This document shows, piece after piece, positions 1-64,000 of a stretch of DNA of 64,000 nucleotides. A program made the position numbers and the translations under genes. This stretch comes from a bacterium (GTDB taxonomy: Bacteria; Myxococcota_A; UBA9160; UBA4427): positions 62,001 to 126,000 of the forward strand of contig JANSYR010000008.1 of assembly GCA_024742285.1 (NCBI GenBank), read 5' to 3'. Positions within the stretch are counted from its first letter, which is position 1. The number at the start of each line of letters is the position of its first letter. The notes below the pieces were generated by a model. The model worked only from the letters and a program-made list of their open reading frames with translations, had not been told where the DNA came from and did no database searches.

Positions 1-367
1 CTCCGCGGTTCGGCGTCGTCGTATAGATCAGGTCCGTGTGGTAGGGGATCCGCCCGACGATGTCCTCGCCGGCGAAGCGATAGGTCATCTGGTCCGTGTC
101 GTCGGCCTTCTGGGCGAGACGGATGATCTCGGGCACTCCGTCGAGCCGGATGCTCTCGACCGGGTGGACCTCGAGCTCGCCGAAGGCACGGGAGAGACGC
201 AGGTGACGTTCGTTCGACGTGCCCATCCCGCGGAAGAGCACGATCGCGTACTCGAGCCAGACCTCGTTCAGGGCCTTCGCCGTGGCGGTGTCGATCTCGC
301 GGTCGAGATCGAGGCCCGTCACCTCCGCACCGATTCCGCCGGCCAGCGGCTTCGCATCGAAGTTCAT
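1..367 (-). CDS. TauD/TfdA-family dioxygenase, N-terminal part (cut by window edge)
   Basis: This gene runs off the left edge, so only about 122 N-terminal residues are visible. The translation from the ATG at 367-365 begins MNFDAKPLAGGIGAEVTGLD, the usual opening of Fe(II)/2-oxoglutarate dioxygenases of the TauD/TfdA type. A YHTD sequence near residues 109-112 supplies the H-x-D pair that binds iron in this family; the distal histidine and arginine are beyond the edge. The ATG overlaps the stop of the upstream gene by four bases (ATGA), so it is translationally coupled as the third gene of a minus-strand operon with an amidohydrolase and a beta-keto-acid cleavage enzyme. The family is certain; the substrate is unknown. 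Confidence 0.85.
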   Translation of the reverse strand, partial: MNFDAKPLAGGIGAEVTGLDLDREIDTATAKALNEVWLEYAIVLFRGMGTSNERHLRLSRAFGELEVHPVESIRLDGVPEIIRLAQKADDTDQMTYRFAGEDIVGRIPYHTDLIYTTTPNRG

Positions 368-1263
368 GCTTCCCTCCTCTTCGGCGGGGTCGACAACAAC
401 GCCCGTGTCCCGGCCGGGTCCGCGATCTCGCGTCCGATCTCGCGGGCGTAGCCCACGACCCGCTCGACCTGCTCCGCGTTCGTGAGCCGTTCGCCCTCGA
501 AGAGCGGGTTGTCGCCTACGCCCGTGCGGACGTGACCGCCCTGCTCGACCGCGAAGCGCGACAGCGCCGCGTGCCCTTCGCCCTCGACGTAGGTCATCCA
601 GCGGTAGGGGACGTCGTCGGGCAGGCAGCCCTCGGTCAGCATCCGGAGACCGGCCACCGTCGGAGGCGCGCCCCAGGCGTGGTTCTCCGAGAGCGTGATC
701 TTGAAGAAGAGCGGATCGTCGATCCAGCCGAGCGCGCGATAGGCGAGGACGTGACGCACGTGGCCGAGCTCGCGGACCGTGAAGCTGTAGGTGATCGCCT
801 TCTCGCGGGCGAGGCCGAAGAAGTACTCGATCTCCTTGTGGCTGACCGAGAGGATGTAGTCCCAGCCGAGCCCCTTCGCGTCCCCGCCCCAGTCGAAGTC
901 CGCGTAGTTGACCGCGCCCGGGTCGATCGTCGCGAAGTCGAGACGGACCTCGGGGTCGTCCGCCAGCGCCGCCAGGTGGCTGAAGCGCTCCTCGGGCGTC
1001 GGCGAGGCCCCGTAGGTCGGATAGAGCAGCACGTCCGCATTCTCGCGCCGGATCGCGCGCATCACGTCCCGATACCACTCGGTCCCGGGGTGGAGCAGAT
1101 CCCCGGTCTCGGCGTCGCGCGCGTGGAAGTGGAGGATGGAGGCGCCGGCCGCGGCGGCCGCCAGTGCATCCTCGACGACCTCCTCCCGGGAGATCGGCAC
1201 GCTCGGGTTCTGGTCCTTCGTCACCTGCTCGTTGAGCGAGCACTCGATCACGAGCGGCTCCAT
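364..1263 (-). CDS. Beta-keto acid cleavage enzyme family (BKACE, DUF849)
   Basis: About 299 residues, typical for the BKACE family. These Zn-dependent TIM-barrel enzymes condense a beta-keto acid with acetyl-CoA to give acetoacetate and a new CoA ester. The HFHARD motif near the N-terminus supplies the two metal-binding histidines, and an acidic/Asn motif (ECSLNEQ) lies before it. I use the ATG at 1263; an in-frame TTG at 1281 would add six residues and abuts the upstream stop. The gene lies directly after an amidohydrolase and overlaps a TauD-like gene by four bases, which suggests a small catabolic operon. The keto acid cannot be predicted from sequence alone. Confidence 0.85.
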   Translation of the reverse strand: MEPLVIECSLNEQVTKDQNPSVPISREEVVEDALAAAAAGASILHFHARDAETGDLLHPGTEWYRDVMRAIRRENADVLLYPTYGASPTPEERFSHLAALADDPEVRLDFATIDPGAVNYADFDWGGDAKGLGWDYILSVSHKEIEYFFGLAREKAITYSFTVRELGHVRHVLAYRALGWIDDPLFFKITLSENHAWGAPPTVAGLRMLTEGCLPDDVPYRWMTYVEGEGHAALSRFAVEQGGHVRTGVGDNPLFEGERLTNAEQVERVVGYAREIGREIADPAGTRALLSTPPKRREA

Positions 1264-1281
1264 CTCCGGCCCGCTCGCCAA

Positions 1282-2988
1282 CTAACGCGCTCCCGCGCCG
1301 CGTCGCAGGATCCGACCGGGCAGCGCGCCGGTGTGTCGTCCCTCGCGGAGCAGCACCTCGCCGCCGACGATCGTCGCGAGGAAGCCCGTCGCTTCCTGGA
1401 CGAGGCGCCGGGCGCCGCCGGGCAGGTCGTGCTCGATGTGTGGGACCGCCGGCGCGACGGTCTCCGGATCGAAGATCGCGAGATCCGCGACGTTCCCTTC
1501 CACGATCCGGCCTCGATCCGAGAACCCGAACGCCGCCGCCGGCTGCGCGGTCAACATCGAGACCGCTTCCTCGAGACCGACCGCCTGCCGCTGCCGCACC
1601 CAGTAGCCGAGCAGATGCGTCGCGATCGAGCAGTCCGAGATCTGGGAGACGTGGGCGCCGGCGTCCGAGAACGTGACCAGCGAACGGGGGTGCTTCATGA
1701 GCGCGAGCACCTGATCCTCGAGCTCGTTCGCGAAGGGCTGCAGGAAGTTCTGCTTGAGATCGCTCTCGAGGGCGAGGTCGATCATCAACTCGACCGGGTC
1801 CACGCCCCGCGCCTTCGCGAGATCGCTCACGCGTTCGTGGGGCCCGAGCGGATCGCCCATCACGAGGACCCAGTCGTAGTCCGGCTTGCGGGCCTCGGCC
1901 CCGACGGCCTGTCCGTACTCCCCGTGATGCGCCTCGTGGACGAGCTTCGCGCGGGTCTCGGGGTCCCGGAGCGCGGCGATCTGCTCCTCGCGAGAGCGCG
2001 CGCGGAGCGCCTTCCATTGCGGGAGTCCGTCGAAGGGCAGCTGCCCCTCGAAGTTGAGGACGATGTTGAACTGCCGCGAGTGGACCTGGGCGAACATGCG
2101 TCCGCCGCCGTCGGAGACGCGATCGACGAGGCCCATCCACGGCCGCCAGCTCTCCGGCGCGTGCCGACTGCTGCCGACCCCGAACATCACGGTCGCCCCG
2201 CTCTCCTTGGCGAGGGACTCCATCCGGCCGAAGTACTCGGGCTGCGCGCTCGGGTCCTCGACCGCCGCATCCTCGTTCGTGATCTCGAAGATGCCGCCGG
2301 CGCCGCCGGCGACCCCGACCAGCGCGCGGACCTCGTCCCAGCTCGCGAGACGGCTCGCGACCGGTCGATCGTCGGAGGTCTGGTGATTGAGCGTGCGCGA
2401 CGTCGTGAAGCCCATCGCCCCGGCGGCCATCCCGGCGGCGAGCTCCCGCTGCATCGCCGCGACGTCGTCGTCGGTCGCTTCTTCCTCGAAGGCGCGCTCG
2501 CCCATCACGTAGGTGCGCAGCGCCGAGTGGCCGACGTAGCCCGAGTAGTTGATGCCCTTGGGCAGGGCGTCGATCGTGTCGAGGTACTCCGCATAGGTCT
2601 CGAAGCCCCAGCTGATCCCTTCGGCCATCGCCGCCGGCGAGATGTCCTCCGCGCGCTCCAGGTTCCGCACGACCAGCTCCCGCGCGTCGGAACGAGAAGG
2701 CGCGAGGGTGAAGCCGCAGTTGCCCATCACGACGCTCGTGATGCCGTGGTACGAGGAGCAGGTCCCGAGCGGATCCCAGTAGACCTGGGCGTCCATGTGG
2801 GTGTGGCCGTCGATGAAGCCCGGGGTGACGACGTGCCCTTCGGCGTCGAGGGTTTCCTGCGCGGCCTCTCCGGCGAGATCACCGATCGCGGTGATGCGTC
2901 CGTCGGAGACCGCGACGTCCGCGCGTCGACCGGGCTGGCCGGTGCCGTCGACGACGGTGCCGTTTCGAATCAGGAGGTCGTGGGCCAT
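1282..2988 (-). CDS. N-acyl-D-amino-acid deacylase-like amidohydrolase
   Basis: A 568-residue amidohydrolase-superfamily protein opening with MAHDLLIRNGTVVDGTG, the usual start of dihydroorotase/D-aminoacylase-type enzymes. HTHMD (about residues 62-66) gives the first metal ligands, and GNCGFT resembles the Cys-containing metal motif of D-aminoacylases. GYVGHSALR and FSDAGAHV further along are also typical of the family. These enzymes hydrolyse cyclic or linear amides. It is the first gene of the minus-strand operon with the BKACE and TauD-like genes, so it may release an acid for those enzymes (inference). Length and motifs are complete. Confidence 0.85.
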   Translation of the reverse strand: MAHDLLIRNGTVVDGTGQPGRRADVAVSDGRITAIGDLAGEAAQETLDAEGHVVTPGFIDGHTHMDAQVYWDPLGTCSSYHGITSVVMGNCGFTLAPSRSDARELVVRNLERAEDISPAAMAEGISWGFETYAEYLDTIDALPKGINYSGYVGHSALRTYVMGERAFEEEATDDDVAAMQRELAAGMAAGAMGFTTSRTLNHQTSDDRPVASRLASWDEVRALVGVAGGAGGIFEITNEDAAVEDPSAQPEYFGRMESLAKESGATVMFGVGSSRHAPESWRPWMGLVDRVSDGGGRMFAQVHSRQFNIVLNFEGQLPFDGLPQWKALRARSREEQIAALRDPETRAKLVHEAHHGEYGQAVGAEARKPDYDWVLVMGDPLGPHERVSDLAKARGVDPVELMIDLALESDLKQNFLQPFANELEDQVLALMKHPRSLVTFSDAGAHVSQISDCSIATHLLGYWVRQRQAVGLEEAVSMLTAQPAAAFGFSDRGRIVEGNVADLAIFDPETVAPAVPHIEHDLPGGARRLVQEATGFLATIVGGEVLLREGRHTGALPGRILRRGAGAR

Positions 2989-3102
2989 GGGATGCTCCTC
3001 GCTCGGGGAGACTCCATGGTTCCAGGGTGGCGAGGGGCTGTAAAGACGGGGCGAGAGCGGGTCTGGCGGCCGGAATCGGGCGTTTTCCGCCGGTCCCCGG
3101 GA

Positions 3103-4104
3103 TCAGCGGACGAGCCGCTGGTGGCCGAGGTGGACCTCGATCCCGGGATGGCGTGCCGCGAGATCGCGCAGCCAGGCCAGACTCCTGGCGTTCGCCGCGT
3201 GGTCGGCGGTGAACGAGCCGGGCTCGACGCCGTTCGCCCAGCCCCAGGCGGTGTGACAGGTATCGCCGACGAGGAGCTTTGGTCCTTCCGGCGTGCGCGC
3301 GAGGAAGGCCGTCGATCCCGGCGTGTGCCCCGGCGAGTGGATCGCGAAGAGCGAGCCGTCACCGAAGACGTCGAGGATCGACCGAGCGTCGTCGCCGGAA
3401 GGCGGCTCGAAGTCGAGCTCCTGGAGTGCCGCGTCCCGCGCGATCAGGCGGTCGAGGGTGCCGCGGGTGAACAGGTTGAGGAACGCCCGGCCGCGCGTCT
3501 CCCCCCGCCCGACGAAGACCGGAACGCTCTCGGGCACGTCGGGCAGCCCCATCACGTGGTCCATGTGGATGTGCGTGAGCAGCACGCCGGCCGGCTCGCG
3601 CGACTGCGTTTCGAGCCACTCCGCCGTCGAGACGTGCACGTCGAGGGCGTCGGTCCCCATCACCGCGTCGACCAGCGCGCTCACCTGAGGCGCGCGGCCT
3701 TCCTGTCGGAAGACCTCGGCGACCCCCGAGTCGACGAGCCAGGTGCCCTGCGTCGGGTGGCGCAGCACGTAGAGGAAGATCTCGATCGGCTCGGGACCCG
3801 ACTCGACGCCCTGTCGCCGGGTCTCGGGATGGTCGAGGTTGATCAGCCCGCTCCGGTCGACGACCCAGTCCGCGGCCACGATCCGCTCGAAGGTGATCGG
3901 GCCCGGCTCGTCGAGGTCGACCGTGAGTGCGTCGACGGAGGCCGCTCGGCCGAGATCGGAGCGCTCGGTCGGCTGACTGCTGGCGGTGCAGCCGGTCTGG
4001 AGCCCGGTCGCCAGCAGCGCCGCCAGCCACAGGGCCGCGGGGACCCAGGTCAGGGCGGTCGCGCCATCGCAGGGGCGGTCCGTCGGTCGGGGAATCCGGA
4101 TCAT
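3103..4104 (-). CDS. Exported MBL-fold hydrolase, putative lipoprotein
   Basis: A 333-residue metallo-beta-lactamase-fold protein. The N-terminus has a positively charged stretch, a hydrophobic segment, and a lipobox-like LQTGC near residues 35-39, suggesting export and lipid anchoring. The HIHMDH motif near residue 178 and later SPGHTPGS and GDTCH are the zinc ligands of the N-acyl homoserine lactonase/glyoxalase II-like group. Such enzymes hydrolyse lactones, esters or thioesters. The gene is divergent from the LysR gene at 4195, across about 90 bases, and may be its target. Confidence 0.8.
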   Translation of the reverse strand: MIRIPRPTDRPCDGATALTWVPAALWLAALLATGLQTGCTASSQPTERSDLGRAASVDALTVDLDEPGPITFERIVAADWVVDRSGLINLDHPETRRQGVESGPEPIEIFLYVLRHPTQGTWLVDSGVAEVFRQEGRAPQVSALVDAVMGTDALDVHVSTAEWLETQSREPAGVLLTHIHMDHVMGLPDVPESVPVFVGRGETRGRAFLNLFTRGTLDRLIARDAALQELDFEPPSGDDARSILDVFGDGSLFAIHSPGHTPGSTAFLARTPEGPKLLVGDTCHTAWGWANGVEPGSFTADHAANARSLAWLRDLAARHPGIEVHLGHQRLVR

Positions 4105-4194
4105 GTCGTTCTCCTCGCGCTGAGTGCGTGCTCACACTCTCGGACATACTCACGCAGATGGAAATCCTAATTTTTTAGATACATTCATCGAAAT
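4105..4194. promoter_or_regulatory. Divergent promoter region of MBL hydrolase and LysR genes
   Basis: This 90-base spacer separates divergent genes and is unusually AT-rich near 4166-4195, unlike its surroundings. An A/T run with TAGATAC-like sequence precedes the LysR start. LysR proteins usually bind such spacers and control the divergent neighbour. No exact LysR box could be assigned by eye. Confidence 0.4.
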
Positions 4195-5109
4195 ATGGAT
4201 ACTCAGCAGATGCACTGGGACGACGCCCAGACCTTCCTCGCGGTGGTCGAGGCGGGGAGCATCAGCGGCGGGGCCAAACGGCTCGGACTGGGACAGCCGA
4301 CGGTCTCCCGCCGGATCGCGCTGCTCGAGGAGCGGCTCGGCATGGCGCTCTTCCAACGGACCCAGCAGGGCGCGCGGGTGACCGAGGCCGGGGCGCGGCT
4401 CCTGCCCGCGGCGGAGCAGATGGCGCGCTGGGCCGGCGAGTTCGGACGGATCGCCCGCGGCGCCGAGTCCGCGCCGGAGGGCCTCGTCCGGATCGCCTCC
4501 CCGCCCGCCCTCGCCGTCGACGTGGTCGCCCCGCTCGCTGCCGAGCTCCAGGCGGAGCACCCGGCGATCCGTCTGGAGATCCTCTCGAGCGTGAGCCACG
4601 TCGACCTCGTGCGCGGGGAGGCGGACCTCGCCATCCGGACGCGTCCGCCAAGCGAGCCCGAGCTGACGACCCTCGCCTCCGACACGATCCGGGCCGGCGT
4701 CTTCGCGGCCCCGGACTACGTCGCCGCCCTCGCCGAACGCCGGGCCGCCGCCGGCAGGACGGGACCGACCGAACTCGCAGAGCTCGACTGGATCACCTGG
4801 GCGCGCCCCTTCGAGCACGTGCCGCCGCGACCGATGCTCGCTCGGGCGATTCCCGACTTCGTGCCCGCGTTCACGAGCGACGACTACCTGGTCCAGCGCG
4901 CCGCCGCCGTCGCGGGGCTCGGCGCGATGATCCTCGACGAACGGGGGGCGGCGAGCGTCGGACTCGAAGCGATCGACGTCGGTTTCACGCCGCCGACCAC
5001 CTCGTTCGGTCTGGTGTGCGCGAAGAGCGCGCGAAACGTGCCGCGCATCCGTCTGGTCGCCGACTGGATCGCGCGCCAGATGGCCGCCTTCGACGACGCC
5101 GCGGCGTGA
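4195..5109 (+). CDS. LysR-family transcriptional regulator
   Basis: A 304-residue protein with an N-terminal winged helix-turn-helix (about residues 8-67), including the typical SGGAKRLGLGQPTVSRRIALLEERLG pattern. A LysR-type effector-binding domain fills the rest; the segment ending in RLEILSS near residue 125 matches the first beta strand of that fold. It is complete and of normal length. It is divergent from an exported MBL hydrolase at 4104, so that gene is the most likely target. The effector is unknown. Confidence 0.92.
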   Translation: MDTQQMHWDDAQTFLAVVEAGSISGGAKRLGLGQPTVSRRIALLEERLGMALFQRTQQGARVTEAGARLLPAAEQMARWAGEFGRIARGAESAPEGLVRIASPPALAVDVVAPLAAELQAEHPAIRLEILSSVSHVDLVRGEADLAIRTRPPSEPELTTLASDTIRAGVFAAPDYVAALAERRAAAGRTGPTELAELDWITWARPFEHVPPRPMLARAIPDFVPAFTSDDYLVQRAAAVAGLGAMILDERGAASVGLEAIDVGFTPPTTSFGLVCAKSARNVPRIRLVADWIARQMAAFDDAAA

Positions 5110-5133
5110 AAGCGCGCTCGAACGCGGCGCCGA

Positions 5134-5598
5134 TCAGCCGGCGGCCTGCGCCCGCTTCATGATCTCCTCCATCCAGCTCGCAGGGAGCTGCTGGGTGAAG
5201 GACTGCATGTCCCAGAACTCGTGCCAGTCGGCGATCCGGCCGTCGCGGATCTCGTGCACGCACATGACCGGGAGCGCCAGGACTTCGCCGGTCGGGAAGT
5301 GCCACTCCTCGGCGCGCCGGGACATGACGCGGGTCTCGCCACCGACGACGGTATCGACGCACATGGGGAACGCGTTCAGACCCGAGATCGCGTTGTAGAG
5401 CTTCGCCGTGATCGCCGCGGGTCCGACGGCGTCGGCGGCATGGCTGGGCTCGTCGCGGTAGCGCGCGTCTTCGTGGAAGAGCTGCCCCACGGCCTCGAAG
5501 TCCATCGTCTCCATCAGGCCGAAGAAGCGCTCGATCAGATCGAGGTTGGCTCGGGCGGCGTCGGTCGCGTTCTCGCGCGCGGCGTCGAAGGGATTCAT
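5134..5598 (-). CDS. SnoaL-like (NTF2 fold) protein
   Basis: A 154-residue protein with the pattern of SnoaL/limonene-epoxide-hydrolase-type alpha+beta barrels: a long N-terminal helix (NLDLIERFFGLMETMD), then FHEDARYRDEPS, and a late VHEIRDGRIADWHEFWD segment typical of the family. Such proteins are small cyclases, isomerases or epoxide hydrolases, or have no known activity. I start at the ATG at 5598; a TTG directly before it is also open. It stands alone between convergent and co-directional genes. Confidence 0.75.
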   Translation of the reverse strand: MNPFDAARENATDAARANLDLIERFFGLMETMDFEAVGQLFHEDARYRDEPSHAADAVGPAAITAKLYNAISGLNAFPMCVDTVVGGETRVMSRRAEEWHFPTGEVLALPVMCVHEIRDGRIADWHEFWDMQSFTQQLPASWMEEIMKRAQAAG

Positions 5599-5718
5599 CA
5601 AGGTCTCCGTCTCGTTCGGGTTCGAGGCGCCAGCATAGGGGTCGACCGGAGCGGATGCCGCGCCTCCCTCGAAGGTCGGATCCGGTCGTCGCAGGACGAG
5701 CGCACGGGCCGTCGCGCC

Positions 5719-6585
5719 CTACCCGCGCGCGAACCCGATCAGGGCGTCCGCGATCGCGTCGCTGTTGGCGATCGTCACGTCGTGGCCCATGCCGTCGATC
5801 ACGACCAGCGGTGCCCCCGCCCGCTTCGCCGTGTCCTCGCCGCATGCGAGCGGAATCAGCGGATCGTCGCTGCCGTGCAGCACCTGGAAGCGGGTCCCGA
5901 CCTCGGCGAGCCGTTCGTGGCGGGCGGCGTCGGAGACGACGGCCATCATCTGGCGCGCGGTGCCCGCCGGGCAGTAGCAGCGATCGTACGCGCGCTCGCA
6001 GTAGGAACGAAGCTCCGCCTCGGTCATCGGGAAGGCGGGGCTCCCGATCAGGATCTGGTTGCGCATGTTGTGTCGGATCACGATCTCGCGATCGTCGGGG
6101 TCCGCCGGCTGCGAGTTCAGCGCCTCGAGCGCTTCCGGCGTTCCGGTCGGCAGTCCGGGCGCGCCGGAACTCGACATCACGCTGGTGACCGAGCGGAAGC
6201 GATCCGCGTGATCGAAGGCGAGGTGCTGGGAGACCATGCCGCCGAGGGAGATCCCGGCGGCGTCCGCCTGCGCGATCTCGAGCGCGTCGAGGACGCCGAC
6301 CACGTCCCGGGCCATGTCGCCGACGCCGTAGGGCGCGGCCGCGCTCCCGGTCACGACGTCGACGAGCGAGGGCATCGGGACTTCATCGATCTTCGCCGAC
6401 AGCCCGCAGTCCCGGTTGTCGAGGAGGACCACCCGGTAGCCCGCGTCGACGAAGCGATCGAGGAAGACGTCGGGCCACTGGATCAGCTGCGTCGACAAGC
6501 CGCGAAGCAGGACGAACGCCGGGGCACCTTCGTCCCCCCGCGTCTCCACCTCGATCCGGATTCCGTTCGCCTCGACCTGCGCCAT
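5719..6585 (-). CDS. Alpha/beta hydrolase
   Basis: A complete 288-residue alpha/beta hydrolase. GISLGGM near residue 114 is the nucleophile elbow (Ser), HGSDDPLIP gives the acidic residue and GMGHD near the end the catalytic histidine. The oxyanion region is unusual: LLRGLSTQ replaces the common HGxPG. The closest familiar group is the 'fold hydrolase 1' type acting on esters or carbon-carbon bonds. It lies upstream of the SnoaL-like gene on the same strand, separated by about 120 bases. Confidence 0.85.
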   Translation of the reverse strand: MAQVEANGIRIEVETRGDEGAPAFVLLRGLSTQLIQWPDVFLDRFVDAGYRVVLLDNRDCGLSAKIDEVPMPSLVDVVTGSAAAPYGVGDMARDVVGVLDALEIAQADAAGISLGGMVSQHLAFDHADRFRSVTSVMSSSGAPGLPTGTPEALEALNSQPADPDDREIVIRHNMRNQILIGSPAFPMTEAELRSYCERAYDRCYCPAGTARQMMAVVSDAARHERLAEVGTRFQVLHGSDDPLIPLACGEDTAKRAGAPLVVIDGMGHDVTIANSDAIADALIGFARG

Positions 6586-6664
6586 GCCGGTTCCTCTTCC
6601 TCCTCGCTTCGGCCACTCTACGCGGTAGCCTCCGGTGGACGCCAGCCGGGGACGAGGAGAATCC

Positions 6665-7342
6665 GTGTCGGCCCTCGCATCGATCCGAGCTTCGCGCCCC
6701 GCCCGATCATCCGCTCTCGCGGCGGCGCTCCTCCTCCTCGCGGCCGCCCCCGCGCCTGCGGACGACCATGGCGCCTCCGGAACCGTCCTCGATTCGCGGA
6801 CGGGCGAAGCGATCGTCGGCGCGTGGGTCTTCGAAGCGGTGCCCGGCGAGCGCCTCGGGTCGGACGTTCGACGCTTCGAGCGGGTTCGAGAGACGCGAAC
6901 GGACGAGCGCGGCCGATTCCACTTCGCACCCGATGCGCGTGGCTGGGTCGCCCGGCTCTTCTCGGAGGAGACGTCGCCGCGCTACCACGTCTACCACGAG
7001 CGCTACGGCCTGGTCTGGGGTCGCGAAGGCGCCGGCCAGATCGAGCTCTCCCTGCGCGACGCGCACCTGCGTTCGGCGGATGCGAGCCAGCTGTGCGGCA
7101 CGCGGGAAAGCGACGCGCTGCACGCCCGTGTTCGCGCGCGGCACTGCCCGCCGGCCCAGCCGGATCGCTTCGCCGATGGACGCCCGCGCGCGACCGGCGC
7201 CGTCGACGACCGGGGTCGTCGTTCCGGCCCGTGGCGCTTCTTCCGCGAGGACGGGTCGCTGCTGGCCGAAGGGCAGTACGTCGCGGGCGCCGCGAGCGGC
7301 CGATGGGTATTTCACCCGAGCCCCGGGACCAAAGGCAACTAG
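6665..7342 (+). CDS. Exported protein with carboxypeptidase-regulatory-like and YwqK/MORN-like parts
   Basis: I start at the GTG at 6665, which follows an AGGAGA-type ribosome binding site and leaves a 225-residue protein with a signal peptide (ALAAALLLLAAAPAPA, cleavage around residue 33). Residues after it (ASGTVLDSRTGEAIVGAWV) match the first strands of a carboxypeptidase-regulatory-like beta sandwich. The C-terminus has a repeat of the YwqK/MORN kind (SGPWRFFREDGSLLAEGQY). The function is unknown; it is probably a periplasmic or surface protein. Confidence 0.6.
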   Translation: MSALASIRASRPARSSALAAALLLLAAAPAPADDHGASGTVLDSRTGEAIVGAWVFEAVPGERLGSDVRRFERVRETRTDERGRFHFAPDARGWVARLFSEETSPRYHVYHERYGLVWGREGAGQIELSLRDAHLRSADASQLCGTRESDALHARVRARHCPPAQPDRFADGRPRATGAVDDRGRRSGPWRFFREDGSLLAEGQYVAGAASGRWVFHPSPGTKGN

Positions 7343-7572
7343 CATCGGACGAGCGGCGCATCCGAAACGAAACGTCCGGCGCCGGATCGTCCCACGCGGA
7401 TCATGACCCCGCGTTCGTTTGCGACCGGCGTTCGCATTCTCGGCGCCCAACGAGCCATCTTCGCTCTTGATTCCGGAAGCTGACGGAGCGTAAGCTGGAT
7501 TCGTCGCGCGTGCCGAGGGGGCCATCGCGACACGTCCGAGCCGGCGGCCGGCTCTCCTGGGGGAAAGCGACG
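7343..7572 (+). promoter_or_regulatory. Leader of the secreted SMB-domain gene, with a strong hairpin
   Basis: This 230-base region has no gene. A perfect 7-bp stem with a CGG loop lies at 7538-7554, just before a purine-rich ribosome binding site (GGGGGAAA) and the ATG at 7573. A sigma-70-like pair (TTGATT, 18 bases, TAAGCT) sits near 7468-7497. The hairpin could be a 5' leader structure affecting translation; this is a weak inference. Confidence 0.35.
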
Positions 7573-8475
7573 ATGTCCGCACGAACTCGAATCCGCACCG
7601 TACTCGGTGCGCTCCTTCTGGCGCTCGGCCTGTCCGTCTTCGCGACGACCGCGATGGCGGGCGTCGGTGGCGACGACGCCGGAACCTGTGTGAACGCGTG
7701 CGGCGGCTACGGCGGCGGCAACAACGGCAACAGCTGTTATTGCGACGCGAGCTGCGCGACCTACGGCGACTGCTGCGCCGACTACCAGCCGGTCTGCAAC
7801 GCCAACACGGGCTGCAATCCGAACAGCGGGAGCCGCTACATCCTCCATCTGGGCGGCATGTGCTCGCAGGGCTGGAACGACGCGCTCGCGAACGCCTCCG
7901 GATACACGTCGATCGACGTGAAGGCGGTCCAGACGAACCACAGCGGCCTCGCCGACGCGAGCCACACGATGGGCATCTACCTCGACCAGTGCTGCACGGG
8001 ATCGAACCTCTGCTACGTGATCAACTACTCCGGCGGTGACGCCGTGATGGGCCATCGGATGGCCAACACCAACACGAACTACAACATCAACTGGGTGGGC
8101 ACGTCGGCGGGCGCCGGCGGCGGCAGCGCCCTCTCCGGCAACTTCCTCGCCGACATCTTCGGTCCCTGCGATTACGCGGGACACCTCGGCCGGAGCGAAG
8201 TCCGCAACGCCTACAACCACAACGACACCAACGGCGAGACCGTCTACCACATCGGTGGCTACGACGGCTGGTGGTACACGTCCTGGCTGCTGCCCGGCGA
8301 GGACGACGGCGCCGTCGCCTACCACTCGGCCGGCGCGGTCACGAGCGTGACCGGAACCAGCAGCATGTGCACCGGGCCGAAGTGGAGCAACCACTACGCG
8401 GCCTGGACCTGCTCCGGCTACAACGAAGACCACTACGAGATGAAGGACCGCTTCATCCAGAACCTGGGCTGGTAG
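7573..8475 (+). CDS. Secreted protein with somatomedin-B-like module
   Basis: A 300-residue secreted protein. The signal peptide (LGALLLALGLSVFATTAMA) ends near residue 28. Residues 35-65 form a Cys-rich block (CVNAC, CYCDASC, GDCCADY) with the spacing of somatomedin-B domains, which are disulfide-knotted modules common in animals and scattered in bacteria. The remaining 230 residues are rich in Asn, Gly, Tyr and Trp and contain GTSAGAGGGS, a possible serine-nucleophile elbow, so a hydrolase-like fold is possible. Start chosen at ATG 7573 because it leaves a clean signal peptide. Confidence 0.65.
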   Translation: MSARTRIRTVLGALLLALGLSVFATTAMAGVGGDDAGTCVNACGGYGGGNNGNSCYCDASCATYGDCCADYQPVCNANTGCNPNSGSRYILHLGGMCSQGWNDALANASGYTSIDVKAVQTNHSGLADASHTMGIYLDQCCTGSNLCYVINYSGGDAVMGHRMANTNTNYNINWVGTSAGAGGGSALSGNFLADIFGPCDYAGHLGRSEVRNAYNHNDTNGETVYHIGGYDGWWYTSWLLPGEDDGAVAYHSAGAVTSVTGTSSMCTGPKWSNHYAAWTCSGYNEDHYEMKDRFIQNLGW

Positions 8476-8531
8476 GCGGATCTCCGCCCACCCGCCTCCC
8501 GTCGCGCCGAGCGCGCGAGGAGAACGAACCC

Positions 8532-9794
8532 TTGGCAGGGGCGCCGGACGACGAGAATGACGAGCCGATCACGCGCGGCTCCTCTCGCGTCCGGCGCCTC
8601 GCCAGCCAGGGGTTGGGCGCGATGAGCCTCGTCGCCGTGGCCGCGATCGTGCTCACCCTCGGCGGGATCGCCTGGGGCCTCTCGTGGCTCGCCGACCGTT
8701 CGAGCCACGACGGCGGCCCGACCCCCGACGTCGCTGCTGCGCCGCCGGTCGCGATCGCGAGTCGGGTCGACGCCGAGGCGCTCCCGCCGACGGTCCGGCG
8801 CTATCTCGAACAGACGGTCTACCCGCCGAGCGTCGGCCGACTGACCGAAGCCCAGGCAGACCTCACCCAGCCGAATCGCCGCTTCGAGGAGTACCGACCG
8901 ATCCCGGAGACGTTCAGCCAGAACGCCGACGAAATCGTGACGGTCCGGCTGACCTGTGATCACTACTACTACGAAGGCGACGACCCGATCGAGCTCTCCC
9001 TCGAGGTCCTGCGCGGCAATACGGCCGTAGAGATCCTGTCCCTCGACGCCGGGGTCACGCGCGAAGGGCGGTCGGGGCTCGAAGGCGGCCGCACGGCGGT
9101 CCGCTTCACCCCCGAAGCCGACCAGTGGGTCGCGACCCTCGATCCGGCCCGCTTCGCCGACCACCACGGCCCGATCGTGGTCGACGCGCGGATCCAGTAC
9201 GCGCCCGACGGCTGGCACGACGAGACGCTCCGCCTCTTCCTGACCCCCGCCGGCCGGATCCCGGCACGCTTCACGGGCGGAGTCGAGGACGAGGTCGTGA
9301 ACGGCCACCTCCTCGTCCGCGTCGGAATCGAGGTCGACCAGCCCGGGCAGTACCGGATCGACGCCAACCTCTACGACCGGAACGACCGCCCCATCGCCTT
9401 CTCCGCCTACAAGGGCCGGCTCTCCCCGAGCGACCGCACGGTCCCGATCGAGTTCTTCGGCCGTCTCCTGCGGGACATCGGGGCGCGTGGCCCGTTCCGG
9501 GTCGGCGAGATTCGCGGCTACCGGTTCATGGACGGCGAGTATCCGGACCGCGAACGGATGGCCGGCCTGCCCGGCCACTTCCCGATCCGTGACCATCCTC
9601 TCGAGGCGTTCTCCGCCGACGAGTTCATGGACGCGCACAAGGCGCGGATGGTCGAGCTGCTGATGGAGGACGTCGCGCGGGGCATCGCGATCGAAGCGCC
9701 CCCGGTCGCCCGACCTGGGAGCGACGCCTCACCTCCGAAACCTTCGCCTAGCGCGCCTTCCACTCCGGCGAACGCTTCTCCAGGAAGGACATGA
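8532..9794 (+). CDS. Membrane-anchored protein of unknown function
   Basis: About 420 residues from a TTG at 8532 that follows AGGAG. One transmembrane segment (AMSLVAVAAIVLTLGGIAWG, about residues 28-47) anchors an extracytoplasmic region that looks beta-rich, with two Ig-like stretches. The tail is rich in Pro and Ser. It follows the SMB-domain gene by 56 bases and may be co-transcribed. Its 3' end overlaps the convergent crotonase gene by 47 bases. No family recognised. Confidence 0.6.
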   Translation: MAGAPDDENDEPITRGSSRVRRLASQGLGAMSLVAVAAIVLTLGGIAWGLSWLADRSSHDGGPTPDVAAAPPVAIASRVDAEALPPTVRRYLEQTVYPPSVGRLTEAQADLTQPNRRFEEYRPIPETFSQNADEIVTVRLTCDHYYYEGDDPIELSLEVLRGNTAVEILSLDAGVTREGRSGLEGGRTAVRFTPEADQWVATLDPARFADHHGPIVVDARIQYAPDGWHDETLRLFLTPAGRIPARFTGGVEDEVVNGHLLVRVGIEVDQPGQYRIDANLYDRNDRPIAFSAYKGRLSPSDRTVPIEFFGRLLRDIGARGPFRVGEIRGYRFMDGEYPDRERMAGLPGHFPIRDHPLEAFSADEFMDAHKARMVELLMEDVARGIAIEAPPVARPGSDASPPKPSPSAPSTPANASPGRT

Positions 9795-10515
9795 CGCCCT
9801 CCCGCTGATCCTCGGTCCCGGCGATCTCCTCGAAGGCGCGCTCGGTGAGCGCCCACCCCTGCACGTCGCCCTTCGCGACGAACTCGTTCACCGAGCGCAG
9901 GCACCCCTGGACCGAGAGCGGCGCATTCTTCGTGATCCGCGCAGCAAGCTCGAGCGCGACCTTCACGGTCTCCCCGGGCGCGACCAACCGGTTCACGAAG
10001 CCCGCGGCATGGGCGCGCTCCGCCTCGATCGGCTCCCCGGTCAGGATCAGCTCCTTCGCCAGATTGAGCGGAAGCGCGTTCGGCGCGCGAAAGATCCCGG
10101 CGCACGTCGGGATCACGCCGATCGAGACCTCGGGCAGCCCGAAGAGCGCCTCCGTCGAGGCGACGACGAGATCGCAGGCGAGCACGATCTCGAGCCCCCC
10201 TCCGAGCGCCCGTCCTTCGACCGCCGCGATCAGCGGCTTCCTGCGAACCCGCCGGATGATCCCGTACTCGCCGCCGCGCTCGGTCACGTAGTCACCGTTG
10301 CTGCGGAGATCGCTGCCCGCGCAGAAGATCGGCTCGCCCCCGGTCAGGACGCCCGCCCAGAGCGAGTCGTCGTCGTCGAGCTCGTTCAGCGCGGCGTCGA
10401 GGGCATCGGCCATCTTGCGATCGACGGCATTCCGCTTCGCCTCGCGAACCATGCGGATCACGAGCACGTTGCCCTCACGGCGGGTCTCGACGCGAGCGTC
10501 GTCGGAATCGGACAT
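9748..10515 (-). CDS. Enoyl-CoA hydratase/isomerase family protein
   Basis: A complete 255-residue crotonase-fold protein. FCAGSDL (about residues 64-70) and the segment from EGRALGGGLE (about 100-109) form the oxyanion hole that stabilises CoA-thioester enolates; GLPEVSIGVIPTCAG follows as in typical family members. The family includes hydratases, isomerases and hydrolases of acyl-CoA. The usual second catalytic glutamate is present in GLPEV. It lies immediately downstream of a phosphotransferase gene on the same strand. Confidence 0.9.
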   Translation of the reverse strand: MSDSDDARVETRREGNVLVIRMVREAKRNAVDRKMADALDAALNELDDDDSLWAGVLTGGEPIFCAGSDLRSNGDYVTERGGEYGIIRRVRRKPLIAAVEGRALGGGLEIVLACDLVVASTEALFGLPEVSIGVIPTCAGIFRAPNALPLNLAKELILTGEPIEAERAHAAGFVNRLVAPGETVKVALELAARITKNAPLSVQGCLRSVNEFVAKGDVQGWALTERAFEEIAGTEDQREGVMSFLEKRSPEWKAR

Positions 10516-10560
10516 GGGGTGGGCTCCTCGGTGGAAGGATTCGGATTCGGCCCGACCTTG

Positions 10561-11664
10561 CTAGTCGGGAACGACCTCGAGGACGTCGAGGTCGATCATG
10601 ATCTGCGAGAGTCGGCGCATGTTCTCCTGGGTGATCTCCAGGCCGTAGTGGGCGATCGGGCAACAGCCCCAGCCGATCACGAGCCCCCAGAACGTGGCCT
10701 GGCGGTGAAGCGTCCAGGTCGCTTCGCGATCCGGAACCTCGGTCACGCCGTGCCGCGCCAGCTCCTCGAGATAGAAGTCGAGCAGCGCCCGTTCGTGCAC
10801 GCGCCGGAGGTCGACGGACAGGCCGGTCGTGATGATGTAGGTGACGTCGCGAATGAAGCAGCCACGGTGCGAGAGCTGGAAGTCCAGCCAGCCCATGCGT
10901 CCGTCGGGCAACACGTAGGTGTTCCCGAGGTGCGTGTCGCCGTGGAGCAAGGTCCGCGGGGCCGCTTCGAGCGGTCCGGCCGCGATCTTCATCATGTCGG
11001 CGTGGAGGCCCGTCATGTCCCGGCCGAGGGGCGCAATCAGATCGTGGCGCCACGGCTCGTCCTCCATGTGCTGCTCGATCTGGGGCAGCGTATGCCCCCA
11101 GAACGCCTCCATCCCTCCGCCTCCGGGTGTCGCCATCCATCCGAAATCTTGATCGAGGGTCGGGCTCTGCCAGTGGCGGGCGTGCAGCGCCGCCAGGTCA
11201 CCGACCAGCTGGCGGATCTGATCCAGCGAGATGTCCATCGTCACGTTCGCGAACACACCGCCCCGCTCGCGCAGATCCTCGAGCAGGATGCCGAAGTGCC
11301 CGGACTCGCGATCGAAGAGCGCCCCGAAGAACACGGGGGCTTCGAAGGGAACGTCGGGTCGGATCTCGCGATAGAATCGCACCTCGGTCTCGTACATGAC
11401 GGCGGGCGCGTGCGGCACGTCGAGCATCGTCTTGAGCACGACCCTGCGCGGCAGGTGTTTCGGGGCGGTGCCCGAGGCGTAGTCGAGATCGAGCACGAGC
11501 CGATCGGCGGTCGAGGCACGTCCGCTCGCGGCGCGCGCGGCGTCGACGATCGAGAGTCCTTCGACGACGAGCCCGGGCCGGTCCTGCGAGAGGACGTGGG
11601 TCAGCAGCTCGGGCGTCAGATCGTCCTCGTGCTTCGGGAAGACGAAGGCGGGGGAATCGGGCAT
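10561..11664 (-). CDS. APH/choline-kinase-type phosphotransferase
   Basis: I start at the ATG at 11664 (MPDSPAFVFPKHEDDL); a longer in-frame start at 11703 lacks support. The 367-residue protein has the small-molecule kinase signature LHGDTHLGNTYV (catalytic Asp and Asn) followed by GWLDFQLSHRGCFIRDV (metal-binding Asp). This is the arrangement of aminoglycoside phosphotransferases and the ecdysteroid-kinase-like group often found near lipid catabolism genes. The substrate is unknown, and drug resistance should not be assumed. It is upstream of the crotonase gene by 45 bases. Confidence 0.85.
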   Translation of the reverse strand: MPDSPAFVFPKHEDDLTPELLTHVLSQDRPGLVVEGLSIVDAARAASGRASTADRLVLDLDYASGTAPKHLPRRVVLKTMLDVPHAPAVMYETEVRFYREIRPDVPFEAPVFFGALFDRESGHFGILLEDLRERGGVFANVTMDISLDQIRQLVGDLAALHARHWQSPTLDQDFGWMATPGGGGMEAFWGHTLPQIEQHMEDEPWRHDLIAPLGRDMTGLHADMMKIAAGPLEAAPRTLLHGDTHLGNTYVLPDGRMGWLDFQLSHRGCFIRDVTYIITTGLSVDLRRVHERALLDFYLEELARHGVTEVPDREATWTLHRQATFWGLVIGWGCCPIAHYGLEITQENMRRLSQIMIDLDVLEVVPD

Positions 11665-11786
11665 CGGGTCTCCAAGCAGGTCGAAGGAGTGTCGAGCGCG
11701 CACACTGCCCGGTCAAGAAGCGATGCGCTGGCCACGCGGAAGCCCCGACGCTATTCCCCTCCCATGACCGATCGAGCCTGCGCGCG

Positions 11787-13280
11787 ATGATCCGCTTCCT
11801 CCTCCGCTTCGTCGCGCTGCCCCTCGCCGTGGCGCTCCTGCTCGTCGCCCTGGTCGTCGTCGCGTTTTTCTCGGACTTCGGCGGCCCCCCTCCCCTGCCG
11901 CTCGGGCCGCCGACCGAGGGCTTCGAGAACGTCGTCCTGATCGAGCCTGGCCTGCGCCGCGAAGCCGGCCGGCGGATCGTGATCGCCGAGGGACGGATCG
12001 AGCGGATCGAGGAGACGACGACACCCGGCGATTCCCCGGCGCGCTACGTCCTGCCCGGCCTGGTCGATGCCCACGCTCACCTCGCGCCCGGCTGGATGCC
12101 CGGACAGGCGGAGCTCTACAGCTTCCTCTTCCTGCGCCACGGCGTGACCGGGATCCGGATCGCGGCGGACGCGGGCGACGGCAGCTCCCTCGAGACGCGG
12201 GCCGCGATCGAGCGCGGCGAGTACGCCGGCCCGCGAATCGCGAGCTGCGGCCCCTTCATCGATGGTCCCGGCGCGAAGTTCGCCAGCGCCGAGGTCGTGA
12301 CGACCCGCGAAGAAGCGCGGGCCGCCGTCGCGCGCGTCGACGAGCAGGGCTTCGACTGCATCAAGGCCTACAACGAGCTCGACGCGGAGACCCTCGCGGG
12401 CGTGCGCGAGGAGGCGGCGACCCGGGGACTGCCGGTGATCGGTCACGTGCCGTATCGGCTCACCCTCGAGGAGGCGCGCCTGGACGACGTGCAACACATG
12501 TTCGGCTTCCACCAGCGGCTCGATGCGGACTCGTTCCGGTCGATGGATGGCTGGTTCGGCGTCGACGACGCGCGGGTGGACGAAGTGATCGCCTTCCTGA
12601 AGCGGAACGGCGGCGCGATGTCGACGAGCCTGGTCGCCGGACGACGGATCGCGCGCTCGCGGAAGACCCACGACGACCCCGACGATCCCATGCGGCGGTG
12701 GCTGCCGCCGTGGTACGCCGACGCCTTCTGGCGGATCCCCGGCGGCATCAATCCCGGCAACCTCCTGCCTGAAGATCGCCTCGCGACCCTGGAACGCGCG
12801 ATCGCACACCAGGCGCGAATCGTGCCTCGCCTCCATCGCGCCGGCGTCGACCTGCGCGCGGGCACCGACTGCTTCGCACCGCCGGTCATCCCAGGCGCGA
12901 GTCTGCAGGAAGAGCTCTCGATCTTCGTCTCCGGCGGCCTCACGCCGGAGGAGGCCCTCGCGATCGGGACGCGCGGCTCGGCGCGGGCCCTCCCGATCGA
13001 AGGGCTCGGTCGCCTCCAGGAAGGCGCGCCCGCGGACCTGCTCGTCTTCGAGAAGGACCCGACCCGTGACCTCGCGAACCTCGACGCCCTCATCGCAGTC
13101 GTGAAGGAGGGTCGGATCTACTCGCGCGAGGCCCTCGACGCCCAGGAAGCGCGGTACCGCGAACACTTCGACGGGTTCTTCCAGCGACGACTCGCGACGC
13201 CACTCCTTCGAACGGCGCTCAGCCAGCTGATCGCGATGACCTTCACGCCGAACGCCGAAGGAATGGACGACGAGTCCTAG
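11787..13280 (+). CDS. Membrane-anchored amidohydrolase
   Basis: A 497-residue amidohydrolase with an N-terminal hydrophobic segment (about residues 8-30) that is probably a signal anchor. DAHAHLAPG carries the first two metal histidines; CIKAYNE supplies the bridging lysine; VIGHVPYR and a later HQARIVP/GTDCFAP segment supply the other ligands. It resembles imidazolonepropionase/prolidase-like members. It converges with the sulfotransferase gene and their stops overlap by four bases. Confidence 0.82.
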   Translation: MIRFLLRFVALPLAVALLLVALVVVAFFSDFGGPPPLPLGPPTEGFENVVLIEPGLRREAGRRIVIAEGRIERIEETTTPGDSPARYVLPGLVDAHAHLAPGWMPGQAELYSFLFLRHGVTGIRIAADAGDGSSLETRAAIERGEYAGPRIASCGPFIDGPGAKFASAEVVTTREEARAAVARVDEQGFDCIKAYNELDAETLAGVREEAATRGLPVIGHVPYRLTLEEARLDDVQHMFGFHQRLDADSFRSMDGWFGVDDARVDEVIAFLKRNGGAMSTSLVAGRRIARSRKTHDDPDDPMRRWLPPWYADAFWRIPGGINPGNLLPEDRLATLERAIAHQARIVPRLHRAGVDLRAGTDCFAPPVIPGASLQEELSIFVSGGLTPEEALAIGTRGSARALPIEGLGRLQEGAPADLLVFEKDPTRDLANLDALIAVVKEGRIYSREALDAQEARYREHFDGFFQRRLATPLLRTALSQLIAMTFTPNAEGMDDES

Positions 13281-14512
13281 ACGTCGACGGCGGCGCAGTA
13301 GTCGACGAAGCGTTCGCGGACGATCTCGCGCGACAGGCCGAGGGTCTCGAGCGCGTGATCGTGACGTCCGCCGGGGGATGCGGCGCGTTCGGCGAGAAAC
13401 CGCTCCATGCCCGCGCGCGCGACGTCCGTGAAGGGAAGCTCGAGCGCGGCATAGATGCTTCGGGCCATCGCGATCGGGTCCTCGCGGAGCGCCGGGTGCC
13501 GGACGTCGACGGCGGCGCCCTTCGGAAGCTCCGCCCGGAACTTCCGCGCGCGCTCGAGCGCCGGGGGCCAGTAGCCTTCGAGCAGCTCGCGACCGATCGC
13601 CTCCGGATCGACGTCGTCGGTGAAGAGCGCCCGGGTGTAGGCGATCAGACTGCCGACCGAAGAGATCGCTTCGGCGGGGTCGCGGTGGGTGAAGATGAAC
13701 TTCGCGTCGGGGAAGACGTCCCGAAGCGCCTCGAGGTGGAGGATGTGCGTGGGATCCTTCAGCAGGAAGCGCTCCCCCGCAGGCCGGGCGGCGACGACGA
13801 GCTTCAGCTGACGCAGATAGGCGCGGTAGGCGAGCCGCGCGTCCTCCGCGAGCAGCCACTCGGCGTAGCCCGGGACGCGATACTGGAAATCGAATTGATG
13901 GGTCCGGAACACGTTCATGAAGAGTGCGACGCACTCCTCCGGCGACTCCGCCGTCATCGGATGGATCGCGTCGTAGCCCGGCGCCAGGAAGCGCAGCTGC
14001 CCGAGCATCTTGTCGAGCCGCTCCGCCCGTCGATCGTCCCGACCCGCCGCGGGGGGGACCGGATCGAAGCTCTCCCAGTAGGGCATCGTCCGGTTCGCCG
14101 GGTCCTGCGCGAGGAGTTGATGGAGGAAGGTCGTCCCCGTTCGTGCCCAACCGATGATGAAGATCGGCGACGGCAGCTTCGTCTCGAGGCGCTCGGGCGC
14201 GTCGGCGAGGGCTCGTTCGATCCGCAGGTGGGTCCGGGCGAGACGAAGCGTGTCGTCCTGGGCCGAGAAGCGGCCGAGGGTCGTGAAGTCGACGTGGCGG
14301 GTGAGATCTTCGACGAGGACGCCGAGCGCTTCGCGCGCCTCTGCGGTCGGCCCGGGGCCGCCGGGCTCCCGGGCGCTCGCATCGGCCCAGATCTCCTCTG
14401 CGTCGAGCGGGCCCGTCGGGATCAGCCGCCCCACGCGATTCAGTCCGCGCACCAGCCACGGATGACTCGCGCGCGCGCCGGGAAAGCGGGGCACGTCGAT
14501 CGCCTGCGACAC
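13277..14512 (-). CDS. Sulfotransferase family protein
   Basis: A 411-residue protein from a GTG at 14512, placed just after the stop of the cupin gene (14518). IFIIGWARTGTTFLHQLL is the 5'-phosphosulfate-binding loop that grips PAPS, and FIFTHRDPAEAISSVGSL supplies the 3'-phosphate-binding residues (Arg, Ser). Bacterial members transfer sulfate to lipids or small molecules and are common in actinobacterial and deltaproteobacterial genomes. A longer frame upstream overlaps the cupin gene and is rejected. Confidence 0.88.
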   Translation of the reverse strand: MSQAIDVPRFPGARASHPWLVRGLNRVGRLIPTGPLDAEEIWADASAREPGGPGPTAEAREALGVLVEDLTRHVDFTTLGRFSAQDDTLRLARTHLRIERALADAPERLETKLPSPIFIIGWARTGTTFLHQLLAQDPANRTMPYWESFDPVPPAAGRDDRRAERLDKMLGQLRFLAPGYDAIHPMTAESPEECVALFMNVFRTHQFDFQYRVPGYAEWLLAEDARLAYRAYLRQLKLVVAARPAGERFLLKDPTHILHLEALRDVFPDAKFIFTHRDPAEAISSVGSLIAYTRALFTDDVDPEAIGRELLEGYWPPALERARKFRAELPKGAAVDVRHPALREDPIAMARSIYAALELPFTDVARAGMERFLAERAASPGGRHDHALETLGLSREIVRERFVDYCAAVDV

Positions 14513-14517
14513 CGCGC

Positions 14518-14910
14518 TCAGCCTCCGTCCGGCTCCGAATAGGGATCGACCGCTTCCTGTCCGGCTTCCGCATACGTCGCTCGCCCCTGGCGGATGTTGA
14601 GGAAGCGCACGCCCTCTTCCCACACCTCGAAGCCGTACTTCGTGTCGGCCTCGAGGTAGACGACGGTGCCGGGGCCACAGCGTCGCTTCCCCATCGAGAA
14701 CCCACCCTCGAGCACGTACATGATCTCGTCGTGGTCGTGGCTGTGGACCGGCGCGACGAGTCCGCCCGGCAGCCAGTTGACGTGCACCCACGGCCCGCGC
14801 TCGAGATCGCCGACGAGCTGCCCGCCACCATCCGGATGATCGTCCTCGCCCTGCGGCCCCCCGCGGATCCACGGGGCATCGTCGATGTGCATGATGATCG
14901 CGCGGCCCAT
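14518..14910 (-). CDS. Cupin-domain protein
   Basis: A 130-residue single-domain cupin. The first cupin motif is HSHDHDEIMYVLEG (metal-binding His, His, Glu) and the second falls around GVRFLNIRQG, where the expected histidine is replaced, so metal binding may be partial. ATG at 14910 follows a GGAGA ribosome binding site; an in-frame start at 14934 is less well placed. It sits between MarR and sulfotransferase genes on the same strand. The function is unknown. Confidence 0.75.
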   Translation of the reverse strand: MGRAIIMHIDDAPWIRGGPQGEDDHPDGGGQLVGDLERGPWVHVNWLPGGLVAPVHSHDHDEIMYVLEGGFSMGKRRCGPGTVVYLEADTKYGFEVWEEGVRFLNIRQGRATYAEAGQEAVDPYSEPDGG

Positions 14911-14962
14911 TCGCCTCTCCTCTGCGGACCGCATGGCAGCCCACGCCCGCCGTTCGGAAGAA

Positions 14963-15478
14963 TCAGTCGGCTTCGTTCGGGCCGGCGTTCCGGTAGTCGG
15001 CCTCGAAGCCCTCGAGCAGGGTCGTCAGGCGACGACCGATCGACGCGACGTCCCGCGGACGGAGCCGCTCGAGGATCCGCTCCCGCCCCTCGCGATAGCT
15101 CGCCGCCGCCGCTTCCGCGACCGTGTCTCCGGTCCGCGTGAGCTCGACGAGCACGCCGCGGCGATCGTCCGGGTCCGGCCGGCGACGGACCCGACGCGCG
15201 CGCTGGAGCCGATCGAGCAGCTTCGTCATCGCCCCCGACGTACAGACGATCTCCCTGGACAGCGCCTTCGGGGAGAGGGCGCGCTCGGGGGCCCGCTGGA
15301 GCAGTCGGAGGACGGAGTACTCGTTGAACGAGAGACCGTGGGGCTGGAGGCTTTCCCGCTGGAGCGCCTCCAGGAAGAGCCCCGTCCGCGCGAGGGTCGT
15401 GAACATCGCGAGCGGATCGTCGTCGGAATCGGGGGCTCCGGCCGGGAGCGATCTGAGTCGGCCGCGGGAATCGGGCAT
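14963..15478 (-). CDS. MarR-family transcriptional regulator
   Basis: A 171-residue winged-helix regulator. The segment ALSPKALSREIVCTSGAMTKLLDRLQRARRV is the recognition helix region and DPDDRRGVLVELT is the characteristic MarR wing. The start at 15478 has a GAGGAG site seven bases upstream. It is divergent from the amidohydrolase gene at 15568 across 89 bases that include AT-rich sequence, so it may control the 15568-19029 gene cluster, and probably itself. Confidence 0.9.
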   Translation of the reverse strand: MPDSRGRLRSLPAGAPDSDDDPLAMFTTLARTGLFLEALQRESLQPHGLSFNEYSVLRLLQRAPERALSPKALSREIVCTSGAMTKLLDRLQRARRVRRRPDPDDRRGVLVELTRTGDTVAEAAAASYREGRERILERLRPRDVASIGRRLTTLLEGFEADYRNAGPNEAD

Positions 15479-15567
15479 TGGCGCACTCCTCGCGAAAAAG
15501 ATAGCTTCTTCCAAAGTAACTTCCTAGGAAGCGATTCCGAGACGCCCGCCGCAGAGGGGATCCCGCC

Positions 15568-16674
15568 ATGTCCGCGCCCGGCCCGCCGCCCATCATCGAC
15601 GCCGACGGCCACGTCGTCGAGCCGACCGAGACATGGTCGGCGATCCCGAACGACCTGCGAGGCTACGTGCCGACCCCCGTCGTCGAAGAGGACGCCTTCT
15701 ACTTCCGCTCCGGCGACGCCGAGAGCTTCCGGATGCAGGCGCGCCCGGAGAGCCTCGCCTCGCCGCGCGGTCCGGGCGAACGGAGCGGGGCCGGCAACCC
15801 CGCGGTCGGCGCCGCCGATCCCAAGGCGCGTCTCTCCGACATGGACCTCGACCACATCGCCCAGGCCGTCGTCTTCCCGACCTACGGCCTGATGGTCCAG
15901 GCCGTCCCGGACCGGAACGCCCAGCTCGCTCTCTGCCGCGCGATCAACGACTGGGTGGCGGACTACTGCCGCGGCGAACCCTCGCGACTCTTCGGTATGG
16001 GCGTGCTCCCGCAGACCGGCCCGGAGGACGCCCTCGTCGAGGCGCGGCGATGCATCGAGCATCTCGACCTGCGCGGTGTCTGGCGAAGGCCCGAGCGAAT
16101 CGACGGGACGCCGGCGCTCCACGACGCGAGCTACGAGCCGCTGTGGTCGTATCTCGCCGAAGCGGATCGCGCCTTCGCGCTCCATCCGGGCCTCAACGGC
16201 CTCGTGCCCGCGACCGAGCTCCGCGCGCGCTTCGAGGACGACTACTCGACGATGCACGCGGTCCACTTCCCGATGGAGCAGATCATGGGGCTCACCGACC
16301 TGATCGGGTTCGGCGTGCTCGATCGGCATCCGACGCTCCGGGTGGCGTTCCTCGAGTGCGGCGCAACCTGGGCCCTGGCCCAGCTCCATCGCCTCGACGA
16401 GCACCTCGAGCTCTTCGGCCTCCCGCACACGCCGAAGGAGAAGCCCTCCGAACAGTTCCGTCGCCAGGGCTTCGTCAGCGTCGAAGAGGTCGAGCCCGGC
16501 CTCGAAGCGACCCTCGAGGCCTATCCCGACTCGATCGTCTTCGCCTCGGACTATCCCCACGGCGACGGCGTCTTCCCTGGCTCGACCACCGAGCTCCTCG
16601 AAACCGACCGACTCGACCCGGCCCAGCGGGACGCGGTCTTCTTCGGCAACGCCCGGCGCCTCTATCGCCTCTGA
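15568..16674 (+). CDS. Amidohydrolase-2 family (ACMSD-like) metal-dependent hydrolase
   Basis: A complete 368-residue TIM-barrel amidohydrolase of the amidohydrolase-2 type, related to aminocarboxymuconate-semialdehyde decarboxylase. DADGHVVEP near the N-terminus carries one metal ligand pair in degenerate form (D-x-H), FALHPG gives a central histidine, and FASDYPHGDG near residue 330 supplies the catalytic Asp. Members act on aromatic or polyketide-like acids. It is the first gene of a tight plus-strand cluster with nitroreductase, TauD-like and YdjC-like genes. Confidence 0.82.
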   Translation: MSAPGPPPIIDADGHVVEPTETWSAIPNDLRGYVPTPVVEEDAFYFRSGDAESFRMQARPESLASPRGPGERSGAGNPAVGAADPKARLSDMDLDHIAQAVVFPTYGLMVQAVPDRNAQLALCRAINDWVADYCRGEPSRLFGMGVLPQTGPEDALVEARRCIEHLDLRGVWRRPERIDGTPALHDASYEPLWSYLAEADRAFALHPGLNGLVPATELRARFEDDYSTMHAVHFPMEQIMGLTDLIGFGVLDRHPTLRVAFLECGATWALAQLHRLDEHLELFGLPHTPKEKPSEQFRRQGFVSVEEVEPGLEATLEAYPDSIVFASDYPHGDGVFPGSTTELLETDRLDPAQRDAVFFGNARRLYRL

Positions 16675-16730
16675 GGGCATCTGAGACGCGCGCGGAAGCA
16701 AGGCTGCGCCCGCAGCTGAAAGGAAACGAC

Positions 16731-17435
16731 ATGCCCGGCCTCGACTCCATGACCCTACGCGACGCCATCTTCGGCCTCCGAGCGACGCGGATCTTCCGCG
16801 ACGACCCGATCCCGGAGCCCGTCCTCCACGAAGTCCTGGAGGCGGCGACGATGGCCTGCAGCTCGGGCAACACGCAGCCCTGGGAGTTCATCGTCGTCCG
16901 GGACGAAGACACGAAGCGGGCGATCCAGAAGGAGATGAAGGACGCTTTCGCGATCATCGACGCCGAGCGCGCCCAGACCGAGGCCCAGCTGACCGACAGC
17001 TCGGGCCGTTCGGTCACCGGCCGCGCCGCGGTCGAGAACCTCCACCTGGTCCCCGCGATCGTCGTCGTCTGCTGGAACCCGGACCGCGGGATCCGCATGA
17101 AGAACGAGTACGAGGAGAACCCGGACGGCTCGCTCCGCGAGACGCGGGAGATCCCGGGCGGACGCGGCGTGAGCCTCTTCCAGTCGACCCAGAACATGAT
17201 GCTCGCCGCGCGGGCCCACGGCCTGTCGTCGCTCTTCACGACCTTCTTCTTCCTGAAGCGCGACGAGATCCGGTCCATTCTGGGGATCCCGCCGCGGATC
17301 TTCATGGAGTGCGCGATCTTTCTCGGGTACAGCGACGAGCCCCTGGGCAAGCCCCGCCGGCTGCCCGTCGAGCAGGTGAGCCACGACGGACGCTGGGGCG
17401 ATCGCCTCGAACTCGCGCAGGAGGACCGTGCATGA
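16731..17435 (+). CDS. Nitroreductase-family flavoprotein
   Basis: A 234-residue FMN-dependent reductase. LRATRIFRDDPIPEPVLHEVLEAAT followed by SGNTQPWEFIVV is the classical N-terminal FMN-binding signature, and a later SLFTTFFF stretch fits the family core. ATG at 16731 has an AAAGGAAA site six bases upstream. Members use NAD(P)H to reduce nitro groups, quinones or enones. The next gene starts inside its stop (ATGA at 17432), so the two are translationally coupled. Confidence 0.88.
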   Translation: MPGLDSMTLRDAIFGLRATRIFRDDPIPEPVLHEVLEAATMACSSGNTQPWEFIVVRDEDTKRAIQKEMKDAFAIIDAERAQTEAQLTDSSGRSVTGRAAVENLHLVPAIVVVCWNPDRGIRMKNEYEENPDGSLRETREIPGGRGVSLFQSTQNMMLAARAHGLSSLFTTFFFLKRDEIRSILGIPPRIFMECAIFLGYSDEPLGKPRRLPVEQVSHDGRWGDRLELAQEDRA

Positions 17436-18277
17436 GTCTCTCGATCGAGCGACTGACGAAGGCGATCGGCGCGGAAGTCACGGGCGTCGATCTCGCGAAG
17501 GACCTCGACGAGGCGACGGTCGCGGAGATCCGAAGCGCGCTCCTCGACCATCACGTCCTCGTCTTTCGCGAGCAGGACCTGACCCCCGAGTCCCACATCG
17601 CCTTCGCTCGCCACTTCGGAGAGATCAAGCATCCCCCGGTCCGAACGGCCCACGGCGGTCCGCCCGAGATCAACGTCCTCGACCAGACCTCCCCCCGTGG
17701 CGAGGGCGCCGACAACTGGCACGCGGACAACACCTACACGCGGACCCCGCCGATGGGCTCGCTCCTGCGTGTCCTCGAGCTCCCGAGCGTCGGCGGCGAC
17801 ACGGCCTTCGCGAGCATGACCGCCGCCTACGAGGCGCTCTCTCCGCCCATCCAGGCGTTGTGTCGCGAGCTCACCGCCGTTCACGACGTCACGCGCTCGC
17901 TCAGCAAGGCGATCGCCAACGGGCACAGCATCGCCAACCTCACCGAGATGCAGGCCGCGCTCCCCCCGGTCGAGCACCCGGTCGTGATCGCCCACCCGGA
18001 GACCGGCGCGCCGGCACTCTTCGTGAACGTCAACTCGACGACCCGCCTCGTGGGCCTCGGCGAGCGCGAGAGCGAGACGCTCCTCCACTTCCTCTTCGAG
18101 CACGTGAAGTCGCCGGAGTTCCAGGTCCGCGTGAAGTGGGACACGCGGACCCTGGTCTTCCTCGACAACCGCTGCACCCAGCACTACGCCGTCCCGGACT
18201 ACGACGAGCGCCGCGTCCTCCACCGCGTCGCGATCGAGGGGACGGTCCTCTCGGCCGCCGGAGCGCCGACTTCGTGA
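17432..18277 (+). CDS. TauD/TfdA-family 2-oxoglutarate dioxygenase
   Basis: A complete 281-residue Fe(II)/2-oxoglutarate dioxygenase. NWHADNTY gives the H-x-D iron ligands (about residues 91-93), FLDNRCTQHYAV the distal His, and RVLHRVAIEG the 2-oxoglutarate-binding Arg. It overlaps the nitroreductase stop and its own stop overlaps the next start (GTGA), so three genes are tightly coupled. It is a distant relative of the partial gene at the left edge. The substrate is unknown. Confidence 0.9.
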   Translation: MSLSIERLTKAIGAEVTGVDLAKDLDEATVAEIRSALLDHHVLVFREQDLTPESHIAFARHFGEIKHPPVRTAHGGPPEINVLDQTSPRGEGADNWHADNTYTRTPPMGSLLRVLELPSVGGDTAFASMTAAYEALSPPIQALCRELTAVHDVTRSLSKAIANGHSIANLTEMQAALPPVEHPVVIAHPETGAPALFVNVNSTTRLVGLGERESETLLHFLFEHVKSPEFQVRVKWDTRTLVFLDNRCTQHYAVPDYDERRVLHRVAIEGTVLSAAGAPTS

Positions 18278-19029
18278 GCCGCGCGCGCCTGATCCTCCAG
18301 GCCGACGACTTCGGGATGTGCGACGCAGTCAACGAGGGGATCGCGCAGGCCTTTCGGGCGGGCACCGTCTCCCAGGCCTCGGTCATGGTCCCCTGCCCCG
18401 CCTTCGAGTCCGCCGCCGCCCTCGCGCGCGAGCTCGGGATTCCGGTCGGCGTCCACGGCACGCTGAACTGCGAATGGGACCATCTCCGCTGGGGCCCGCT
18501 CACCGAGGGAGCGACCCTCGTCGAAGGCGACGGCACCCAGCACCGGACCGTCGCCGCCGCCGCCCTGGCCCTCGACCCCGCCGAAGCCGGCGCCGAGCTC
18601 CTCGCCCAGCACGCACGCCTCGCGGAGGCGGGCCCGGCGCCGGTCTACATCGACTGCCACATGGGCCCGAGCAGCCGGGAGGGATACACCGAGGCGTGTC
18701 GCGCGACCGGCCTCCCCTTCCTGTATCCGATGATCGACGCGTCGCTCCGCTTCGACTCGATCGAGATGCTGAGCGACAAGCCCGCTCGCAAGAAGAGACG
18801 CTGGCTTCGCAACCATCTGAAGCGCCTCGCGCCCGGCACGACCCATCTCGTGGTGAGCCACCCCGCGACGGACGCGCCCGAGCTCCGCGGCATCACGCGC
18901 GAAGACAACGACAACTACGTCTGGGCCGTCCCGCACCGGACGTCGGATCTCGATCTGCTCGTCGACCCGGACCTGCCAAAGCTCTTCGACGAGCTCGACG
19001 TCGAGCTGATCACCGCCGCGGACGTCTGA
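18274..19029 (+). CDS. YdjC/ChbG-like carbohydrate deacetylase
   Basis: A 251-residue protein from a GTG that overlaps the TauD-like stop. LILQADDFGMCDAVNEGI is the YdjC signature with the metal-binding Asp pair, GVHGTLN supplies a histidine, and YIDCHMG and VSHPA later histidines of the NodB-like fold. Members remove acetyl groups from di- or oligosaccharides. Its presence downstream of oxidative genes is odd and may mean a sugar-containing substrate, or simple co-transcription. Confidence 0.8.
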   Translation: MSRARLILQADDFGMCDAVNEGIAQAFRAGTVSQASVMVPCPAFESAAALARELGIPVGVHGTLNCEWDHLRWGPLTEGATLVEGDGTQHRTVAAAALALDPAEAGAELLAQHARLAEAGPAPVYIDCHMGPSSREGYTEACRATGLPFLYPMIDASLRFDSIEMLSDKPARKKRRWLRNHLKRLAPGTTHLVVSHPATDAPELRGITREDNDNYVWAVPHRTSDLDLLVDPDLPKLFDELDVELITAADV

Positions 19030-19123
19030 GCGCCGACTCAGCGCGGGGATCGCCACGATTCGTTGCGCGCGCCGAAGCACAGCCCGCCTATCATGGTCGG
19101 GCTCGTTCCGGAGGCGTCCCGCC

Positions 19124-19903
19124 ATGTTCCCCCTCGATTCGGTCCCGCTTCTCGGCGTCTGGCTCGCCACCTTCCTCTTCGCCGGCGCGGTCTCGCTCTT
19201 CTCCTCGGGCTTCGCCGTCTTCTTCGAGCGCGTGGCGACGCGCTTCCGCATCTTCGACGTCGAGGTCCCGGCGGACCAGCTCCGGCTCGAGAGACGCGCC
19301 TACCTCCGCTTCCTGCTGCTGCTGGCCACCTGCGCCACGCCCTTCCTGGGGCTCGGCTGGATCCGATTCGGCGCGGAGGAGCCGCTCGCGATCGCGTGGA
19401 CCTTCGCCGCGATCTGGACCGGCTTCGAGATCTACTACTACGCGCTCCACCGCGGACTCCACACGAAGGCCCTCTACCGCTTTCACGCCCATCACCACGA
19501 GTCCCGCGTGACGACCGCGTGGACGGGGCAGTCGCTGTCGGTCGTGGAAGCCCTCGGCTGGATCGCGGGGCTGCTCGTGATCCCGGCGCTGATCGGCTTG
19601 TTCGCCCCCCTCAGCTGGGAGGGCTTCCTGCTCTACTTCGTGGCGAACACGTTCGTGAACGTCGCGGGCCACGCGAACGTCGAGCTGAACCCGATCTCCG
19701 CCCGCGCCGCGACCTGGCTCGTCCACCCCTGGCTCTACCACTCGCTCCACCACGCGCGCTTCCGGAACCACTACTCATTCGCGAGCACCTTCATGGACCG
19801 GCTCTTCGGGACCGAGTGGAAGGACTGGCGCGAGCTGCACGGGCGCGTGATCGCGGGCGAAGCGCTCCCGAGTCTCAACGAGCGAGGAGCGGCGGAGCGC
19901 TAG
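19124..19903 (+). CDS. Sterol desaturase/fatty acid hydroxylase-family membrane enzyme
   Basis: A 259-residue integral membrane protein with about four hydrophobic segments. The three histidine clusters expected for a diiron site are HRGLH (near residue 110), HAHHH (near 123) and HSLHH (near 207). Such enzymes hydroxylate or desaturate lipids in the membrane. It converges with the SDR gene, their stops overlapping by four bases. The other family member is at 25007. Confidence 0.85.
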   Translation: MFPLDSVPLLGVWLATFLFAGAVSLFSSGFAVFFERVATRFRIFDVEVPADQLRLERRAYLRFLLLLATCATPFLGLGWIRFGAEEPLAIAWTFAAIWTGFEIYYYALHRGLHTKALYRFHAHHHESRVTTAWTGQSLSVVEALGWIAGLLVIPALIGLFAPLSWEGFLLYFVANTFVNVAGHANVELNPISARAATWLVHPWLYHSLHHARFRNHYSFASTFMDRLFGTEWKDWRELHGRVIAGEALPSLNERGAAER

Positions 19904-20826
19904 TCGCTGCCGCCTTCCGCGTCCGCGTCGCCGTCCCCGTCGCCTCCGAAGAAGACCTCGAAGGGGGTCCCACTCCAGTCTTCCTTGCGGTGGAAGCCGT
20001 CGAAGCGGGAGGTCGGACCGTGGTTCGTGACCTTGAAGAGGGTGTTCTTCTGGAAGGACGAGCCGCCATCGATCGCGATCGTCTGGCCGGTCACGAAGGT
20101 CGAGGCCGGTGAGAGCAGGAACGTGACGACGGCCGCGACCTCGCTCTCGGTCCCGAGGCGAGCGGCGGGCACGACGCGAGCCCCGTCGACCCCCGCCTGC
20201 TGGATCGGCGGCGGATAGGTCCGCATGCCCGACGAGAGGATCGTACCCGGTGCCACGCAGTTCGTGCGGATGTCGTAGCGCGACCATTCGAGGGCGAGGG
20301 TGACCGAGAGGTTCTCGATCCCGGCGCGGGCGGCGGCGCTGTGGGCCATCCCGACGTAGCCGCTCCGGATGTCGGCGAGCATGTTCACGACGGAGCCGCC
20401 GTGCTCCTTCATGCTCGCCTCGAAGACCGCTCGGGTGACCTGGAAGGTCCCGTTCAGGTTCAGGTCGACGACCTTCCGGAAGGCGCTCGACGAGATCTTC
20501 TCGGCCGGAGCGGCAAACTGCCCGCCGGCGTTGTTGTAGAGCCCGCGGATCGGCCCCACCCGCTCGACGACCTTCGCGACGGCGCCCGTCACCGACTCGT
20601 CGTCGCGGACGTCCATCGTCTCGAAGTCGCAGACGCCCCCGTCCGAGCGGATCTCCTCGGCGGTCTCCGCCAGAACCTCCTCCCGGCGGCCGCAGAGCAC
20701 GACCCGCGCCCCGAGGCTCGCCAGCTCGTGGGCGGTGCAGCGACCGAGGCCGGTTCCGCCGCCGGTGATCAGGACGGTCTGCCCGTCGAAGAGGCCGGGT
20801 CGGAAGATGCTGTCGTAGCCGCCCAT
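19900..20826 (-). CDS. SDR-family oxidoreductase (2,4-dienoyl-CoA reductase-like)
   Basis: A 308-residue short-chain dehydrogenase. TGGGTGLGR is the NAD(P)-binding Rossmann glycine motif and NNAGGQF the NNAG motif. The usual catalytic Tyr-x-x-x-Lys is replaced (HSAAARAG), as in 2,4-dienoyl-CoA reductases, which lack it. The family assignment is secure, the dienoyl-CoA role probable. I start at the ATG at 20826, after GAGGGAG. The C-terminal tail is extended and Asp/Gly-rich. Confidence 0.82.
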   Translation of the reverse strand: MGGYDSIFRPGLFDGQTVLITGGGTGLGRCTAHELASLGARVVLCGRREEVLAETAEEIRSDGGVCDFETMDVRDDESVTGAVAKVVERVGPIRGLYNNAGGQFAAPAEKISSSAFRKVVDLNLNGTFQVTRAVFEASMKEHGGSVVNMLADIRSGYVGMAHSAAARAGIENLSVTLALEWSRYDIRTNCVAPGTILSSGMRTYPPPIQQAGVDGARVVPAARLGTESEVAAVVTFLLSPASTFVTGQTIAIDGGSSFQKNTLFKVTNHGPTSRFDGFHRKEDWSGTPFEVFFGGDGDGDADAEGGSD

Positions 20827-21038
20827 CTCGATCGCTCCCTCGTCTCGCGAAGGCTTCGAGCCTAGCGGAGCGCGCCGATTCCCCTCGGGGCAAACGCGGT
20901 GCGAGTGGCCTTTCGGAGGCCACCCCCTGCCCGATTCCGTCCGATTTCGCGCCTTCTTTCTCGACGACGGCCCGAACGAGGCCGCCCACCGGACCCACCC
21001 GAATCCCCGGGCCCGGCGCAAAGAAAGAGACGACGAAA
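20827..21038 (+). promoter_or_regulatory. Intergenic leader with 7-bp hairpin before secreted TSP3 gene
   Basis: This 212-base spacer lies between divergent genes. A perfect 7-bp stem with loop TTCGG occurs at 20905-20923, following GGGGCAAACGCGG. The GGGCAAAC piece recalls the start of cyclic-di-GMP-I riboswitches, but the rest of that consensus is missing. The ribosome binding site AAAGAGACGACG precedes the ATG at 21039. Any regulatory role is unproven. Confidence 0.3.
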
Positions 21039-23597
21039 ATGATGATCCGAACCCTCCTCCTCGCCGCGCTCGCGGCCCTGATCGCGACGCCGGCGTTCGC
21101 GGCGGACCGCGACGGCGACGGTGTCGACGACACCGTCGACAACTGCCTCTTCGTGGCGAACCCGGACCAGCGCGACACCAACGGCGACGGCTTCGGCAAC
21201 CGCTGCGACGCCGACCTCAACGACGACGGCCTGGTCACGACTGCCGACTTCGGGGCCTTCTTCAGCGTATACGGACGGACCGACGACGATGCCGACTTCG
21301 ACGGCAACGGCCTCGTGACGACGGCCGACTTCGGCGTCTTCTTCGACCTGTTCGGACGCCCGGTCGGCCCCGGCGCCCTCGCGATCGACCCGGAGCCCAT
21401 CACCTGCAACGGCGGCTTCTGCACGATCCAGGTCGCCCCCGGCATCGACCTCGAAGCCGCAGGCGAAGACATCGAGGAGCTCGTGCTCGGCTTCTACTCC
21501 GTCCGCGGCGACGCCCAGATCTACACCGACGAAGGCGGCGTGATCCTCGGCGACGCCGAGCTCGTGATCGAGCCCGGCGCCGGCATGCTCGGCACCTCCC
21601 TCTCCCCCGACTACGAGATCGGCAAGCTTGCGGGCGGGCCGGCGACGATCCTGCCCGAGCGCGTGAACGTCGAAGCGCTCCTCGGCGCGGACATCGACGT
21701 CGAGATCCCGCTCTACGACGACGCCTGGTACGTGCTCTTCTCGACCGAAGGCGCGCTCCAGTTCGACCTCGACTTCCTGATCGGCAACCTCGAGTTCGGC
21801 TGGGGCCGACAGTCCTGGCGCATGGTCCTCGACCCCGTCGATCCCTTCCTCTACGTGGGCAGCACCGACGCGGTCCCGATCCCGGTCCTCGGCCGCCTCA
21901 CGAACCAGATCGCGCCCGGCGTCGGCCTCGACGTGACCGAGGTGGGCTCCGGCTACGGCGTCTCCTTCTCCGGCCGGATCCCCTTCGAGCCCGAGGTCCC
22001 CGCGGCGATCGCCGAGACGCTCCCCGAGGTCCAGGGCGACTCGATCTTCTACGGGAGCTTCGACCTCGCGACCCTGACGCCGCAGCTTCCGCTCGTCGCC
22101 TTCGAGGTCCGCGTCGAGGGCATCGCGATCACCGACGAAGACCCGGACGAGAACGGCGCCTTCGTCTTCTTCGGCTCGGACGAGACCTCCCGGGACCGCA
22201 TCCGCGCGATCACCGGAACCACCACCCCGAACGTCACGATCCCGCTCCTCCCCGGCCTCGAGTTCGACCTCGACTTCGCGGGCGACGAGGAGCCGATGCC
22301 CCTGACCGTCATCTCCTCGAAGACGGACATGGACACCGCGAACCCGCGCCGCGAAGCCTGGGTCGCCCTCGACGTCTGGAGCCTCGACGCCCTCCGTGGG
22401 GACGCCGCCGACTGGATCTCCATGCCGGGTGAGCGAGTGGCTTCGGTCCTCTACTTCGGGCCCGAGGAGGACGACAACTTCTTCCGCATGGCGACCGAGC
22501 GCGTCGTCGAGATCGATGCCGCGCGGATGGCCGCGATCCACGGCGTCGAAGCGAGCGAGCTCCTCGTCGACCAGTCGATCTTCGAGATCGACGCCCGACG
22601 GATCGAGTACACCTCGGAGAGCTTCATCGAATCGATCCACCCCGACGTGACGTACACCGCGAGCAGCTCGCTGCGGTTGATCCTCCCGACCTCGAACGCG
22701 TCGGCCTTCGATCTCCTGATCGAGAACGAAGCCGAGCTCGGCGGGATCGCGCTCCGAAGCTACGGCAAGCAGCTCACCGCGGACAGCTACCGCCACTGGG
22801 GTCGCTACCAGACCCCGAACTGGGGCTACGCGCTCGAGGGTTCGTTCTCGGCCGAAGGCGCCTGGCTCGAAGGCTCGACGAACGCGCGCCTCCCCTACCG
22901 CTACGCGGCGGTCGACCAGGTCGCGGACATCGCGGGCCGGATCGCGGCGACGGAGGAGGCCGAGCGCCTCGCGGACGCCGACTATCAGGCCAACCTCATC
23001 GCCCTTCGCGACTACCAGCGACGCCTCGAGCAGGAATCGGCCGCCCTCGAGGACGAACGCGCCGCGCTGCGCACCGCCCAGAACTGGCTCGCCACGAAGC
23101 GCGACGAGCTCGACGACGCGCGGAACCGCAATTGTGGCACCTGCCGCTGGTACGACGCGCCGTGCCTCGCCCGCGTCTCGGCCTGCGTCGCCTGGAAGGC
23201 GGCGGCGGTCCCGACCCTCGAAGGCGCGGTCGCGGTCGCCCAGGCAGGCGTCAGCCTCGCCCAGGGTGCCCTCGCCCGGGTCCAGGCGGGCTACGACGAA
23301 GCGGCGCTCCTCGTCGCCGGCGCCCAGCGCGCGGTCGATCTGGCGCTCGACGCCCGGGACGACGCCCGGGAGGCACTGGTCGGGCTGCGCGCCGAACGCG
23401 ACGCGCTGCCGCTCGAGGACGGCGTGATCGACGCCCGTGTGGCGCTCCGCCTCACGCGGGACGGCCTGACCGGCACCGTGAGCGGCACCTTCCAGGGCGC
23501 CAACTTCGGCGAAGGCGTCGTCGTCAACGACGCGACGGGCTCGCGGGCCTGCTTCGTCGTCCCCCAGACGGACGAGGAGCTCTGCGCGCCGCTCTAG
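21039..23597 (+). CDS. Large secreted protein with TSP3/dockerin-like calcium repeats and a coiled coil
   Basis: An 852-residue secreted protein with signal peptide (residues 1-21). Residues 22-60 contain thrombospondin-3-type calcium loops (DRDGDGVDD, DTNGDGFGNRCD). Residues 60-110 contain two dockerin-like EF loops, each a D-x-N/D-x-D/N-G-L-V-T-T-A-D-F pattern. A long beta-rich region follows, then a Glu/Ala/Leu-rich coiled coil around residues 625-790, interrupted by a small Cys cluster (CGTC, C, C). No sorting motif or membrane anchor is seen at the C-terminus. The function is unknown; it is probably an extracellular or surface structure. Confidence 0.75.
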   Translation: MMIRTLLLAALAALIATPAFAADRDGDGVDDTVDNCLFVANPDQRDTNGDGFGNRCDADLNDDGLVTTADFGAFFSVYGRTDDDADFDGNGLVTTADFGVFFDLFGRPVGPGALAIDPEPITCNGGFCTIQVAPGIDLEAAGEDIEELVLGFYSVRGDAQIYTDEGGVILGDAELVIEPGAGMLGTSLSPDYEIGKLAGGPATILPERVNVEALLGADIDVEIPLYDDAWYVLFSTEGALQFDLDFLIGNLEFGWGRQSWRMVLDPVDPFLYVGSTDAVPIPVLGRLTNQIAPGVGLDVTEVGSGYGVSFSGRIPFEPEVPAAIAETLPEVQGDSIFYGSFDLATLTPQLPLVAFEVRVEGIAITDEDPDENGAFVFFGSDETSRDRIRAITGTTTPNVTIPLLPGLEFDLDFAGDEEPMPLTVISSKTDMDTANPRREAWVALDVWSLDALRGDAADWISMPGERVASVLYFGPEEDDNFFRMATERVVEIDAARMAAIHGVEASELLVDQSIFEIDARRIEYTSESFIESIHPDVTYTASSSLRLILPTSNASAFDLLIENEAELGGIALRSYGKQLTADSYRHWGRYQTPNWGYALEGSFSAEGAWLEGSTNARLPYRYAAVDQVADIAGRIAATEEAERLADADYQANLIALRDYQRRLEQESAALEDERAALRTAQNWLATKRDELDDARNRNCGTCRWYDAPCLARVSACVAWKAAAVPTLEGAVAVAQAGVSLAQGALARVQAGYDEAALLVAGAQRAVDLALDARDDAREALVGLRAERDALPLEDGVIDARVALRLTRDGLTGTVSGTFQGANFGEGVVVNDATGSRACFVVPQTDEELCAPL

Positions 23598-23720
23598 GCG
23601 GGACGTTCCTCCTCGCCCTGCCCACGAGCCGGGTCGTCCTTCGGTACGGCCCGGCTCCGTCGTTCGAGGGTGACCGGGAGCCCGGGGGCCGCGAGAGCGA
23701 GCGAGCTAGTCTGGGTCGCG

Positions 23721-25004
23721 ATGCCGAAGACCCCGATCAAGATCGAAGGCGTAGTCGCCCCCGGCTTCGAGTCCGTCCGCGACCTCTACGCCCGCAACAT
23801 GGCGACGCTCGAGGAGCGGAACACCCAGCTCTGCGTCTATCGCCGCGGCGACAAGGTCGTCGACCTCTGGGGCACCCAGATCGACGACACGAACTTCGCG
23901 CCGGACACGTTGGTGAACATCTTCAGCAGCGGAAAGAGCATGGAAGCGATCGCGCTCGCCTCGCTCCACGGCCGGGGCCTCCTCGACTACGACAAGCGGA
24001 TTGCCGACTACTGGCCCGAGTTCGCCCGGAACGGCAAGCAGGACCTGACCGTCGCCGACCTGATGCGCCACGAAGGCGGGCTCGCGAGCTTCGACCAGTC
24101 GATCGACCCGGAGTCGCTCTTCCCCGCGAACATCAAGAAGAACCAGGTCGGCGCCGTCATCGAATCCCAGACGGCCCGGTTCCCCGAGCGGGACGACACC
24201 CGCCGCGAGTACCACGCGATCACACGGGGCTGGGTCGCCAACGAGATCTTCCGGCGGATCGACCCGGCGGGCCGCACGATCGGCGACTTCCTGCGCGAAG
24301 AGGTCGCCGACCCGCTCGACGTCGACGTCTACGTCGGGCTGCGCGAGCCGGAGCTCTCCCGCGTCTCGCCCGTCGTGATCCTCTCGTTCCTCTTCGTCTT
24401 CCTCCAGAGCCTGATCCCGCGCTTTCTGGGCCGCCGGATCGAGAAGAACTTCTTCCAGCTCGCCGGCCGGATCCTCCGTATCCTGCGCGGTGCCCGTGGC
24501 GGGACCGTCCGAGGCTCGGTCCCGCCGATCCGGGGCGGCAAGGGCCTGCCGGACTTCAACTCGCGCGAGGTCCGCATGGGCGAGACCCCCTCGGCGAACA
24601 CCCACTCGAACGCCCGCAGCCTGGCGAAGATCGCGGCGATGCTCGCCTCGGGCGGATCCTTCGGAGGCCATCGGGTCCTGAGCCCCGAGGCGTGCGAGGC
24701 GATGCACGCGAAGGCGACGCCGGCGGACATGATCATCATGCCCACCGCGTTCTCCCAGGGCGGCGTCAACGCCTTCGGACCGACGGACGTCGGCAGCGCC
24801 GACCTCGAGCGCGCCCTCAACGACGGGCGCGAAGGCTTCTTCGGCTGGATGGGCTTCGGCGGCTCGATCTTCCAATGGCACCGCGAGCTCGAGATCGGCT
24901 TCGGCTACGTGCCGACGTCGCTCCACGCCCTCGACCTCTTCAACGAGCGCGGCAAGGAATATCAACGCGAAGTCCTGCGCTGCGTCGCGAAGCTCGGCGC
25001 GTAG
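23721..25004 (+). CDS. Serine hydrolase, beta-lactamase/EstB-like
   Basis: A 427-residue protein of the class C beta-lactamase-related esterase group. SSGK at residues 69-72 is the Ser-x-x-Lys catalytic pair, and YHA near residue 164 replaces the Tyr-x-Asn motif. A hydrophobic stretch near residues 215-235 may associate with the membrane. No signal peptide is evident, so it is likely cytosolic or membrane-bound esterase rather than an antibiotic-inactivating enzyme. The next gene begins two bases after its stop, so they form an operon. Confidence 0.82.
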   Translation: MPKTPIKIEGVVAPGFESVRDLYARNMATLEERNTQLCVYRRGDKVVDLWGTQIDDTNFAPDTLVNIFSSGKSMEAIALASLHGRGLLDYDKRIADYWPEFARNGKQDLTVADLMRHEGGLASFDQSIDPESLFPANIKKNQVGAVIESQTARFPERDDTRREYHAITRGWVANEIFRRIDPAGRTIGDFLREEVADPLDVDVYVGLREPELSRVSPVVILSFLFVFLQSLIPRFLGRRIEKNFFQLAGRILRILRGARGGTVRGSVPPIRGGKGLPDFNSREVRMGETPSANTHSNARSLAKIAAMLASGGSFGGHRVLSPEACEAMHAKATPADMIIMPTAFSQGGVNAFGPTDVGSADLERALNDGREGFFGWMGFGGSIFQWHRELEIGFGYVPTSLHALDLFNERGKEYQREVLRCVAKLGA

Positions 25005-25006
25005 CC

Positions 25007-26263
25007 ATGGAAATCGACTACATCGCGGTCGCGGTCCCCGCCTTCTTCGTCCTGATCGCCGTCGAGCTCTGGATCGCGCGTCGTCGCGGGCACGCCTACT
25101 ACCGTCTGAACGACTCGCTGAACGACCTCGCGACCGGCGTGCTCCAGCAGCTCGTCACGCTGCTCTTCGCGGCCACGATCGTCGCGGGGTACTTCTGGAT
25201 CCACGCGACTCATCGGCTCTTCGACCTGTCCGCCGACAGTCTCCTCGTGTGGATCGGCTGCTTCGTTGGCGTCGACTTCGCCTACTACTGGTTCCACCGC
25301 CTGAGCCACGAGATCAACTTCCTCTGGGCGGCCCACGTCGTCCACCACCAGAGCGAGGAGTACAACCTGACGGTGGCGCTCCGGCAGAGCGCGCTCCAGC
25401 CGTTCATGTCGATTCCGTTCTACTGGCCCCTCGCCCTGCTGGGTGTCCCGCCGCTGGTCTTCCTCGCCTGCTCGTCGTTCAACACGCTCTACCAGTTCTG
25501 GATCCACACGCGCGAGATCGGGACCCTCGGCCCCCTCGAGCAGATCCTGATGACCCCCTCCCACCACCGCGTCCACCACGGACGCAACCCGATCTACATC
25601 GACCGGAACCACGGCGGCACGTTCATCGTCTGGGACAAGCTCTTCGGCACCTTCGAGCCGGAGAGCGAAGAGGTCGTCTACGGCGTGACGAAGCCCCTCG
25701 CGAGCTGGAATCCGGTCTGGGCCAACCTCGACTACTGGATCGACCTCGCCCGGGCCGCGCGTGCGACCCGGCGGGGGCGCGACAAGCTCCTCGTGTTCCT
25801 GGCGCGGCCGGGCTGGATGCCGACGGACCTCGGCGGATTCCAGGCCGCGCCCCCGCTCTCGTCCGACCTCACCAAGTTCGACCCGACCGTCGACCGCCGC
25901 ATGGCCGCCTACGCGACGTTCCAGTTCGTGCAGGGCGTCGGCCTCTCGGTCGTGTTCCCGCTCCTGTACCCGAACCTCGGCACCCCCGCCCGGATCCTGA
26001 TCGTGGTCGGGATCGTCTGGAGCCTCGTGAACGTGGGCGCGCTCTTCGACGGCGCGCGCTGGGGCGCGGTGTCCGAATGGGTGCGGATCGTCCTGACACC
26101 GATCGTCGCGATCGCCCTCCTCCCGCTGCCCACCGGCGCGATCGCCTCGGTCGCGCTCCTCGCGAATCCGGTGCTCGCGTTCCTCGTCGGGCTGCGTCCC
26201 GGTGAAGACGACGGCGTCCGTGGCGGCTTCAGTGACCGGGCGGGCGAGGCGTTGGATCGCTGA
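25007..26263 (+). CDS. Sterol desaturase-family membrane enzyme (alkylglycerol monooxygenase-like)
   Basis: A 418-residue membrane protein with the diiron histidine boxes HRLSH, HVVHHQS and HHRVHH in the order and spacing of the fatty acid hydroxylase superfamily, inside the first 210 residues. A C-terminal extension of about 150 residues with four more hydrophobic segments resembles that of alkylglycerol monooxygenases and their bacterial relatives. It is co-transcribed with the esterase-like gene. Its 3' end overlaps the convergent AraC gene by 35 bases. Confidence 0.85.
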   Translation: MEIDYIAVAVPAFFVLIAVELWIARRRGHAYYRLNDSLNDLATGVLQQLVTLLFAATIVAGYFWIHATHRLFDLSADSLLVWIGCFVGVDFAYYWFHRLSHEINFLWAAHVVHHQSEEYNLTVALRQSALQPFMSIPFYWPLALLGVPPLVFLACSSFNTLYQFWIHTREIGTLGPLEQILMTPSHHRVHHGRNPIYIDRNHGGTFIVWDKLFGTFEPESEEVVYGVTKPLASWNPVWANLDYWIDLARAARATRRGRDKLLVFLARPGWMPTDLGGFQAAPPLSSDLTKFDPTVDRRMAAYATFQFVQGVGLSVVFPLLYPNLGTPARILIVVGIVWSLVNVGALFDGARWGAVSEWVRIVLTPIVAIALLPLPTGAIASVALLANPVLAFLVGLRPGEDDGVRGGFSDRAGEALDR

Positions 26264-27032
26264 AGTAGCGGCCCGGCGTCGTCCCCATGGCGCTGCGGAA
26301 CATGGCGATGAACGCGCTCGGCGTGTCGAAGCCGACCTCGAGCCCGACCTCGGTCACGCTCCGTCCCTGCGCGAGCCCCTCGAGCGCGCGCAGCAGTCGC
26401 ACCTGACGCTGCCAGCGACCGAAGCTCATGCCCGCCTCGGCGTGGAAGAGCCGCTCGAGGGTCCGCTCGCTGGCGCCCGCGACCCGCGCCCACTCGGCGC
26501 GCGAGCGGCGGTCGGCCGGGTCGCGCTCGAACGCGCGGGCCACCTCGCGGGCGCGCGGGTCGGAGAGCGTCGGCAGATGCAGAGGCGCGACCTCCGCGGT
26601 GCGGAGCTCGTCGCGGAGGACCGCGGCCACGTTCGCCTCGGGTCCGTCGGCGGGATAGTCGGGGCCGAACTCGACCGCGCGCAGGATCAGCGCCCGGAGG
26701 AGCGGACTGACCTGCACGACCCGACAGCGCGCGCCGTCGAGGCTCGCGAAGGCGGGATCGAGGTAGACGGTGCGCAGCTCGACCACGCCGACCATGTCGA
26801 TCGCGTGGTCGGCGAAGGCCGGCACCCAGACCGCCCGCGCCGGCGGCACGATCCAGAGCCCGTGCGCCGTGCGGACCTTCATCACCCCGCTCGCAGCATG
26901 GATCAGCTGCGCGGCGTCGTGGCGGTGGAGTGGAATCGGCCGATCCGGCCCGTGATCGTCGGCGAGACCGAGCACCGGCACCCGGAGCCCGAGGGCGACC
27001 AGCGGCGGATCGGATTGACGGCTTTGCGACAT
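26229..27032 (-). CDS. AraC-family transcriptional regulator
   Basis: A 267-residue protein with an N-terminal cupin-like effector domain (PLHRHDAAQLIHAASG) and a C-terminal AraC pair of helix-turn-helix units (about residues 165-260). The recognition region is RSVTEVGLEVGFDTPSAFIAMFR and the closing motif TTPGRYF. It is the usual length. It is divergent from the MOSC gene at 27119 and convergent with the desaturase-like gene. The effector is unknown. Confidence 0.9.
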   Translation of the reverse strand: MSQSRQSDPPLVALGLRVPVLGLADDHGPDRPIPLHRHDAAQLIHAASGVMKVRTAHGLWIVPPARAVWVPAFADHAIDMVGVVELRTVYLDPAFASLDGARCRVVQVSPLLRALILRAVEFGPDYPADGPEANVAAVLRDELRTAEVAPLHLPTLSDPRAREVARAFERDPADRRSRAEWARVAGASERTLERLFHAEAGMSFGRWQRQVRLLRALEGLAQGRSVTEVGLEVGFDTPSAFIAMFRSAMGTTPGRYFSDPTPRPPGH

Positions 27033-27118
27033 CGAATGTCAGAATAGGCGCAGATCGCCACCCCCGTCGATGGCATCCTGCCCTCGTTCCCGCCCCCATC
27101 CACCCGAGGAGACCCGCC

Positions 27119-27958
27119 ATGTCCGAAATCGTCCTCCGAAAACTCTGGACCTACCCGGTGAAGGGCTGCCAGGGCGTCGCCCACGACGAAGTCCCCGTGA
27201 CGACGCTCGGCATTCCCGGCGACCGCGGCTTCGCGATCTGGAAGGACGGCGCCCTCGTCGACCAGAAGGAGACGCCACGGGTGGCGTCGATCGGCGCGCA
27301 CGTCGACCTCGAGGCGGGCACGCTGACGCTCCGCCACGCCGAGGCCGGCGAGCTCGTGCACGAGATCCGCGCCGACGGAGCGCGACGTCCCGGACGCTGG
27401 GTGCTCGACGAATTCGAAGCCCTCGACCAGGGCGACGTCGCGGCGGAGTGGCTCTCCGACGTCCTCGGGGAGCCCGTCCGCCTGGTGGCCGCCGACGAGG
27501 CCTGGCGGATCAACTTCCCGATCCCGCAGATGGCGCTCCTCCACGACCAGCCGAAGCGGGCCTTCACCGCCGCCTCGCCGATCTCGATCGCCAACGTGGC
27601 GTCGCTCGCGGCGTTGAACGCCCGGCTCGAGGCCCCGGTGCCGATGGAACGATTCCGGATGAACGTCGTGATCGACGGACTCGAGGCCCACGCGGAGGAC
27701 ACCCTGGACGAGGTCCGGGGCGAGTCCGTACGACTGCGGCACGTCACGCCCGCCGAGCGCTGCGTGATCGTCTCGACCGACCAGCGAACCGGCGAGCGGG
27801 ACCGCTCCGACCTGCTCCGCTCGCTCCCGAAGAAGTCGAAGGAAGACCGCTTCGGGAGCGGACGGATCTTCGGCACCTACCTCCGCGTCGAGACCGAAGG
27901 CACCTTGCGGGTCGGCGAGCGACTCGAAGTGATGTCCATGGAAGCGGCGTTCTGCTAG
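27119..27958 (+). CDS. MOSC-domain protein with N-terminal beta barrel
   Basis: A 279-residue protein from an ATG preceded by GAGGAG. The opening LRKLWTYPVKGCQGV and GDRGFAIWK match the MOSC N-terminal beta-barrel domain, and FRMNVVIDGLEAHAED with the later C-terminal region match MOSC domains, which bind molybdenum cofactor in mARC/YcbX-type reductases or handle sulfur. The conserved cysteine of MOSC occurs as ERCVIVSTD. It is the last chromosomal gene before the tRNA and the ICE. Confidence 0.85.
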   Translation: MSEIVLRKLWTYPVKGCQGVAHDEVPVTTLGIPGDRGFAIWKDGALVDQKETPRVASIGAHVDLEAGTLTLRHAEAGELVHEIRADGARRPGRWVLDEFEALDQGDVAAEWLSDVLGEPVRLVAADEAWRINFPIPQMALLHDQPKRAFTAASPISIANVASLAALNARLEAPVPMERFRMNVVIDGLEAHAEDTLDEVRGESVRLRHVTPAERCVIVSTDQRTGERDRSDLLRSLPKKSKEDRFGSGRIFGTYLRVETEGTLRVGERLEVMSMEAAFC

Positions 27959-28042
27959 CCTCGGGCGGCCCTCAGGTCTCCGTGGTCTCCACGGATTGCC
28001 TCGACGTCGTCTCGGCCGTTCGTTCGGTCCCGACGGCACCGC

Positions 28043-28119
28043 GCGCCGGTAGCTCAGCTGGATAGAGCATCAGGCTTCGAACCTGAGGGTCGGGGGTTCG
28101 AATCCCTCCCGGCGTACCA
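28043..28119 (+). tRNA. tRNA-Arg(UCG)
   Basis: A full cloverleaf can be drawn: acceptor stem 28043-28049 with 28109-28115 (first pair G-U), D stem GCTC/GAGC, anticodon stem TCAGG/CCTGA with loop CTTCGAA (anticodon TCG at 28077-28079, reading CGA codons), five-base variable region, T stem GGGGG/CCCTC with loop TTCGAAT, discriminator A, and encoded CCA at 28117-28119. The integrase gene of the adjoining ICE ends inside it on the other strand, so it is the insertion target. The tRNA appears intact. Confidence 0.97.
28054..28119. other. Probable left attachment site (attL) inside tRNA-Arg
   Basis: Integrases of this type insert into the 3' part of tRNA genes. Here the last ~20 codons of the integrase (ending RDSNPRPSGSKPDALSS) are the complement of the tRNA sequence. 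The core crossover is therefore somewhere within the anticodon-to-CCA part. No second copy of the tRNA 3' end is visible in the window, so the right end lies beyond 64,000. Confidence 0.6.
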
Positions 28120-29346
28120 TAAATTCCCTTTGAAATCGCCAAGTTCCGTTAGGTCACCTTCATCGTCTGAAACGGTGTTTTCGTCCATTGTGACCAAATT
28201 GTGACCAACTGTGACCATCGTGAGCCCGTCGAGTGCGTCGACGACGCCGTGCTCTTCGGGGTCCGGCAGCAAATGGCCATAGGTGTCGCACGTGATTTGG
28301 ATGCTCGAGTGCCCGAGCCAACGTGAGACCTTGAAGATGGGCACGCCGGCCAGGAGCAGGTCCGTTGCGAACGTGTGCCGCAGGTCGTGAAACGGCTTGG
28401 GGTGACCTTCGATCCCGGCACTCTTCACGATGCGCTTGAAGCGGTCTCCGAAGCGCCGGTCGTCCTGGACGGACGCCGTCTTTCGAACGGACGGGAAGAG
28501 CCATTCGCCTCGGTCCCGCTTCGCGTTGAAGACGATCTGGTCCTGAAGAACCGAGGCGAGCTCGGTCGATAGCGGAAGGGTTCGCCGCGACTTCTCGGTC
28601 TTCGGGTTATCCACCTTTCCGTCGATGATGCGGCGCCGAACGTGGAGATACCGGTCGACGAGGTCGACATCGTCCGGCCTCAACCCGAGGACCTCGGAGC
28701 GCCGGAGCCCGGCGCGCAGTCCCAGGAGGGCGCCAGCGTAAATCCAGCGGTCTTTCTTCTTCGCCGCCTTCAGGAGCTTGTCTCTCTCCTCGATCGTGTA
28801 GGGCTGCGCGCCACTCCCCTCGGCTGGAAGCTCATCCGTTCGCAGACCTGCCGCCTTCAGGAGCTGCGCCTTGTTGGCGAACGGATTCTTGCTCAGGATG
28901 CCCTGAACACTGACGGCATCCTCGAAGGCGCTCTGAAGAGCTCCGACAAGATTCGCGACGGTCTTCCTCGACCGCCTCCCCTCTTCGCCGTCAATCAAAT
29001 GGCGGACAATCGCAAGGGCGTCGGAACGGGAGATTTCGGCGAGGAGCTTCGAGCCAATCAGAGGCTTCACCTCGCGAACGGCCTGCGCGTAGGTGAGGTA
29101 CGAGCCGGGCCGAAGGCCACCTTCGACGCGAGCGAGCCAATCTTCCGTGTGCTTCGCGAATGTGAGCCCGCGCTGGGGCTCGCTCGGAAACGGCGTCTTC
29201 CCGAGAAGCATCCTGGCTTCGACTTGCTTCGCGAGTTTCTCGGCGAGCTCGCGGTTCGACGTGTCGGCGGATCTCCGGATACGCTGGCCATTCCATCGAA
29301 AGTCCAGCCACCAGACGTCTCCGCGTCGTCGCAGCCTTACCGCCAT
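28054..29346 (-). CDS. int: Tyrosine-type site-specific integrase
   Basis: A complete 430-residue phage-type integrase. An N-terminal arm-binding part and SAM-like core-binding region (about 60-160) precede the catalytic domain with Arg215 (GLRRSEVLGL), Lys249, HDLRH (His320, Arg323), His346 (WLGHSS) and the nucleophile Tyr356 (DTYGH). The C-terminal tail is encoded by the complement of the tRNA-Arg gene, as in many ICE integrases where recombination at the tRNA preserves both genes. It starts six bases after the stop of the excisionase-like gene. Confidence 0.95.
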   Translation of the reverse strand: MAVRLRRRGDVWWLDFRWNGQRIRRSADTSNRELAEKLAKQVEARMLLGKTPFPSEPQRGLTFAKHTEDWLARVEGGLRPGSYLTYAQAVREVKPLIGSKLLAEISRSDALAIVRHLIDGEEGRRSRKTVANLVGALQSAFEDAVSVQGILSKNPFANKAQLLKAAGLRTDELPAEGSGAQPYTIEERDKLLKAAKKKDRWIYAGALLGLRAGLRRSEVLGLRPDDVDLVDRYLHVRRRIIDGKVDNPKTEKSRRTLPLSTELASVLQDQIVFNAKRDRGEWLFPSVRKTASVQDDRRFGDRFKRIVKSAGIEGHPKPFHDLRHTFATDLLLAGVPIFKVSRWLGHSSIQITCDTYGHLLPDPEEHGVVDALDGLTMVTVGHNLVTMDENTVSDDEGDLTELGDFKGNLWYAGRDSNPRPSGSKPDALSS

Positions 29347-29351
29347 TCTCG

Positions 29352-29648
29352 CTATTCCGGCTCCCGTCCGAGTCGCTCGAGCAGAGTACCTAACTCACCC
29401 TGAAGATCACGCTCGGGCTGCTCTCCGTATTGGCGGAGCCATTCGAGGAACTCGGAAACAACGACCAGCACACGTCGACCGACGCGATACGAAGGCATTC
29501 CGCGCTCTCGGGTCCATTGGCGAAGCGTCTTCTCGTCCACCCCGACCATTCGCCCTAGCTCCGAAACACTTACGGCGATCCGCTCTCTTGGCTCGACGAA
29601 GCGGGCCGCAGACGGTCGACCTTCGGCTTGGTTCAAATCCGCAGACAC
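29352..29648 (-). CDS. Excisionase-like helix-turn-helix protein
   Basis: A 98-residue protein with an AlpA/MerR-like DNA-binding domain: VSVSELGRMVGVDEKTLRQWTRERGMPSYRVGRRVLV. This is the usual recombination directionality factor placed upstream of an ICE integrase. I use the GTG at 29648, five bases after AAGGAGG; the GTG at 29654 would be too close to that site. The C-terminus (about 30 residues) is acidic and helical. Confidence 0.75.
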   Translation of the reverse strand: MSADLNQAEGRPSAARFVEPRERIAVSVSELGRMVGVDEKTLRQWTRERGMPSYRVGRRVLVVVSEFLEWLRQYGEQPERDLQGELGTLLERLGREPE

Positions 29649-29851
29649 GTGCACCTCCTTCTAGATGGAGCGGCCATCGCCGTGGTCGGATCAATCGAGG
29701 CTCGCGCGAGACGGGCAAGTCGACCGAGGTTGGATGGCAAGCGGCCATCCTCTTGCTCATCACCCGGACACGATTCTACTGCGCGCGTTCGCCTAATGGC
29801 GCGAAAGTTCGGGCGCTGACAATATTCGGAAGTCGTGGCGAGTCAGAAGAT
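29649..29851 (-). promoter_or_regulatory. Intergenic region upstream of xis-int
   Basis: About 200 bases without a gene between the replication-like gene and xis. On the minus strand a strong AAGGAGG ribosome binding site lies at its downstream end. The middle is moderately AT-rich and is the likely promoter region of xis-int; no clear -35/-10 pair was identified. Confidence 0.35.
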
Positions 29852-30982
29852 TCACGATGCCGCGCGACGGGAAGAGTTGGACCGAGTTGTCGCGCGTCGA
29901 CGCCGGAACTCATCACGAGTCAGCTCATGTCTTGCTGAGAGCAACTGGTTCACACGAGACATCACAAGCAGGTCGAAACCGACGACATCGCGGGTGCCAA
30001 GGTCTGCGAGGAGTTCGTTTCGAACGGCCTCTTCAATCTCCGATAGTTCTCCTGAGTCATGGTTGCTGCGAATCCTTGCAAGTTCATCTCTCTGCCATTC
30101 CTCGAACGATTCTCTTCGCTTTGGCAAAGCAAGCTGGCGGCGCCGGCTCGCGCTTTGGCGCTTCGATTCAATCGCGTCATCGACGTATTGAAGAATCGCG
30201 CCAAAGTTCTCCATTTCGAAGCGGGTGCATTGGGCGCGCTTCAATCCAAACGTGAGAATATATTCAGCCGTGAGCACGCCGTGCGCCGCGATTAGGGAAT
30301 CAGCCTGCTCGATTTCCCTCTCGGTCGGATGACGGGTCGCCGAATGACCGCGAGCCTTGTGAAATCGACGAACGAGTTCGACTGACTCCTGGGTGAATTC
30401 TTCCGTTTCAGGACCTGCACACACCTTCTTGGGTGTGTGAGTCTGGTTCATTGAATGGCTCTTGTTCGTGTCGGCCGGGCGTGAGTCACGCATCCCCGAC
30501 ACAGGGCCATTGCCTGTGTCGCCTTTTGTCGACACAGGGGGAAGCCGTGCGGCCCCCGATTTCCGAGCTTTTCGGTCATCAAAGATTCCGAGACCCGATA
30601 TCGGTTGAATCGAATAGACATTGTTTCCCCAGCGGCCGCCCGATGACGTCATCCGACGAGTCTTCTCGACTCGAAGCACCGGCCGTCCTTCGAACCGATA
30701 CGCGGCTAGAGACCGAATTCTCTTGTTCGCTTGCTGGCGGCCAATTCCCAGGTCGCGCGCAACACGTGCCTGGCTCGGACGACATTGGCCATCTGCGTCC
30801 ATATACGTCGCGAGGCAGCAGAGCGTTCGCCAGCGGATATCGCCGATGTCAGCAAGGAGGCCCGAATCCCGAGCCGCGAAGTACATTTTCACGAACATCC
30901 GGGACAGTGTGTTGCCAGTCGCGACGTCAGTTTCATACTGACGCTCCACACTCACGAGCGGCTGACGCTTCTCGGCACCCAT
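29852..30982 (-). CDS. Replication-initiator-like helix-turn-helix protein
   Basis: A 376-residue protein from the ATG at 30982, six bases after the stop of the gene before it. Residues about 45-110 (WRTLCCLATYMDADGQCRPSQARVARDLGIGRQQANKRI) form a winged helix like those of plasmid replication initiators and phage replication proteins. The rest is charged and helical, with no nuclease or helicase motif seen. Its place after parA and a small partner gene suggests a role in ICE maintenance or replication (inference). Confidence 0.55.
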   Translation of the reverse strand: MGAEKRQPLVSVERQYETDVATGNTLSRMFVKMYFAARDSGLLADIGDIRWRTLCCLATYMDADGQCRPSQARVARDLGIGRQQANKRIRSLAAYRFEGRPVLRVEKTRRMTSSGGRWGNNVYSIQPISGLGIFDDRKARKSGAARLPPVSTKGDTGNGPVSGMRDSRPADTNKSHSMNQTHTPKKVCAGPETEEFTQESVELVRRFHKARGHSATRHPTEREIEQADSLIAAHGVLTAEYILTFGLKRAQCTRFEMENFGAILQYVDDAIESKRQSASRRRQLALPKRRESFEEWQRDELARIRSNHDSGELSEIEEAVRNELLADLGTRDVVGFDLLVMSRVNQLLSARHELTRDEFRRRRATTRSNSSRRAAS

Positions 30983-30987
30983 CGCGG

Positions 30988-31395
30988 TCAGCCCACCCGC
31001 CGCCCTGGCCTCAATGGCCCCTGCCGAGCCAGAAAACGCCGACCCGCATTGGCAGTTGCCTCGAGGCGAGCCAATTCTGTTCGAAGCGCATTCTCCGCAA
31101 GCGAAGCCAGCGAAAGGCAATGCGGTGGTCCTGAGAGTGCGAAAACTGCATCTCGAATCGATTCCGCCAAGTCCGCCGGCAGATTGAACGGAACCTTCAC
31201 CTTCGAAGTCGCCTTCGCGTCCAAAACGGACTGAGATTCAAACTTCGGCTGATAAGCGGCCGCAGAGGTCGCGCCACGCGAATCTCGTCCGTTCTGAGAC
31301 GATTTCGACTCCTCAGACAGCAACCCGTCGCCCATCGCGTCTCGCAACAGGCTCGATCCGCCGGGAATTTTCGGAAGAGTGTTTCTAGGAGGCAT
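30988..31395 (-). CDS. Small putative centromere-binding partner of ParA
   Basis: A 135-residue protein whose ATG at 31395 lies inside the end of parA. The C-terminal half (KVPFNLPADLAESIRDAVFAL ... LASLAENALRTELARLE) resembles a ribbon-helix-helix fold, as in small ParB/ParG-type proteins. The N-terminal half is Ser/Gly-rich and likely flexible. Coupling to parA makes a partition role the best guess. A general RHH regulator is the alternative. Confidence 0.55.
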   Translation of the reverse strand: MPPRNTLPKIPGGSSLLRDAMGDGLLSEESKSSQNGRDSRGATSAAAYQPKFESQSVLDAKATSKVKVPFNLPADLAESIRDAVFALSGPPHCLSLASLAENALRTELARLEATANAGRRFLARQGPLRPGRRVG

Positions 31396-32206
31396 AGATT
31401 CGAACCTCCCTTCGCCCCTCCTCCTGAGCTGCAGCGATGCGGCTGAGTAACTCGGCACCCACCTCACGAAAATCGACCGCGCCGATACTAGCGGGCATGT
31501 ATTGGTTGACCGGCCGCTGAAACGCATGGGATTCGCCAACATGCGTGCTCTCTCGAATCACGCCATCGAGCACATCCACCCCGAATAGCTCGCGTAGCCA
31601 CGATTCGACTTGGCGATGCTGGAGTCGCGGCTGCATTCGGGAAACGACGATTCCGAGCAACTCCAAGTTTTCATTCAGTTGAGCCTGAACGTCCTGTGCC
31701 AGCCGGAGGATCGTCAGGATCGGGGTCCGACTCGCGGATTTCGGTTCAACCGGAATGAGCAGATAGTCCGACGCGACGAGTGCGTTCACCGTCACGAGGC
31801 CAAGACTCGGCGGGCAATCCAAGAGAACAAGGTCCCACTCCTCGGGAAGTTGCGACATCGACCGTGCGAGCAGCCGCTCGGCCGCGAGCTGCCCCGAAAC
31901 ACACCGGTCGAACGAGGCGAACCCGCTCCCGCACGGAACAACATCGAGCTCTACCGGACTCGTTCGAACAAGGTCGGCGAGCGGCCAGGCATGTGACACT
32001 GCCTGACAGAGCGCAGAGCCGTACGGCTCATCGTCTGGAAGCTCCCCCGGACTTCGAAGCCCGAGCCATTCCGTTGCAGTCGCTTGCTGGTCCAGGTCGA
32101 CGACCAGGACTCGGAGACCGCGTTCGCGAAGCGCGCCTGCGAGACAGACTGCGGCACCGCTCTTACCGACTCCCCCCTTGTGGTTGGCAATGGCTATGGT
32201 TTTCAT
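31385..32206 (-). CDS. parA: ParA-family partition ATPase
   Basis: A complete 273-residue MinD/ParA ATPase. The deviant Walker A motif HKGGVGKS lies at residues 9-16 and DLDQQATATEWLG is the switch region; LVLLDCPPSLG is Walker B. There is no N-terminal DNA-binding extension, as in small ParAs that rely on a partner. It heads the minus-strand run parA, partner, replication-like gene. It is divergent from the structured RNA at 32406. Confidence 0.93.
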   Translation of the reverse strand: MKTIAIANHKGGVGKSGAAVCLAGALRERGLRVLVVDLDQQATATEWLGLRSPGELPDDEPYGSALCQAVSHAWPLADLVRTSPVELDVVPCGSGFASFDRCVSGQLAAERLLARSMSQLPEEWDLVLLDCPPSLGLVTVNALVASDYLLIPVEPKSASRTPILTILRLAQDVQAQLNENLELLGIVVSRMQPRLQHRQVESWLRELFGVDVLDGVIRESTHVGESHAFQRPVNQYMPASIGAVDFREVGAELLSRIAAAQEEGRREVRIYAS

Positions 32207-32405
32207 TCTCCTCCCGTGTGATGACTACCGATTCGTCCGATGCTCCCATTGGGAGCGTTGCTTCCTCCCCTATCGCCTGAGGTCGCTGCATCCGTCAAGA
32301 AGAATATTTTCGGGACTGGCACGACCACTCTCATCGCCGCCATTCGGACCCTTTGAGTCCTACGGTTCCATTGAAGCCATCAATCCCATTGGTTCCAATC
32401 TCTCG
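32207..32405. promoter_or_regulatory. Spacer between parA and the structured RNA, with palindromes
   Basis: This 199-base spacer must carry the parA promoter (minus) and the promoter of the structured RNA (plus). It holds a perfect inverted repeat GCTCCC-ATT-GGGAGC at 32242-32256 and ATTGG-TT-CCAAT at 32388-32399. The 8-mer CCCATTGG occurs in both places. They are candidate operator or parS-type sites. No consensus sigma-70 promoter was found; TTGAAG near 32371 is a weak -35. Confidence 0.4.
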
Positions 32406-33667
32406 TGATGACTTCTACGACTCCGTACGGTAGAAGCACATCATCAGGCCTCCGGGCCTGTGGTCGTCAGGAAGTGGAGCGGGTAGGACATCCAACCTGC
32501 CGCACTGACCGGCCGAGATGGGGATACGTGCCCGGTAAAGCGACTACCAATCGCCTAAGGGTCCAGGGTTCACCTTCTGGAATGCGCATTTCCCTGTAGC
32601 GCTGAGTGCCTCGAGAGGGGCTCGCTCAGTGCGACGGAGGCTCGTCGGACTAATCCTTTCTACGTCTCGTAGAGAACTAATCCCGGCGTTCTATCCGATG
32701 ACCGAAGCCACGGACGGCATCGAAGAAGGGCGACGGAGGAAAACCGTCGGTCGGGATGCGTGAATATCACGCGAAACGGCCGACGGCCGCATACATTCGA
32801 AGTGGGTACCGCGCTCGTGCAATGCGAGCGCCCAGACCTGCCCAGGGGGTTCGGGCTTGGCCGTCATGGCCGAGTTCGCTCAACCTGGCTCGCGCAGGGA
32901 GCCCCGATCGTGGTGACACGACGGGCCGAGTCCGAAACCGGGACTCGGGTATCGGCCTAAACCGCCGAACGTGAAGAGCTCAACTGTGAAAGGCGTAACC
33001 GGTCGTGCGGGAGTGCTTGCGAGGAAATTTTCGAGAAGACGGTGCCGAACCGCGAAAAACTCCGCTGAGTGGGTAAGGGGGCCCTTCTGGCTTCGTCCCC
33101 CAGAAATCTCGAGGTGTAACGCCTCGAGGAAACTGCGGCTTGCTGGGAAGCGAGCGCGTATCAGCGTAGGACCGCCCGTAGTAGCCGGGCTGAGCGACGT
33201 GATCTCGAAATTGACGATGTATGCGAATCCGGGAAGCGGTCGAGGAGCCGGTGTGGTGACCGGTGCCTGGCAAGGTAGCCAGGTGTTTCAAACCCTCGAG
33301 CGTGGGAGCGGGTCCTGAGTAGCAGATACCGAGAGGTGCACGAGAGCGCGGCAAGGCAGTCGCGCGCTCGTCCTCCGAGAACCGGGTGGTGCCGTTCTCG
33401 AAAAGAGGAGACGAAAGGGACGACAGGGCATTCAGCCCATCTCGGTCCGGTCCGGAGGCCCCCAAAAACGGGGACTTCCGCATCCGGAAGGGAGTGAACG
33501 CGGCCAGATGGGACGGGCTCCGGGAGGAGCCTGCCCCACCTGGCGGTGGAATGACGGCAGACAGGATAGGTGCGCCCAATTTCTGGGATCACCGATTCGG
33601 CTGCCGCCTCCCGATACGATCGGTGGGTTGGGGTGAGGGCACATTGCTAGGCGATGCGCCCTGCCCC
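32406..33667 (+). ncRNA. Candidate giant structured non-coding RNA (about 1.26 kb)
   Basis: No convincing protein gene exists here, but the plus strand folds by eye into a chain of stable hairpins. Examples: 32406-32446; 32446-32459 with a UCCG loop; 32462-32510; 32599-32632 (8+5 bp, GAGA loop); 32659-32673; 32731-32749; 32811-32831; 32856-32874; 32901-32926 (GUGA loop); 32926-32948 (8 bp); 33108-33128; 33138-33155. A three-way junction at 33240-33299 encloses two 6-bp hairpins. Further stems are 33341-33370 (9 of 10 pairs), 33376-33400, 33475-33490, 33515-33532 (GGGA loop), 33590-33625 and 33630-33667. GNRA and UNCG loops occur only in plus-strand sense, which sets the direction. Size and complexity recall GOLLD, ROOL and OLE RNAs, but I cannot match it to any of them. 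It lies between parA and a NYN nuclease gene inside the ICE. The ends are approximate. Confidence 0.72.
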
Positions 33668-33808
33668 TTCTCGCCATTCGCGTGACGGTTGAAGTAGCGG
33701 ACGAAGTCTGTAACGTGCGGTTTTGATGGGTCTTTGTTTCGAAGACTTGTCGGAAGGATTTGTGCTTTGGTGGATTGTGCCGTGAACAATCCCCACTCTT
33801 CATGGGTG

Positions 33809-34447
33809 TCATGCGCGGGAATTCCAATCGGCGGGCTTCCGAATGCGTCGGCCACGGGCGTCGATGACGACGTCTGGGAACTGAGCGTGTTTGAGAACCT
33901 GGAGCGGCAGAAGTCGGGCCCGGTGTGCGGCGCCTCTCAGTTCGACCGCCGCGCCCCGGTCTGGATGGCGCGCCGGCACATAGACGACGATTTCTTTCTC
34001 GGGAAACCGTTTCCGAATGAGCGCGAGCGCCGGCACCAGGTCCGAATCCCCGCTCACCAGAATCAGCCGATCACATTCATCCTGATAGGCGTCATCGACC
34101 ATCGTGATGCCGATCGTCACGTCCGTTCGCTTCTCTTCGGGCCATGCGAACCGCCTGGGCCCTGCCATCGAGCACCCCGCGACCCGACATCGAACCCGCC
34201 GCGTCTTGAACCGGCCAAGCGTCACTTCAACGAGTGGTGTGGTCTCGAGCGCTCGAAGATGCGTCCTCTGAGCAATCCGCTCGTGCCCCATCATGAGTGC
34301 GGAGAAAAAGCGGACCCTGCGCAGGTCATCATGCGGCAGGAGAAGGCGAAACAACCGCTCTAGGTCGAGCCATGCCTCAGACGTGCCTCGCAGGGCTCCA
34401 TAGAAGAGATTGAATCCATCGACGTAGACAATTGTGCGGTTCTTCAA
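33809..34447 (-). CDS. NYN-domain (PIN-like) putative ribonuclease
   Basis: A LabA/NYN-type nuclease of about 212 residues. The catalytic acidic residues appear as IVYVDGFNLFYG (start), KRTDVTIGITMV (middle) and LVSGDSDLVPAL. These bind Mg2+ in PIN-like RNases. I prefer a TTG near 34447 that follows GGAGGG and puts the first strand at the N-terminus, as in other family members; a longer frame opens at 34579. It is transcribed toward the structured RNA, ending about 140 bases from it. Its substrate is unknown. Confidence 0.82.
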   Translation of the reverse strand: MKNRTIVYVDGFNLFYGALRGTSEAWLDLERLFRLLLPHDDLRRVRFFSALMMGHERIAQRTHLRALETTPLVEVTLGRFKTRRVRCRVAGCSMAGPRRFAWPEEKRTDVTIGITMVDDAYQDECDRLILVSGDSDLVPALALIRKRFPEKEIVVYVPARHPDRGAAVELRGAAHRARLLPLQVLKHAQFPDVVIDARGRRIRKPADWNSRA

Positions 34448-34771
34448 GGCCCTCCGAATGTCAGTTCCAGCGACGAATACAAGAAAGGCAGCCCTATAGG
34501 CTGCCCAAACCGGCCTGCCCAGCCGGGGAGTCGTGTTAGGTCCATTATTGTTCGGAATGGTAGAGATTGTCGAGGACAATCACGAATTCATGACTTGGTC
34601 AGCCGCGAAGCACCGCAACCCTCATGATATCAGCAACGGTATACCGTGAAGCCAGCCAGCAGGCGGCAGCCATGGCGAATGCGAAGGGGAGAGAAAAAAT
34701 TGCGTCACTCTGCGGCGCGCACCGCATAACATTTAGTGCAGGGAGATAGAGGGGGATGGAAGGAGACGACA
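34448..34771. promoter_or_regulatory. Divergent spacer between NYN nuclease and hypothetical gene
   Basis: About 320 bases, AT-rich in places, that separate the NYN gene (minus) from the gene at 34772 (plus). If the NYN protein starts at 34579, the spacer shrinks accordingly. A perfect palindrome CGGTATACCG lies at about 34638-34647. AAGGAG precedes the plus-strand start. No gene seen. Confidence 0.35.
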
Positions 34772-35554
34772 ATGTACCGTTGTCAAACGACCACCCTCGA
34801 AGGATTTGTGCAGCAGCTCGTCTGCTACATCGCGAGTGGCTACCGCTATTTCGTGGTGGGGCAAATCCCAGAACACAAAGACCCCCAACGGGTCGACCAG
34901 AACGTCATCGAGAAGTACGGCATCGCGCTGTCCAAATACCAGCGTGCGCGCCGTAAGCAGAAGGGCGAGGCCAGCGTCCAGTACCTGCGCTTTCAGAACT
35001 TCTTCGTGCTGATTGCGACGCCACCGGTCGGCGCTCACGAGTTTTACAGCGCCGAAGCCAATGCGATTCGGGACATTCGAAAGCAGCCCATTCGCTGCGC
35101 CGGCTACTCCATCAGTTGTCGGCAGGACGGCTCCGCGGCCCGCGAAGGCATTCAGCGCTGGCGGGCACACGTCCGCATCGATAGGGAGCCGTTTCTTGAG
35201 CTCAAGGCAGCGCTCCTCGAAGCTTCGACGCGGAGAAGTCGCCGCGAGCTCGAATTGACGCTCCGAGAAATTCCCTATGAACCCTATGCGCCTATTCGGC
35301 GACAGCTACTGGAAATCCTTCGCGCCATGAACATTCGACGTGATGGCGCTGACCTTCAGCCGCTCCGGTCTCGCTGCCTCCGGTTCCGACGAGTCCCCGT
35401 ACTTCCATTCGGTTCGGACGAGTCGGGGCGAAGCCAACCGGCGATCCTCGCGGCTATCGCATTGCTCGGTCTGCTCGTCTTCGCCTGGCAGGTCGAGGAA
35501 GCACGGTTCGTGATGGCCGTTCTCGTGGTGTACCTGCTGCTCCGCGAGCCATGA
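34772..35554 (+). CDS. ICE protein of unknown function with C-terminal membrane segments
   Basis: A 260-residue protein from an ATG preceded by AAGGAG at seven bases; an upstream in-frame start at 34736 lacks such a site. The body is rich in Arg, Lys, Tyr and Phe (YRCQTTTLEGFVQQL, GYRYFVVGQIPEHKDP, KYGIALSKYQRARRK), suggesting a nucleic-acid-binding fold. The last 45 residues form one or two hydrophobic segments. I recall similar proteins in other mobile elements but cannot name the family. Confidence 0.6.
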   Translation: MYRCQTTTLEGFVQQLVCYIASGYRYFVVGQIPEHKDPQRVDQNVIEKYGIALSKYQRARRKQKGEASVQYLRFQNFFVLIATPPVGAHEFYSAEANAIRDIRKQPIRCAGYSISCRQDGSAAREGIQRWRAHVRIDREPFLELKAALLEASTRRSRRELELTLREIPYEPYAPIRRQLLEILRAMNIRRDGADLQPLRSRCLRFRRVPVLPFGSDESGRSQPAILAAIALLGLLVFAWQVEEARFVMAVLVVYLLLREP

Positions 35555-35699
35555 ATCCGGGCGTGCCTTCCGGAATCGCCGCGAGAACGCCGACCTCAGT
35601 TTCCGGGGGAAGTCCAGGCGCTAAAGACAAGAACCCACTCATTGCCCCCTACGATGCCGGGGGCGCGGCCGAGTGGCGGACTCATTCTCGCGACGCGCC

Positions 35700-36218
35700 C
35701 TACAGAACACCTCGCTCACGTGAGAGCTCAATACGAAGCGACGCTTCGAGCTCGTTCACAGCGTCCTCGTCACCCAAATCGAAGGCCGGCGAGCCCGACG
35801 CCACTCGGATGCGTTCTGCATCGCGCGGCAGGACTCGCGTGAAGAGCCTCCAGTAAAGCAGCGATGCATTCCGATTCGGAAGCGCAGCCATCGAAGCCTC
35901 CGATAGCGCGCAAAGACACTCCGCGTCGGTTCCCAGCCGCATATCGGCTTTTCGCGTGACCCGTTCGAGAAGCTCCCGGCAGTGATGCCGATAGACCTCC
36001 GAAGAGACGTGCCTCAACGTATCCGGCGGGCAGAGAAACCGAAACGCCGAGTTGATCTCCTTCTGGGAGACGGGATGTCTCGCTCGTGCGAACGCAATCT
36101 CCTCTTCCGCAATCTCCATACATCGAAAGGCGAGCTCGGCCGCGCCCAAGATGTCTGGAGCAATGAAGCCAACCAACCGTTGCTGAAGTGTTCTCGTGTC
36201 GTGAATCGATTGTGTCAC
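35700..36218 (-). CDS. Hypothetical protein downstream of a structured leader
   Basis: A 172-residue, mainly helical protein starting at a GTG (36218). No motif is recognised. The GGAGG ribosome binding site is at the end of a long stem of the RNA-like element at 36228-36378, so its translation may be controlled by that structure. It lies downstream of radC on the same strand, about 200 bases away. Between it and the gene at 35554 lie 145 bases with no visible feature. Confidence 0.55.
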   Translation of the reverse strand: MTQSIHDTRTLQQRLVGFIAPDILGAAELAFRCMEIAEEEIAFARARHPVSQKEINSAFRFLCPPDTLRHVSSEVYRHHCRELLERVTRKADMRLGTDAECLCALSEASMAALPNRNASLLYWRLFTRVLPRDAERIRVASGSPAFDLGDEDAVNELEASLRIELSRERGVL

Positions 36219-36227
36219 TGGTTCTTC

Positions 36228-36378
36228 CTCCGTCCGAAGCGGGATGCTTGGATGAAGGGCAGACCGTCACGCGCGGCGCTCCGTCCAGGCTCGCGAAGCG
36301 ACCGCAGGGAAGCCTTGACGGAGCGCGAGGAGCGCGTGCTAGAGGGGAGCCCGCCAAGCAGCCCGCGAAGGACGGAGG
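36228..36378 (-). ncRNA. Structured leader element, copy A (radC-motif-like)
   Basis: Read on the minus strand, an 8-bp stem (36371-36378 with 36228-36235), a small internal loop and a 12-bp stem with one mismatch (36356-36367 with 36239-36250) enclose a core shared with copy B at 36911-37034. The core has CCGTC/GACGG and AGGC/GCCT stems around a small hairpin with loop TTC. The outer stem differs in sequence from copy B but pairs equally well, which is evidence for a conserved structure. The 3' strand of the outer stem includes part of the ribosome binding site of the gene at 36218. I recall a 'radC motif' RNA described upstream of radC and other mobile-element genes; identity is untested. 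Confidence 0.6.
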
Positions 36379-36420
36379 AGACGGGAGTCGTCCATCGAAT
36401 CGAGAAGACTCGATACCGAC

Positions 36421-36888
36421 TCAGGGGGCCTTCGGAAGTGTTCCTTGCTCGAGGAAGGAGTGATAGCCACCCTCGCGAGTCCAGATGACGTGGTCGACGA
36501 GTCGAACGCCTAGCAGGGTCCCCGCCTCGGCGAGTCGGTCTGTGATTTGCTGGTCTTCAGCACTCGGTCGAGGGTCGCCCGAAGGATGGTTGTGACCGAT
36601 CACGAGAGCGACGGCTCCCAGGAGGAGCGCACTCTGGAACACCTCGCGTGGATGGACGAGAGATGCGGTTGCCGTTCCGACGGAGACGACGGAATGCCCG
36701 GCTGGTCGATGTCGACCGTCTAGATAGAGGGCAATGAAGTGTTCTCGCGCGTGGTCGGAGACGATTCGACGGGCAAGATGGACGAAGTGATCGGGACGAG
36801 AGACTGGAGTCTGAGACTTGAGCGATCGACCTCGGTAGCGGATTTCGACTTCGCGGACGGCAACGGTTTCGAGTGAATTGGATTTCAT
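36421..36888 (-). CDS. radC: RadC-family JAB-domain protein
   Basis: A 155-residue protein made of the RadC JAB/MPN domain alone, without the helix-hairpin-helix part of full-length RadC. HNHPSGDPRPSAED at residues 99-112 is the JAMM motif (His99, His101, Ser, Asp112). Such short RadC proteins are common in mobile elements and restriction islands; the name does not imply a proven repair role. AGGAGG lies seven bases before the ATG at 36888. A structured leader (36911-37034) lies directly upstream. Confidence 0.9.
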   Translation of the reverse strand: MKSNSLETVAVREVEIRYRGRSLKSQTPVSRPDHFVHLARRIVSDHAREHFIALYLDGRHRPAGHSVVSVGTATASLVHPREVFQSALLLGAVALVIGHNHPSGDPRPSAEDQQITDRLAEAGTLLGVRLVDHVIWTREGGYHSFLEQGTLPKAP

Positions 36889-36910
36889 GAGACTTCCTCC
36901 TTGGAGCCTT

Positions 36911-37034
36911 GGGTGGCTCGGCTGGAGGGCAGACCAGCGCTCGCGACGCGCCGTCCAGGCCCGCGAAGCGGCCGAAGGGAAGCCTTGACGGTTTGAGCGG
37001 GAGCGAGGGCTATGGTGGGCCCAGCCGAGCCACC
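36911..37034 (-). ncRNA. Structured leader element, copy B (radC-motif-like), upstream of radC
   Basis: A perfect 15-bp stem (37020-37034 with 36911-36925) encloses a core with CCGTC/GACGG and AGGC/GCCT stems and a 4-bp hairpin with loop TTC. The core is nearly identical to copy A. The inner hairpin shows a compensatory change: a T-A pair in copy A is C-G here. The element ends about 23 bases before the radC start, the right place for a cis-acting leader RNA. A match to the published radC motif is likely from position, but untested. Confidence 0.65.
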
Positions 37035-37210
37035 CGGACTCGACAAGGGTCTGGGAACTAAGAAAGTTCTATCTTGGTGGATCGAGGGATTTCGCCCTTT
37101 CATTGCGGATACTTACGGCCCGAAATACAGTTGGAGGGGAATCACTTCGCCCGTATTCACGATCACTTTCTTGGGCGCAATTCGAGAAGAACCTGCAGTT
37201 AAGGAGCGGC

Positions 37211-39322
37211 GTGGCACAGATCGACAACACTGCAGCGATTGAGAAAAGACTCTGGACCGCGGCCGACACCCTGCGGGCCAATTCCAACTACGCCAGCAAC
37301 GAGTATTTCCTCCCAGTCATGGGCCTCGTCTTCCTGAGACACGCCTACAGCCGCTACTTGGGCGTAAAGGACGAGATCGAAGTCAGCCTCCCCTCCAGAG
37401 GCGGAAAGAAGCGGGCTCCGACCAAAGAGGACTTTTCCCAGAAGAGCGCCATTTTCCTCCGTCCGAAAGCCCAGTTCGACCACCTGGTCGCGCTCACCGA
37501 CAGCGACGACCGCGCCAAAGCCATCGTCGACGCGATGGAATCCATCGAGGCCGATTACGACACGCTCCGAGGTGTTTTGCCGAAGGCGGAATACCAGGAG
37601 CTCGACAACGACGTCCTTGGGCAACTGCTGCGCTCGCTGAATCCAGAAGAGCTGAAGACGGCCAAAGGCGACGTCTTCGGTCGCATCTACGAATACTTCC
37701 TCACGCAGTTCGCCGACCTGAAGGCGCACGATAACGGCGAGTTCTTTACTCCGATTTCACTCGTCGCACTGATCGCGAACGTGCTCGAGCCCGAGCACGG
37801 AACAGTGCTCGACCCGGCCTGCGGTTCGGGCGGGATGTTCGTCCAGAGCGCGCACTTCGTAGAGCAACACGATGCGAGCCCGAGGGAACTCACCTTCCGC
37901 GGACTCGAGAAGAATGCGACGACGATTCGCCTGGCGAAAATGAACCTCGCGGTTCATGGCCTCGAGGGCGATATCCAGCGAGCCATCACCTACTACGAAG
38001 ACCCGCATGAGCTCATCGGCAAGGCCGACTTCGTGATGGCGAACCCGCCGTTTAACGTCGACGAGGTCGATGCCGAAAAGGTGAAGAGCGACCCGCGGCT
38101 TCCCTTTGGCCTTCCAGGCGTGAACAAGGAAGGCAAGGTCTCAAACGGGAACTACCTGTGGATTAGTTACTTCCACAGCTACCTGAGCGAGAAGGGACGG
38201 GCTGGATTTGTGATGTCGTCCCAGGCCTCGAGTGCCGGACGCGACGAAGCCAAGGTTCGCCGCAAGCTCATTGAGTCGGGCGATGTCGACCTGATGGTGG
38301 CCATCCGTCCGAATTTCTTTTACACGCGAACCGTTCCCTGTGAGCTCTGGTTTCTGAATCGCGATAAGCCGAAGGCCCGCCGCGACCAAGTGCTGATGCT
38401 CGATGCGCGCAACATCTACCGCAAGGTGACCCGAAAGATTTATGACTTCAGCCCCGAGCAGATCGAGAATCTCCTGGCCGTCGTCTGGCTCTCTCGCGGC
38501 GAAGGCAAGCGCTTCCTTGAAGTCGTCGCCTCGCGCCTCGAGCGCATGCTCGCTGAGGGTGCGAACTGCTTCGGAGCTAAGGCTTCGGAAGGGGACGGCG
38601 CCCCTGTTCCGCAGCACCTCGAGGCGCTCGCGTCCCTTCGCAGGGAAACGGACCCCTTCCTGACGACCCTCGACGCTGGTGCTCCGCATGCCGAGACGCT
38701 CGGCGAACTCGACAGCGTGCTCGCGACGTTTCGGGCCGACGTCGAGACCTACGAAAAGGCACTCGCAAAGGAACGAACAGCATGGGCCAAGAAGGCGCCC
38801 GGGACGGCCAAGGCGCTGGTCCAGGCTGTTGAGCGGATGGCGCCGCTCGCTGAGACGAGCCGCGACCTGGTCAAACAGGCGGACCTTCTCACCAAGCTCG
38901 CTGGCCGCTTGATTGACACCTGCGAAGGTGAGCTTGACGCGCGCGAGAGCAAGGTGTGGTCAGCTCGTGACATCACGCGGGCGCGAAAGGCGGCGGACAG
39001 TGCCCGCCACGCCGCCGTCGAGCAGCTGAAGCAGGTTCGATATTTCCACCGCCAGACGGAATGGTTGACCGACCGCTTTCCGGACGCCGAATTCCGAGAC
39101 GTCGAAGGGCTTGTGAAGCTCGTCGACCGTGCCGAGCTCGAGGCCAACGACTGGAGCCTCACACCGGGCCGCTATGTCGGTGTCGCACCAGAAGAAGAGG
39201 ACGAGGACTTCGACTTTGAGGAAACGCTTCGCGACATCCACGTGGAACTCGCCGGCCTGAATTCTGAGGCGGTCGAGCTTGCTGAAAAGATCGCCAAAAA
39301 CTTCGAGGAGCTCGGGGTTTGA
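37211..39322 (+). CDS. hsdM: Type I restriction-modification methyltransferase HsdM
   Basis: A 703-residue HsdM. The GTG at 37211 follows AAGGAG and gives the usual N-terminus (AQIDNTAAIEKRLWTAADTLR). LDPACGSGGMF (about residue 210) is the AdoMet-binding motif and NPPF (about 288) the N6-adenine catalytic motif. A C-terminal coiled coil for HsdS contact follows. HsdM methylates adenine in the target chosen by HsdS. The hsdS start overlaps its stop (TTGA). Upstream of it lies the leader of divergent radC. Confidence 0.95.
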   Translation: MAQIDNTAAIEKRLWTAADTLRANSNYASNEYFLPVMGLVFLRHAYSRYLGVKDEIEVSLPSRGGKKRAPTKEDFSQKSAIFLRPKAQFDHLVALTDSDDRAKAIVDAMESIEADYDTLRGVLPKAEYQELDNDVLGQLLRSLNPEELKTAKGDVFGRIYEYFLTQFADLKAHDNGEFFTPISLVALIANVLEPEHGTVLDPACGSGGMFVQSAHFVEQHDASPRELTFRGLEKNATTIRLAKMNLAVHGLEGDIQRAITYYEDPHELIGKADFVMANPPFNVDEVDAEKVKSDPRLPFGLPGVNKEGKVSNGNYLWISYFHSYLSEKGRAGFVMSSQASSAGRDEAKVRRKLIESGDVDLMVAIRPNFFYTRTVPCELWFLNRDKPKARRDQVLMLDARNIYRKVTRKIYDFSPEQIENLLAVVWLSRGEGKRFLEVVASRLERMLAEGANCFGAKASEGDGAPVPQHLEALASLRRETDPFLTTLDAGAPHAETLGELDSVLATFRADVETYEKALAKERTAWAKKAPGTAKALVQAVERMAPLAETSRDLVKQADLLTKLAGRLIDTCEGELDARESKVWSARDITRARKAADSARHAAVEQLKQVRYFHRQTEWLTDRFPDAEFRDVEGLVKLVDRAELEANDWSLTPGRYVGVAPEEEDEDFDFEETLRDIHVELAGLNSEAVELAEKIAKNFEELGV

Positions 39323-40542
39323 GCTGGCGAAGGACACCTCTCGGTGAGCATATCGACCTCATCTCGGGCCCAGCCTTCAAAAGCGCCCACTTCACCGCAG
39401 ACCCTGAAGATGTACCTCTCGTAAAGGGCGAAAACCTAGGGCAGGGTCAAATTCTCTGGGCGAAATCCAAGTACTGGCCCCGAGCCGACACAGAAAAGTA
39501 CGAGAGGTTCTTTCTTGAGCCCCACGATGTAGTGCTCGCAATGGACCGACCTTGGGTTCCTGCCGGACTGAAATTTGCGGCAGTCCCCCCCGACGCTCCT
39601 CGAGCATTACTGGTCCAGCGAGTTGCTCGTATCAGGCCAGCGAGCAGCCTAACCTCTGCGTTTCTAAGGTATGTAATCGCGTCTCCGGAGTTCTGTGCCT
39701 ATGTCAAGAACATAATGGGTGGGGTCGGAGTTCCGCACATTAGCGGCGACCAGATTCGCCGCTTTGAGTTTTCACTGCCACCGCTTCCAGAGCAGCACGC
39801 AATCGCGGACTTACTTTCCGCCTACGACGACCTGATCCAGAACAACCGCCGCCGGATCCAGCTTCTTGAGCTTTCGGTGCGGCTGCTCTTCAAGGAGTGG
39901 TTCGTCCACCTGCGATTTCCGGGCCACGAGCACGTCAAGATCGTCGACGGTGTCCCGGAGGGCTGGGCGCGTAGGTCGCTCAACGATGTCGCTGACTTCC
40001 GTCTCGGCAAGATGCTCGACCAGAAGAAGAATAAGGGCGAACCGAGGCCATATCTCGCGAACAAGAACGTGCGGTGGGGCGAGTTCGATTTCTCGGAGTT
40101 GCGCGAGATGCGCTTTGAAGAGAGCGAGACCGAGAAATACGGTCTGAAGCACGGCGACATCCTTATGTGCGAGGGCGGTGAGCCGGGGCGATGCGCGATA
40201 TGGAGAAACCAGCTTCCTGGAATGATGTTTCAGAAGGCGCTGCACCGTATTCGACCGTCCGGAGGTCTGGACTCTCGATTTTTGTTCCACAGCTTGCTCT
40301 TCAAGGGAAGAACAGGTCGACTAGCGGGCCTCTTTACAGGTGCGACGATCAAGCATCTCCCGCGCGAGAAGCTCGCCAAAGTCGAGATCGATATCCCGAC
40401 GGTGAGGCTGATGGAACTCTTCCTCGAGAACGCCGGTCCGCTTGAAGACCAGATCAATGTGCTGCAAACCGGGATTCGGCGCGCGTCAGCGGCCCGGGAC
40501 CTATTGCTCCCCCGCCTGATGTCGGGAGAGATCGCCGCATGA
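39319..40542 (+). CDS. hsdS: Type I restriction-modification specificity subunit HsdS
   Basis: A 407-residue HsdS with two target-recognition domains (about residues 1-150 and 210-370), each followed by a conserved helical spacer; LPPLPEQHAIADLLSAYDDLIQNNRRRIQLLE marks the central one. It starts with TTG, overlapping the hsdM stop by four bases, and its stop overlaps the hsdR ATG in the same way. The DNA target cannot be read from the sequence. Confidence 0.93.
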   Translation: MSWRRTPLGEHIDLISGPAFKSAHFTADPEDVPLVKGENLGQGQILWAKSKYWPRADTEKYERFFLEPHDVVLAMDRPWVPAGLKFAAVPPDAPRALLVQRVARIRPASSLTSAFLRYVIASPEFCAYVKNIMGGVGVPHISGDQIRRFEFSLPPLPEQHAIADLLSAYDDLIQNNRRRIQLLELSVRLLFKEWFVHLRFPGHEHVKIVDGVPEGWARRSLNDVADFRLGKMLDQKKNKGEPRPYLANKNVRWGEFDFSELREMRFEESETEKYGLKHGDILMCEGGEPGRCAIWRNQLPGMMFQKALHRIRPSGGLDSRFLFHSLLFKGRTGRLAGLFTGATIKHLPREKLAKVEIDIPTVRLMELFLENAGPLEDQINVLQTGIRRASAARDLLLPRLMSGEIAA

Positions 40543-43500
40543 CGCCGCCGCTGACCGAGGACTCGTTGGTCCAGCAAACCACCGCGGATTATCTCCGTGT
40601 CGTGCTCGGTTGGGAATCGGTCTACGCCTACAACAACGAGACCTTCGGGCCTGAGAGTACGCTGGGACGCGCCTCCGACCGCGATGTCGTGCTCACGCGC
40701 TATTTCCGCGAAGCTCTCGTCCGACTGAATCCGGACCTTCCGGACGACGCGTACGACGAAGGAGTGCGCCAAGTCGTCGAGGTAAGCGCAGCGCAGACCG
40801 CGCTTGCGATCAATCGCGAGAAGCACGACCTGCTCCGCGAAGGCATCACCGTCGCGTTCCGGAACGCGAAGGGCGAGCGCGAGAAGCGCCGCCTGAGCGT
40901 CTTCGACTTCGCTGAGCCAACGAACAACCATTTTCTTGCGGTCCGCGAGCTTTGGGTGCGCGGAGCACTCTACCGACGCCGGGCCGACATTGTCGGCTTC
41001 GTCAACGGCGTCCCGCTCTTGTTTGTCGAGCTCAAGAACGTCCATAAGGACATTCGCGCGGCCTACAACAAGAACCTTGCCGACTATAAAGACACCGTCC
41101 CACACCTCTTTCACCACAACGCCGTGATTCTGCTCGCGAACGGCATCGACGGAAAGCTCGGCTCGCTCTCGAGTCGCTACGAGCACTTCCACGAGTGGAA
41201 GCGGCTCGCCGAAGACGAGCCAGGCGTCGTCAACATGGAGACGCTCCTCAAGGCGGTGTGCACGAAGGAGAACTTTCTCGACCTCTTCGAGAACTTCATT
41301 GTCTTTGACGATTCGACGGGGGCGCCCGTCAAGATTGTCGCTCGCAACCACCAGGTGCTCGGCGTGAACCGGGCGCTCGAGGCCGTCCGCGACCGCGAAG
41401 CCCGCGACGGAAAGCTTGGCGTGTTCTGGCATACCCAGGGTTCGGGCAAGAGCTACTCGATGGTCTTTCTCACGCGAAAGGTCCACCGAAAGCTCGGTGG
41501 GAACTTCACCTTCGTCGTCGCAACCGACCGCGACGACCTCGATACCCAGATTTACAAGACCTTCGCTGGCTGCGGCCTGGTCGACAATGACCGCGACCCT
41601 TGCCGGGCCGGCAGCGGTGAGCACTTGACCGAGCTTCTCGGTCAGCACAAGGCCTATGTCTTCACGCTCGTCCAGAAGTTCAATCGGGAGGTCAAGTCCG
41701 AGGCCGACGTTTACTCGACGCGCGGAGACATCATCGTCATCACCGATGAAGCGCACCGCACGCAGTACGGAATGCTCGCGCTCAATATGCGAAACGCGCT
41801 CCCGAACGCGAGCTACATGGGATTCACGGGCACTCCGCTCTTCAAAGACGACGAGATTACGCGGAAGGTCTTCGGCGATTACATTTCGACCTACGACTTC
41901 AAGCGCGCCGTCGACGACAACGCGACCGTGCCCCTCTACTACGACGCCCGCGGCGAGCGCCTAGCGCTCGCCACGGACGACCTGAACGAACGCATCGCCG
42001 AGAAGCTCGAGGAGCTTGCGACCGATGACCTCGACGCACAGCAGCGCCTCGAAGCCGAGCTCCGGCGCGAGTATCACATCATCACCGCCGGAAGCCGGCT
42101 GGAGCAAGTCGCTCGCGACTTCGTCGAGCACTACTCGACGGCCTGGGAGACGGGAAAGGCGATGCTCGTCTGCATCGACAAGGTCACCTGCGTCCGCATG
42201 CACGGACTCATCGAGCAGTTTTGGGACGAGCGCGTCGCCCAGCTCGAGGCCGAACTACCCAGCGTCACCGACGAGCAGGAAGAGCTTTCCCGCCGGCGGC
42301 AACTCGACTGGATGCGCGAGACGCGGGCCGCAGTCGTCGTAAGCGAGGAGCAGGGCGAGGTGGAAAAGTTCCGACGCTGGGACCTCGAAATCGAGCCCCA
42401 CCGCCGGCTCCTCAAGGAAGGCTTTGACCTGCCCGATGGCTCACGCATCGACCTCGAGACGGCCTTCAAGAAGGACGAACATCCGTTTCGGATTGCCGTG
42501 GTTTGCGCCATGTGGCTCACGGGCTTCGACGTGCCGAGCTTGTCGACGCTCTACCTCGACAAGCCGCTCAAGGCCCACACACTCATGCAGGCGATTGCGC
42601 GAGCGAACCGCGTGCATGAGGGCAAGAACAACGGCCTTATTGTCGACTACTGCGGAATTCTCAAGAATCTGCGAAAAGCGCTCGCGACTTTTGCCAGCAC
42701 GGCCGACGCCGGCCGCGGAGGGGAAGGCGAAGAAGACGACCAGGACCCGACCCGACCGCAAGAAGATCTGCTCGCCGACCTGGCCGAATCAATCGCGTTT
42801 GTTCGGGCTTATCTAGACGAACGCGGCGCCTCACTCGACGCGATTATCAACGAGACGAGTTTCGTGCGCATTGCGGCCATCGTCGCGGCGAAGGAGGCCG
42901 CGAATGAGAACGATGAATCGCGCAAGCGCTTCGAGGTGATGTGCCGAGAGGTCTTCAAGAAGTTCAAGGCCTGTATCAATCAGCGCCCCGCAATCAACGC
43001 CCATCGCCCTGCCCGGGACGCCGTCGACATCATCTACAAGAGCCTCCAGGAAGACCGCGAGAAGGCGGACATCACCGACATCTTGCGAGCACTCCACGAG
43101 GTGGTCGATCAGGCCGTCGAGACCCGCGCGGTGCGCGAGGTCCCCGAACCCGGCGAGCCCTACGACATCAGCCGCATCGACTTTGATCGCTTGCGCGCTG
43201 AGTTCGAGCGTAGCCCCGCGAAGAACACCACGGTTCAGAACCTTCGCCAGGCGATCGAAGATCGGTTGGGGCAGCTGCTTGCGCAGAATCCGTTGCGCAC
43301 TGATTTCCAGCAGCACTACGAAGAGCTTGTCGCCGACTACAACCGCGAGAAGGACCGGCTCACGATTGAAGCCACTTTCGAAGCCTTGTTGCGCTTCATC
43401 GAGGAACTGAGCGACGAGGACCAGCGCGCGATGCGAGAAGGCCTCGATGAGGAGTCGCTCGCGATCTTCGATTTGATCAAGAAGCCGGACCTCGGAGCAA

Positions 43501-43769
43501 ACGAAGTCGAGCAGGTGAAGACGGTCGCAGTAGAGCTCCTGACGACACTCAAAGCCGAAAAGCTGCGCGTCGATCAGTGGCGAGAGAAGGAGTCAACTCG
43601 CGACGCGGTGCGTGTCGAGATTCGGGACTTCCTTTGGAGCGACGGGACTGGCTTGCCGATTGACGCCTACGGGGAAGATGAGGTGACTGAGCGCTCCGAG
43701 GATGTGTACCGGCACGTGTTCAGAGCGTATCCGACGGTGCCGTCGCCGTTCTACAGCGAAGTGGCGTAG
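40539..43769 (+). CDS. hsdR: Type I restriction endonuclease subunit HsdR
   Basis: A 1076-residue HsdR, full length. The N-terminal nuclease domain (about residues 1-250) has the PD-(E/D)xK motif around FVELKN. Walker A THTQ-type sequence TQGSGKSYS lies near residue 300 and the DEAH motif (ITDEAHRTQYG) near 400; TGFDVPSLSTLY and QAIARANR are later SF2 helicase motifs. It translocates and cuts unmethylated DNA with HsdM2HsdS. No truncation or frameshift was seen, so the system looks functional. Confidence 0.95.
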   Translation: MTPPLTEDSLVQQTTADYLRVVLGWESVYAYNNETFGPESTLGRASDRDVVLTRYFREALVRLNPDLPDDAYDEGVRQVVEVSAAQTALAINREKHDLLREGITVAFRNAKGEREKRRLSVFDFAEPTNNHFLAVRELWVRGALYRRRADIVGFVNGVPLLFVELKNVHKDIRAAYNKNLADYKDTVPHLFHHNAVILLANGIDGKLGSLSSRYEHFHEWKRLAEDEPGVVNMETLLKAVCTKENFLDLFENFIVFDDSTGAPVKIVARNHQVLGVNRALEAVRDREARDGKLGVFWHTQGSGKSYSMVFLTRKVHRKLGGNFTFVVATDRDDLDTQIYKTFAGCGLVDNDRDPCRAGSGEHLTELLGQHKAYVFTLVQKFNREVKSEADVYSTRGDIIVITDEAHRTQYGMLALNMRNALPNASYMGFTGTPLFKDDEITRKVFGDYISTYDFKRAVDDNATVPLYYDARGERLALATDDLNERIAEKLEELATDDLDAQQRLEAELRREYHIITAGSRLEQVARDFVEHYSTAWETGKAMLVCIDKVTCVRMHGLIEQFWDERVAQLEAELPSVTDEQEELSRRRQLDWMRETRAAVVVSEEQGEVEKFRRWDLEIEPHRRLLKEGFDLPDGSRIDLETAFKKDEHPFRIAVVCAMWLTGFDVPSLSTLYLDKPLKAHTLMQAIARANRVHEGKNNGLIVDYCGILKNLRKALATFASTADAGRGGEGEEDDQDPTRPQEDLLADLAESIAFVRAYLDERGASLDAIINETSFVRIAAIVAAKEAANENDESRKRFEVMCREVFKKFKACINQRPAINAHRPARDAVDIIYKSLQEDREKADITDILRALHEVVDQAVETRAVREVPEPGEPYDISRIDFDRLRAEFERSPAKNTTVQNLRQAIEDRLGQLLAQNPLRTDFQQHYEELVADYNREKDRLTIEATFEALLRFIEELSDEDQRAMREGLDEESLAIFDLIKKPDLGANEVEQVKTVAVELLTTLKAEKLRVDQWREKESTRDAVRVEIRDFLWSDGTGLPIDAYGEDEVTERSEDVYRHVFRAYPTVPSPFYSEVA

Positions 43770-44066
43770 CCCGACTCGACGCGTTTTTGAGAAGGGCTCT
43801 GGTCCTTTCACCCTTCGAGAGGGTCTCGACCGAGGGGGTCTGTCGGCCTCGGCTGATGCCCCCTAGGTGATCCTGACCTTCAACGGCATAGTGGCGTAAA
43901 ACCCGCATCTCTGTGTTGACACCGAAACTCCCGTGCAGATCATGCCTGCACCCCCCGGTCCGTCCGAAATTCGGCGCCCCCCACCGTCGAGGGGCCTTCG
44001 CGTGTCCTCGCCTTATGGGTGCGTGCCATTAACGCGCCGCATTCATTGGGCGGGGGAATTTGCAAG
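43770..44066. promoter_or_regulatory. Spacer between hsdR and the MBL-membrane protein unit
   Basis: Nearly 300 bases without a gene. GC-rich inverted repeats near 43830-43864 (CCGAG/CTCGG and GGGGG/CCCCC) may end hsdR transcription, though no T run follows. A perfect -35 hexamer TTGACA occurs at 43916-43921 with only a weak -10 17 bases later; it could drive the next two genes. Confidence 0.35.
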
Positions 44067-45146
44067 TTGGGATACGAAATCGACTTCTTGCCTGCCGGTG
44101 GCGGGTCACACAGCGGAGATGCAATCACCCTGCGCTTCGGGAACCTCTATGGCACTCGCCAAGAACAAACGGTCATCGTCATCGACGGCGGCTTCAAATC
44201 CACTGGCGAAAAACTTGTCGAACACATTAGGACCACCTACGGCACCGCGATCGTGGACCTAGTGATTTCGACGCACCCCGATTCCGACCATACGAATGGT
44301 CTTGCTGTCGTGCTGGAGGAGCTCGAGGTCAAGAATCTCGCAATGCACCAACCGTGGAAGCACACCGAAGATATCGCCGACTTGTTCAAGGACGGGCGGG
44401 TCACCAACAATAGCGTCAGCGAGCACCTACAGCGCTCACTTGAGTCGGCAAAGACCCTCGAAGAGATTGCCCAGTCGAAGGGCATTCCTATTATTGAGCC
44501 CTTCGAGGGGACAACGGGTTGGGATGGCACCGTCCGGGTCGTCGGACCCTCAGTTGAATACTACGAATCGCTACTTCCAGAGTTCAGAGGAACCCCCGAC
44601 GCTGCCTCGCCAACAACAGTCGTCGGAAAGGCTGCTCGAGGCCTGATGGATTTCGTCCGCACAGTGGCTGAAGGATTCGGAATCGAAACCTTAGGTGACG
44701 ACGGTGAAACCAGCGCCGAGAACAACTCGAGCGTCATCCTGCTCCTTTCCGTCAACGGACAGACCGCTCTGCTGATGGGGGACGCTGGAATGCCGGCACT
44801 CACTCGGGCCGCCGACTACCTTGACTCCATCGGATTTAACAGCGACACCCTTCAGTTGATTCAGGTGCCGCATCACGGGAGCCGCCGAAACGTTGGGCCC
44901 ACGATTCTCGACCGTCTGCTCGGTCCCCGCCTGGACAGAGACCAGAAGCTCAGAACTGCGCTTGTGTCCTGCGCGCCTGACGGAGCGCCGAAGCACCCAG
45001 CGAAGAAGGTCACGAACGCCTTCCGAAGGCGTGGCGCTTGGGTCTACGAGGTGAAGTCAGCGACGACGCACCATTCCCGCGACGCACCTGACCGGGGCTG
45101 GGTCCAAGCTGTCCCCACGCCGGTCTACGACGTGGTGGAGGAGTAG
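44067..45146 (+). CDS. ComEC/Rec2-type MBL-fold hydrolase (first of two)
   Basis: About 359 residues from a TTG at 44067 preceded by GGGGGAA; a GTG at 44019 would add 16 residues. The zinc motif is HPDSDH (His70, Asp72, Asp74, His75), followed by LLMGDAG and VPHHGSRRNVG, the pattern of the ComEC/Rec2 C-terminal MBL domain. Related domains are nucleases or phosphodiesterases. It has no membrane segment itself, but the next gene, ten bases after its stop, encodes a membrane protein. It shares only the motif set with the second MBL gene at 48188. Confidence 0.82.
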   Translation: MGYEIDFLPAGGGSHSGDAITLRFGNLYGTRQEQTVIVIDGGFKSTGEKLVEHIRTTYGTAIVDLVISTHPDSDHTNGLAVVLEELEVKNLAMHQPWKHTEDIADLFKDGRVTNNSVSEHLQRSLESAKTLEEIAQSKGIPIIEPFEGTTGWDGTVRVVGPSVEYYESLLPEFRGTPDAASPTTVVGKAARGLMDFVRTVAEGFGIETLGDDGETSAENNSSVILLLSVNGQTALLMGDAGMPALTRAADYLDSIGFNSDTLQLIQVPHHGSRRNVGPTILDRLLGPRLDRDQKLRTALVSCAPDGAPKHPAKKVTNAFRRRGAWVYEVKSATTHHSRDAPDRGWVQAVPTPVYDVVEE

Positions 45147-45156
45147 ACTGAACATC

Positions 45157-45885
45157 ATGAAGCTTGAACTCGACCGATACACTCGCCGTGCGCGTCTGGC
45201 ACCGGCGCTCTTGGTGCCCTTGCCCGTTGCGTTCGCGTTCGTGGCGGTTCTTCCTGACACTTGGGCGGCCGCCGGCACGTTCTGGGGGCTGCTCCTCTAC
45301 GCCGGCGGCTCCTACTTTCTCACCCAAATCGGAAGGGCATCGGGCAAATCCAAGCAGGAGTTTCTATTCGATGCCTGGGGAGGCGCCCCAACGACGAGAG
45401 ATCTTCGGCATCGAAACGCGTCGAACCCGACGCTGCTCCTGCGACGGCATATGCAGCTTGTGCGGCTCCTCCCGGATTTGTCGTTCCCGTCGGCTGCGGA
45501 GGAAGAAGCTAATCCGGAAGCTGCCGACCACACCTATGAGACTGCAACCACCTTCCTTCGAACGAGCACAGGCGACCACGAAAAATTCCCCCTCGTGTTC
45601 GAAGAGAATTGTTCTTATGGATTCCGACGGAACCTCTGGGGGCTTAAGCCTTGGGGCCTTTCCTGCTGCCTGTTGGCCCTCGCTGTCATTGGCCTTCGAT
45701 ACGGATTGTTTTCGGATTCAGTCAACGAACTAATGTCGATTCTCGCCGCGCCAGCGCTGCTTCTCTCAATCGGCTTTCTACTTGTCTGGGTAGGCGTGAT
45801 CACTCCCGATTGGGTCAAGTCATCAGCGGATGCCTATTCGGAGAGACTGCTTGAATCCATCGAGCGGCTTTCCGCCTCCGAATAA
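45157..45885 (+). CDS. Membrane protein paired with MBL-fold protein
   Basis: A 242-residue protein with two hydrophobic segments near the N-terminus (about 14-33 and 36-56) and two near residues 170-190 and 195-215, flanking a soluble loop of about 110 residues. The loop begins with a Lys/Gln-rich segment (GRASGKSKQEFLFDAWGG). No known enzymatic motif is seen. Its tight linkage to the MBL gene suggests a two-component unit in which it acts as membrane effector or anchor (inference). It ends 46 bases from the convergent E2-E1-JAB gene. Confidence 0.6.
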   Translation: MKLELDRYTRRARLAPALLVPLPVAFAFVAVLPDTWAAAGTFWGLLLYAGGSYFLTQIGRASGKSKQEFLFDAWGGAPTTRDLRHRNASNPTLLLRRHMQLVRLLPDLSFPSAAEEEANPEAADHTYETATTFLRTSTGDHEKFPLVFEENCSYGFRRNLWGLKPWGLSCCLLALAVIGLRYGLFSDSVNELMSILAAPALLLSIGFLLVWVGVITPDWVKSSADAYSERLLESIERLSASE

Positions 45886-45930
45886 CACAGCCATTCTGAC
45901 GCGCCCCCATATTGCGAGTTCGATTGATGG

Positions 45931-48180
45931 CTACTCCACAACGTGGACACCAACACGGTCGGGAGAAACGATCAATAGGAGCGTAGGCAGGCCCATTCCT
46001 AGGTTCTCGAGGCGGAAGCCCTCTGCGGTCTTTCGATCTGCTGCTGACAAGCTGCTGCCACCAGCTGGATGCGAATGCCAGCTTCCAACGGGGACCAATC
46101 GCAGGCCAGAACCTCGACGCAGCTGCTTCTCTTCTTCGCTTCGACCGGCCGGGGGGAGCTTGAGGCGATTTGTATCTGCGACGGTTGTGGGAGGCTCGGC
46201 ACACGCCGAAACAACAGTGATCCGCCTCAAAGGAGGATCGATACCGCCGTACAGATAGCCACCAGTCTCACAGGGAGACGACTGCTGCATCAAATCGTTC
46301 ATTCGAGCGGACACACCGGGCGCGATACGAACCTCCCACCCGCTCGCGTTGGGGTCGACGTCGAATGAGTCGACATCCAGCCAACGCCAACCAATAGGCT
46401 CCCCACTCGGCGAGAGCTCATTCAAACCGAGTCCAGATCGATGGTCCACTTCGGCGAGCAGTTGGGAGAGAGCCGGCATGAAGGCGGCCGCATGCGCCGC
46501 AACCTTCCATTGGGGCATCCGGGTGGTCGCTGACGCACATCCGAACCCAGCAGCAAAGGCGCCAGTTTCGACCGGATCGGTGAGCTCACCGCGTAAAGCG
46601 GCCGATACCGAATCGTCCTCCGCAGCAACGCGACAAAGGAAATAATAGAGATCAAGGACATCAGGGTTTCGGCCTTCTGACTCAATCGACTGCACACCGA
46701 GCTGACCCTGTTGATAAATTTCGCCGCGAGCGATGCGTGGAAGCCATCGACTTCGCGCGAGGGCGCGCCTCACGCCGTCGGATGCAGTGGAGTCAATGAC
46801 CACTGCGTCAGAGGGCACCCCCGTTCCCAGATCACGCGGATTCACGCCTATCACATCAGTATTCACTGCTCGAACGTCATGAGATTCGAACAGGTTAAGC
46901 GAGCGCGAGATACGGGACTGGACCAAGCCCTTTGCCAGCCCAATTTCGGGAATGATGGCGGCATGTCGTGCCAGATTGTGCGACCTCACCAAGTCCGAGT
47001 CGACCACACCAATACAGTGGCCTCCCGCCCTCGCAATCATTTCCCCTAGTTGACTACCAAGCGCCCCGTAACCGACCAGGTATCCGGGCTTCAGAGGTTT
47101 CGTACCAGACACGTCCGCAAGCAGGGCAGAGCCAGGCTGAGGGTCAAGGAGAACATTCTCGACCACAGAATCGGTCGTATCTAAGCGACCTATCGGGCAA
47201 GCAGAAATCGAATATCCGCGCAGCTCGATTGCGCGCGCTTCGGGATCGGACGACAGGCCGAAAATCTCACTCATCATTGGTATGGGTCGACGGATACCGA
47301 GAAGTACAATCACCCGACTTGGCGAAAAGTCATTGATTGCGAACGCTGCAACCGCCTCCGTAAAACTCTCCAAGAGACCGAAAGCATTCAATTGCTCGAA
47401 CAAATCTTTGCCATTCGAGCAGTCCAGAAATCCTGGGTTGGATTCGACTCGATCTGCCGGCTGCATCAAGAAGAGGCCCAGAGCGGTCTGGCCCCCGGCC
47501 GAACCATCGTCGGCATTATCCGACGCCGCTCGAAAACTATCAACGCCGCCGGATAGCCCTCGGCACAGAGTCTCGTGCTTGAACAGCGCGGCCGAACCGC
47601 TGACCGTTGCGACGAAAGTTGCCCAAGAACCGTCGGAGAGGGAGTCGCTCCCATACTCTTGAAAGCTCGCGCCCTGAACGATTCCGATGACAGTCGAGTT
47701 AGGTAATGGAATTGGCTCCCACCCACCCATATTGAGAGAGCTGGTCTTCGCATCAAGCAGCCAGCGGCAGAGACGCTTCAGAAAACCGGTGACGCCACGA
47801 CGTTCATAGAGCGTTGCGTGCCCCTCTCGTGCGAGGCAGATGCTAACCGGGGAGTCCTCGGCGACAGGATTCAGGTGAGTCAAGTTACGAGGAAAGTCGG
47901 GGCGATCGCTGTAAACCTGCGGACCTGCCAGTCCGACCCCGTGCTCGGAGTACACGAAGGAAATCGGCTCGGTGTCTCGAATATCAGTATCAGGTGGCCC
48001 ATCAAGCTCGTCAGTCGCCAGAAGAAAAGAGACAGCGATCCGCTTGTCCTCAAGCCTTGAAACGCGGATTGAATTGCGCATGACTGCCAGCTGGTCGTAG
48101 ATTTGCGCAATCTCTCTAGAAAGCGCCGGCCATCGATCTCCTTCCGCGAGTTCGGAACCACTTTCGCGAAAGAGCTTCAA
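45931..48180 (-). CDS. Triple-module E2-E1-JAB ubiquitin-like conjugation protein
   Basis: A 749-residue fusion of three ubiquitin-system-like modules. Residues about 20-150 resemble a prokaryotic E2 domain: THLN at 101-104 and Cys115 in PVSICL. Residues about 365-560 form a ThiF/E1 adenylation domain with the GxGxxG loop near 370-375 and the DSD...HNLARH motif at 394-406. Residues about 620-749 form a JAB/JAMM peptidase: ETGG (Glu638) and WHSHP with His702, His704 and Asp715. Such triple-module proteins are known in bacteria next to MBL-fold genes. The start is a TTG at 48180, eight bases after the MBL stop; an in-frame stop lies just upstream, so coupling is likely. No separate ubiquitin-like gene is adjacent. 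Confidence 0.85.
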   Translation of the reverse strand: MKLFRESGSELAEGDRWPALSREIAQIYDQLAVMRNSIRVSRLEDKRIAVSFLLATDELDGPPDTDIRDTEPISFVYSEHGVGLAGPQVYSDRPDFPRNLTHLNPVAEDSPVSICLAREGHATLYERRGVTGFLKRLCRWLLDAKTSSLNMGGWEPIPLPNSTVIGIVQGASFQEYGSDSLSDGSWATFVATVSGSAALFKHETLCRGLSGGVDSFRAASDNADDGSAGGQTALGLFLMQPADRVESNPGFLDCSNGKDLFEQLNAFGLLESFTEAVAAFAINDFSPSRVIVLLGIRRPIPMMSEIFGLSSDPEARAIELRGYSISACPIGRLDTTDSVVENVLLDPQPGSALLADVSGTKPLKPGYLVGYGALGSQLGEMIARAGGHCIGVVDSDLVRSHNLARHAAIIPEIGLAKGLVQSRISRSLNLFESHDVRAVNTDVIGVNPRDLGTGVPSDAVVIDSTASDGVRRALARSRWLPRIARGEIYQQGQLGVQSIESEGRNPDVLDLYYFLCRVAAEDDSVSAALRGELTDPVETGAFAAGFGCASATTRMPQWKVAAHAAAFMPALSQLLAEVDHRSGLGLNELSPSGEPIGWRWLDVDSFDVDPNASGWEVRIAPGVSARMNDLMQQSSPCETGGYLYGGIDPPLRRITVVSACAEPPTTVADTNRLKLPPAGRSEEEKQLRRGSGLRLVPVGSWHSHPAGGSSLSAADRKTAEGFRLENLGMGLPTLLLIVSPDRVGVHVVE

Positions 48181-48187
48181 CGATCAT

Positions 48188-49249
48188 TCATCCGTAGTTG
48201 CCTCCGCCCGTGACAGCTGTGGATGCGGCAGACCCTGATCGGGAGCCCCGCTTGCTTCTCGCGGGCCCAGACGAGCCAAAGCGAAACACGACGTTTCCAG
48301 GCTTCCCGTCAGCGCCGTGGCTTCCTGTACATAGAAATCGATCCCCCGCGCCGCCTAGGATCTCGATGTACTTCTTCTTCGCGATGGGGCTCGGAGGATC
48401 GTCGCCGTCAGCGCGAACGGGCTTGCTGCTCGACACAACCCATCCTGTCCCGAGAGTCTGGCTCAGTGCGTTGACTGAATCCGGAAGGAAGTGAAACTGG
48501 TCGTCAGCGTCTTTCCATCCCATGGCGTGTCGGGATGAATGATGAGGCGAAACCAGAATATTCCAGGCCAGCCGGCCCAGCTTGTGTCTGTTGTCTCGAT
48601 ATACCCGCTCAAGCACATTGGCTGTCGCATCGCCTGCTAGTAGAATCTTGTTGGCCTTGCCGTCGACATCGATTGTCCACCGAATGATCAAGCTCGAACC
48701 ATTCGACGAATTCTCCGATTCTCCCGGCGACGCTCTGGGAATGTCAGCCTCCTCCAATGTCGGCCCGAGGAGCTCCCACGAGAGACCGCTGCACAGATGG
48801 CCGGACTCGTCTCCCTCGCCAACCGCGAGAACCCGCAGGCGGTTGCCAGATATTTGGCCCTCTGGCGTGTTCACGAGCGCGTATCGTCGACGGACCTCGT
48901 CGAGCAGAGGCTTCGCCTCGTCCGTGACATAATTGGGGCTCACCGCGTAAGGACTGCACCAAATTTCATCAACCAAGATCCTTGATCGCGGTGAATGCTG
49001 GCCAGGTGTCCCCGCATGAAAGACCTCTGCGAACCCGCGGATGTGGTCAACGTCTGGGTGGGTTAGAACGAAAACGTCAAGGCGTGCGTGTGGGCACGCA
49101 TCCCGGAGCTCCTCGTCGATATCCGGGAATTCTCCGTCTGGATCCAATTTGTGATTGAAGTCGGTGAGAACCGTGAGCCCGTGAGATTCGATGAGAATCG
49201 AATCACCATTGCCCGTCGCGAATACAGTGAGTTTTTCGGTCGCCGCCAT
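48188..49249 (-). CDS. MBL-fold hydrolase (second) with glycine-rich C-terminal tail
   Basis: A 353-residue MBL-fold protein from the ATG at 49249. HPDVDH (His64, Asp66, Asp68, His69), LLAGDAT and SPHHSSRH form the ComEC-type zinc site. The last ~30 residues are Ser/Arg/Gly-rich, probably disordered, and end in TGGGNYG. The E2-E1-JAB gene follows within eight bases. By analogy with type II CBASS, where an E1/E2 enzyme acts on the C-terminus of its partner, this tail is a candidate conjugation or processing site (inference). Confidence 0.82.
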   Translation of the reverse strand: MAATEKLTVFATGNGDSILIESHGLTVLTDFNHKLDPDGEFPDIDEELRDACPHARLDVFVLTHPDVDHIRGFAEVFHAGTPGQHSPRSRILVDEIWCSPYAVSPNYVTDEAKPLLDEVRRRYALVNTPEGQISGNRLRVLAVGEGDESGHLCSGLSWELLGPTLEEADIPRASPGESENSSNGSSLIIRWTIDVDGKANKILLAGDATANVLERVYRDNRHKLGRLAWNILVSPHHSSRHAMGWKDADDQFHFLPDSVNALSQTLGTGWVVSSSKPVRADGDDPPSPIAKKKYIEILGGAGDRFLCTGSHGADGKPGNVVFRFGSSGPARSKRGSRSGSAASTAVTGGGNYG

Positions 49250-49569
49250 GCCGGGCAATTCTCCAATAGCCGGCCACGGGTGATACCGATGCCGGCCTAC
49301 ACAAGATCTCAAGCTGCGGTACGGGGGGCTGCTCGAAGCTCGTCACGGGTGATGGGAAGTCAACCCGCAATGTCCCTGAAGGCTGTGACAGAACGGGTCA
49401 CAGGCGACAGAATCGAGACCGAAATCAATCATTTTCTTCTATTTTCAGACACTTAGACAGAAGGCCGGTGACGTTTTAGGTCTTCGGCGGATACGAAGCC
49501 GTACCCTTCGTAGTCCACATGACTACTCCAATTGCGGTCATCTATAGCGGTCGCCATCGGGAGCAGAGC
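49250..49569. promoter_or_regulatory. Divergent spacer with a 7-bp palindrome upstream of the MBL/E2-E1-JAB unit
   Basis: This 320-base spacer separates the MBL/E2-E1-JAB pair (minus) from an HTH-like gene (plus). CTGTGAC-N7-GTCACAG, a perfect 7-bp inverted repeat, lies at 49383-49403, and an AT-rich tract (49428-49455) follows. Together they look like an operator next to a promoter. No other gene is evident. Confidence 0.45.
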
Positions 49570-50010
49570 ATGCCGGAAATCTCACGCGCCGAACTCTACG
49601 CCCTCGTCTGGTCCACACCGATGTCCCGCCTCACGCCAAAGCTTCGCGTATCGGACGTCGCGATTGCCAGAGCATGCCGTCGCATGAACATCCCGCGCCC
49701 AGACGTTGGCTACTGGACGAAAGATCGGCTCGGCAAGCAGTCATGCTTCCCTCCCCTCCCCAAGGAAGGTGGCGACGCCAGTGAATGGACCCTGGCCCGC
49801 AAGCGCAGTCACGTCCAAAGGTTCTCTGTCGATGACGCTCCGTCGTTCGTCGTCGACCGGATGCTCGGGAACGAGGAACTCGCGTCGTGGCTTTCCTGGG
49901 CTCGCCTTCAGGCCGAGCGGCTCAACCCAATCGACCGACTCCTGGTCGGCGAGACCAATGAGCTCGCCGACGAATGGAAGATGGGTAAGGTGGGAACCAA
50001 CCCTATTTGA
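49570..50010 (+). CDS. Small HTH-like protein, function unknown
   Basis: A 146-residue protein from an ATG six bases after GGGAG. The opening ISRAELYALVWSTPMSRLTPKLRVSDVAIARACRRMNIPRPDVGYWTK recalls a family of mobile-element proteins whose N-terminus looks like a helix-turn-helix for DNA binding (LRVSDVAIARACRRMNIP). The remainder is helical. It is divergent from the MBL/E2-E1-JAB pair and could bind the palindrome between them, but this is a guess. Confidence 0.6.
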   Translation: MPEISRAELYALVWSTPMSRLTPKLRVSDVAIARACRRMNIPRPDVGYWTKDRLGKQSCFPPLPKEGGDASEWTLARKRSHVQRFSVDDAPSFVVDRMLGNEELASWLSWARLQAERLNPIDRLLVGETNELADEWKMGKVGTNPI

Positions 50011-50021
50011 ACTCGAAACCT

Positions 50022-50276
50022 CTAGGCTGCGTCGCTCTCCCGCTCGAGCGGATGAGCTCGCATCCATTCATAGGCCTCATCGAAGAGGCGGTTCAGAAGC
50101 GGAACGTCTCCCTCTGAGAACGAAGCGCTGTTCCGGATTTCTCCGTCTTCACGAAACGCTCGCTGAGGCGAGATCTGATAGTAGCCGCCGTTCTGACCCG
50201 AATTGAGCCAGACGGACACACTCAGTCGACCTGCCCGAACCGTGTGGACCGGTCGATTCGTCGTCTTCTTTGCCAT
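50022..50276 (-). CDS. Small conserved protein, function unknown
   Basis: An 84-residue protein from an ATG with AAGGAGG six bases upstream; a longer in-frame start exists but lacks such a site. The pattern KPVHTVRAG-type start, then VSVWLNSGQNGGYYQISPQRAFREDGEIRNSASFSEGDVPLLNRLFDEAYEWMR, resembles short proteins widespread in mobile elements, with a beta-sheet plus one helix, perhaps PC4/Whirly-like nucleic-acid binding. The last gene of the trb-side minus-strand run. Confidence 0.6.
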   Translation of the reverse strand: MAKKTTNRPVHTVRAGRLSVSVWLNSGQNGGYYQISPQRAFREDGEIRNSASFSEGDVPLLNRLFDEAYEWMRAHPLERESDAA

Positions 50277-50397
50277 AGGCAAACCTCCTTCTCGGGACAT
50301 TCTTCCCGAAATATGAAGAGGTTGGTTTCCCACCTGTACCTACAAGCGTTATGCGACGAATCGCTCTGAGCGTGACCCCAGCTGGCCAAGAATTTCG
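50277..50397. other. Short spacer
   Basis: About 120 bases between two small minus-strand genes. It contains the AAGGAGG site of the downstream gene and no other recognised feature. Confidence 0.3.
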
Positions 50398-50619
50398 TCA
50401 GGCGACCTCCTCGACCTGCTCTCCTTCGGCTTCCTGCAGCTTGATGGGCCGGACATTAATCCGCACATCTCCCCAAGCCGGGATGTAATCGAAGCGAAGT
50501 GTCAACGACTCATCGTCGTTTCGAAACGCCACACCAATCTGCGTCCACGACGACTTCATCTCTCCGCGATGCTCGAAGGAGCGGATTCCGTAGATTCCTA
50601 GTCGGTTGTTCTCAGTCAT
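50398..50619 (-). CDS. Small protein of unknown function
   Basis: A 73-residue protein starting at ATG 50619, with AGGAG eight bases upstream. Its sequence (LGIYGIRSFEHRGEMKSSWTQIGVAFRNDDESLTLRFDYIP) resembles short mobile-element proteins of unknown role. The frame is open upstream to 50814, adding 65 acidic residues (VVDEQGRVLSDEERIAELRRHG); that part could be the end of another gene or an N-terminal extension. I prefer the short form because of its ribosome binding site. Confidence 0.55.
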   Translation of the reverse strand: MTENNRLGIYGIRSFEHRGEMKSSWTQIGVAFRNDDESLTLRFDYIPAWGDVRINVRPIKLQEAEGEQVEEVA

Positions 50620-50910
50620 GATGGTCTTCTCCTGTTCTGGTTCGTCCTGATTCGATCTATCACGAAAGTCGCATTCAGCACCAGCGACTTCCGCGTTCCC
50701 GAGCGCCCAGGCTTGCGGCTCGGTCGTGAGGTCGGGATCGAGCCCGTGTCGACGAAGCTCGGCGATACGCTCTTCATCCGAGAGCACCCTCCCCTGCTCG
50801 TCGACCACGAGCACGGCGGTCCGTCATGTGGGCGCGCCTCGCACGCGACGCCGCTCGATCCACGCGCCGACCGAGAAAATCGTCGTCAAGTACTCCATTA
50901 CTCTCGCCTG

Positions 50911-51135
50911 CTACTCGCCCTTCGCGTCACCGGCAGCTTTTTGCCATTTCTGGAACTCGCGGTCCGAGCGCATCGTGAAGCTGGCCAGCTGTATCAGGAG
51001 CTCGTCCTGGGTGATGGCCGTCCCGTAAACCGATTCGTAGTAGGCGACGTAGTCTTCGAAGTCGCGGCGATCGGCTCCGATCAGCTTCACACGAACACGA
51101 AGGGGTGTTCGATCTTCCGGGGGTGCAAGCTGCAT
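50911..51135 (-). CDS. DUF2274-like protein at the end of the trb operon
   Basis: A 74-residue protein from the ATG at 51135, which follows AGGAG. It has the form of DUF2274 proteins, typically encoded right after trbI: a basic beta strand (PLRVRVKLIGADRRDFEDYVAYYESVYG), a helix and a C-terminal ARF-like helical end (MRSDREFQKWQKA). The function of the family is unknown; a regulatory role in transfer has been assumed from position. Confidence 0.6.
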   Translation of the reverse strand: MQLAPPEDRTPLRVRVKLIGADRRDFEDYVAYYESVYGTAITQDELLIQLASFTMRSDREFQKWQKAAGDAKGE

Positions 51136-51185
51136 CTCATTCTCCTCTTTCTCGTCGGCTGCATCGTGCGGCCGGCGGCTAGCTC

Positions 51186-52202
51186 TCAAGCTCCGTAGGG
51201 GCGTTCAAAGCTGATGTCTCGAGTGACGTGGACCGTGAAGCGCGCACCTGCTGCAACCTCGATCGTGGGTGTTCGATTCAGCTCGCGGCGAAGAATCTCG
51301 TTCGACGTTTGGCCGAGTTGCTGACCGAGCGCGCCGGCCATGATCTCGCGGGGATCAGAACCGGCTCGATCGAAGCTTCCCTGCGAGATTTGCGTCCCGC
51401 CCGAGATCACGGCCAACATGGCCGCAGTGCCGAAGGAAGCCAGCAGATGTCGATTGAGCTCGCCGGGTACACCGACGGTGCCGGCGAGATCCGCAGCCGG
51501 CTCCTCCGGCAATCGCTGAGACTCCCCATTCGGGAAGATCAGCCGGGAGCATCCCAACACGAGGCGCGTCTGCCCCCGGGCCGCTGCCGACTGGTACTCG
51601 CAGAGCAGCCGGCTGCCCTTGGGTATCAGAACGTGGTTGCTCGACACCGTGTCCCGAATGTCGTCCGTCACCTGCGCGACGACCGGCCCGGGCTGTTCAG
51701 AGTTGATGGCGGTCATCAGCGCGGCCGGAATGAGCGTGCCGGCCTTGACGTCATACCCAGGAACCTGACTATCGTGTTCGGGGCGGGCGCGGCTCGGCGC
51801 GCCCAATTCGGGAGCACGACCGAGCGGCTGCGCCGCGCCCGCGGGCGGTGCGACCGCGGCGAAGGACACCGAAAGGGGTGAGTCCATGGCCGCCTGAAGC
51901 GCCTCGGACCGAGGCCGAGGACGGGTTGAACGAACCGGCGAGGCCTCGACGGGGAGCGCCACGACTCCGTCGGGCTCGCTTTCCCACCACGGTTCGTTGG
52001 TATTGGGCGCGATCGGCCGGTCTCGACCCTCGCCGGCCTCTCGGCGAGAGGAGCCCAACGACAGAGAAAAGACGAGCATGATGAGGGCACAGGCCGCGAC
52101 CGCGACCCAGACGAGTCGCCGGTTTAGCCGCGCAATCGGCGGCCGGAGCTCGTCGAGCGAATACTTGAGACGTTCGACGGGTGACCGCGGGGTCCGGACC
52201 AT
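51186..52202 (-). CDS. trbI: TrbI/VirB10-like conjugation protein
   Basis: A 338-residue VirB10 homologue. A short cytoplasmic part, one transmembrane helix (about residues 30-50), a proline-rich periplasmic linker, and a C-terminal beta-barrel domain with KAGTLIPAALMTAINSEQPGPV and GSRLLCEYQSAA are as in other TrbI proteins. It spans the envelope and forms the core complex with TrbG and TrbF. The start (ATG 52202) overlaps the trbG stop (TAATG). Confidence 0.92.
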   Translation of the reverse strand: MVRTPRSPVERLKYSLDELRPPIARLNRRLVWVAVAACALIMLVFSLSLGSSRREAGEGRDRPIAPNTNEPWWESEPDGVVALPVEASPVRSTRPRPRSEALQAAMDSPLSVSFAAVAPPAGAAQPLGRAPELGAPSRARPEHDSQVPGYDVKAGTLIPAALMTAINSEQPGPVVAQVTDDIRDTVSSNHVLIPKGSRLLCEYQSAAARGQTRLVLGCSRLIFPNGESQRLPEEPAADLAGTVGVPGELNRHLLASFGTAAMLAVISGGTQISQGSFDRAGSDPREIMAGALGQQLGQTSNEILRRELNRTPTIEVAAGARFTVHVTRDISFERPYGA

Positions 52203-53191
52203 TAGCGACGTCCCCCTCGGCGCTTGTGACCCGGCTTCACACGACGGGGCTCGCGACGCTTCTTCGCCTTGACGGTCACGCTGCGCTCTCCGAGAACGAG
52301 CACTGCGGTCTCGAAGAGGCCATCGACGACATAGGTGTCGCCATGAACGCGGTAGTTACGCACTTCTCGCTCGGCTTCATCACGCACGAAGAGCACGGGC
52401 GTGCGGGCTCCACCTCCAGTCGCGACCGCCTCAGGAAACTGAATGAACGTGCGCGCTCCGTCGTCGAACGCCTCGACGGGCGTCCAGCTCGGGGCGTTGC
52501 GCCCGGTCGGCGTGATCTCGTACTGAAAATTCAGCGACTCGACATCACGGATCTTGGGCGACTCGCCCGAGAACAGCCGAGAAAAGAAGCCGCCCGAGTC
52601 GCCACCACTGGCCACCGCCCGATTCCAGGCGGCAACGGCTTCGCGCGGGTAGTAGAAGCGAGCGTTTCGAACGTACTCGCCCTTCTTGTCCTTTCTCGAG
52701 ATCAGAGCCAGGTGATACGCACGCCGATCCGTCATGATGACGAGATTGGTGGCGATGCCGTACTCGCGTGGCTTGACGACCAGATGGGGAATGGCCTCCG
52801 CACCGCTCTGGGTAAACGCCAGTTCAGCGTTCCAGCGAGCCGTATCCCCGAACATGACCGAATTGACGGCTTCGCCCGCCTGAAGCTCGATGTCACAAAC
52901 GCGAAGAGGTTTGCAATAGAGCACCGGATTGCTTTCGCCGAAAGGCCACAGCACGAAGCCGGGACGACGCACGACAGGCGCATCGCCGGTCCGAATGAAC
53001 TCCTCCAGCGCTTCCTCCGCGAATTGCGCATCACCGCCCAGGTGCGCTCCGGTGCCGGGCGGCGGCGTCATCTCAATCGGCTCCTTCACGACGAGCGTCG
53101 CTTCCACGAGCGGGGCCGGAGGGCTGTCGGTCGTCGCACAGCCGAGCGAAATACCAGCAAGGAGAATCAGCGGTAGGAGTTTCGTCTTCAT
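52202..53191 (-). CDS. trbG: TrbG/VirB9-like conjugation protein
   Basis: A 329-residue VirB9 homologue. The ATG at 53191 overlaps the trbF stop (ATGA). The N-terminus is a lipoprotein-type signal (LILLAGISLGCATT). The C-terminal part, FQYEITPTGRNAPSWTPVEAFDDGARTFIQFP, is the VirB9 signature that contacts VirB10 and the outer membrane ring. Confidence 0.92.
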   Translation of the reverse strand: MKTKLLPLILLAGISLGCATTDSPPAPLVEATLVVKEPIEMTPPPGTGAHLGGDAQFAEEALEEFIRTGDAPVVRRPGFVLWPFGESNPVLYCKPLRVCDIELQAGEAVNSVMFGDTARWNAELAFTQSGAEAIPHLVVKPREYGIATNLVIMTDRRAYHLALISRKDKKGEYVRNARFYYPREAVAAWNRAVASGGDSGGFFSRLFSGESPKIRDVESLNFQYEITPTGRNAPSWTPVEAFDDGARTFIQFPEAVATGGGARTPVLFVRDEAEREVRNYRVHGDTYVVDGLFETAVLVLGERSVTVKAKKRREPRRVKPGHKRRGGRR

Positions 53192-53847
53192 CGGATAGGC
53201 TCCGTCCATGAGAGTCGGGTCACGAAGAGCCCGATCGGGTTCTCGAAATTCTTCGTCGAAGGCTCGTCGGCCTCGAGCTCGAAGACGCCCCGAAAATGGC
53301 GAGACGTCACGAGATGCCCCTCGAGCGTGCGAGCGCGTTCGCGCCAGGTTGCCTCGAACATCTTCTCGCCCCGGCGCAAAATCGAGGACACCTCGACTTC
53401 AATGGTCCGCTTTCGCATGACCTCGAAGGGACTGACTTCGCGGTAGTACTCGCGCAGGCGTTCTGCGGCCGCGCCTCGCGCTAGAGCATGGGTTCGCTCG
53501 AGCAGCGTCTTCTGCGCCGTGCGGTCGCCTACGACGGTTCGCCAGCTCGAAATGAAGCTCGCAAGCTGTGCGTTGTAGAGGCGCTCATCATCCCATCCCG
53601 TTGCATCGAGCGGACCGGCGTAAGCGATCGTCCCCATCTCATCGACCTTGACCACGAAGGGGATCATCTTCGACTGAGACCCCACGACAATCAGCCCGAC
53701 GGCGAGTAGTGCGGAGAGGCCGAGCGACGCGAACGCGACGCGCCGCCAGAAGATCGTCGCGTGGATGAAGTCGCCGTAGCGCTCCGTCCACTCGTTTCGA
53801 GCTGCGATGTAGAGCTCGGTCCAGGGGTTCTCGTCGTGCTTGCTCAT
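53188..53847 (-). CDS. trbF: TrbF/VirB8-like conjugation protein
   Basis: A 219-residue VirB8 homologue with a short cytoplasmic start, one membrane helix (about residues 34-56) and a periplasmic NTF2-like domain. PFVVKVDEMGTIAYAGPL and SFISSWRTVVGDRTAQK are characteristic. It is part of the inner-membrane assembly platform. The start overlaps the trbL stop by four bases. Confidence 0.92.
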   Translation of the reverse strand: MSKHDENPWTELYIAARNEWTERYGDFIHATIFWRRVAFASLGLSALLAVGLIVVGSQSKMIPFVVKVDEMGTIAYAGPLDATGWDDERLYNAQLASFISSWRTVVGDRTAQKTLLERTHALARGAAAERLREYYREVSPFEVMRKRTIEVEVSSILRRGEKMFEATWRERARTLEGHLVTSRHFRGVFELEADEPSTKNFENPIGLFVTRLSWTEPIR

Positions 53848-54938
53848 TTATCCGACTCCTTTTTCGTGCCTGAGCGGCCTGTTCCCCTCTTCTCCGCGGA
53901 CTCGCTTGAACCGCGTTGCGTATTCGATTGGTCGGCCTTCTGTGCGCGGGAACTATTCTTCATGCTCCGCGAAGAGCTCGTTGTGCGTGCGGATGCGCCG
54001 GAACGACCACTTCCGGGCGATGTGGGCGCAACGGCATGACGAACTCGTGCAAGGATGTTCAAGACCGGCGCTGCGGTCGCTGACGCGGCGCCAGAGACCC
54101 TCGACGAGGCCCTGTTGATGGCGCTTCCTGCCATCGATGCATCGGTCAGCGTCAACGACACGGCGCCGTTCATGGTGGACGCCGCGAGGTTCGGGATCGA
54201 CCAGGCAAGAAATGCGTAGAGAATCGACGCACCCAGGATCTGAAGCAGAGCGCCGAGGCTCTGCCCGCTCTGATCGAGGATCGACACCCACCCCGGAGCG
54301 AGGCTCATCCCGACACCCACGACGAGGTAAACCGTGAAGAGCTTCACGCCGATGCCAAGCGCGAACGATAGAAACCGACTGGCGAACGGTGCGGTGAATC
54401 GAGAGCCCGAGAATCCGAGCATGAATACGCCCGCGCCCAAGACGAAGTAGGCTTCGACGAGTGTGAGCGCCATCTGCACCGCGATGAGGACGAATGCGAG
54501 GAAGACGATGAGTCCAGCCAATGCGACGAACGCGCCACCGCCAGCGAAGGCGACAAGCCCTGCATCGAACACTCTGCGCAGAAGGTTTCCGCTGACCGCG
54601 ATTCCCTGGTCGAGAACGGTCGAGGGATCGAGCATCGGAAGACCGGAAGCACGACGTCCGGCCTCCGCGAAGCTGTCGAGTACGACAAACGACCAGTCGC
54701 GGAAGTAGACGAGCAGTGTGTAGAAGAACATGAGGGCCACAATCTTTCGCAAGAATGCGGCGATCATGGCCGTCGGGTCCTCGCGTTCGAGCGTCCACCA
54801 CATCGCGGACCAGGAAATCTCGATCGCCGCGAGTGCCCAGAAGAGCCCGATCGCAATCGGCAGGAGAGCGTCGTGCCAAGCTGCGGTCGCGGTGGCAAAG
54901 TCGTTCACGATGGACGAGAAGATTTCGGACCTATTCAT
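53844..54938 (-). CDS. trbL: TrbL/VirB6-like membrane channel protein
   Basis: A 364-residue polytopic protein with about six hydrophobic segments (between residues 20 and 255) and a Ser/Arg/Lys-rich hydrophilic C-terminal tail. That matches TrbL. MNRSEIFSSIVNDFATATAAW is the likely N-terminus, from an ATG that overlaps the trbJ stop. A longer frame upstream shadows trbJ and is rejected. It forms the inner-membrane channel for DNA transfer. Confidence 0.88.
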   Translation of the reverse strand: MNRSEIFSSIVNDFATATAAWHDALLPIAIGLFWALAAIEISWSAMWWTLEREDPTAMIAAFLRKIVALMFFYTLLVYFRDWSFVVLDSFAEAGRRASGLPMLDPSTVLDQGIAVSGNLLRRVFDAGLVAFAGGGAFVALAGLIVFLAFVLIAVQMALTLVEAYFVLGAGVFMLGFSGSRFTAPFASRFLSFALGIGVKLFTVYLVVGVGMSLAPGWVSILDQSGQSLGALLQILGASILYAFLAWSIPNLAASTMNGAVSLTLTDASMAGSAINRASSRVSGAASATAAPVLNILARVRHAVAPTSPGSGRSGASARTTSSSRSMKNSSRAQKADQSNTQRGSSESAEKRGTGRSGTKKESDK

Positions 54939-55704
54939 TGAAGACTCCCGGGCCAGTCCCGCTGAACGGCCAACGAAAGCTTCTCTCGGATGCTGCCGGC
55001 GAAGACGGAATCTCAGCCCCTGGCTCACCGAGGAATCGTTCGAAGGAAGCCACGCTCGCGGCTTCTCGAGCCTCGCGTGTTGCCAGATACACGTTCTGGG
55101 CATTCGTAGACGCGGCGATGAGCTGGCGGAGCTTGGCCAGCTCCTCGAGCTCCCGGCTCGCCAGGGCATTCGCGATCTGCAGCGCTTGCATTCGCCCGGA
55201 GGCGGTTGCGTTCCGGCGCCGGAGAACGTCGAGCGTGTCTTCAATCGTGCGCGCATCGCGGGCGTTCACGCCCGTGGCAGCGAGCGTCGCACGTAGGGTG
55301 TCAAGAAGTGTTCCCGACCAGCCGCGATAGAGGCGTGCATAATCATCGGCCGGGTCATAGCCGGGGAAGGCATCCCGGAACCGTCCATCGAGTCCTTCGA
55401 GGGTGTACGCGATGGCTTGCCCCGATTGCAGCGTCGCTTCCATCTGATCAAGGATCGCGGCGAGCTCTCCCCATGACGGCGACCCCGCGCGGCGCGAGTT
55501 CTCAATCATGTCGCGCAACATCTCAACCTGCGCCGCGGTCTGAAGAAGTGCCTCCGCGTGGTTGAGGACGGTCGTGGCATGATGGATCGGGTCGTAGACG
55601 ATGCCGGAGCCACCGAAGAGCTGACCATGACCGACCTGTGGATTGACCACGATGAGCGCCAAGCTCAACACCGTGGCCGTCGCCAAGGCTTGCATTCGAC
55701 TCAT
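54931..55704 (-). CDS. trbJ: TrbJ/VirB5-like conjugation protein
   Basis: A 257-residue exported protein. The ATG at 55704 overlaps the stop of the TrbE C-terminal gene (ATGA) and gives a signal peptide ending near GHGQ. The mature part is helical (HATTVLNHAEALLQTAAQVEMLRDMIEN) as in TrbJ proteins, which form pilus tips and affect adhesion. The longer frame starting at 55734 is unneeded. Confidence 0.85.
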   Translation of the reverse strand: MSRMQALATATVLSLALIVVNPQVGHGQLFGGSGIVYDPIHHATTVLNHAEALLQTAAQVEMLRDMIENSRRAGSPSWGELAAILDQMEATLQSGQAIAYTLEGLDGRFRDAFPGYDPADDYARLYRGWSGTLLDTLRATLAATGVNARDARTIEDTLDVLRRRNATASGRMQALQIANALASRELEELAKLRQLIAASTNAQNVYLATREAREAASVASFERFLGEPGAEIPSSPAASERSFRWPFSGTGPGVFNE

Positions 55705-56891
55705 TGAGCCATCTCCCGGTAGAGCCGCATCCAACGAGCGGCCTCGTCGTGCAGACCATGCTCCTCGAGCCAGACGGCGGGCCAGGTCGCGCCATGGGAA
55801 GAGATGAGGTCGCGCGCACGGCGAATATCATCGGGGCGCGAGGCCCCAAGAAAGGCCTGAGCAGCCGGGCCGATGTCGAGGTCAAAGAAGCGACGACCAG
55901 ACGGGCAAACCGCGTAGTAGTCGCGCTTGGGCGTCGCCTGAGCCAGCAGTTCGAGCTGGCGATCACTGAGGCCGATGCGCCGGTAGCAGGCCGCCGCCTC
56001 CGGGTCGCGTGCGTGAGGATTCGGAAGCAGGATGCGAGAGGGACAAGAGTTGAGAATTGTCTCGGAGCGTCCCGACGAGAAGAGATCTGTCAGTTCTTGG
56101 GTCACGAAGACGAGCGAGGCGTTGGCTTTACGGAATGTCTTCAGCCATTCGATCACCTGATCACGGAACGCGTCGTGCAACAGCGCCCGCCAGGCCTCGT
56201 CGAGCAGAACAAGTGTCGGTCGCCCATCGAGACGTCGAGTGATCAGCGAGAAGAGATGAACGAGGACTGGCAGCGCCACCACATCGCTACGACTCATCAG
56301 GTCTAGATATTCGTAGACGACGAAGCGGCCGTGACGGACGGTGTCAACTTCCGAGTCGAGCAGGCCACCCAAGGGCCCATCGACCGTGTAGTAGGCAATC
56401 GCCTCGCGTATCTCCGCGGACTGGGGATTGAGAGCACTGAGGGTCTTCGTAAAAGAACCCGCGAGCAGCTCGACAGCGCGGTGAATCTCGCGACGCCCCG
56501 CTGGCCCGGGGTCGACGCCCTGCAGACGAAGCAGCAGCTCAACGAACTGCTGGGCTCGCAGTCGGTCGGCCCGAGTTTCGAGCTGCGCAAGCGGAGCGAA
56601 GCCGTGGTCGCCGTCGGCCTCGGCGGTCAGCTCGTGATACTCGGCGCCGGCCGCATTGGCCGCGACGAACGACGAGAGGCCGAGGTCGAAATAGAACACC
56701 TGGGAGCGGGGGTACCGCAGGAACGAAAGGGCCAGGAACACCATCAACAGGGATTTCCCTGCGCCAGTGGGCCCCACCGCGAGCGTGTTCCCGACATCGC
56801 TCTCGTGAAGGAAATACCGGAACGGTGTCGCGCCGCTCGTATTGGCGACGAACAGCGGCGCCGAGTAGGGCGTGATCGGGTCGTCGCTCAT
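55701..56891 (-). CDS. trbE: TrbE/VirB4 C-terminal ATPase part (separate gene)
   Basis: A 396-residue protein that corresponds to the ATPase domain of TrbE/VirB4. Walker A GPTGAGKS lies at residues 40-47, Walker B TLVLLDEAWRALL follows, and VTQELTDL is another typical motif. In most systems this domain is fused to the N-terminal half. Here a separate ATG at 56891 overlaps the stop of the N-terminal gene (ATGA). The join falls at the normal domain border, after the LPTTTVWTG-like segment. Confidence 0.9.
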   Translation of the reverse strand: MSDDPITPYSAPLFVANTSGATPFRYFLHESDVGNTLAVGPTGAGKSLLMVFLALSFLRYPRSQVFYFDLGLSSFVAANAAGAEYHELTAEADGDHGFAPLAQLETRADRLRAQQFVELLLRLQGVDPGPAGRREIHRAVELLAGSFTKTLSALNPQSAEIREAIAYYTVDGPLGGLLDSEVDTVRHGRFVVYEYLDLMSRSDVVALPVLVHLFSLITRRLDGRPTLVLLDEAWRALLHDAFRDQVIEWLKTFRKANASLVFVTQELTDLFSSGRSETILNSCPSRILLPNPHARDPEAAACYRRIGLSDRQLELLAQATPKRDYYAVCPSGRRFFDLDIGPAAQAFLGASRPDDIRRARDLISSHGATWPAVWLEEHGLHDEAARWMRLYREMAQ

Positions 56892-58126
56892 CGCGAACCC
56901 CGACGGTCACCCGTCCAGATCGTCGTCGAGGGAATCATGTCCGCCAGATTGAGGCTGTGCATGATCGGCCGGCGTACGTTGCGAAATCCGTGTCCAGGAA
57001 TGCTTCCGAGATAGGCTTCGACCGAGTTCACGTCCTCGATCCGTCCCGAGAACCCGAGACCATGAATGGCCTTCAAGACGGCGCGGGCGGATTCGTCGAC
57101 GGCCTGTACGTCTTCGTCGAAAAGGACGACGACTGAGGTGAAGTAGCCGAACCGGAGCTCACCCTCCGAGGCCAGAGCGAGAGCCGTCGAAGCATCGACC
57201 GCCATGTGGTCCGCATCTCCGTCTTCAGGCCCCGGCTCGTCGCCGGCCACCTCGCGGGCGAGGCTCATCAGCCCTTTCCGCTTCTGAAACCACTGACGTT
57301 GAATCACCTTGAGTCGGGCTTCGGCTGTCGGCAGGTCGAGCGGCAGGAAACGGACAGACCAGCGGTAGACGATCGAGAGACTCGAGAGTTCGTCGAGCAT
57401 CGCCGGACTCGACTCGGCCGGGAAGTCTGTGATCGCGACGACGCGTACGTGCTGGTCCCCGACCATCGGCGTGAGGCCCACGCGCAGGTTCGTCGGAGCC
57501 AGGTGGTAGTCGAGATACATCGGTGGAACGGGAATGCGCATGCGCTGTTCGATTCCCGTGATGCAGAACTTCATGAGGGAAAGAAGGTCGACCGAGTCGA
57601 GACGCTCTAGCTCGAAGACGTTGCCGAGCTGATCTTCGAGTCGCTCGCAGGTGTTCGAGAAGGCGGCGAGGAGTTCTGTCTGGACGTCGGCCTCGAGCGC
57701 GGAGCTTTCGAGGAAGAACCGCAACGCCCGCCGCTCTGTGTCTGGACGCACCAGGTACGTGAGCGTGAAGTACGTCTGCGATTCGTAGTGGCGACCATCG
57801 GATTCATGGTCGCGGCGACGCTCGTCTTCGATCAGCATCGAAGTCGGGTCCGGAAAGTCCCCTGCCGCTGCATAGCGACGCGATGTGGACCGAACCGACT
57901 GGAAGTGAATCTCGTGGCCGTTTCCCAAACTTCGGAGCGCGCGATGGATGCGCGCAGAGAGGGCCTCGAGCTCGGCCGCGTCCGCTGATTCAAGGTCGGG
58001 CCCATGCAGACGCCAGCCGGCCAGAACCGCACCGTCTTTGTTCAGCATGACGCCTTCGTCGACCATCGCGGCTGGATTGAGCAGCTCAGAGGTTCCGGCC
58101 TCGGGCCGTCGCGAGAAAAGGGACAT
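56888..58126 (-). CDS. trbE: TrbE/VirB4 N-terminal part (separate gene)
   Basis: A 412-residue protein equal to the N-terminal CagE/TrbE_VirB domain of VirB4, with no ATPase motif. It ends ...LADMIPSTTIWTGDRRGSR, the point where the ATPase domain would begin in a normal TrbE. Its TGA is overlapped by the ATG of the ATPase gene. Start chosen at ATG 58126, with GGAGA upstream. A single-base indel could also explain the split, so the raw reads matter. Confidence 0.88.
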   Translation of the reverse strand: MSLFSRRPEAGTSELLNPAAMVDEGVMLNKDGAVLAGWRLHGPDLESADAAELEALSARIHRALRSLGNGHEIHFQSVRSTSRRYAAAGDFPDPTSMLIEDERRRDHESDGRHYESQTYFTLTYLVRPDTERRALRFFLESSALEADVQTELLAAFSNTCERLEDQLGNVFELERLDSVDLLSLMKFCITGIEQRMRIPVPPMYLDYHLAPTNLRVGLTPMVGDQHVRVVAITDFPAESSPAMLDELSSLSIVYRWSVRFLPLDLPTAEARLKVIQRQWFQKRKGLMSLAREVAGDEPGPEDGDADHMAVDASTALALASEGELRFGYFTSVVVLFDEDVQAVDESARAVLKAIHGLGFSGRIEDVNSVEAYLGSIPGHGFRNVRRPIMHSLNLADMIPSTTIWTGDRRGSR

Positions 58127-58138
58127 CAACGCTCTCCG

Positions 58139-58486
58139 CTAGTCGGAAGTGGGAACCGACGGGTGAATGGGGCGCGGCTCGGCATCGTCTTCCGAGGCGT
58201 GTGCATATTCAGCGTCAAACCAGAAGTACCGGACGAGCACGAGGCGGATGTCAGCGTCGTGGCGAGAAAGGCGTTGGAGGGCCAACAGGCCGACGAGAAA
58301 GAGTCCGCCGACGGTGATCAGCGCGTAGCCCGTGAAGCCGGTCCCCACTGCCGTCGCGAAACAGACGATGGCCAGTGTGCCGATTGATTCACGCTCGCAG
58401 CCGGCGTAAAGCACCGGGCGGACAAGCGAGCGATGAATCGGGATTCGTCTAAGCGATCGCTCCTCTGCGCGCCGTTCCTCGCTCAT
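58139..58486 (-). CDS. trbD: TrbD/VirB3-like conjugation protein
   Basis: A 115-residue VirB3 homologue. RRIPIHRSLVRPVLYAGCERE followed by two hydrophobic segments (TLAIVCFATAVGTGF and ITVGGLFLVGLLALQ) is the standard TrbD pattern. The ATG at 58486 overlaps the trbC stop by one base (TGATG). It assists VirB4 in pilus assembly at the inner membrane. Confidence 0.88.
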   Translation of the reverse strand: MSEERRAEERSLRRIPIHRSLVRPVLYAGCERESIGTLAIVCFATAVGTGFTGYALITVGGLFLVGLLALQRLSRHDADIRLVLVRYFWFDAEYAHASEDDAEPRPIHPSVPTSD

Positions 58487-58794
58487 CAGAACGTCGCCGT
58501 ATCGAAGCCAAGCGCCTCGAGGAAGCTGAGCGCGCCGAGCGCGAGAGAAACGCCGAACGCGACGCCAAACAAGTGACGGGCCCCGCGCCCGTGCTCCCCC
58601 ATCATCCACGTCAGTCCGGTCACAACTACGGCGACGGCGCTGACGACGCGTGCGACCGGCCCCGTGATCGATTCGAGGATCAGCGTCAGCACAGCTTCCC
58701 AGGGAAGCCCTGTCACGAGTGTCGAGGCATGAGCCGGAGTCGCCGAAACGACGATCACCGCGAGCGGCAGCATGAGAATGGCAAGTCGGGGCAT
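58486..58794 (-). CDS. trbC: TrbC/VirB2-like pilin
   Basis: A 102-residue prepilin: signal peptide (LAILMLPLAVIVVSATPAHA) followed by two hydrophobic segments (VVSAVAVVVTGLTWMM and LFGVAFGVSLALGALSF) as in TrbC/VirB2. Six bases separate its start from a GAGGAG site at the end of trbB. It forms the conjugative pilus; P-type pilins are usually cyclised. Confidence 0.88.
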   Translation of the reverse strand: MPRLAILMLPLAVIVVSATPAHASTLVTGLPWEAVLTLILESITGPVARVVSAVAVVVTGLTWMMGEHGRGARHLFGVAFGVSLALGALSFLEALGFDTATF

Positions 58795-58797
58795 GGT

Positions 58798-59784
58798 CTA
58801 CTCCTCGGGCCCGTCTGGACCGATGCGGCTTTCGGCAGAAAGCGGCTGTACGACGTACGTCTGGGTCGAGTTGTCCCAGCCCTGCACGTAGATGACTTCG
58901 TTGATCGCCGGGACGTCTCCCTCGCGAACGAGATGAACGACCAGGTCTACGACCTCACCGATCAGCGCGTTTTGAGAGGGAACGCCGGCCTCGAGCACGA
59001 GCTGTTCGAGGCGCGTGAGTGCGCCGCGCGCTGAGCTCGCATGAATCGTCGTGACGCCGCCGGGATGGCCCGTGGACCATGCCTTCAGCAGGTCGTAGGC
59101 CTCGGGACCTCGCACCTCACCGATGACGATGAAGGTCGGGTTCAGGCGCATGCCCTGAAACACGAGCGCCCGAAGCGTGGAAGGGGGGACCACGCGACGG
59201 GCGCTCGTGAGCGCGAAGCGCGAGCGAATCTCGCTTGCGTCTTCGAGCAGAAGAAGGTGAGCTTCAGGGAAGTACTCGCCAAGGATGTTGATCTGGACTT
59301 CTGCGAAACGGGTCTTGCCAGATCCCGTCGAGCCCACGATGAGAATATTCTTGCGATGAAGAAGCGCGCTCCGGAGCGCGTCTTCGAATCCGCGACAATC
59401 GAAGTCATCGAGCGAGAAGACCTTCTCGGGCGGACGTCGCAATGCGATTTCGGGGCTTGGGCTGAGGGGCGGAATCGCGCCTTGAACCCGAATTCCCAGG
59501 TGCTCGATCTTCCCGGCAAGCGCGGGTTCTTCCTGTGTGAGCGACTCCCCGAGCAGAGAAGCGATCGACTTGAGCGTGCGCTCGCGCGAGGCGTCCGACG
59601 ACCGCTCGCCGAACCGACGCCAACCGGTCCCCCGAATCAGGACATGATTACCGTCGCCATTCGCGATCACGTCGCCAGCCGACTCCGAATCCAAGGCAGC
59701 GATGAGGTGGGCAAGCCCCTCGCTGACCTGGGATTCGAGTCGACGGCGCGTCGTCTCGCGATTCTGGGAGTCTCGTGAAGCCAT
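58798..59784 (-). CDS. trbB: TrbB/VirB11-like ATPase
   Basis: A 328-residue hexameric traffic ATPase. GSTGSGKT at residues 151-158 is Walker A; IVIGEVRGPEAYDLLKAWSTGHPGG is the Walker B and His-box region with TTIHA following. The N-terminal domain is intact. It powers pilus assembly and substrate transfer. It is the second gene of the operon, starting 25 bases after the small gene upstream. Confidence 0.94.
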   Translation of the reverse strand: MASRDSQNRETTRRRLESQVSEGLAHLIAALDSESAGDVIANGDGNHVLIRGTGWRRFGERSSDASRERTLKSIASLLGESLTQEEPALAGKIEHLGIRVQGAIPPLSPSPEIALRRPPEKVFSLDDFDCRGFEDALRSALLHRKNILIVGSTGSGKTRFAEVQINILGEYFPEAHLLLLEDASEIRSRFALTSARRVVPPSTLRALVFQGMRLNPTFIVIGEVRGPEAYDLLKAWSTGHPGGVTTIHASSARGALTRLEQLVLEAGVPSQNALIGEVVDLVVHLVREGDVPAINEVIYVQGWDNSTQTYVVQPLSAESRIGPDGPEE

Positions 59785-59808
59785 CGGGCAGACCTGACCG
59801 CCGAGGGC

Positions 59809-60090
59809 CTAGTCGAGCCCCAGGGCCTGGCAGATCAGGCGTCGGATGTCTTCGTGCTCCTCGCTCTGACGGTCTCGGTGCTGGCTGAGCTCCGTCACGA
59901 TTCGCTGTTCGATGTTTCCCAGCGCGGCGTTTGCCTCGCTCCCGTCGCCCGCCTTGAGCAGTAGACGAATCGCACGACGGAGCGCTTCGGCGAAGGTGAG
60001 ACCATTCCTATGGACGTAGGCCTCCAAGTCGTCGCTCATTCCCCGCGGGCAATAGACTTGGTAGCGTGTGGTTGAGTTGAAATCAGACAT
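59809..60090 (-). CDS. Small RHH-like protein heading the trb operon
   Basis: A 93-residue protein. The N-terminal half (RYQVYCPRGMSDDLEAYVHRNGLTFAEALRRAIRLLL) has the layout of a ribbon-helix-helix domain: a short strand then two helices. The rest is a charged helix. As the first gene of the trb operon it could be an autoregulator or an accessory nicking-complex protein. The downstream gene trbB follows at 25 bases. Confidence 0.55.
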   Translation of the reverse strand: MSDFNSTTRYQVYCPRGMSDDLEAYVHRNGLTFAEALRRAIRLLLKAGDGSEANAALGNIEQRIVTELSQHRDRQSEEHEDIRRLICQALGLD

Positions 60091-60305
60091 GATTGAGCCT
60101 CCTTACGACCTCGAATATGAACGAGGAGGAAGACTCAATCCGACTCTAAATGTGCACTTTTTAAGATATTGTGCGCACTAAAATAAATAATGCGTGATAT
60201 TTCTATATCGAGCGCACTTCGTTCATGAATATGCGCACTTCACTCGCGGCGCGCTGCAGATGCGACGTGGACCGTTCCCCCCCACGACGACACCAAGGAC
60301 TCAAC
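60091..60305. promoter_or_regulatory. Divergent trb/regulator promoter with spaced GCACTT repeats
   Basis: This 215-base spacer contains the most AT-rich stretch of the region (60146-60210). GTGCACTT (60152-60159), GTGCGCACTA (60171-60180), AGCGCACTT (60211-60219) and ATGCGCACTT (60231-60240) are repeats with core GCACT in the same direction. Core spacings are 21, 39 and 21 bases, near whole helical turns, as expected for an operator. The 60171 copy is also a GTGCGCAC palindrome. AAGGA precedes the ATG at 60306. Confidence 0.6.
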
Positions 60306-61571
60306 ATGAGCAAGCAACAGGAGACAGCCGCCACCGGCAAGCCCATAGGGAAGCCTCGTGAACTCAGTCTCGACGAGTGCATCGCAGCCGCCAAGTTTGT
60401 CTACAGCCCCGATACAGGCGGCTCTCGAAGTGTGATTCGAACGGCCAAAATGACGGCGGACATGCTCACGGAGCTTCGGAAGGGCGACGGAAACGATCAG
60501 CCGGTGGCTGTCGATACCGTCAAGCGAGGCGTGAAATTCGCGATCCAAGAGGGGCTTGTCGTCGTCGAACCCAGGCGTCGCCAGTCGTTGCAGCTCCCGG
60601 ACCAACGCCCCGAATTGGAAAAGTCGCTTCGAGCCGCCCTCAACATCGATGACGCAATCGTGCTCGACTGCTCGGATCTCACGCTCATCTCTCAGGACGC
60701 CTACTACAGCCTCCAGCGGAAGCTCGGACACGCGCTTGCCAAATACCTCGCAGACCGCGCCCACCGCGAGTTCAGCCGAGTCAAACCCGGTGACTGGGGA
60801 CTCGGCGGCGGACGCGCTGTTCGTTCCTTTGCGCGCCGCCTCGAGAGTCTGGCGCCTCCCGAACGTTGGCCGGGGCAACGAGTCTATTCCTTTGGTGGGT
60901 CGCTCGAAGGAGACGCCATTTGGATTGACGGCGTACCGGCGCTGTTGGGGTCGGACAGTGCAGCATCGACGTTCGCCTCGGCGTTCGATTCCAACGTAGA
61001 GCTTCGTCGTGTCCTGGCACCGCTTTTCGTCGAGAACGCGCGCGACGGCGCGCGACTTTCTCCAACTCCGCGCGCATTCGCTGATTTCGGGAAGGGCAAT
61101 CGATCTTCGACGTCGATCGTGGCTTCCCGGTTCGGAGCGCTTGAACTCCCCTTCTTCACGGGGATCGAACTTCCGAAGGAGATCCCCGATCAAGCGCGAG
61201 AACTTCTTCAGCTCGTCGTATCGTGGCTTTCCTCGCTCAAGGATCCCTTCGGTCGTGATCACGGCTACTGCCCCATCGCCAATATCATCGCAGTGCCGTT
61301 CTACGTCCCGAATCGCCATGGTTTCCGTCACGCCGAATCGCCGCCCAAGGAAGTGATTCAGGCGCTTGAGGAGCTGGAGAAGTATTTCATCTCTGCCCAC
61401 ACATCCGGCGTGGGAGCCGCTGATCAGATTTTCCTTCTCGGCGGAGGATTCGGAAACGCGGCAACGATCGACTACCTGGCAACCGAACTCTTCAGGGGCA
61501 AGGTCAGTCTCGTCGTCACCTCCTCCGGCACGGCGGAGCGCATCTGCAGGTGGCATGGCATCGACCTCTAG
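60306..61571 (+). CDS. SorC/DeoR-like transcriptional regulator with effector-binding domain
   Basis: A 421-residue protein from the ATG at 60306 (AAGGA six bases upstream); the in-frame ATG at 60225 would run through the operator repeats. Residues about 25-95 contain a helix-turn-helix-like part (VDTVKRGVKFAIQEGLVVVEP). From about 104 on the pattern follows the SorC sugar-binding domain: LEKSLRAALNIDDAIVLD, KLGHALAKYLADR, GDWGLGGGRAVRSFA, and near the end DQIFLLGGGFGNAATIDYLA and TSSGTAERI. SorC proteins sense phosphorylated sugars. It is divergent from the trb operon, which it probably controls. Its stop overlaps that of virD4. Confidence 0.6.
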   Translation: MSKQQETAATGKPIGKPRELSLDECIAAAKFVYSPDTGGSRSVIRTAKMTADMLTELRKGDGNDQPVAVDTVKRGVKFAIQEGLVVVEPRRRQSLQLPDQRPELEKSLRAALNIDDAIVLDCSDLTLISQDAYYSLQRKLGHALAKYLADRAHREFSRVKPGDWGLGGGRAVRSFARRLESLAPPERWPGQRVYSFGGSLEGDAIWIDGVPALLGSDSAASTFASAFDSNVELRRVLAPLFVENARDGARLSPTPRAFADFGKGNRSSTSIVASRFGALELPFFTGIELPKEIPDQARELLQLVVSWLSSLKDPFGRDHGYCPIANIIAVPFYVPNRHGFRHAESPPKEVIQALEELEKYFISAHTSGVGAADQIFLLGGGFGNAATIDYLATELFRGKVSLVVTSSGTAERICRWHGIDL

Positions 61572-63412
61572 CTGCTCGGCGGGCCGAGAACGGTGCCGTC
61601 GCCGGCCGAGGTCTCCCCGGCACGCTGCGAGAACGTCGGATCCTCGTAGTACCGGATCTTCGCTCCCAGGATTGGACGCAGGCCCGGCGCGAAAATCAAC
61701 GCCGCGTCGTCGCCGAGACGCATGATCTCGTCGGAAGTTAGAAGCGCACGCTGCGTCTCCTGCTCCGCCGCAATCACGTGCCCCAACCATGGCGACAGTC
61801 GACTTCCGGTGTAGGTCCTCGTCTCCTTGTGAACCGTCGTCTGCCCCGTCATCTCCGACAGCACCCGGGCCGTCTCGAGCTTGTTCGGCCGAAAGGCAAC
61901 CCGCACATCACAGTTCGCGGAGATGGCCTCATCGCGTCCATAGAGGGCACGGAGCTGTTCAAGGTCCTGAACCACGATGTAGGCCTTGATGCCGTATCCG
62001 GCGATGTAGCCGAGCGCATCATGAAGGAAGTGGAGCCGACCGAGCGCCGTGAACTCATCCAGCATGAGCAGAAGTCTTCTACGCCCGCCCTCCCCTTCAC
62101 GGACGGCTTCAAGTTTCTCCGTCAGACGGTGCAGCACCTGTTGCAGGAGCACTCGCATCAGCACCCGTGTTCGCCTCAGGTCAGCGGGCGCAATCGTTAG
62201 ATAGAGCGACGTCGGCGTCTCCGCGGCGACGAGGTCTGTGATCCGAAAATCGGATGCCTCCGTGCTCCGAGCCACGACCGGATCCGCGAATAGCCGAAGC
62301 GCTCGTCGCACCGTCGAAACGACGCTCGACCGCTCGTTCGGGCTCTTGTTCAGCAACGCCTGGGCCCCGGCCGAAACCGTCGGATGCGTTCTCGTAGGCT
62401 CACCCTTTGAGGGGGAACGCCACTTCCAGGCGCCGCTCGGGTCATGAGCCGTATCGATCATCTCGTTGCAAATCGTCTCGATCGGAACGCCCGGGAGCGA
62501 AACGAGATCGAGGCAAGCGCGGAGAGTGGCCTGCGGCTGCGAATAGAGAACGTGCAGAGTCAGAGACGTGAGGAAATCGGCGCCGGTCTCCGTCCAATGA
62601 ACGCCCGTGTCGTCGCTTCCGTCGCCGGTATCCATGATGATCGCGGCGACGTTCTGGGCGTCCCGAACCTCGAGCGGGCCTAGCCGCACCTCTTCGAGCG
62701 GGTTGTACCGGGCCCAATCGGGTCCCTCGTTTCCCTCGGGCGCCGTCGGGTCGAATCGCAGCACCCGGTGGCCGAGCATCTCGCGTCGCCAAGCCGCGGT
62801 CTGCGCGTAGTTCTCGCCCTTCATGTCGTGAATGATCGCGCTCTCCACCCACCCTCCGAGCAAGGTCGGAAGGACGAGCCCGACGCCCTTTCCACTCCGC
62901 GTGGGAGCGAATGCAAGGCAATGGGAGGGCCCATCGTCGCGGAGGTAGAACGTGCGCGCTCCTTCACCCAATGCGCCCACATAGACGCCGGAGTCGTGGC
63001 CGAGAAGCCCGGCCTCCTCGATCTCCGCCTTCGTCGCGAAGCGGGCGGAACCATAGAGATCGCTTCGCCCGCCAATCTGCCGCGCGCGCCATACCGAGAA
63101 CCCAATGGCCCCGAGGATCGCAAGATGGGAAGGAATCGCGATCGCCCAGTGCCCCACTTCCCAGATGTGTGCCGTCTCAGCCACATCGCGAAAGCGAATT
63201 GCCCACACGAAGTAGCCCCAAGGCGGGTAGACGAGCCCTATCCACGGTGGGCCAAGTGCCTCGGCGAACCCAAGGCGCCATGCAGCCCACTGGGTCGTCG
63301 CCCAACAAGACAGGACGACGATCGCAACCGACATGGATACAGCGCCCAGTGACACGCCGGCCGCACGATTGCGCCCCCCTTTCGGAAGGTGATAGATGGC
63401 GCCACTCGTCAC
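61568..63412 (-). CDS. virD4: VirD4/TraG-type conjugative coupling protein
   Basis: A 614-residue coupling protein. The GTG at 63412 overlaps the upstream stop (GTGA) and leaves three or four N-terminal hydrophobic segments (about residues 20-110). Walker A PTRSGKG lies at 170-176 and Walker B LLLMLDEFTALG near 445. It delivers the relaxase-DNA complex to the secretion channel. It is encoded with the probable relaxase, apart from the trb operon, and separated from it by the SorC-like gene. Confidence 0.93.
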   Translation of the reverse strand: MTSGAIYHLPKGGRNRAAGVSLGAVSMSVAIVVLSCWATTQWAAWRLGFAEALGPPWIGLVYPPWGYFVWAIRFRDVAETAHIWEVGHWAIAIPSHLAILGAIGFSVWRARQIGGRSDLYGSARFATKAEIEEAGLLGHDSGVYVGALGEGARTFYLRDDGPSHCLAFAPTRSGKGVGLVLPTLLGGWVESAIIHDMKGENYAQTAAWRREMLGHRVLRFDPTAPEGNEGPDWARYNPLEEVRLGPLEVRDAQNVAAIIMDTGDGSDDTGVHWTETGADFLTSLTLHVLYSQPQATLRACLDLVSLPGVPIETICNEMIDTAHDPSGAWKWRSPSKGEPTRTHPTVSAGAQALLNKSPNERSSVVSTVRRALRLFADPVVARSTEASDFRITDLVAAETPTSLYLTIAPADLRRTRVLMRVLLQQVLHRLTEKLEAVREGEGGRRRLLLMLDEFTALGRLHFLHDALGYIAGYGIKAYIVVQDLEQLRALYGRDEAISANCDVRVAFRPNKLETARVLSEMTGQTTVHKETRTYTGSRLSPWLGHVIAAEQETQRALLTSDEIMRLGDDAALIFAPGLRPILGAKIRYYEDPTFSQRAGETSAGDGTVLGPPSS

Positions 63413-63999
63413 GCGCCGCCCTCGCGGTCTCGGTCGATTGCCTGCAGTCGCTCGAGGTCGTCGACGCGCCAAACCAATCGGTTTCGGTCGCGCACTGCGG
63501 TGGCTTGCACCTGGGCGCCGACCGCCAAATTTGCCGTCGTCGTCGCGAGCCCGACGAGCTCCCGCCCGTTGTCGACGACCGCCAACTGCTCTGCAGAGGC
63601 GCTCGTCGCGTAGCCGACGAATCGCCCTCTCTGCAGGCGCCCCTCCACGGGATCGGCAATCCGCACGGGCTTGCCGGATGGCGTTTCAAAGCGCTCGAGT
63701 GAATCCATCGTACGAATCTCCGGCGCTTCGAGTTCTGCCAGCGCTTTGAGGGCCTCATGCCAGCCCGTCGCGACCGCCCGGCGCGCGTTCTGGCCCTCAT
63801 CGACGAGAAGCAAATGCTCAAAGAGCGCACGGAAGCCATGGGCCATCCGACGCTCTTGGTGGTAGGCAAGCTCGCGTAGATCGGGGAGGTCCGACCTCCA
63901 GACCGCCACGCCATAACGCTCCACGCCGCGACGCTCGTAGGGAACCGACTCGAGGGTGACCGTCTGCCCCAATCGAAGCTGCCCACGCTCCCGCGCCTC
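63409..63999 (-). CDS. Probable relaxase, C-terminal part (cut by window edge)
   Basis: The frame is open through the right edge, so only about 196 C-terminal residues are visible. The segment GQTVTLESVPYERRGVERYGVAVW and the closing part (GRFVGYATSASAEQLAVVDNGRELVGL ... AVRDRNRLVWRVDDLERL) resemble the C-terminal region of VirD2-like relaxases with DUF3363. Linkage to virD4 by a 4-base overlap supports this. The catalytic part would be beyond 64,000. It could instead be another transfer accessory protein. Confidence 0.45.
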   Translation of the reverse strand, partial: EARERGQLRLGQTVTLESVPYERRGVERYGVAVWRSDLPDLRELAYHQERRMAHGFRALFEHLLLVDEGQNARRAVATGWHEALKALAELEAPEIRTMDSLERFETPSGKPVRIADPVEGRLQRGRFVGYATSASAEQLAVVDNGRELVGLATTTANLAVGAQVQATAVRDRNRLVWRVDDLERLQAIDRDREGGA

Positions 64000-64000
64000 T

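What the first reader, a model, noticed from the sequence alone, without database searches (positions are those of the whole stretch)
32406..33667. A candidate giant structured RNA inside an ICE
Seen: about 1.26 kb with no plausible protein gene, filled with perfect 5-10 bp hairpins on one strand. Three have GNRA loops (GAGA 32613-32616, GUGA 32913-32916, GGGA 33522-33525) and one has a UCCG loop (32451-32454). There is a three-way junction (33240-33299), long-range pairs (32837-32841 with 32894-32898; 33437-33442 with 33506-33512), and a 9-of-10 pair stem (33341-33370). Known: giant ornate RNAs (GOLLD, ROOL, OLE) have such architecture, and GOLLD and ROOL are often on mobile elements and near tRNAs. 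Inferred: this is a giant RNA, perhaps of a class not yet described, that serves the ICE.
Basis: partly seen in the sequence, partly recalled or inferred. Interest (0 to 1): 0.92.

Follow-up and report, generated by a model that had tools for sequence, protein, structure and literature searches.

The report
Circularly permuted group II ribozyme in ICE
The 1.3-kb "giant RNA" is a rare, recently described type of self-splicing RNA whose parts are shuffled so that it should cut out a tiny RNA circle (28 nucleotides here), and the neighbouring protein of unknown origin has the predicted fold of a worn-down group II intron splicing helper (maturase), which suggests for the first time what that protein may do.

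Summary
The plus strand of 32406-33667 is non-coding and strongly structured. It is not an undescribed class: it is a circularly permuted (CP) group II ribozyme ("T-large"; Roth et al. 2021, PMC8637638), for which Rfam has no model.

Evidence in order 5'-3': P2; domain 5 (32599-32632, exactly 34 nt); domain 6 with branch A 32693; 3' splice site after 32699; 28-nt linker; 5' splice site GGGCG at 32728; D1; D2. A covariance model built without the window finds the window's D5-D6 at 97 bits (E 1e-21). 16 of 24 pairs (D5-D6) and 31 of 42 pairs (D1 core) show compensatory changes. The signature P2-D2 loop-loop pseudoknot covaries in 8 loci (permutation p 5e-5).

ORF 34772-35554 is AcpG, the published partner gene "without homology". 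Its AlphaFold model, and a second one from an Acidobacteriota homologue, match group II intron maturases best in the PDB (Z 9.8-10.5; the top six Foldseek hits of the second model). Sequence profiles align its hairpin with the YADD motif, but the catalytic aspartates are gone. AcpG is therefore probably a degenerate maturase. Neither splicing nor function was tested in vivo.

The parts
32406..32470 (+). 5' hairpins of the RNA (P1-like region; UCCG-capped hairpin 32445-32460)
   Evidence: hairpins present; assignment to P1 is inference
32563..32580 (+). P2 hairpin; loop UCACC 32570-32574 pairs with the D2 loop GGUGA
   Evidence: P2-D2 complementarity covaries in 8 loci, permutation p 5e-5
32599..32632 (+). 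Domain 5 (catalytic hairpin): 9+5 bp, GAGA tetraloop, 2-nt bulge, CGC triad with G.U wobble
   Evidence: strict D5 scan; covariation 99.4% paired; CM R1 97.2 bits
32635..32699 (+). Domain 6; branch-point adenosine 32693 in UUCUAUCCGAU 32689-32699; 3' splice site after 32699
32700..32727 (+). 28-nt linker between the reversed splice sites = predicted RNA circle (GACCGAAGCCACGGACGGCATCGAAGAA)
   Evidence: the same rule gives the published 32 nt for P. naphthalenivorans
32728..32734 (+). 5' splice site / start of D1, GGGCGAC
   Evidence: GGGCGA invariant in all 13 aligned loci
32889..33023 (+). D1 core (multi-branched), with conserved GAAGAGCUCAAC (32973-32984)
   Evidence: 42 pairs, 31 with changes on both sides; CM R2 88 bits
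33077..33101 (+). hairpin with a 15-nt loop, candidate EBS1 (CUUCG 33091-33095 vs linker CGAAG 32721-32725); tentative
   Evidence: position conserved; complementarity is 5 bp only and not statistically tested
33240..33299 (+). D2 three-way domain; loop GGUGA 33255-33259 pairs with P2
33303..33433 (+). J2/3-D3 region: UGGGAGCGGG, GCAAGGCAGU hairpin, GACGAAAGG...GACAGGGCAUU
   Evidence: conserved in 12 loci; domain names inferred
33434..33667 (+). 3' hairpins (D4-like) of the RNA
   Evidence: strong folding signal; domain name inferred
33772..33792 (+). conserved hairpin GGATTGTGCC..AACAATCC, found upstream of acpG in many loci
34772..35554 (+). [quoted passage not shown] predicted RT-palm/thumb (maturase-like) fold, YADD lost; C-terminal pair of likely membrane helices only here
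33809..34579 (-). NYN-domain gene (HEC-09 candidate defence family) lying between the ribozyme and acpG
31385..32206 (-). ParA-like ATPase, divergent from the ribozyme
28043..29346 (.). left end of the ICE: tRNA-Arg (28043-28119 +) overlapped by the tyrosine integrase (28054-29346 -)

Best explanation
The region encodes a circularly permuted group II ribozyme in the order P1/P2-D5-D6-(3'SS, 28-nt linker, 5'SS)-D1-D2-D3-D4 (RNA parts shown by homology and covariation, except D3/D4 and P1, whose names are inferred). By the published chemistry of the class, A32693 should attack the 5' splice site at 32728 and the freed 3' end should attack the 3' splice site after 32699. This would release a 28-nt circle (32700-32727) and leave a T-shaped 2'-5' branched RNA (inferred). 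The partner gene acpG encodes a protein whose predicted fold is that of a reduced group II intron maturase: an RT palm without catalytic aspartates, plus a thumb-like part. It most likely binds the ribozyme and helps it fold and splice, without reverse transcription (inferred). The RNA-protein pair travels on ICEs and plasmids, probably serving the element; which benefit it gives is not known.
For: RNA: D5 is exactly 34 nt with tetraloop, bulge and triad. CM R1, built from 11 relatives without the window, gives 97.2 bits, E 1.2e-21; CM R2 for the D1 core, also without the window, 88 bits, E 7e-20. Covariation: D5-D6 98.3% paired, 16/24 pairs changed on both sides, score 0.679 vs at most 0.145 when slid; D1 core 94.0%, 31/42, 0.705 vs at most 0.125. 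P2-D2 pseudoknot, unique to the CP class, p 5e-5. Splice-site motifs UUCKAYYCNAU and GGGCGA recur in the same order, and the rule reproduces the published 32-nt circle of pPNAP05 (PMC8637638). blastn homology to other CP loci. Protein: an HMM of 22 AcpG-like proteins hits the ORF next to the published pPNAP05 RNA (E 1e-12) and TTHC007 (0.0025); hhalign 99%. Model pLDDT 87.5; all 50 structural rows are RT, Prp8, telomerase or related polymerases, best 8h2h group II intron RT Z 10.5. A second model (pLDDT 92.7) gives group II intron RTs as Foldseek hits 1-6, best E 1.4e-3, prob 0.98, and Z 9.8. Independent sequence profiles align AcpG YLRFxxFFVLLAT with YVRYADDFVI and its GYSIS with FLGYEI; score 28.1 vs 15.0 +/- 3.3 for shuffled columns; no DD in any of 22 members.
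Against: No expression or splicing data. The triad is CGC, whereas the publication stresses AGC. The EBS1-IBS1 pairing is weak (5 bp, two nt off the site). D3/D4 and P1 were not modelled. R1 also seems to score canonical group II introns at 30-64 bits, so its low-scoring hits are not diagnostic (the window's 97 bits are far above). For AcpG: no Pfam/NCBIfam/PHROG/PDB sequence hit; Z about 10 and E 1e-3 are modest; the profile alignment with IEPs is weak on its own (probability 5%) and fails for the proteobacterial AcpG set. Structural superposition of motif positions could not be inspected.
Confidence: 0.93

Rival explanations
1. An undescribed giant ornate RNA class (GOLLD/ROOL/OLE-like) serving the ICE.
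For: Size, structure, tRNA-linked mobile element; no Rfam match.
Against: Group II D5/D6, branch A, reversed splice-site motifs, P2-D2 pseudoknot and AcpG all present. Rfam simply lacks the class.
Confidence: 0.02
2. A canonical or fragmented group II intron, or a decayed, inactive relic of a CP ribozyme.
For: D5-D6 homology; Rfam group II model RF00029 hits some relatives.
Against: D5-D6 lie 5' of D1 in every full-length relative; no intron ORF inside; the tested pairs and splice motifs are intact in the window, and its CM scores are among the highest of the set.
Confidence: 0.04
3. AcpG is not maturase-derived: its resemblance to RTs is only a common alpha/beta (RRM/GGDEF-like) palm arrangement, for example a plasmid replication or RNA-binding protein.
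For: No sequence-family hit; Foldseek E only 1e-3 to 0.07; GGDEF and RdRp palm proteins also appear lower in the lists.
Against: Group II intron RTs top three of the four PDB comparisons and stand above other palms; the match spans palm plus thumb (model residues 1-208 on RT residues about 100-420); sequence profiles independently hit the YADD position and the following FLG motif.
Confidence: 0.25
4. The 28-nt circle, not the branched RNA, is the functional product (for example an antisense or sponge RNA).
For: The reaction would release it; a circle is predicted in all full-length relatives.
Against: Linker sequence and length (12-220 nt) are not conserved; the original authors reached the same view (PMC8637638).
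Confidence: 0.1

Closest known systems
CP group II ribozymes (T-large), Roth et al. 2021, PMC8637638
   Same: Domain order, D5/D6, branch A, reversed splice sites (NU / GGGCG), linker within 15-86 nt, P2-D2 pseudoknot, no ORF inside, AcpG gene nearby
   Different: CGC instead of AGC triad; on an ICE in a genome of an unnamed class; a NYN gene lies between RNA and acpG; relatives are in Planctomycetota, Acidobacteriota and Cyanobacteriota, while the paper's text names Deinococcus-Thermus, Firmicutes and Proteobacteria (its Data S1 was not read)
Canonical bacterial group II introns (Rfam RF00029) and their intron-encoded maturases (LtrA, GsI-IIC RT)
   Same: D5/D6 architecture; the AcpG model matches the palm-thumb part of the maturase
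   Different: Domains permuted; no internal ORF; AcpG lacks the YADD aspartates and is a separate gene
Prp8 (spliceosome core)
   Same: A maturase-derived, catalytically dead RT-like fold attached to a group II-type active site; listed for AcpG with Z about 8
   Different: AcpG is about 200-260 aa, bacterial, next to a self-splicing-type RNA
GOLLD / ROOL / OLE RNAs
   Same: Large and structured; GOLLD and ROOL occur on mobile elements
   Different: No Rfam match; different architecture

Membership tests
CP group II ribozyme | D5 and D6 near the 5' end, before D1 | tested here: met
CP group II ribozyme | D5 with triad, five pairs, 2-nt bulge, tetraloop | tested here: met
   34-nt hairpin, bulge UC, GAGA; triad is CGC, not AGC
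CP group II ribozyme | bulged branch-point A in D6 | tested here: met
   A32693, invariant in 12 of 12
CP group II ribozyme | reversed splice sites (NU ... GGGCG) around a short linker | tested here: met
   28-nt linker; rule reproduces the published 32 nt
CP group II ribozyme | P2-D2 loop-loop pseudoknot | tested here: met
   8 loci, p 5e-5
CP group II ribozyme | D1 scaffold with conserved helices | tested here: met
CP group II ribozyme | EBS1-IBS1, epsilon-epsilon' contacts, D3, D4, P1-3' end pseudoknot | tested here: inconclusive
   segments conserved, contacts not proven
CP group II ribozyme | no intron ORF inside | tested here: met
CP group II ribozyme | acpG nearby (frequent, not obligatory) | tested here: met
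CP group II ribozyme | branching and circle release | not testable with these tools
   needs in vitro transcription
Canonical group II intron | order D1-D6 | tested here: not met
   D5-D6 precede D1
GOLLD/ROOL/OLE/other Rfam giant RNAs | match to the Rfam model | tested here: not met
Group II intron maturase/RT (for AcpG) | RT palm plus thumb fold | tested here: met
   predicted models only
Group II intron maturase/RT (for AcpG) | YADD catalytic motif | tested here: not met
   no DD in 22 members: it can be maturase-like, not an active RT
Group II intron maturase/RT (for AcpG) | sequence-family match (Pfam, PDB sequences) | tested here: not met
ICE | integrase at a tRNA, plus conjugation machinery | tested here: met
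   right end not inside the window

The most novel reading that the evidence does not exclude
AcpG, reported in 2021 as having no homology to any protein class, is a reduced, catalytically dead group II intron maturase that has become the dedicated protein partner of a circularly permuted group II ribozyme. If so, an RT-derived splicing factor (as Prp8 is) and its permuted ribozyme have lost retromobility together and been taken over by plasmids and ICEs.
Probability: 0.7. Interest if true: 0.87.

Novelty: new member of a known kind. Interest (0 to 1): 0.72.

Why it matters
CP group II ribozymes are one of very few large natural ribozyme classes whose biological role is unknown. This one extends them to an ICE of a poorly studied lineage and, with 18 partner-gene loci in genomes of Planctomycetota, Acidobacteriota and other groups and more on plasmids, supplies covariation for D5, D6, D1 and the P2-D2 pseudoknot. 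The maturase-like fold of AcpG gives the first structural lead on the partner protein. It makes an open question testable (does AcpG bind and activate the ribozyme?) and offers a bacterial parallel to Prp8: an RT-derived protein kept only as a splicing scaffold.

Tried and rejected
Rfam at gathering and at E up to 5: only a chance Hammerhead_II match at E 3. blastn of the RNA against plasmids, phages and 61+80 related genomes: no homologue; the one hit (G055, L003) is a 38-base chance match in a UbiB-type coding gene next to argG. Tracing the element through ParA, NYN or the HTH_36 protein did not lead to the RNA; acpG did. The five-member AcpG alignment was too diverse for the contig scan; a two-member one worked. 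AcpG was not found in 90 genomes of the same class. R1 over 379 genomes of the phylum: the window is the only match above 48 bits; the others (31-47 bits, often several per genome) look like canonical introns and were not followed. R2 finds the proteobacterial members not at all or only at E 0.76. Simple promoter and terminator scans: nothing. Viral-structure library: no useful match for AcpG. No second copy of the tRNA 3' end (attR) inside the window.

Full report
OBSERVATION. The interval between a divergent ParA gene (31385-32206, minus) and a convergent NYN gene (33809-34579, minus) has no coding signal: G+C by codon position is flat, unlike in the flanking genes. 200-nt windows of its plus strand fold up to 5 sd better than dinucleotide shuffles, while 126 background windows average z -0.18, sd 1.03. 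Rfam has no match in the interval, and blastn finds no homologue in plasmids, phages or related genomes.

THE WAY IN. The next plus-strand ORF (34736-35554; start most likely at 34772) matches no Pfam, NCBIfam, PHROG or PADLOC family, but tblastn finds relatives on plasmids of a planctomycete, Leptolyngbya, Calothrix and Planococcus. In each, an unannotated gap of 1.3-1.7 kb lies directly upstream of the gene. In two of these gaps Rfam reports a group II intron D5-D6 near the 5' end, the wrong end for an ordinary intron. That is the mark of the circularly permuted group II ribozymes of Roth et al. 2021 (PMC8637638; read), whose partner gene they call acpG.

RELATIVES. A contig scan with this protein gave 18 loci, mostly Planctomycetota, plus Acidobacteriota, a deltaproteobacterium and Bdellovibrionales. 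Many carry the same RNA upstream of acpG: an exactly 34-nt D5 and, usually 300-450 nt later, GAAWAGCTCAAC; blastn joins the window to them directly (for example L026 66% over 277 nt, E 1e-11; L025 87% over 61 nt, E 6e-15). Three acpG loci (L023, L024, L032) show no such RNA in the stretch inspected.

ANATOMY. D5 is 32599-32632 (GCGCUGAGU GCCUC GAGA GGGGC UC GCUCAGUGC), with a CGC triad, its G.U wobble, five pairs to a UC bulge, and a GAGA tetraloop. D6 ends in UUCUAUCCGAU (32689-32699) with the branch A at 32693. After a 28-nt linker follows GGGCGACG at 32728. The same two motifs frame a linker in the other full-length relatives. Applied to the experimentally studied P. naphthalenivorans plasmid pPNAP05, the rule gives 32 nt (L018 213-244), the published circle length.

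COVARIATION. In 12 loci D5-D6 is 98.3% paired with 16 of 24 pairs changed on both sides; slid controls pair at 27-54%. The D1 core (32889-33023) is 94.0% paired with 31 of 42 pairs changed on both sides; slid controls 32-41%. Covariance models built without the window find it at 97.2 bits, E 1.2e-21 (R1, D5-D6) and 88 bits, E 7e-20 (R2, D1 core). Across 379 genomes of the phylum no other R1 match exceeds 48 bits. The P2 loop (UCACC 32570-32574) is complementary to the D2 loop (GGUGA 33255-33259); in 8 loci the sequences differ but stay complementary (mean run 6.75 vs 4.14 for mismatched loci, permutation p 5e-5). This pseudoknot is, by the paper, unique to the CP class.

PARTNER PROTEIN. An HMM of the window-type proteins finds the divergent ORF beside the published pPNAP05 RNA (E 1e-12), those beside six further proteobacterial plasmid RNAs and, weakly, TTHC007 of Thermus pTT8 (E 0.0025); profile-profile 99%. 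So the ORF is AcpG. The 2021 paper found no homology for it. The AlphaFold model of the window protein (pLDDT 87.5) gives only weak Foldseek matches, led by Prp8 and retron RTs. Re-aligned by VIA-align 2, group II intron RTs and maturases come first (8h2h_D Z 10.5 over 224 residues, rmsd 4.9; then 9.7, 9.3, 9.2), and all 50 rows are RT, Prp8, telomerase or related polymerases. A second model from the Bryobacterales homologue L026 (pLDDT 92.7) has group II intron RTs as Foldseek hits 1-6 (best E 1.4e-3, prob 0.98) and again at the top by Z (9.8, 9.4, 9.3). From sequence alone, profile alignment of AcpG with five intron-encoded proteins places its hairpin (window SVQYLRFQNFFVLIAT, L026 NLQYVRYKRSFVLLAT) on YVRYADDFVI and its GYSIS on FLGYEI; score 28.1 against 15.0 +/- 3.3, maximum 24.7, for 30 column shuffles. 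None of 22 members has the DD. I read this as a reduced, catalytically dead maturase. The signal is modest: no sequence-family hit, the profile probability is low, and the proteobacterial AcpG set alone gives no such alignment. Hence about 0.7 for this part.

CONTEXT. tRNA-Arg with overlapping integrase, ParA, type I restriction-modification, an E1-E2-JAB gene and VirB/Trb conjugation genes make the host element an ICE whose right end lies outside the window. Relatives sit on plasmids, often near replication, partition or transfer genes. AcpG was not found in 90 other genomes of the class, which suggests that the pair was acquired horizontally.

HOW IT LIKELY WORKS. Shown: sequence, domains, covariation, splice motifs, partner gene. 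Taken from the published biochemistry of the class: branching at the bulged A, release of a circle, a T-shaped RNA. Inferred: AcpG as folding and splicing helper; a role in maintenance or transfer of the element. Not known: transcription, activity, benefit.

KNOWN OR NEW. The RNA is a new member of a known, rare class, with a CGC triad and a new setting. New, if confirmed, is the descent of AcpG from group II maturases.

Noticed in passing
L036 3-1860; L037 about 3041-3135: Ordinary group II introns appear to sit inside CP ribozymes: in L036 an intron with its RT gene (3-1751) ends at about 1860 right against the CP D1 sequence CATGAAAGGC; in L037 a canonical D5-D6 lies within the CP D5. Possible twintrons.
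   Followed up: partly
L025 2679-2898; L030 3210-3319; L016 3988-3999: Linkers (predicted circles) of 220, 110 and 12 nt, outside the published 15-86 nt range.
   Followed up: no
window 33772-33792; also L021, L026, L027, L029, L032, L033, L035, L013, L015: Conserved hairpin GGRUUGUGCC..AACAAUCC a short way upstream of acpG, present even where no CP RNA was seen next to it (L032); possible terminator, attenuator or AcpG site.
   Followed up: no
L015 1633 and 3784: The Calothrix plasmid carries two CP group II copies with near-identical D5 upstream of one acpG.
   Followed up: no
window 33809-34579: A NYN gene of the HEC-09 candidate defence family sits between ribozyme and acpG, in an island with type I restriction-modification, a metallo-beta-lactamase-fold gene and an E1-E2-JAB gene.
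   Followed up: no
window 35424-35540: AcpG of the window has a C-terminal hydrophobic two-helix tail that its relatives lack; it may be membrane-anchored.
   Followed up: no

Follow-up and report, generated by a model that had tools for sequence, protein, structure and literature searches.

Two related hairpins precede neighbouring genes of an integrative and conjugative element

The window, the 64,000-nucleotide stretch of contig JANSYR010000008.1 (Myxococcota_A) analysed here, covers much of an integrative and conjugative element (ICE), which has type IV secretion genes, a coupling protein, a relaxase and an integrase sited at a tRNA gene whose end is repeated further along. The genes that matter for the argument are these:

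28054-29346, minus strand: ICE integrase gene (PF00589, E 7.6e-29), overlapping a tRNA gene at 28043-28116 on the plus strand
35700-36218, minus strand: 172-aa gene, its protein without a family in Pfam, PHROGs or NCBIfam
36421-36888, minus strand: radC, encoding a RadC-like JAB domain protein of 155 aa (PF04002, E 2.9e-37)
51186-63472, minus strand: conjugation genes TrbI, CagX, VirB8, TrbL, VirB4 (two ORFs), VirB3, VirB11 and TraG (Pfam)
63409-64000, minus strand: relaxase gene, running on to about 65088 beyond the window (PF11843 DUF3363, E 1.6e-15)

The relaxase, at the right edge of the window, is DUF3363/VirD2-like and matched PF03432 (Relaxase) at E 6e-4, below the cut-off of that family. 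Three further copies of the tRNA 3' end, a repeat of 47-53 bp, lie at about 96721, 100202 and 102564 (window coordinates; L263), 68-74 kb to the right, and suggest that the ICE has alternative right ends or that elements are stacked here. Two overlapping ORFs, 55701-56891 (TraG P-loop part) and 56888-58129 (CagE/TrbE part), encode the VirB4-type ATPase; the split may be genuine or may come from a frameshift or from faulty assembly. Positions 44019-48180 hold a metallo-beta-lactamase-like gene, a 242-aa gene and a gene for a fused Prok-E2_A/ThiF/Prok-JAB protein; this group resembles a ubiquitin-like conjugation operon of the defence type and adjoins a type I restriction system at 37103-43769. 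The 172-aa protein has weak relatives in 5 actinobacterial plasmids; among 79 genomes of the order, only the host's own encodes it.

Immediately upstream of the 172-aa gene and of radC lie two hairpins, c1 and c2:

36228-36376, minus strand: hairpin c1, leader of the 172-aa gene (fold z -6.67; match to model R1 at 36241-36366)
36281-36321, minus strand: c1 apical stem CCGTCAAGG...CCTGGACGG, exact pattern
36257-36265, minus strand: c1 GGTCTGCCC block, common to an F-plasmid Frpo copy
36900-37045, minus strand: hairpin c2, leader of radC (fold z -4.80; match to model R1 at 36911-37037)
36951-36991, minus strand: c2 apical stem CCGTCAAGG...CCTGGACGG, exact pattern
36927-36935, minus strand: c2 GGTCTGCCC block, common to an F-plasmid Frpo copy

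A preliminary description of this DNA had reported two minus-strand segments with a shared core, each ahead of a minus-strand gene, and both are present as it described them. The window contains exactly two copies of the core, CCGTCAAGG-N23-CCTGGACGG, at 36281-36321 and at 36951-36991 (0 expected from 100 shuffles), and these are the only ones in the 6.5 Mb genome. The copies have in common the block CCGTCAAGGCTTCCCTKCGGYCGCTTCGCGRGCCTGGACGG and a second block, GGTCTGCCCT; within the core, the stretch CTTCCCTKCGG is conserved and is unpaired in c2. The foot of each hairpin stands directly before the Shine-Dalgarno sequence of its ORF.

Neither fold was equalled by any of 200 dinucleotide shuffles. 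When the two copies were laid on a hand-drawn structure of 31 pairs, all 62 pair cells were Watson-Crick, as against 33-46% of cells paired in slid controls; 4 of the 31 pairs had changed on both sides, none had changed on one side only and there was no G-U. The earlier claim that the outer stems differ in sequence and nevertheless pair is thereby upheld, with the reservation that two copies alone are weak proof, since 33 of 500 shuffles reached an equal level of covariation. Unconstrained RNAalifold returned a different, branched consensus, unlike the hand structure. The analysis confirms that c1 and c2 are two paralogous structured leaders common to two ICE genes, one of which is radC.

The leaders are not radC motif RNAs

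The radC motif RNA (RF01754) occurs upstream of radC and of other mobile-element genes, and the preliminary description had suggested it as the identity of the two leaders. Scanning with Rfam gave no family at c1 or c2 at the gathering score and nothing relevant up to E 10. The RF01754 model itself had no match at either copy up to E 10, and its best match in the host genome (24.8 bits, below the 40 bits required of a member) lies elsewhere. True members, taken for comparison from 2 of 19 searched records (Achromobacter and Pseudomonas), aligned to the three-hairpin consensus, and the CCGTCAAGG...CCTGGACGG hairpin was absent from them. We therefore reject this identity, on the lack of an RF01754 match and on the different architecture. 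A literature search under the names radC motif and radC RNA found no paper. One Achromobacter genome carries 8 radC-motif RNAs above the cut-off, with two pairs on the same contigs (L264-L274 comprise the Achromobacter and Pseudomonas loci).

Promoter-like boxes on the putative transferred strand

On the plus strand, both hairpins carry boxes that resemble those of a promoter:

36315-36320, plus strand: c1 TTGACG, -35-like, in the 3' arm of the putative transferred strand, paired in the DNA fold except for the second T
36340-36345, plus strand: c1 TAGAGG, putative -10, 19 nt past TTGACG, mostly unpaired in the plus-strand DNA fold
36985-36990, plus strand: c2 TTGACG, -35-like, in the plus-strand 3' arm, base-paired in the DNA fold apart from a partly unpaired second T
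37011-37016, plus strand: c2 TATGGT, putative -10, 20 nt past TTGACG, with only TAT partly unpaired in the DNA fold

Folded with DNA parameters, the plus strands, which we presume to be those transferred, gave long imperfect hairpins of -49.2 and -48.8 kcal/mol. In both copies the canonical TTGACG is on the plus 3' arm, and the opposite arm gives TGGACG; an ordinary duplex promoter would therefore point away from radC. In a folded single plus strand, by contrast, the same box would be expected to fire toward radC. The putative -10 boxes match 3-4 of 6 positions at spacers of 19 and 20 nt; in c2 another box pair scores better than TTGACG/TATGGT and half of the putative -10 is paired. Because the internal loops in these folds are longer on the TTGACG arm, the helical distance would be shorter than 19-20 nt. 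Within the leader, the coding strand showed no good duplex promoter directed at the gene; one of another type, or one further upstream, may exist.

The layout of the ICE bears on which strand is transferred. Its relaxase and type IV secretion genes are on the minus strand at the right, and radC and its neighbours are also on the minus strand. In IncI1 the relaxase genes (nikBA) are on the minus strand, with the leading genes on the minus strand to their right. IncI1 leading genes read toward oriT. The order in the window equals the IncI1 order if it is wrapped round the att junction, which suggests that the plus strand would be transferred and that the entering strand would be the radC template. 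An oriT was not found in the ICE, so we infer the T-strand from this layout.

Searches in the host phylum and in viral contigs

Close relatives of the host are without the element: a DNA search of 60 genomes returned its own copies together with chance or partial matches, and three BLAST matches in relatives of the order (L003-L005) were dropped as lying inside coding genes. Model R1 matched in 4 of 377 genomes of the phylum: that of the host and three others (L258-L260), which resemble c1 and c2 mainly in the apical hairpin. Two of these, L258 and L259, have a CCGTCAAGGG...CCCTTGACGG hairpin at the start of a small gene, which we take to resemble that of a 23S rRNA-intervening four-helix-bundle protein. 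The palindrome CCGTCAAGG...CCTTGACGG was present in 5 of 377 phylum genomes versus 1 of 377 for its reversed control, and a 10-mer version gave 27 matches in viral contigs versus 1 for one control palindrome, most of the 27 belonging to one phage family. The pattern match in one of the phylum genomes is identical to that in a Polyangiaceae contig, which agrees with Myxococcota as the phylum. Outer flanks paired (z below -2) in 34 of 104 palindromic matches versus 13 of 117 non-palindromic ones, a comparison biased because any palindrome tends to extend. Hairpins of the CCGTCAAGG...CCTTGACGG kind with pairing outer flanks recur in several phyla in these loose, palindrome-biased scans, MITE-like and phage families included.

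Several patterns were set aside. The loose pattern CCGTCAAGGN{8,38}CCTKGACGG, run on viral and genome contigs, gave mostly chance among the matches listed, and a tighter two-gap pattern found one contig (L079) that we judged unrelated. In viral contigs TTGACGGTCTGCCC gave 120 stretches, of which 11 passed a loose fold filter and which we judged mostly coding-like chance. Occurrences of GGGCAGACC at 59786 (the one inspected) and 78716 of the host contig, in window coordinates, were taken as chance. Palindromes of CCTTGACGG also stand in MITE-like and phage contexts: there are Clostridial MITE-like hairpins (L140, L198, L202, L245 and L247) and a phage or viral-contig family (L019, L032, L034 and relatives) in which a CCGTCAAGGGTGCGCAAGCC...CCCTTGACGG hairpin is repeated, adjoining CTTGGGCATAAAAGAGCG. 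A literature search with the stem sequence gave no relevant title among the matches listed.

Related hairpins precede RadC genes in Bacillota

We searched plasmids for RadC relatives with tblastn (2204 records) and selected 13 upstream regions for RadC alone, without reference to the motif (12 of the 25 tblastn rows listed and one further match). GTCAAGG...CCTTGAC was found within 750 nt upstream in 3 of these 13 (L413, L422 and L425), all on Bacillota plasmids, whereas it occurred 0 times in 1,166,393 bases of other loci. In that background 40 letter-shuffled control palindromes averaged 0.98 occurrences, equivalent to about 0.008 expected per 9,750 bases. The stem was absent from the other 10 regions, two of which (L423 and L426) are near-duplicates. 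Among these ten, the Geobacter and Pelobacter plasmid radC genes (L409 and L410) have a short GGGGGCA...TCTGCCCCC hairpin near the start codon, and the rest have other hairpins or nothing assignable. The Geobacter/Pelobacter hairpin, GGGGGCA...GGTGTCTGCCCCC, also contains TCTGCCC.

A blastn search with the L413 hairpin reached plasmids of Peribacillus frigoritolerans, P. psychrosaccharolyticus, Shouchella and Mesobacillus, and also an Erwinia plasmid. The gene that follows hairpins of this type is JAB/RadC (in Shouchella past one small ORF); the Mesobacillus hairpin leads into an ArdC gene (PF08401, E 2.8e-27), and that of Erwinia lies shortly after psiA. An exact CCGTCAAGGGG...CCCTTGACGG is present at L417. 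Across seven Bacillota hairpins, 8 of 24 pairs had changed on both sides, a level reached by 0 of 500 shuffles. Their central helix of 15 pairs varies solely by two-sided Watson-Crick swaps or broken pairs. It lacks G-U cells, which is what a DNA hairpin would be expected to show; such cells do occur in the outer helices. The arm on the strand opposite the gene reads AAAAAGTTTT..CCTTGAC-N17-TA in 5 of 7 (N16 if the -35 box is counted as six letters). Model R2, built from the Bacillota set only, did not report c1 or c2 at E 5 and found nothing in the host genome at E 0.01.

Features shared with Frpo and ssi

Frpo is described as a stem-loop with -10 and -35 boxes in the available portion of PMC7690428. 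According to the accessible parts of PMC11541004, anti-defence genes of plasmid leading regions lie on the T-strand, some under Frpo-like promoters, and such promoters at plasmid anti-defence genes include candidates outside Enterobacteria. They are also treated in plasmid surveys (PMC12826799, in part), where RadC beside DUF3085 is described and Frpo before RadC, in the portion available, is not. Frpo-like promoters before RadC or in Myxococcota were not described in the available portions of the literature searched, which included PMC4595007, PMC8708921, PMC11541004, PMC7690428 and PMC12826799.

The F plasmid has two Frpo copies, one of them before ssb, both with TCTGCCC after the apical stem. 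Of three relatives of the F Frpo that BLAST found in an E. coli IncI1 plasmid, one has TCTGCCC and the other two TCCGCCC. A Clostridial ICE has an element before an ArdA gene (PF07275, E 1e-44) that reads CCTTGACGGTCTGCCCC, again with TCTGCCC after the apical stem; here the coding strand carries the better -10, oriented as in an ordinary promoter. GGTCTGCCC is retained in c1 and in c2, so that TCTGCCC is common to the window, F, IncI1 and the Clostridial ICE. The Clostridial element was originally picked by a filter on TCTGCC/CTGCCC, and only in F and IncI1 does the block therefore count as an independent resemblance to the window. GGTCTGCCC lies about 14 nt further from the CCTTGACGG stem in the window than in the Clostridial element, and the parts of the two therefore do not align exactly.

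In 239 kb searched with model R2, the Erwinia element and three IncI1 copies took the top ranks at weak E values (0.04 to 1.6), and the model also missed the F Frpo copies. Published Frpo/ssi searches used BLAST at E 1e-6. Neither sequence search nor model R2 detected c1 and c2 as Frpo/ssi; the likeness is limited to the TCTGCCC block and, in the case of Bacillota, to the TTGAC stem as well. Lacking a match at either level, we say that they work like Frpo, not that they are members.

A single-stranded-DNA promoter as the favoured interpretation

We propose that c1 and c2 act as single-stranded-DNA promoters in the manner of Frpo/ssi, and put the probability of this reading at roughly 55%. During conjugation of the ICE the plus strand, the presumed T-strand, would enter the recipient single-stranded and fold into the hairpin. 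The folded strand would rebuild a double-stranded -35 region, TTGACG on the 3' arm pairing with the 5' arm, and would leave, within or next to an internal loop, a -10-like patch (TAGAGG or TATGGT). RNA polymerase of the host could bind there and, from a putative start site, read the 5' arm and the flank beyond as template, so that the adjoining minus-strand gene (radC or the 172-aa gene) would be transcribed ahead of second-strand synthesis, for which the transcript may also serve as primer.

In favour of this reading count the stem found before RadC genes that were picked without the motif, the related hairpins before RadC and ArdC reached by blastn, the covariation of the Bacillota hairpins and the lack of G-U in their central helix, the top R2 ranks of the Erwinia and IncI1 loci, the TCTGCCC block, the IncI1-like layout and the arm on which TTGACG lies. 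Against it count the failure of R2 to report c1, c2 and the F copies, the 10 of 13 RadC regions without the stem, the weak -10 boxes with their long spacers, the missing A+T-rich apical helix, the inexact alignment with the Clostridial element and the coding-strand -10 of the latter, the failure to find an oriT, the hairpin ends at the Shine-Dalgarno sequence and the CCTTGACGG palindromes of MITE-like and phage contexts.

A different account, possible in our view and somewhat doubtful, is a cis-regulatory leader RNA other than the radC motif. A duplex promoter upstream would yield an mRNA whose 5' end folds, and the hairpin base abutting the Shine-Dalgarno sequence would control how well the mRNAs of radC and of the 172-aa gene are translated or how long they last. 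The very stable RNA folds (z -6.7 and -4.8), the two copies before two co-oriented genes and the conserved core stretch CTTCCCTKCGG, unpaired in c2, all suit such a leader, as does the ending of both hairpins at the Shine-Dalgarno sequence. Against it, no Rfam family matches; c1 and c2 differ by Watson-Crick double swaps with no G-U step, four swaps being few; the relatives found upstream of other RadC genes resemble DNA hairpins of the Frpo type; and the leader's coding strand offers no good duplex promoter toward the gene, short of one of another type or further upstream. The preliminary description had concluded that the ICE uses a shared RNA switch for at least two genes. Sharing by two ICE genes stands; a switch is possible and is not the best-supported reading, the relatives being Frpo/ssi-like DNA hairpins and nothing pointing to a ligand or to a switch at the RNA level.

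It is unlikely that the hairpins only prime second-strand synthesis of the transferred ICE, as sso or ssi sites, with the following gene incidental: Frpo/ssi reportedly primes DNA synthesis and has been likened in function to sso (available parts of PMC7690428 and PMC4595007), but both copies stand exactly before gene starts, and hairpins elsewhere are associated with RadC, ArdC and ArdA genes. We consider it slightly less probable still that the inverted repeat is a duplex operator for an ICE regulator common to both genes; c1 and c2 do have the same 9-mer arms, yet the arms are imperfect (TTGACGG versus TGGACGG), and the long outer stems keep pairing despite sequence change, for which an operator has no need. 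Least probable of all is a functionless duplicated segment or a small mobile repeat carried twice. The copies lie near each other and nowhere else in the genome, as a duplication would have it, but all 62 pair cells have stayed paired while the stems diverged, each copy ends at the start of a gene, and related hairpins precede RadC in another phylum.

Hairpins related to those of the window do stand before RadC, ArdC and ArdA genes elsewhere. Building on the single-stranded-DNA promoter reading, we tentatively suggest, as an idea more likely to prove wrong than right, a cross-phylum class of such promoters, recognisable by a CCGTCAAGG:CCTTGACGG (-35) stem, often with GTCTGCC beside it. In ICEs and plasmids of Bacilli, Clostridia and Myxococcota, promoters of this class would drive the genes for RadC, ArdC and ArdA, much as Frpo/ssi drives the leading-region genes of F and IncI1. 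The window pair would be the GC-rich form of the class and would mark mobile RadC as an early establishment gene, conceivably with an anti-defence role. The established single-stranded promoters belong mainly to plasmids of enterobacteria. Should RadC genes in Bacillota and in a myxococcote ICE be preceded by a promoter of the same kind, early-expressed anti-defence genes well beyond Enterobacteria could be sought by sequence, and mobile RadC proteins would gain a role open to testing.

Comparison with known systems

Like c1 and c2, RF01754 stands before radC and can have several copies per genome; it differs in consisting of three hairpins with CCCAGG...CUUCAAGG, and c1 and c2 fail its model. 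The Bacillota hairpins resemble them in the GTCAAGG...CCTTGAC stem and in the position before RadC genes, and differ in their AAAACTTTTTG apical helix and, in 5 of 7, in TTGAC-N16-TA on the opposite-strand arm. With Frpo/ssi of F and IncI1, the window hairpins share an imperfect fold made up of an outer stem, an internal loop and an apical stem, a position before a gene for which the transferred strand (here putatively the plus strand) would be the template, TCTGCCC after the apical stem, and several copies per element. They differ in that the A+T-rich apical helix of F and Bacillota is not seen in c1 and c2, the TTGACG stem of c1 and c2 is not seen in F, the spacing between stem and TCTGCCC is not the same, and the window ICE is in Myxococcota. 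The sso/ssi primer sites likewise are folded single strands recognised by RNA polymerase, as far as the available portions of PMC4595007 and PMC7690428 describe them; c1 and c2 differ from these in being placed at gene starts.
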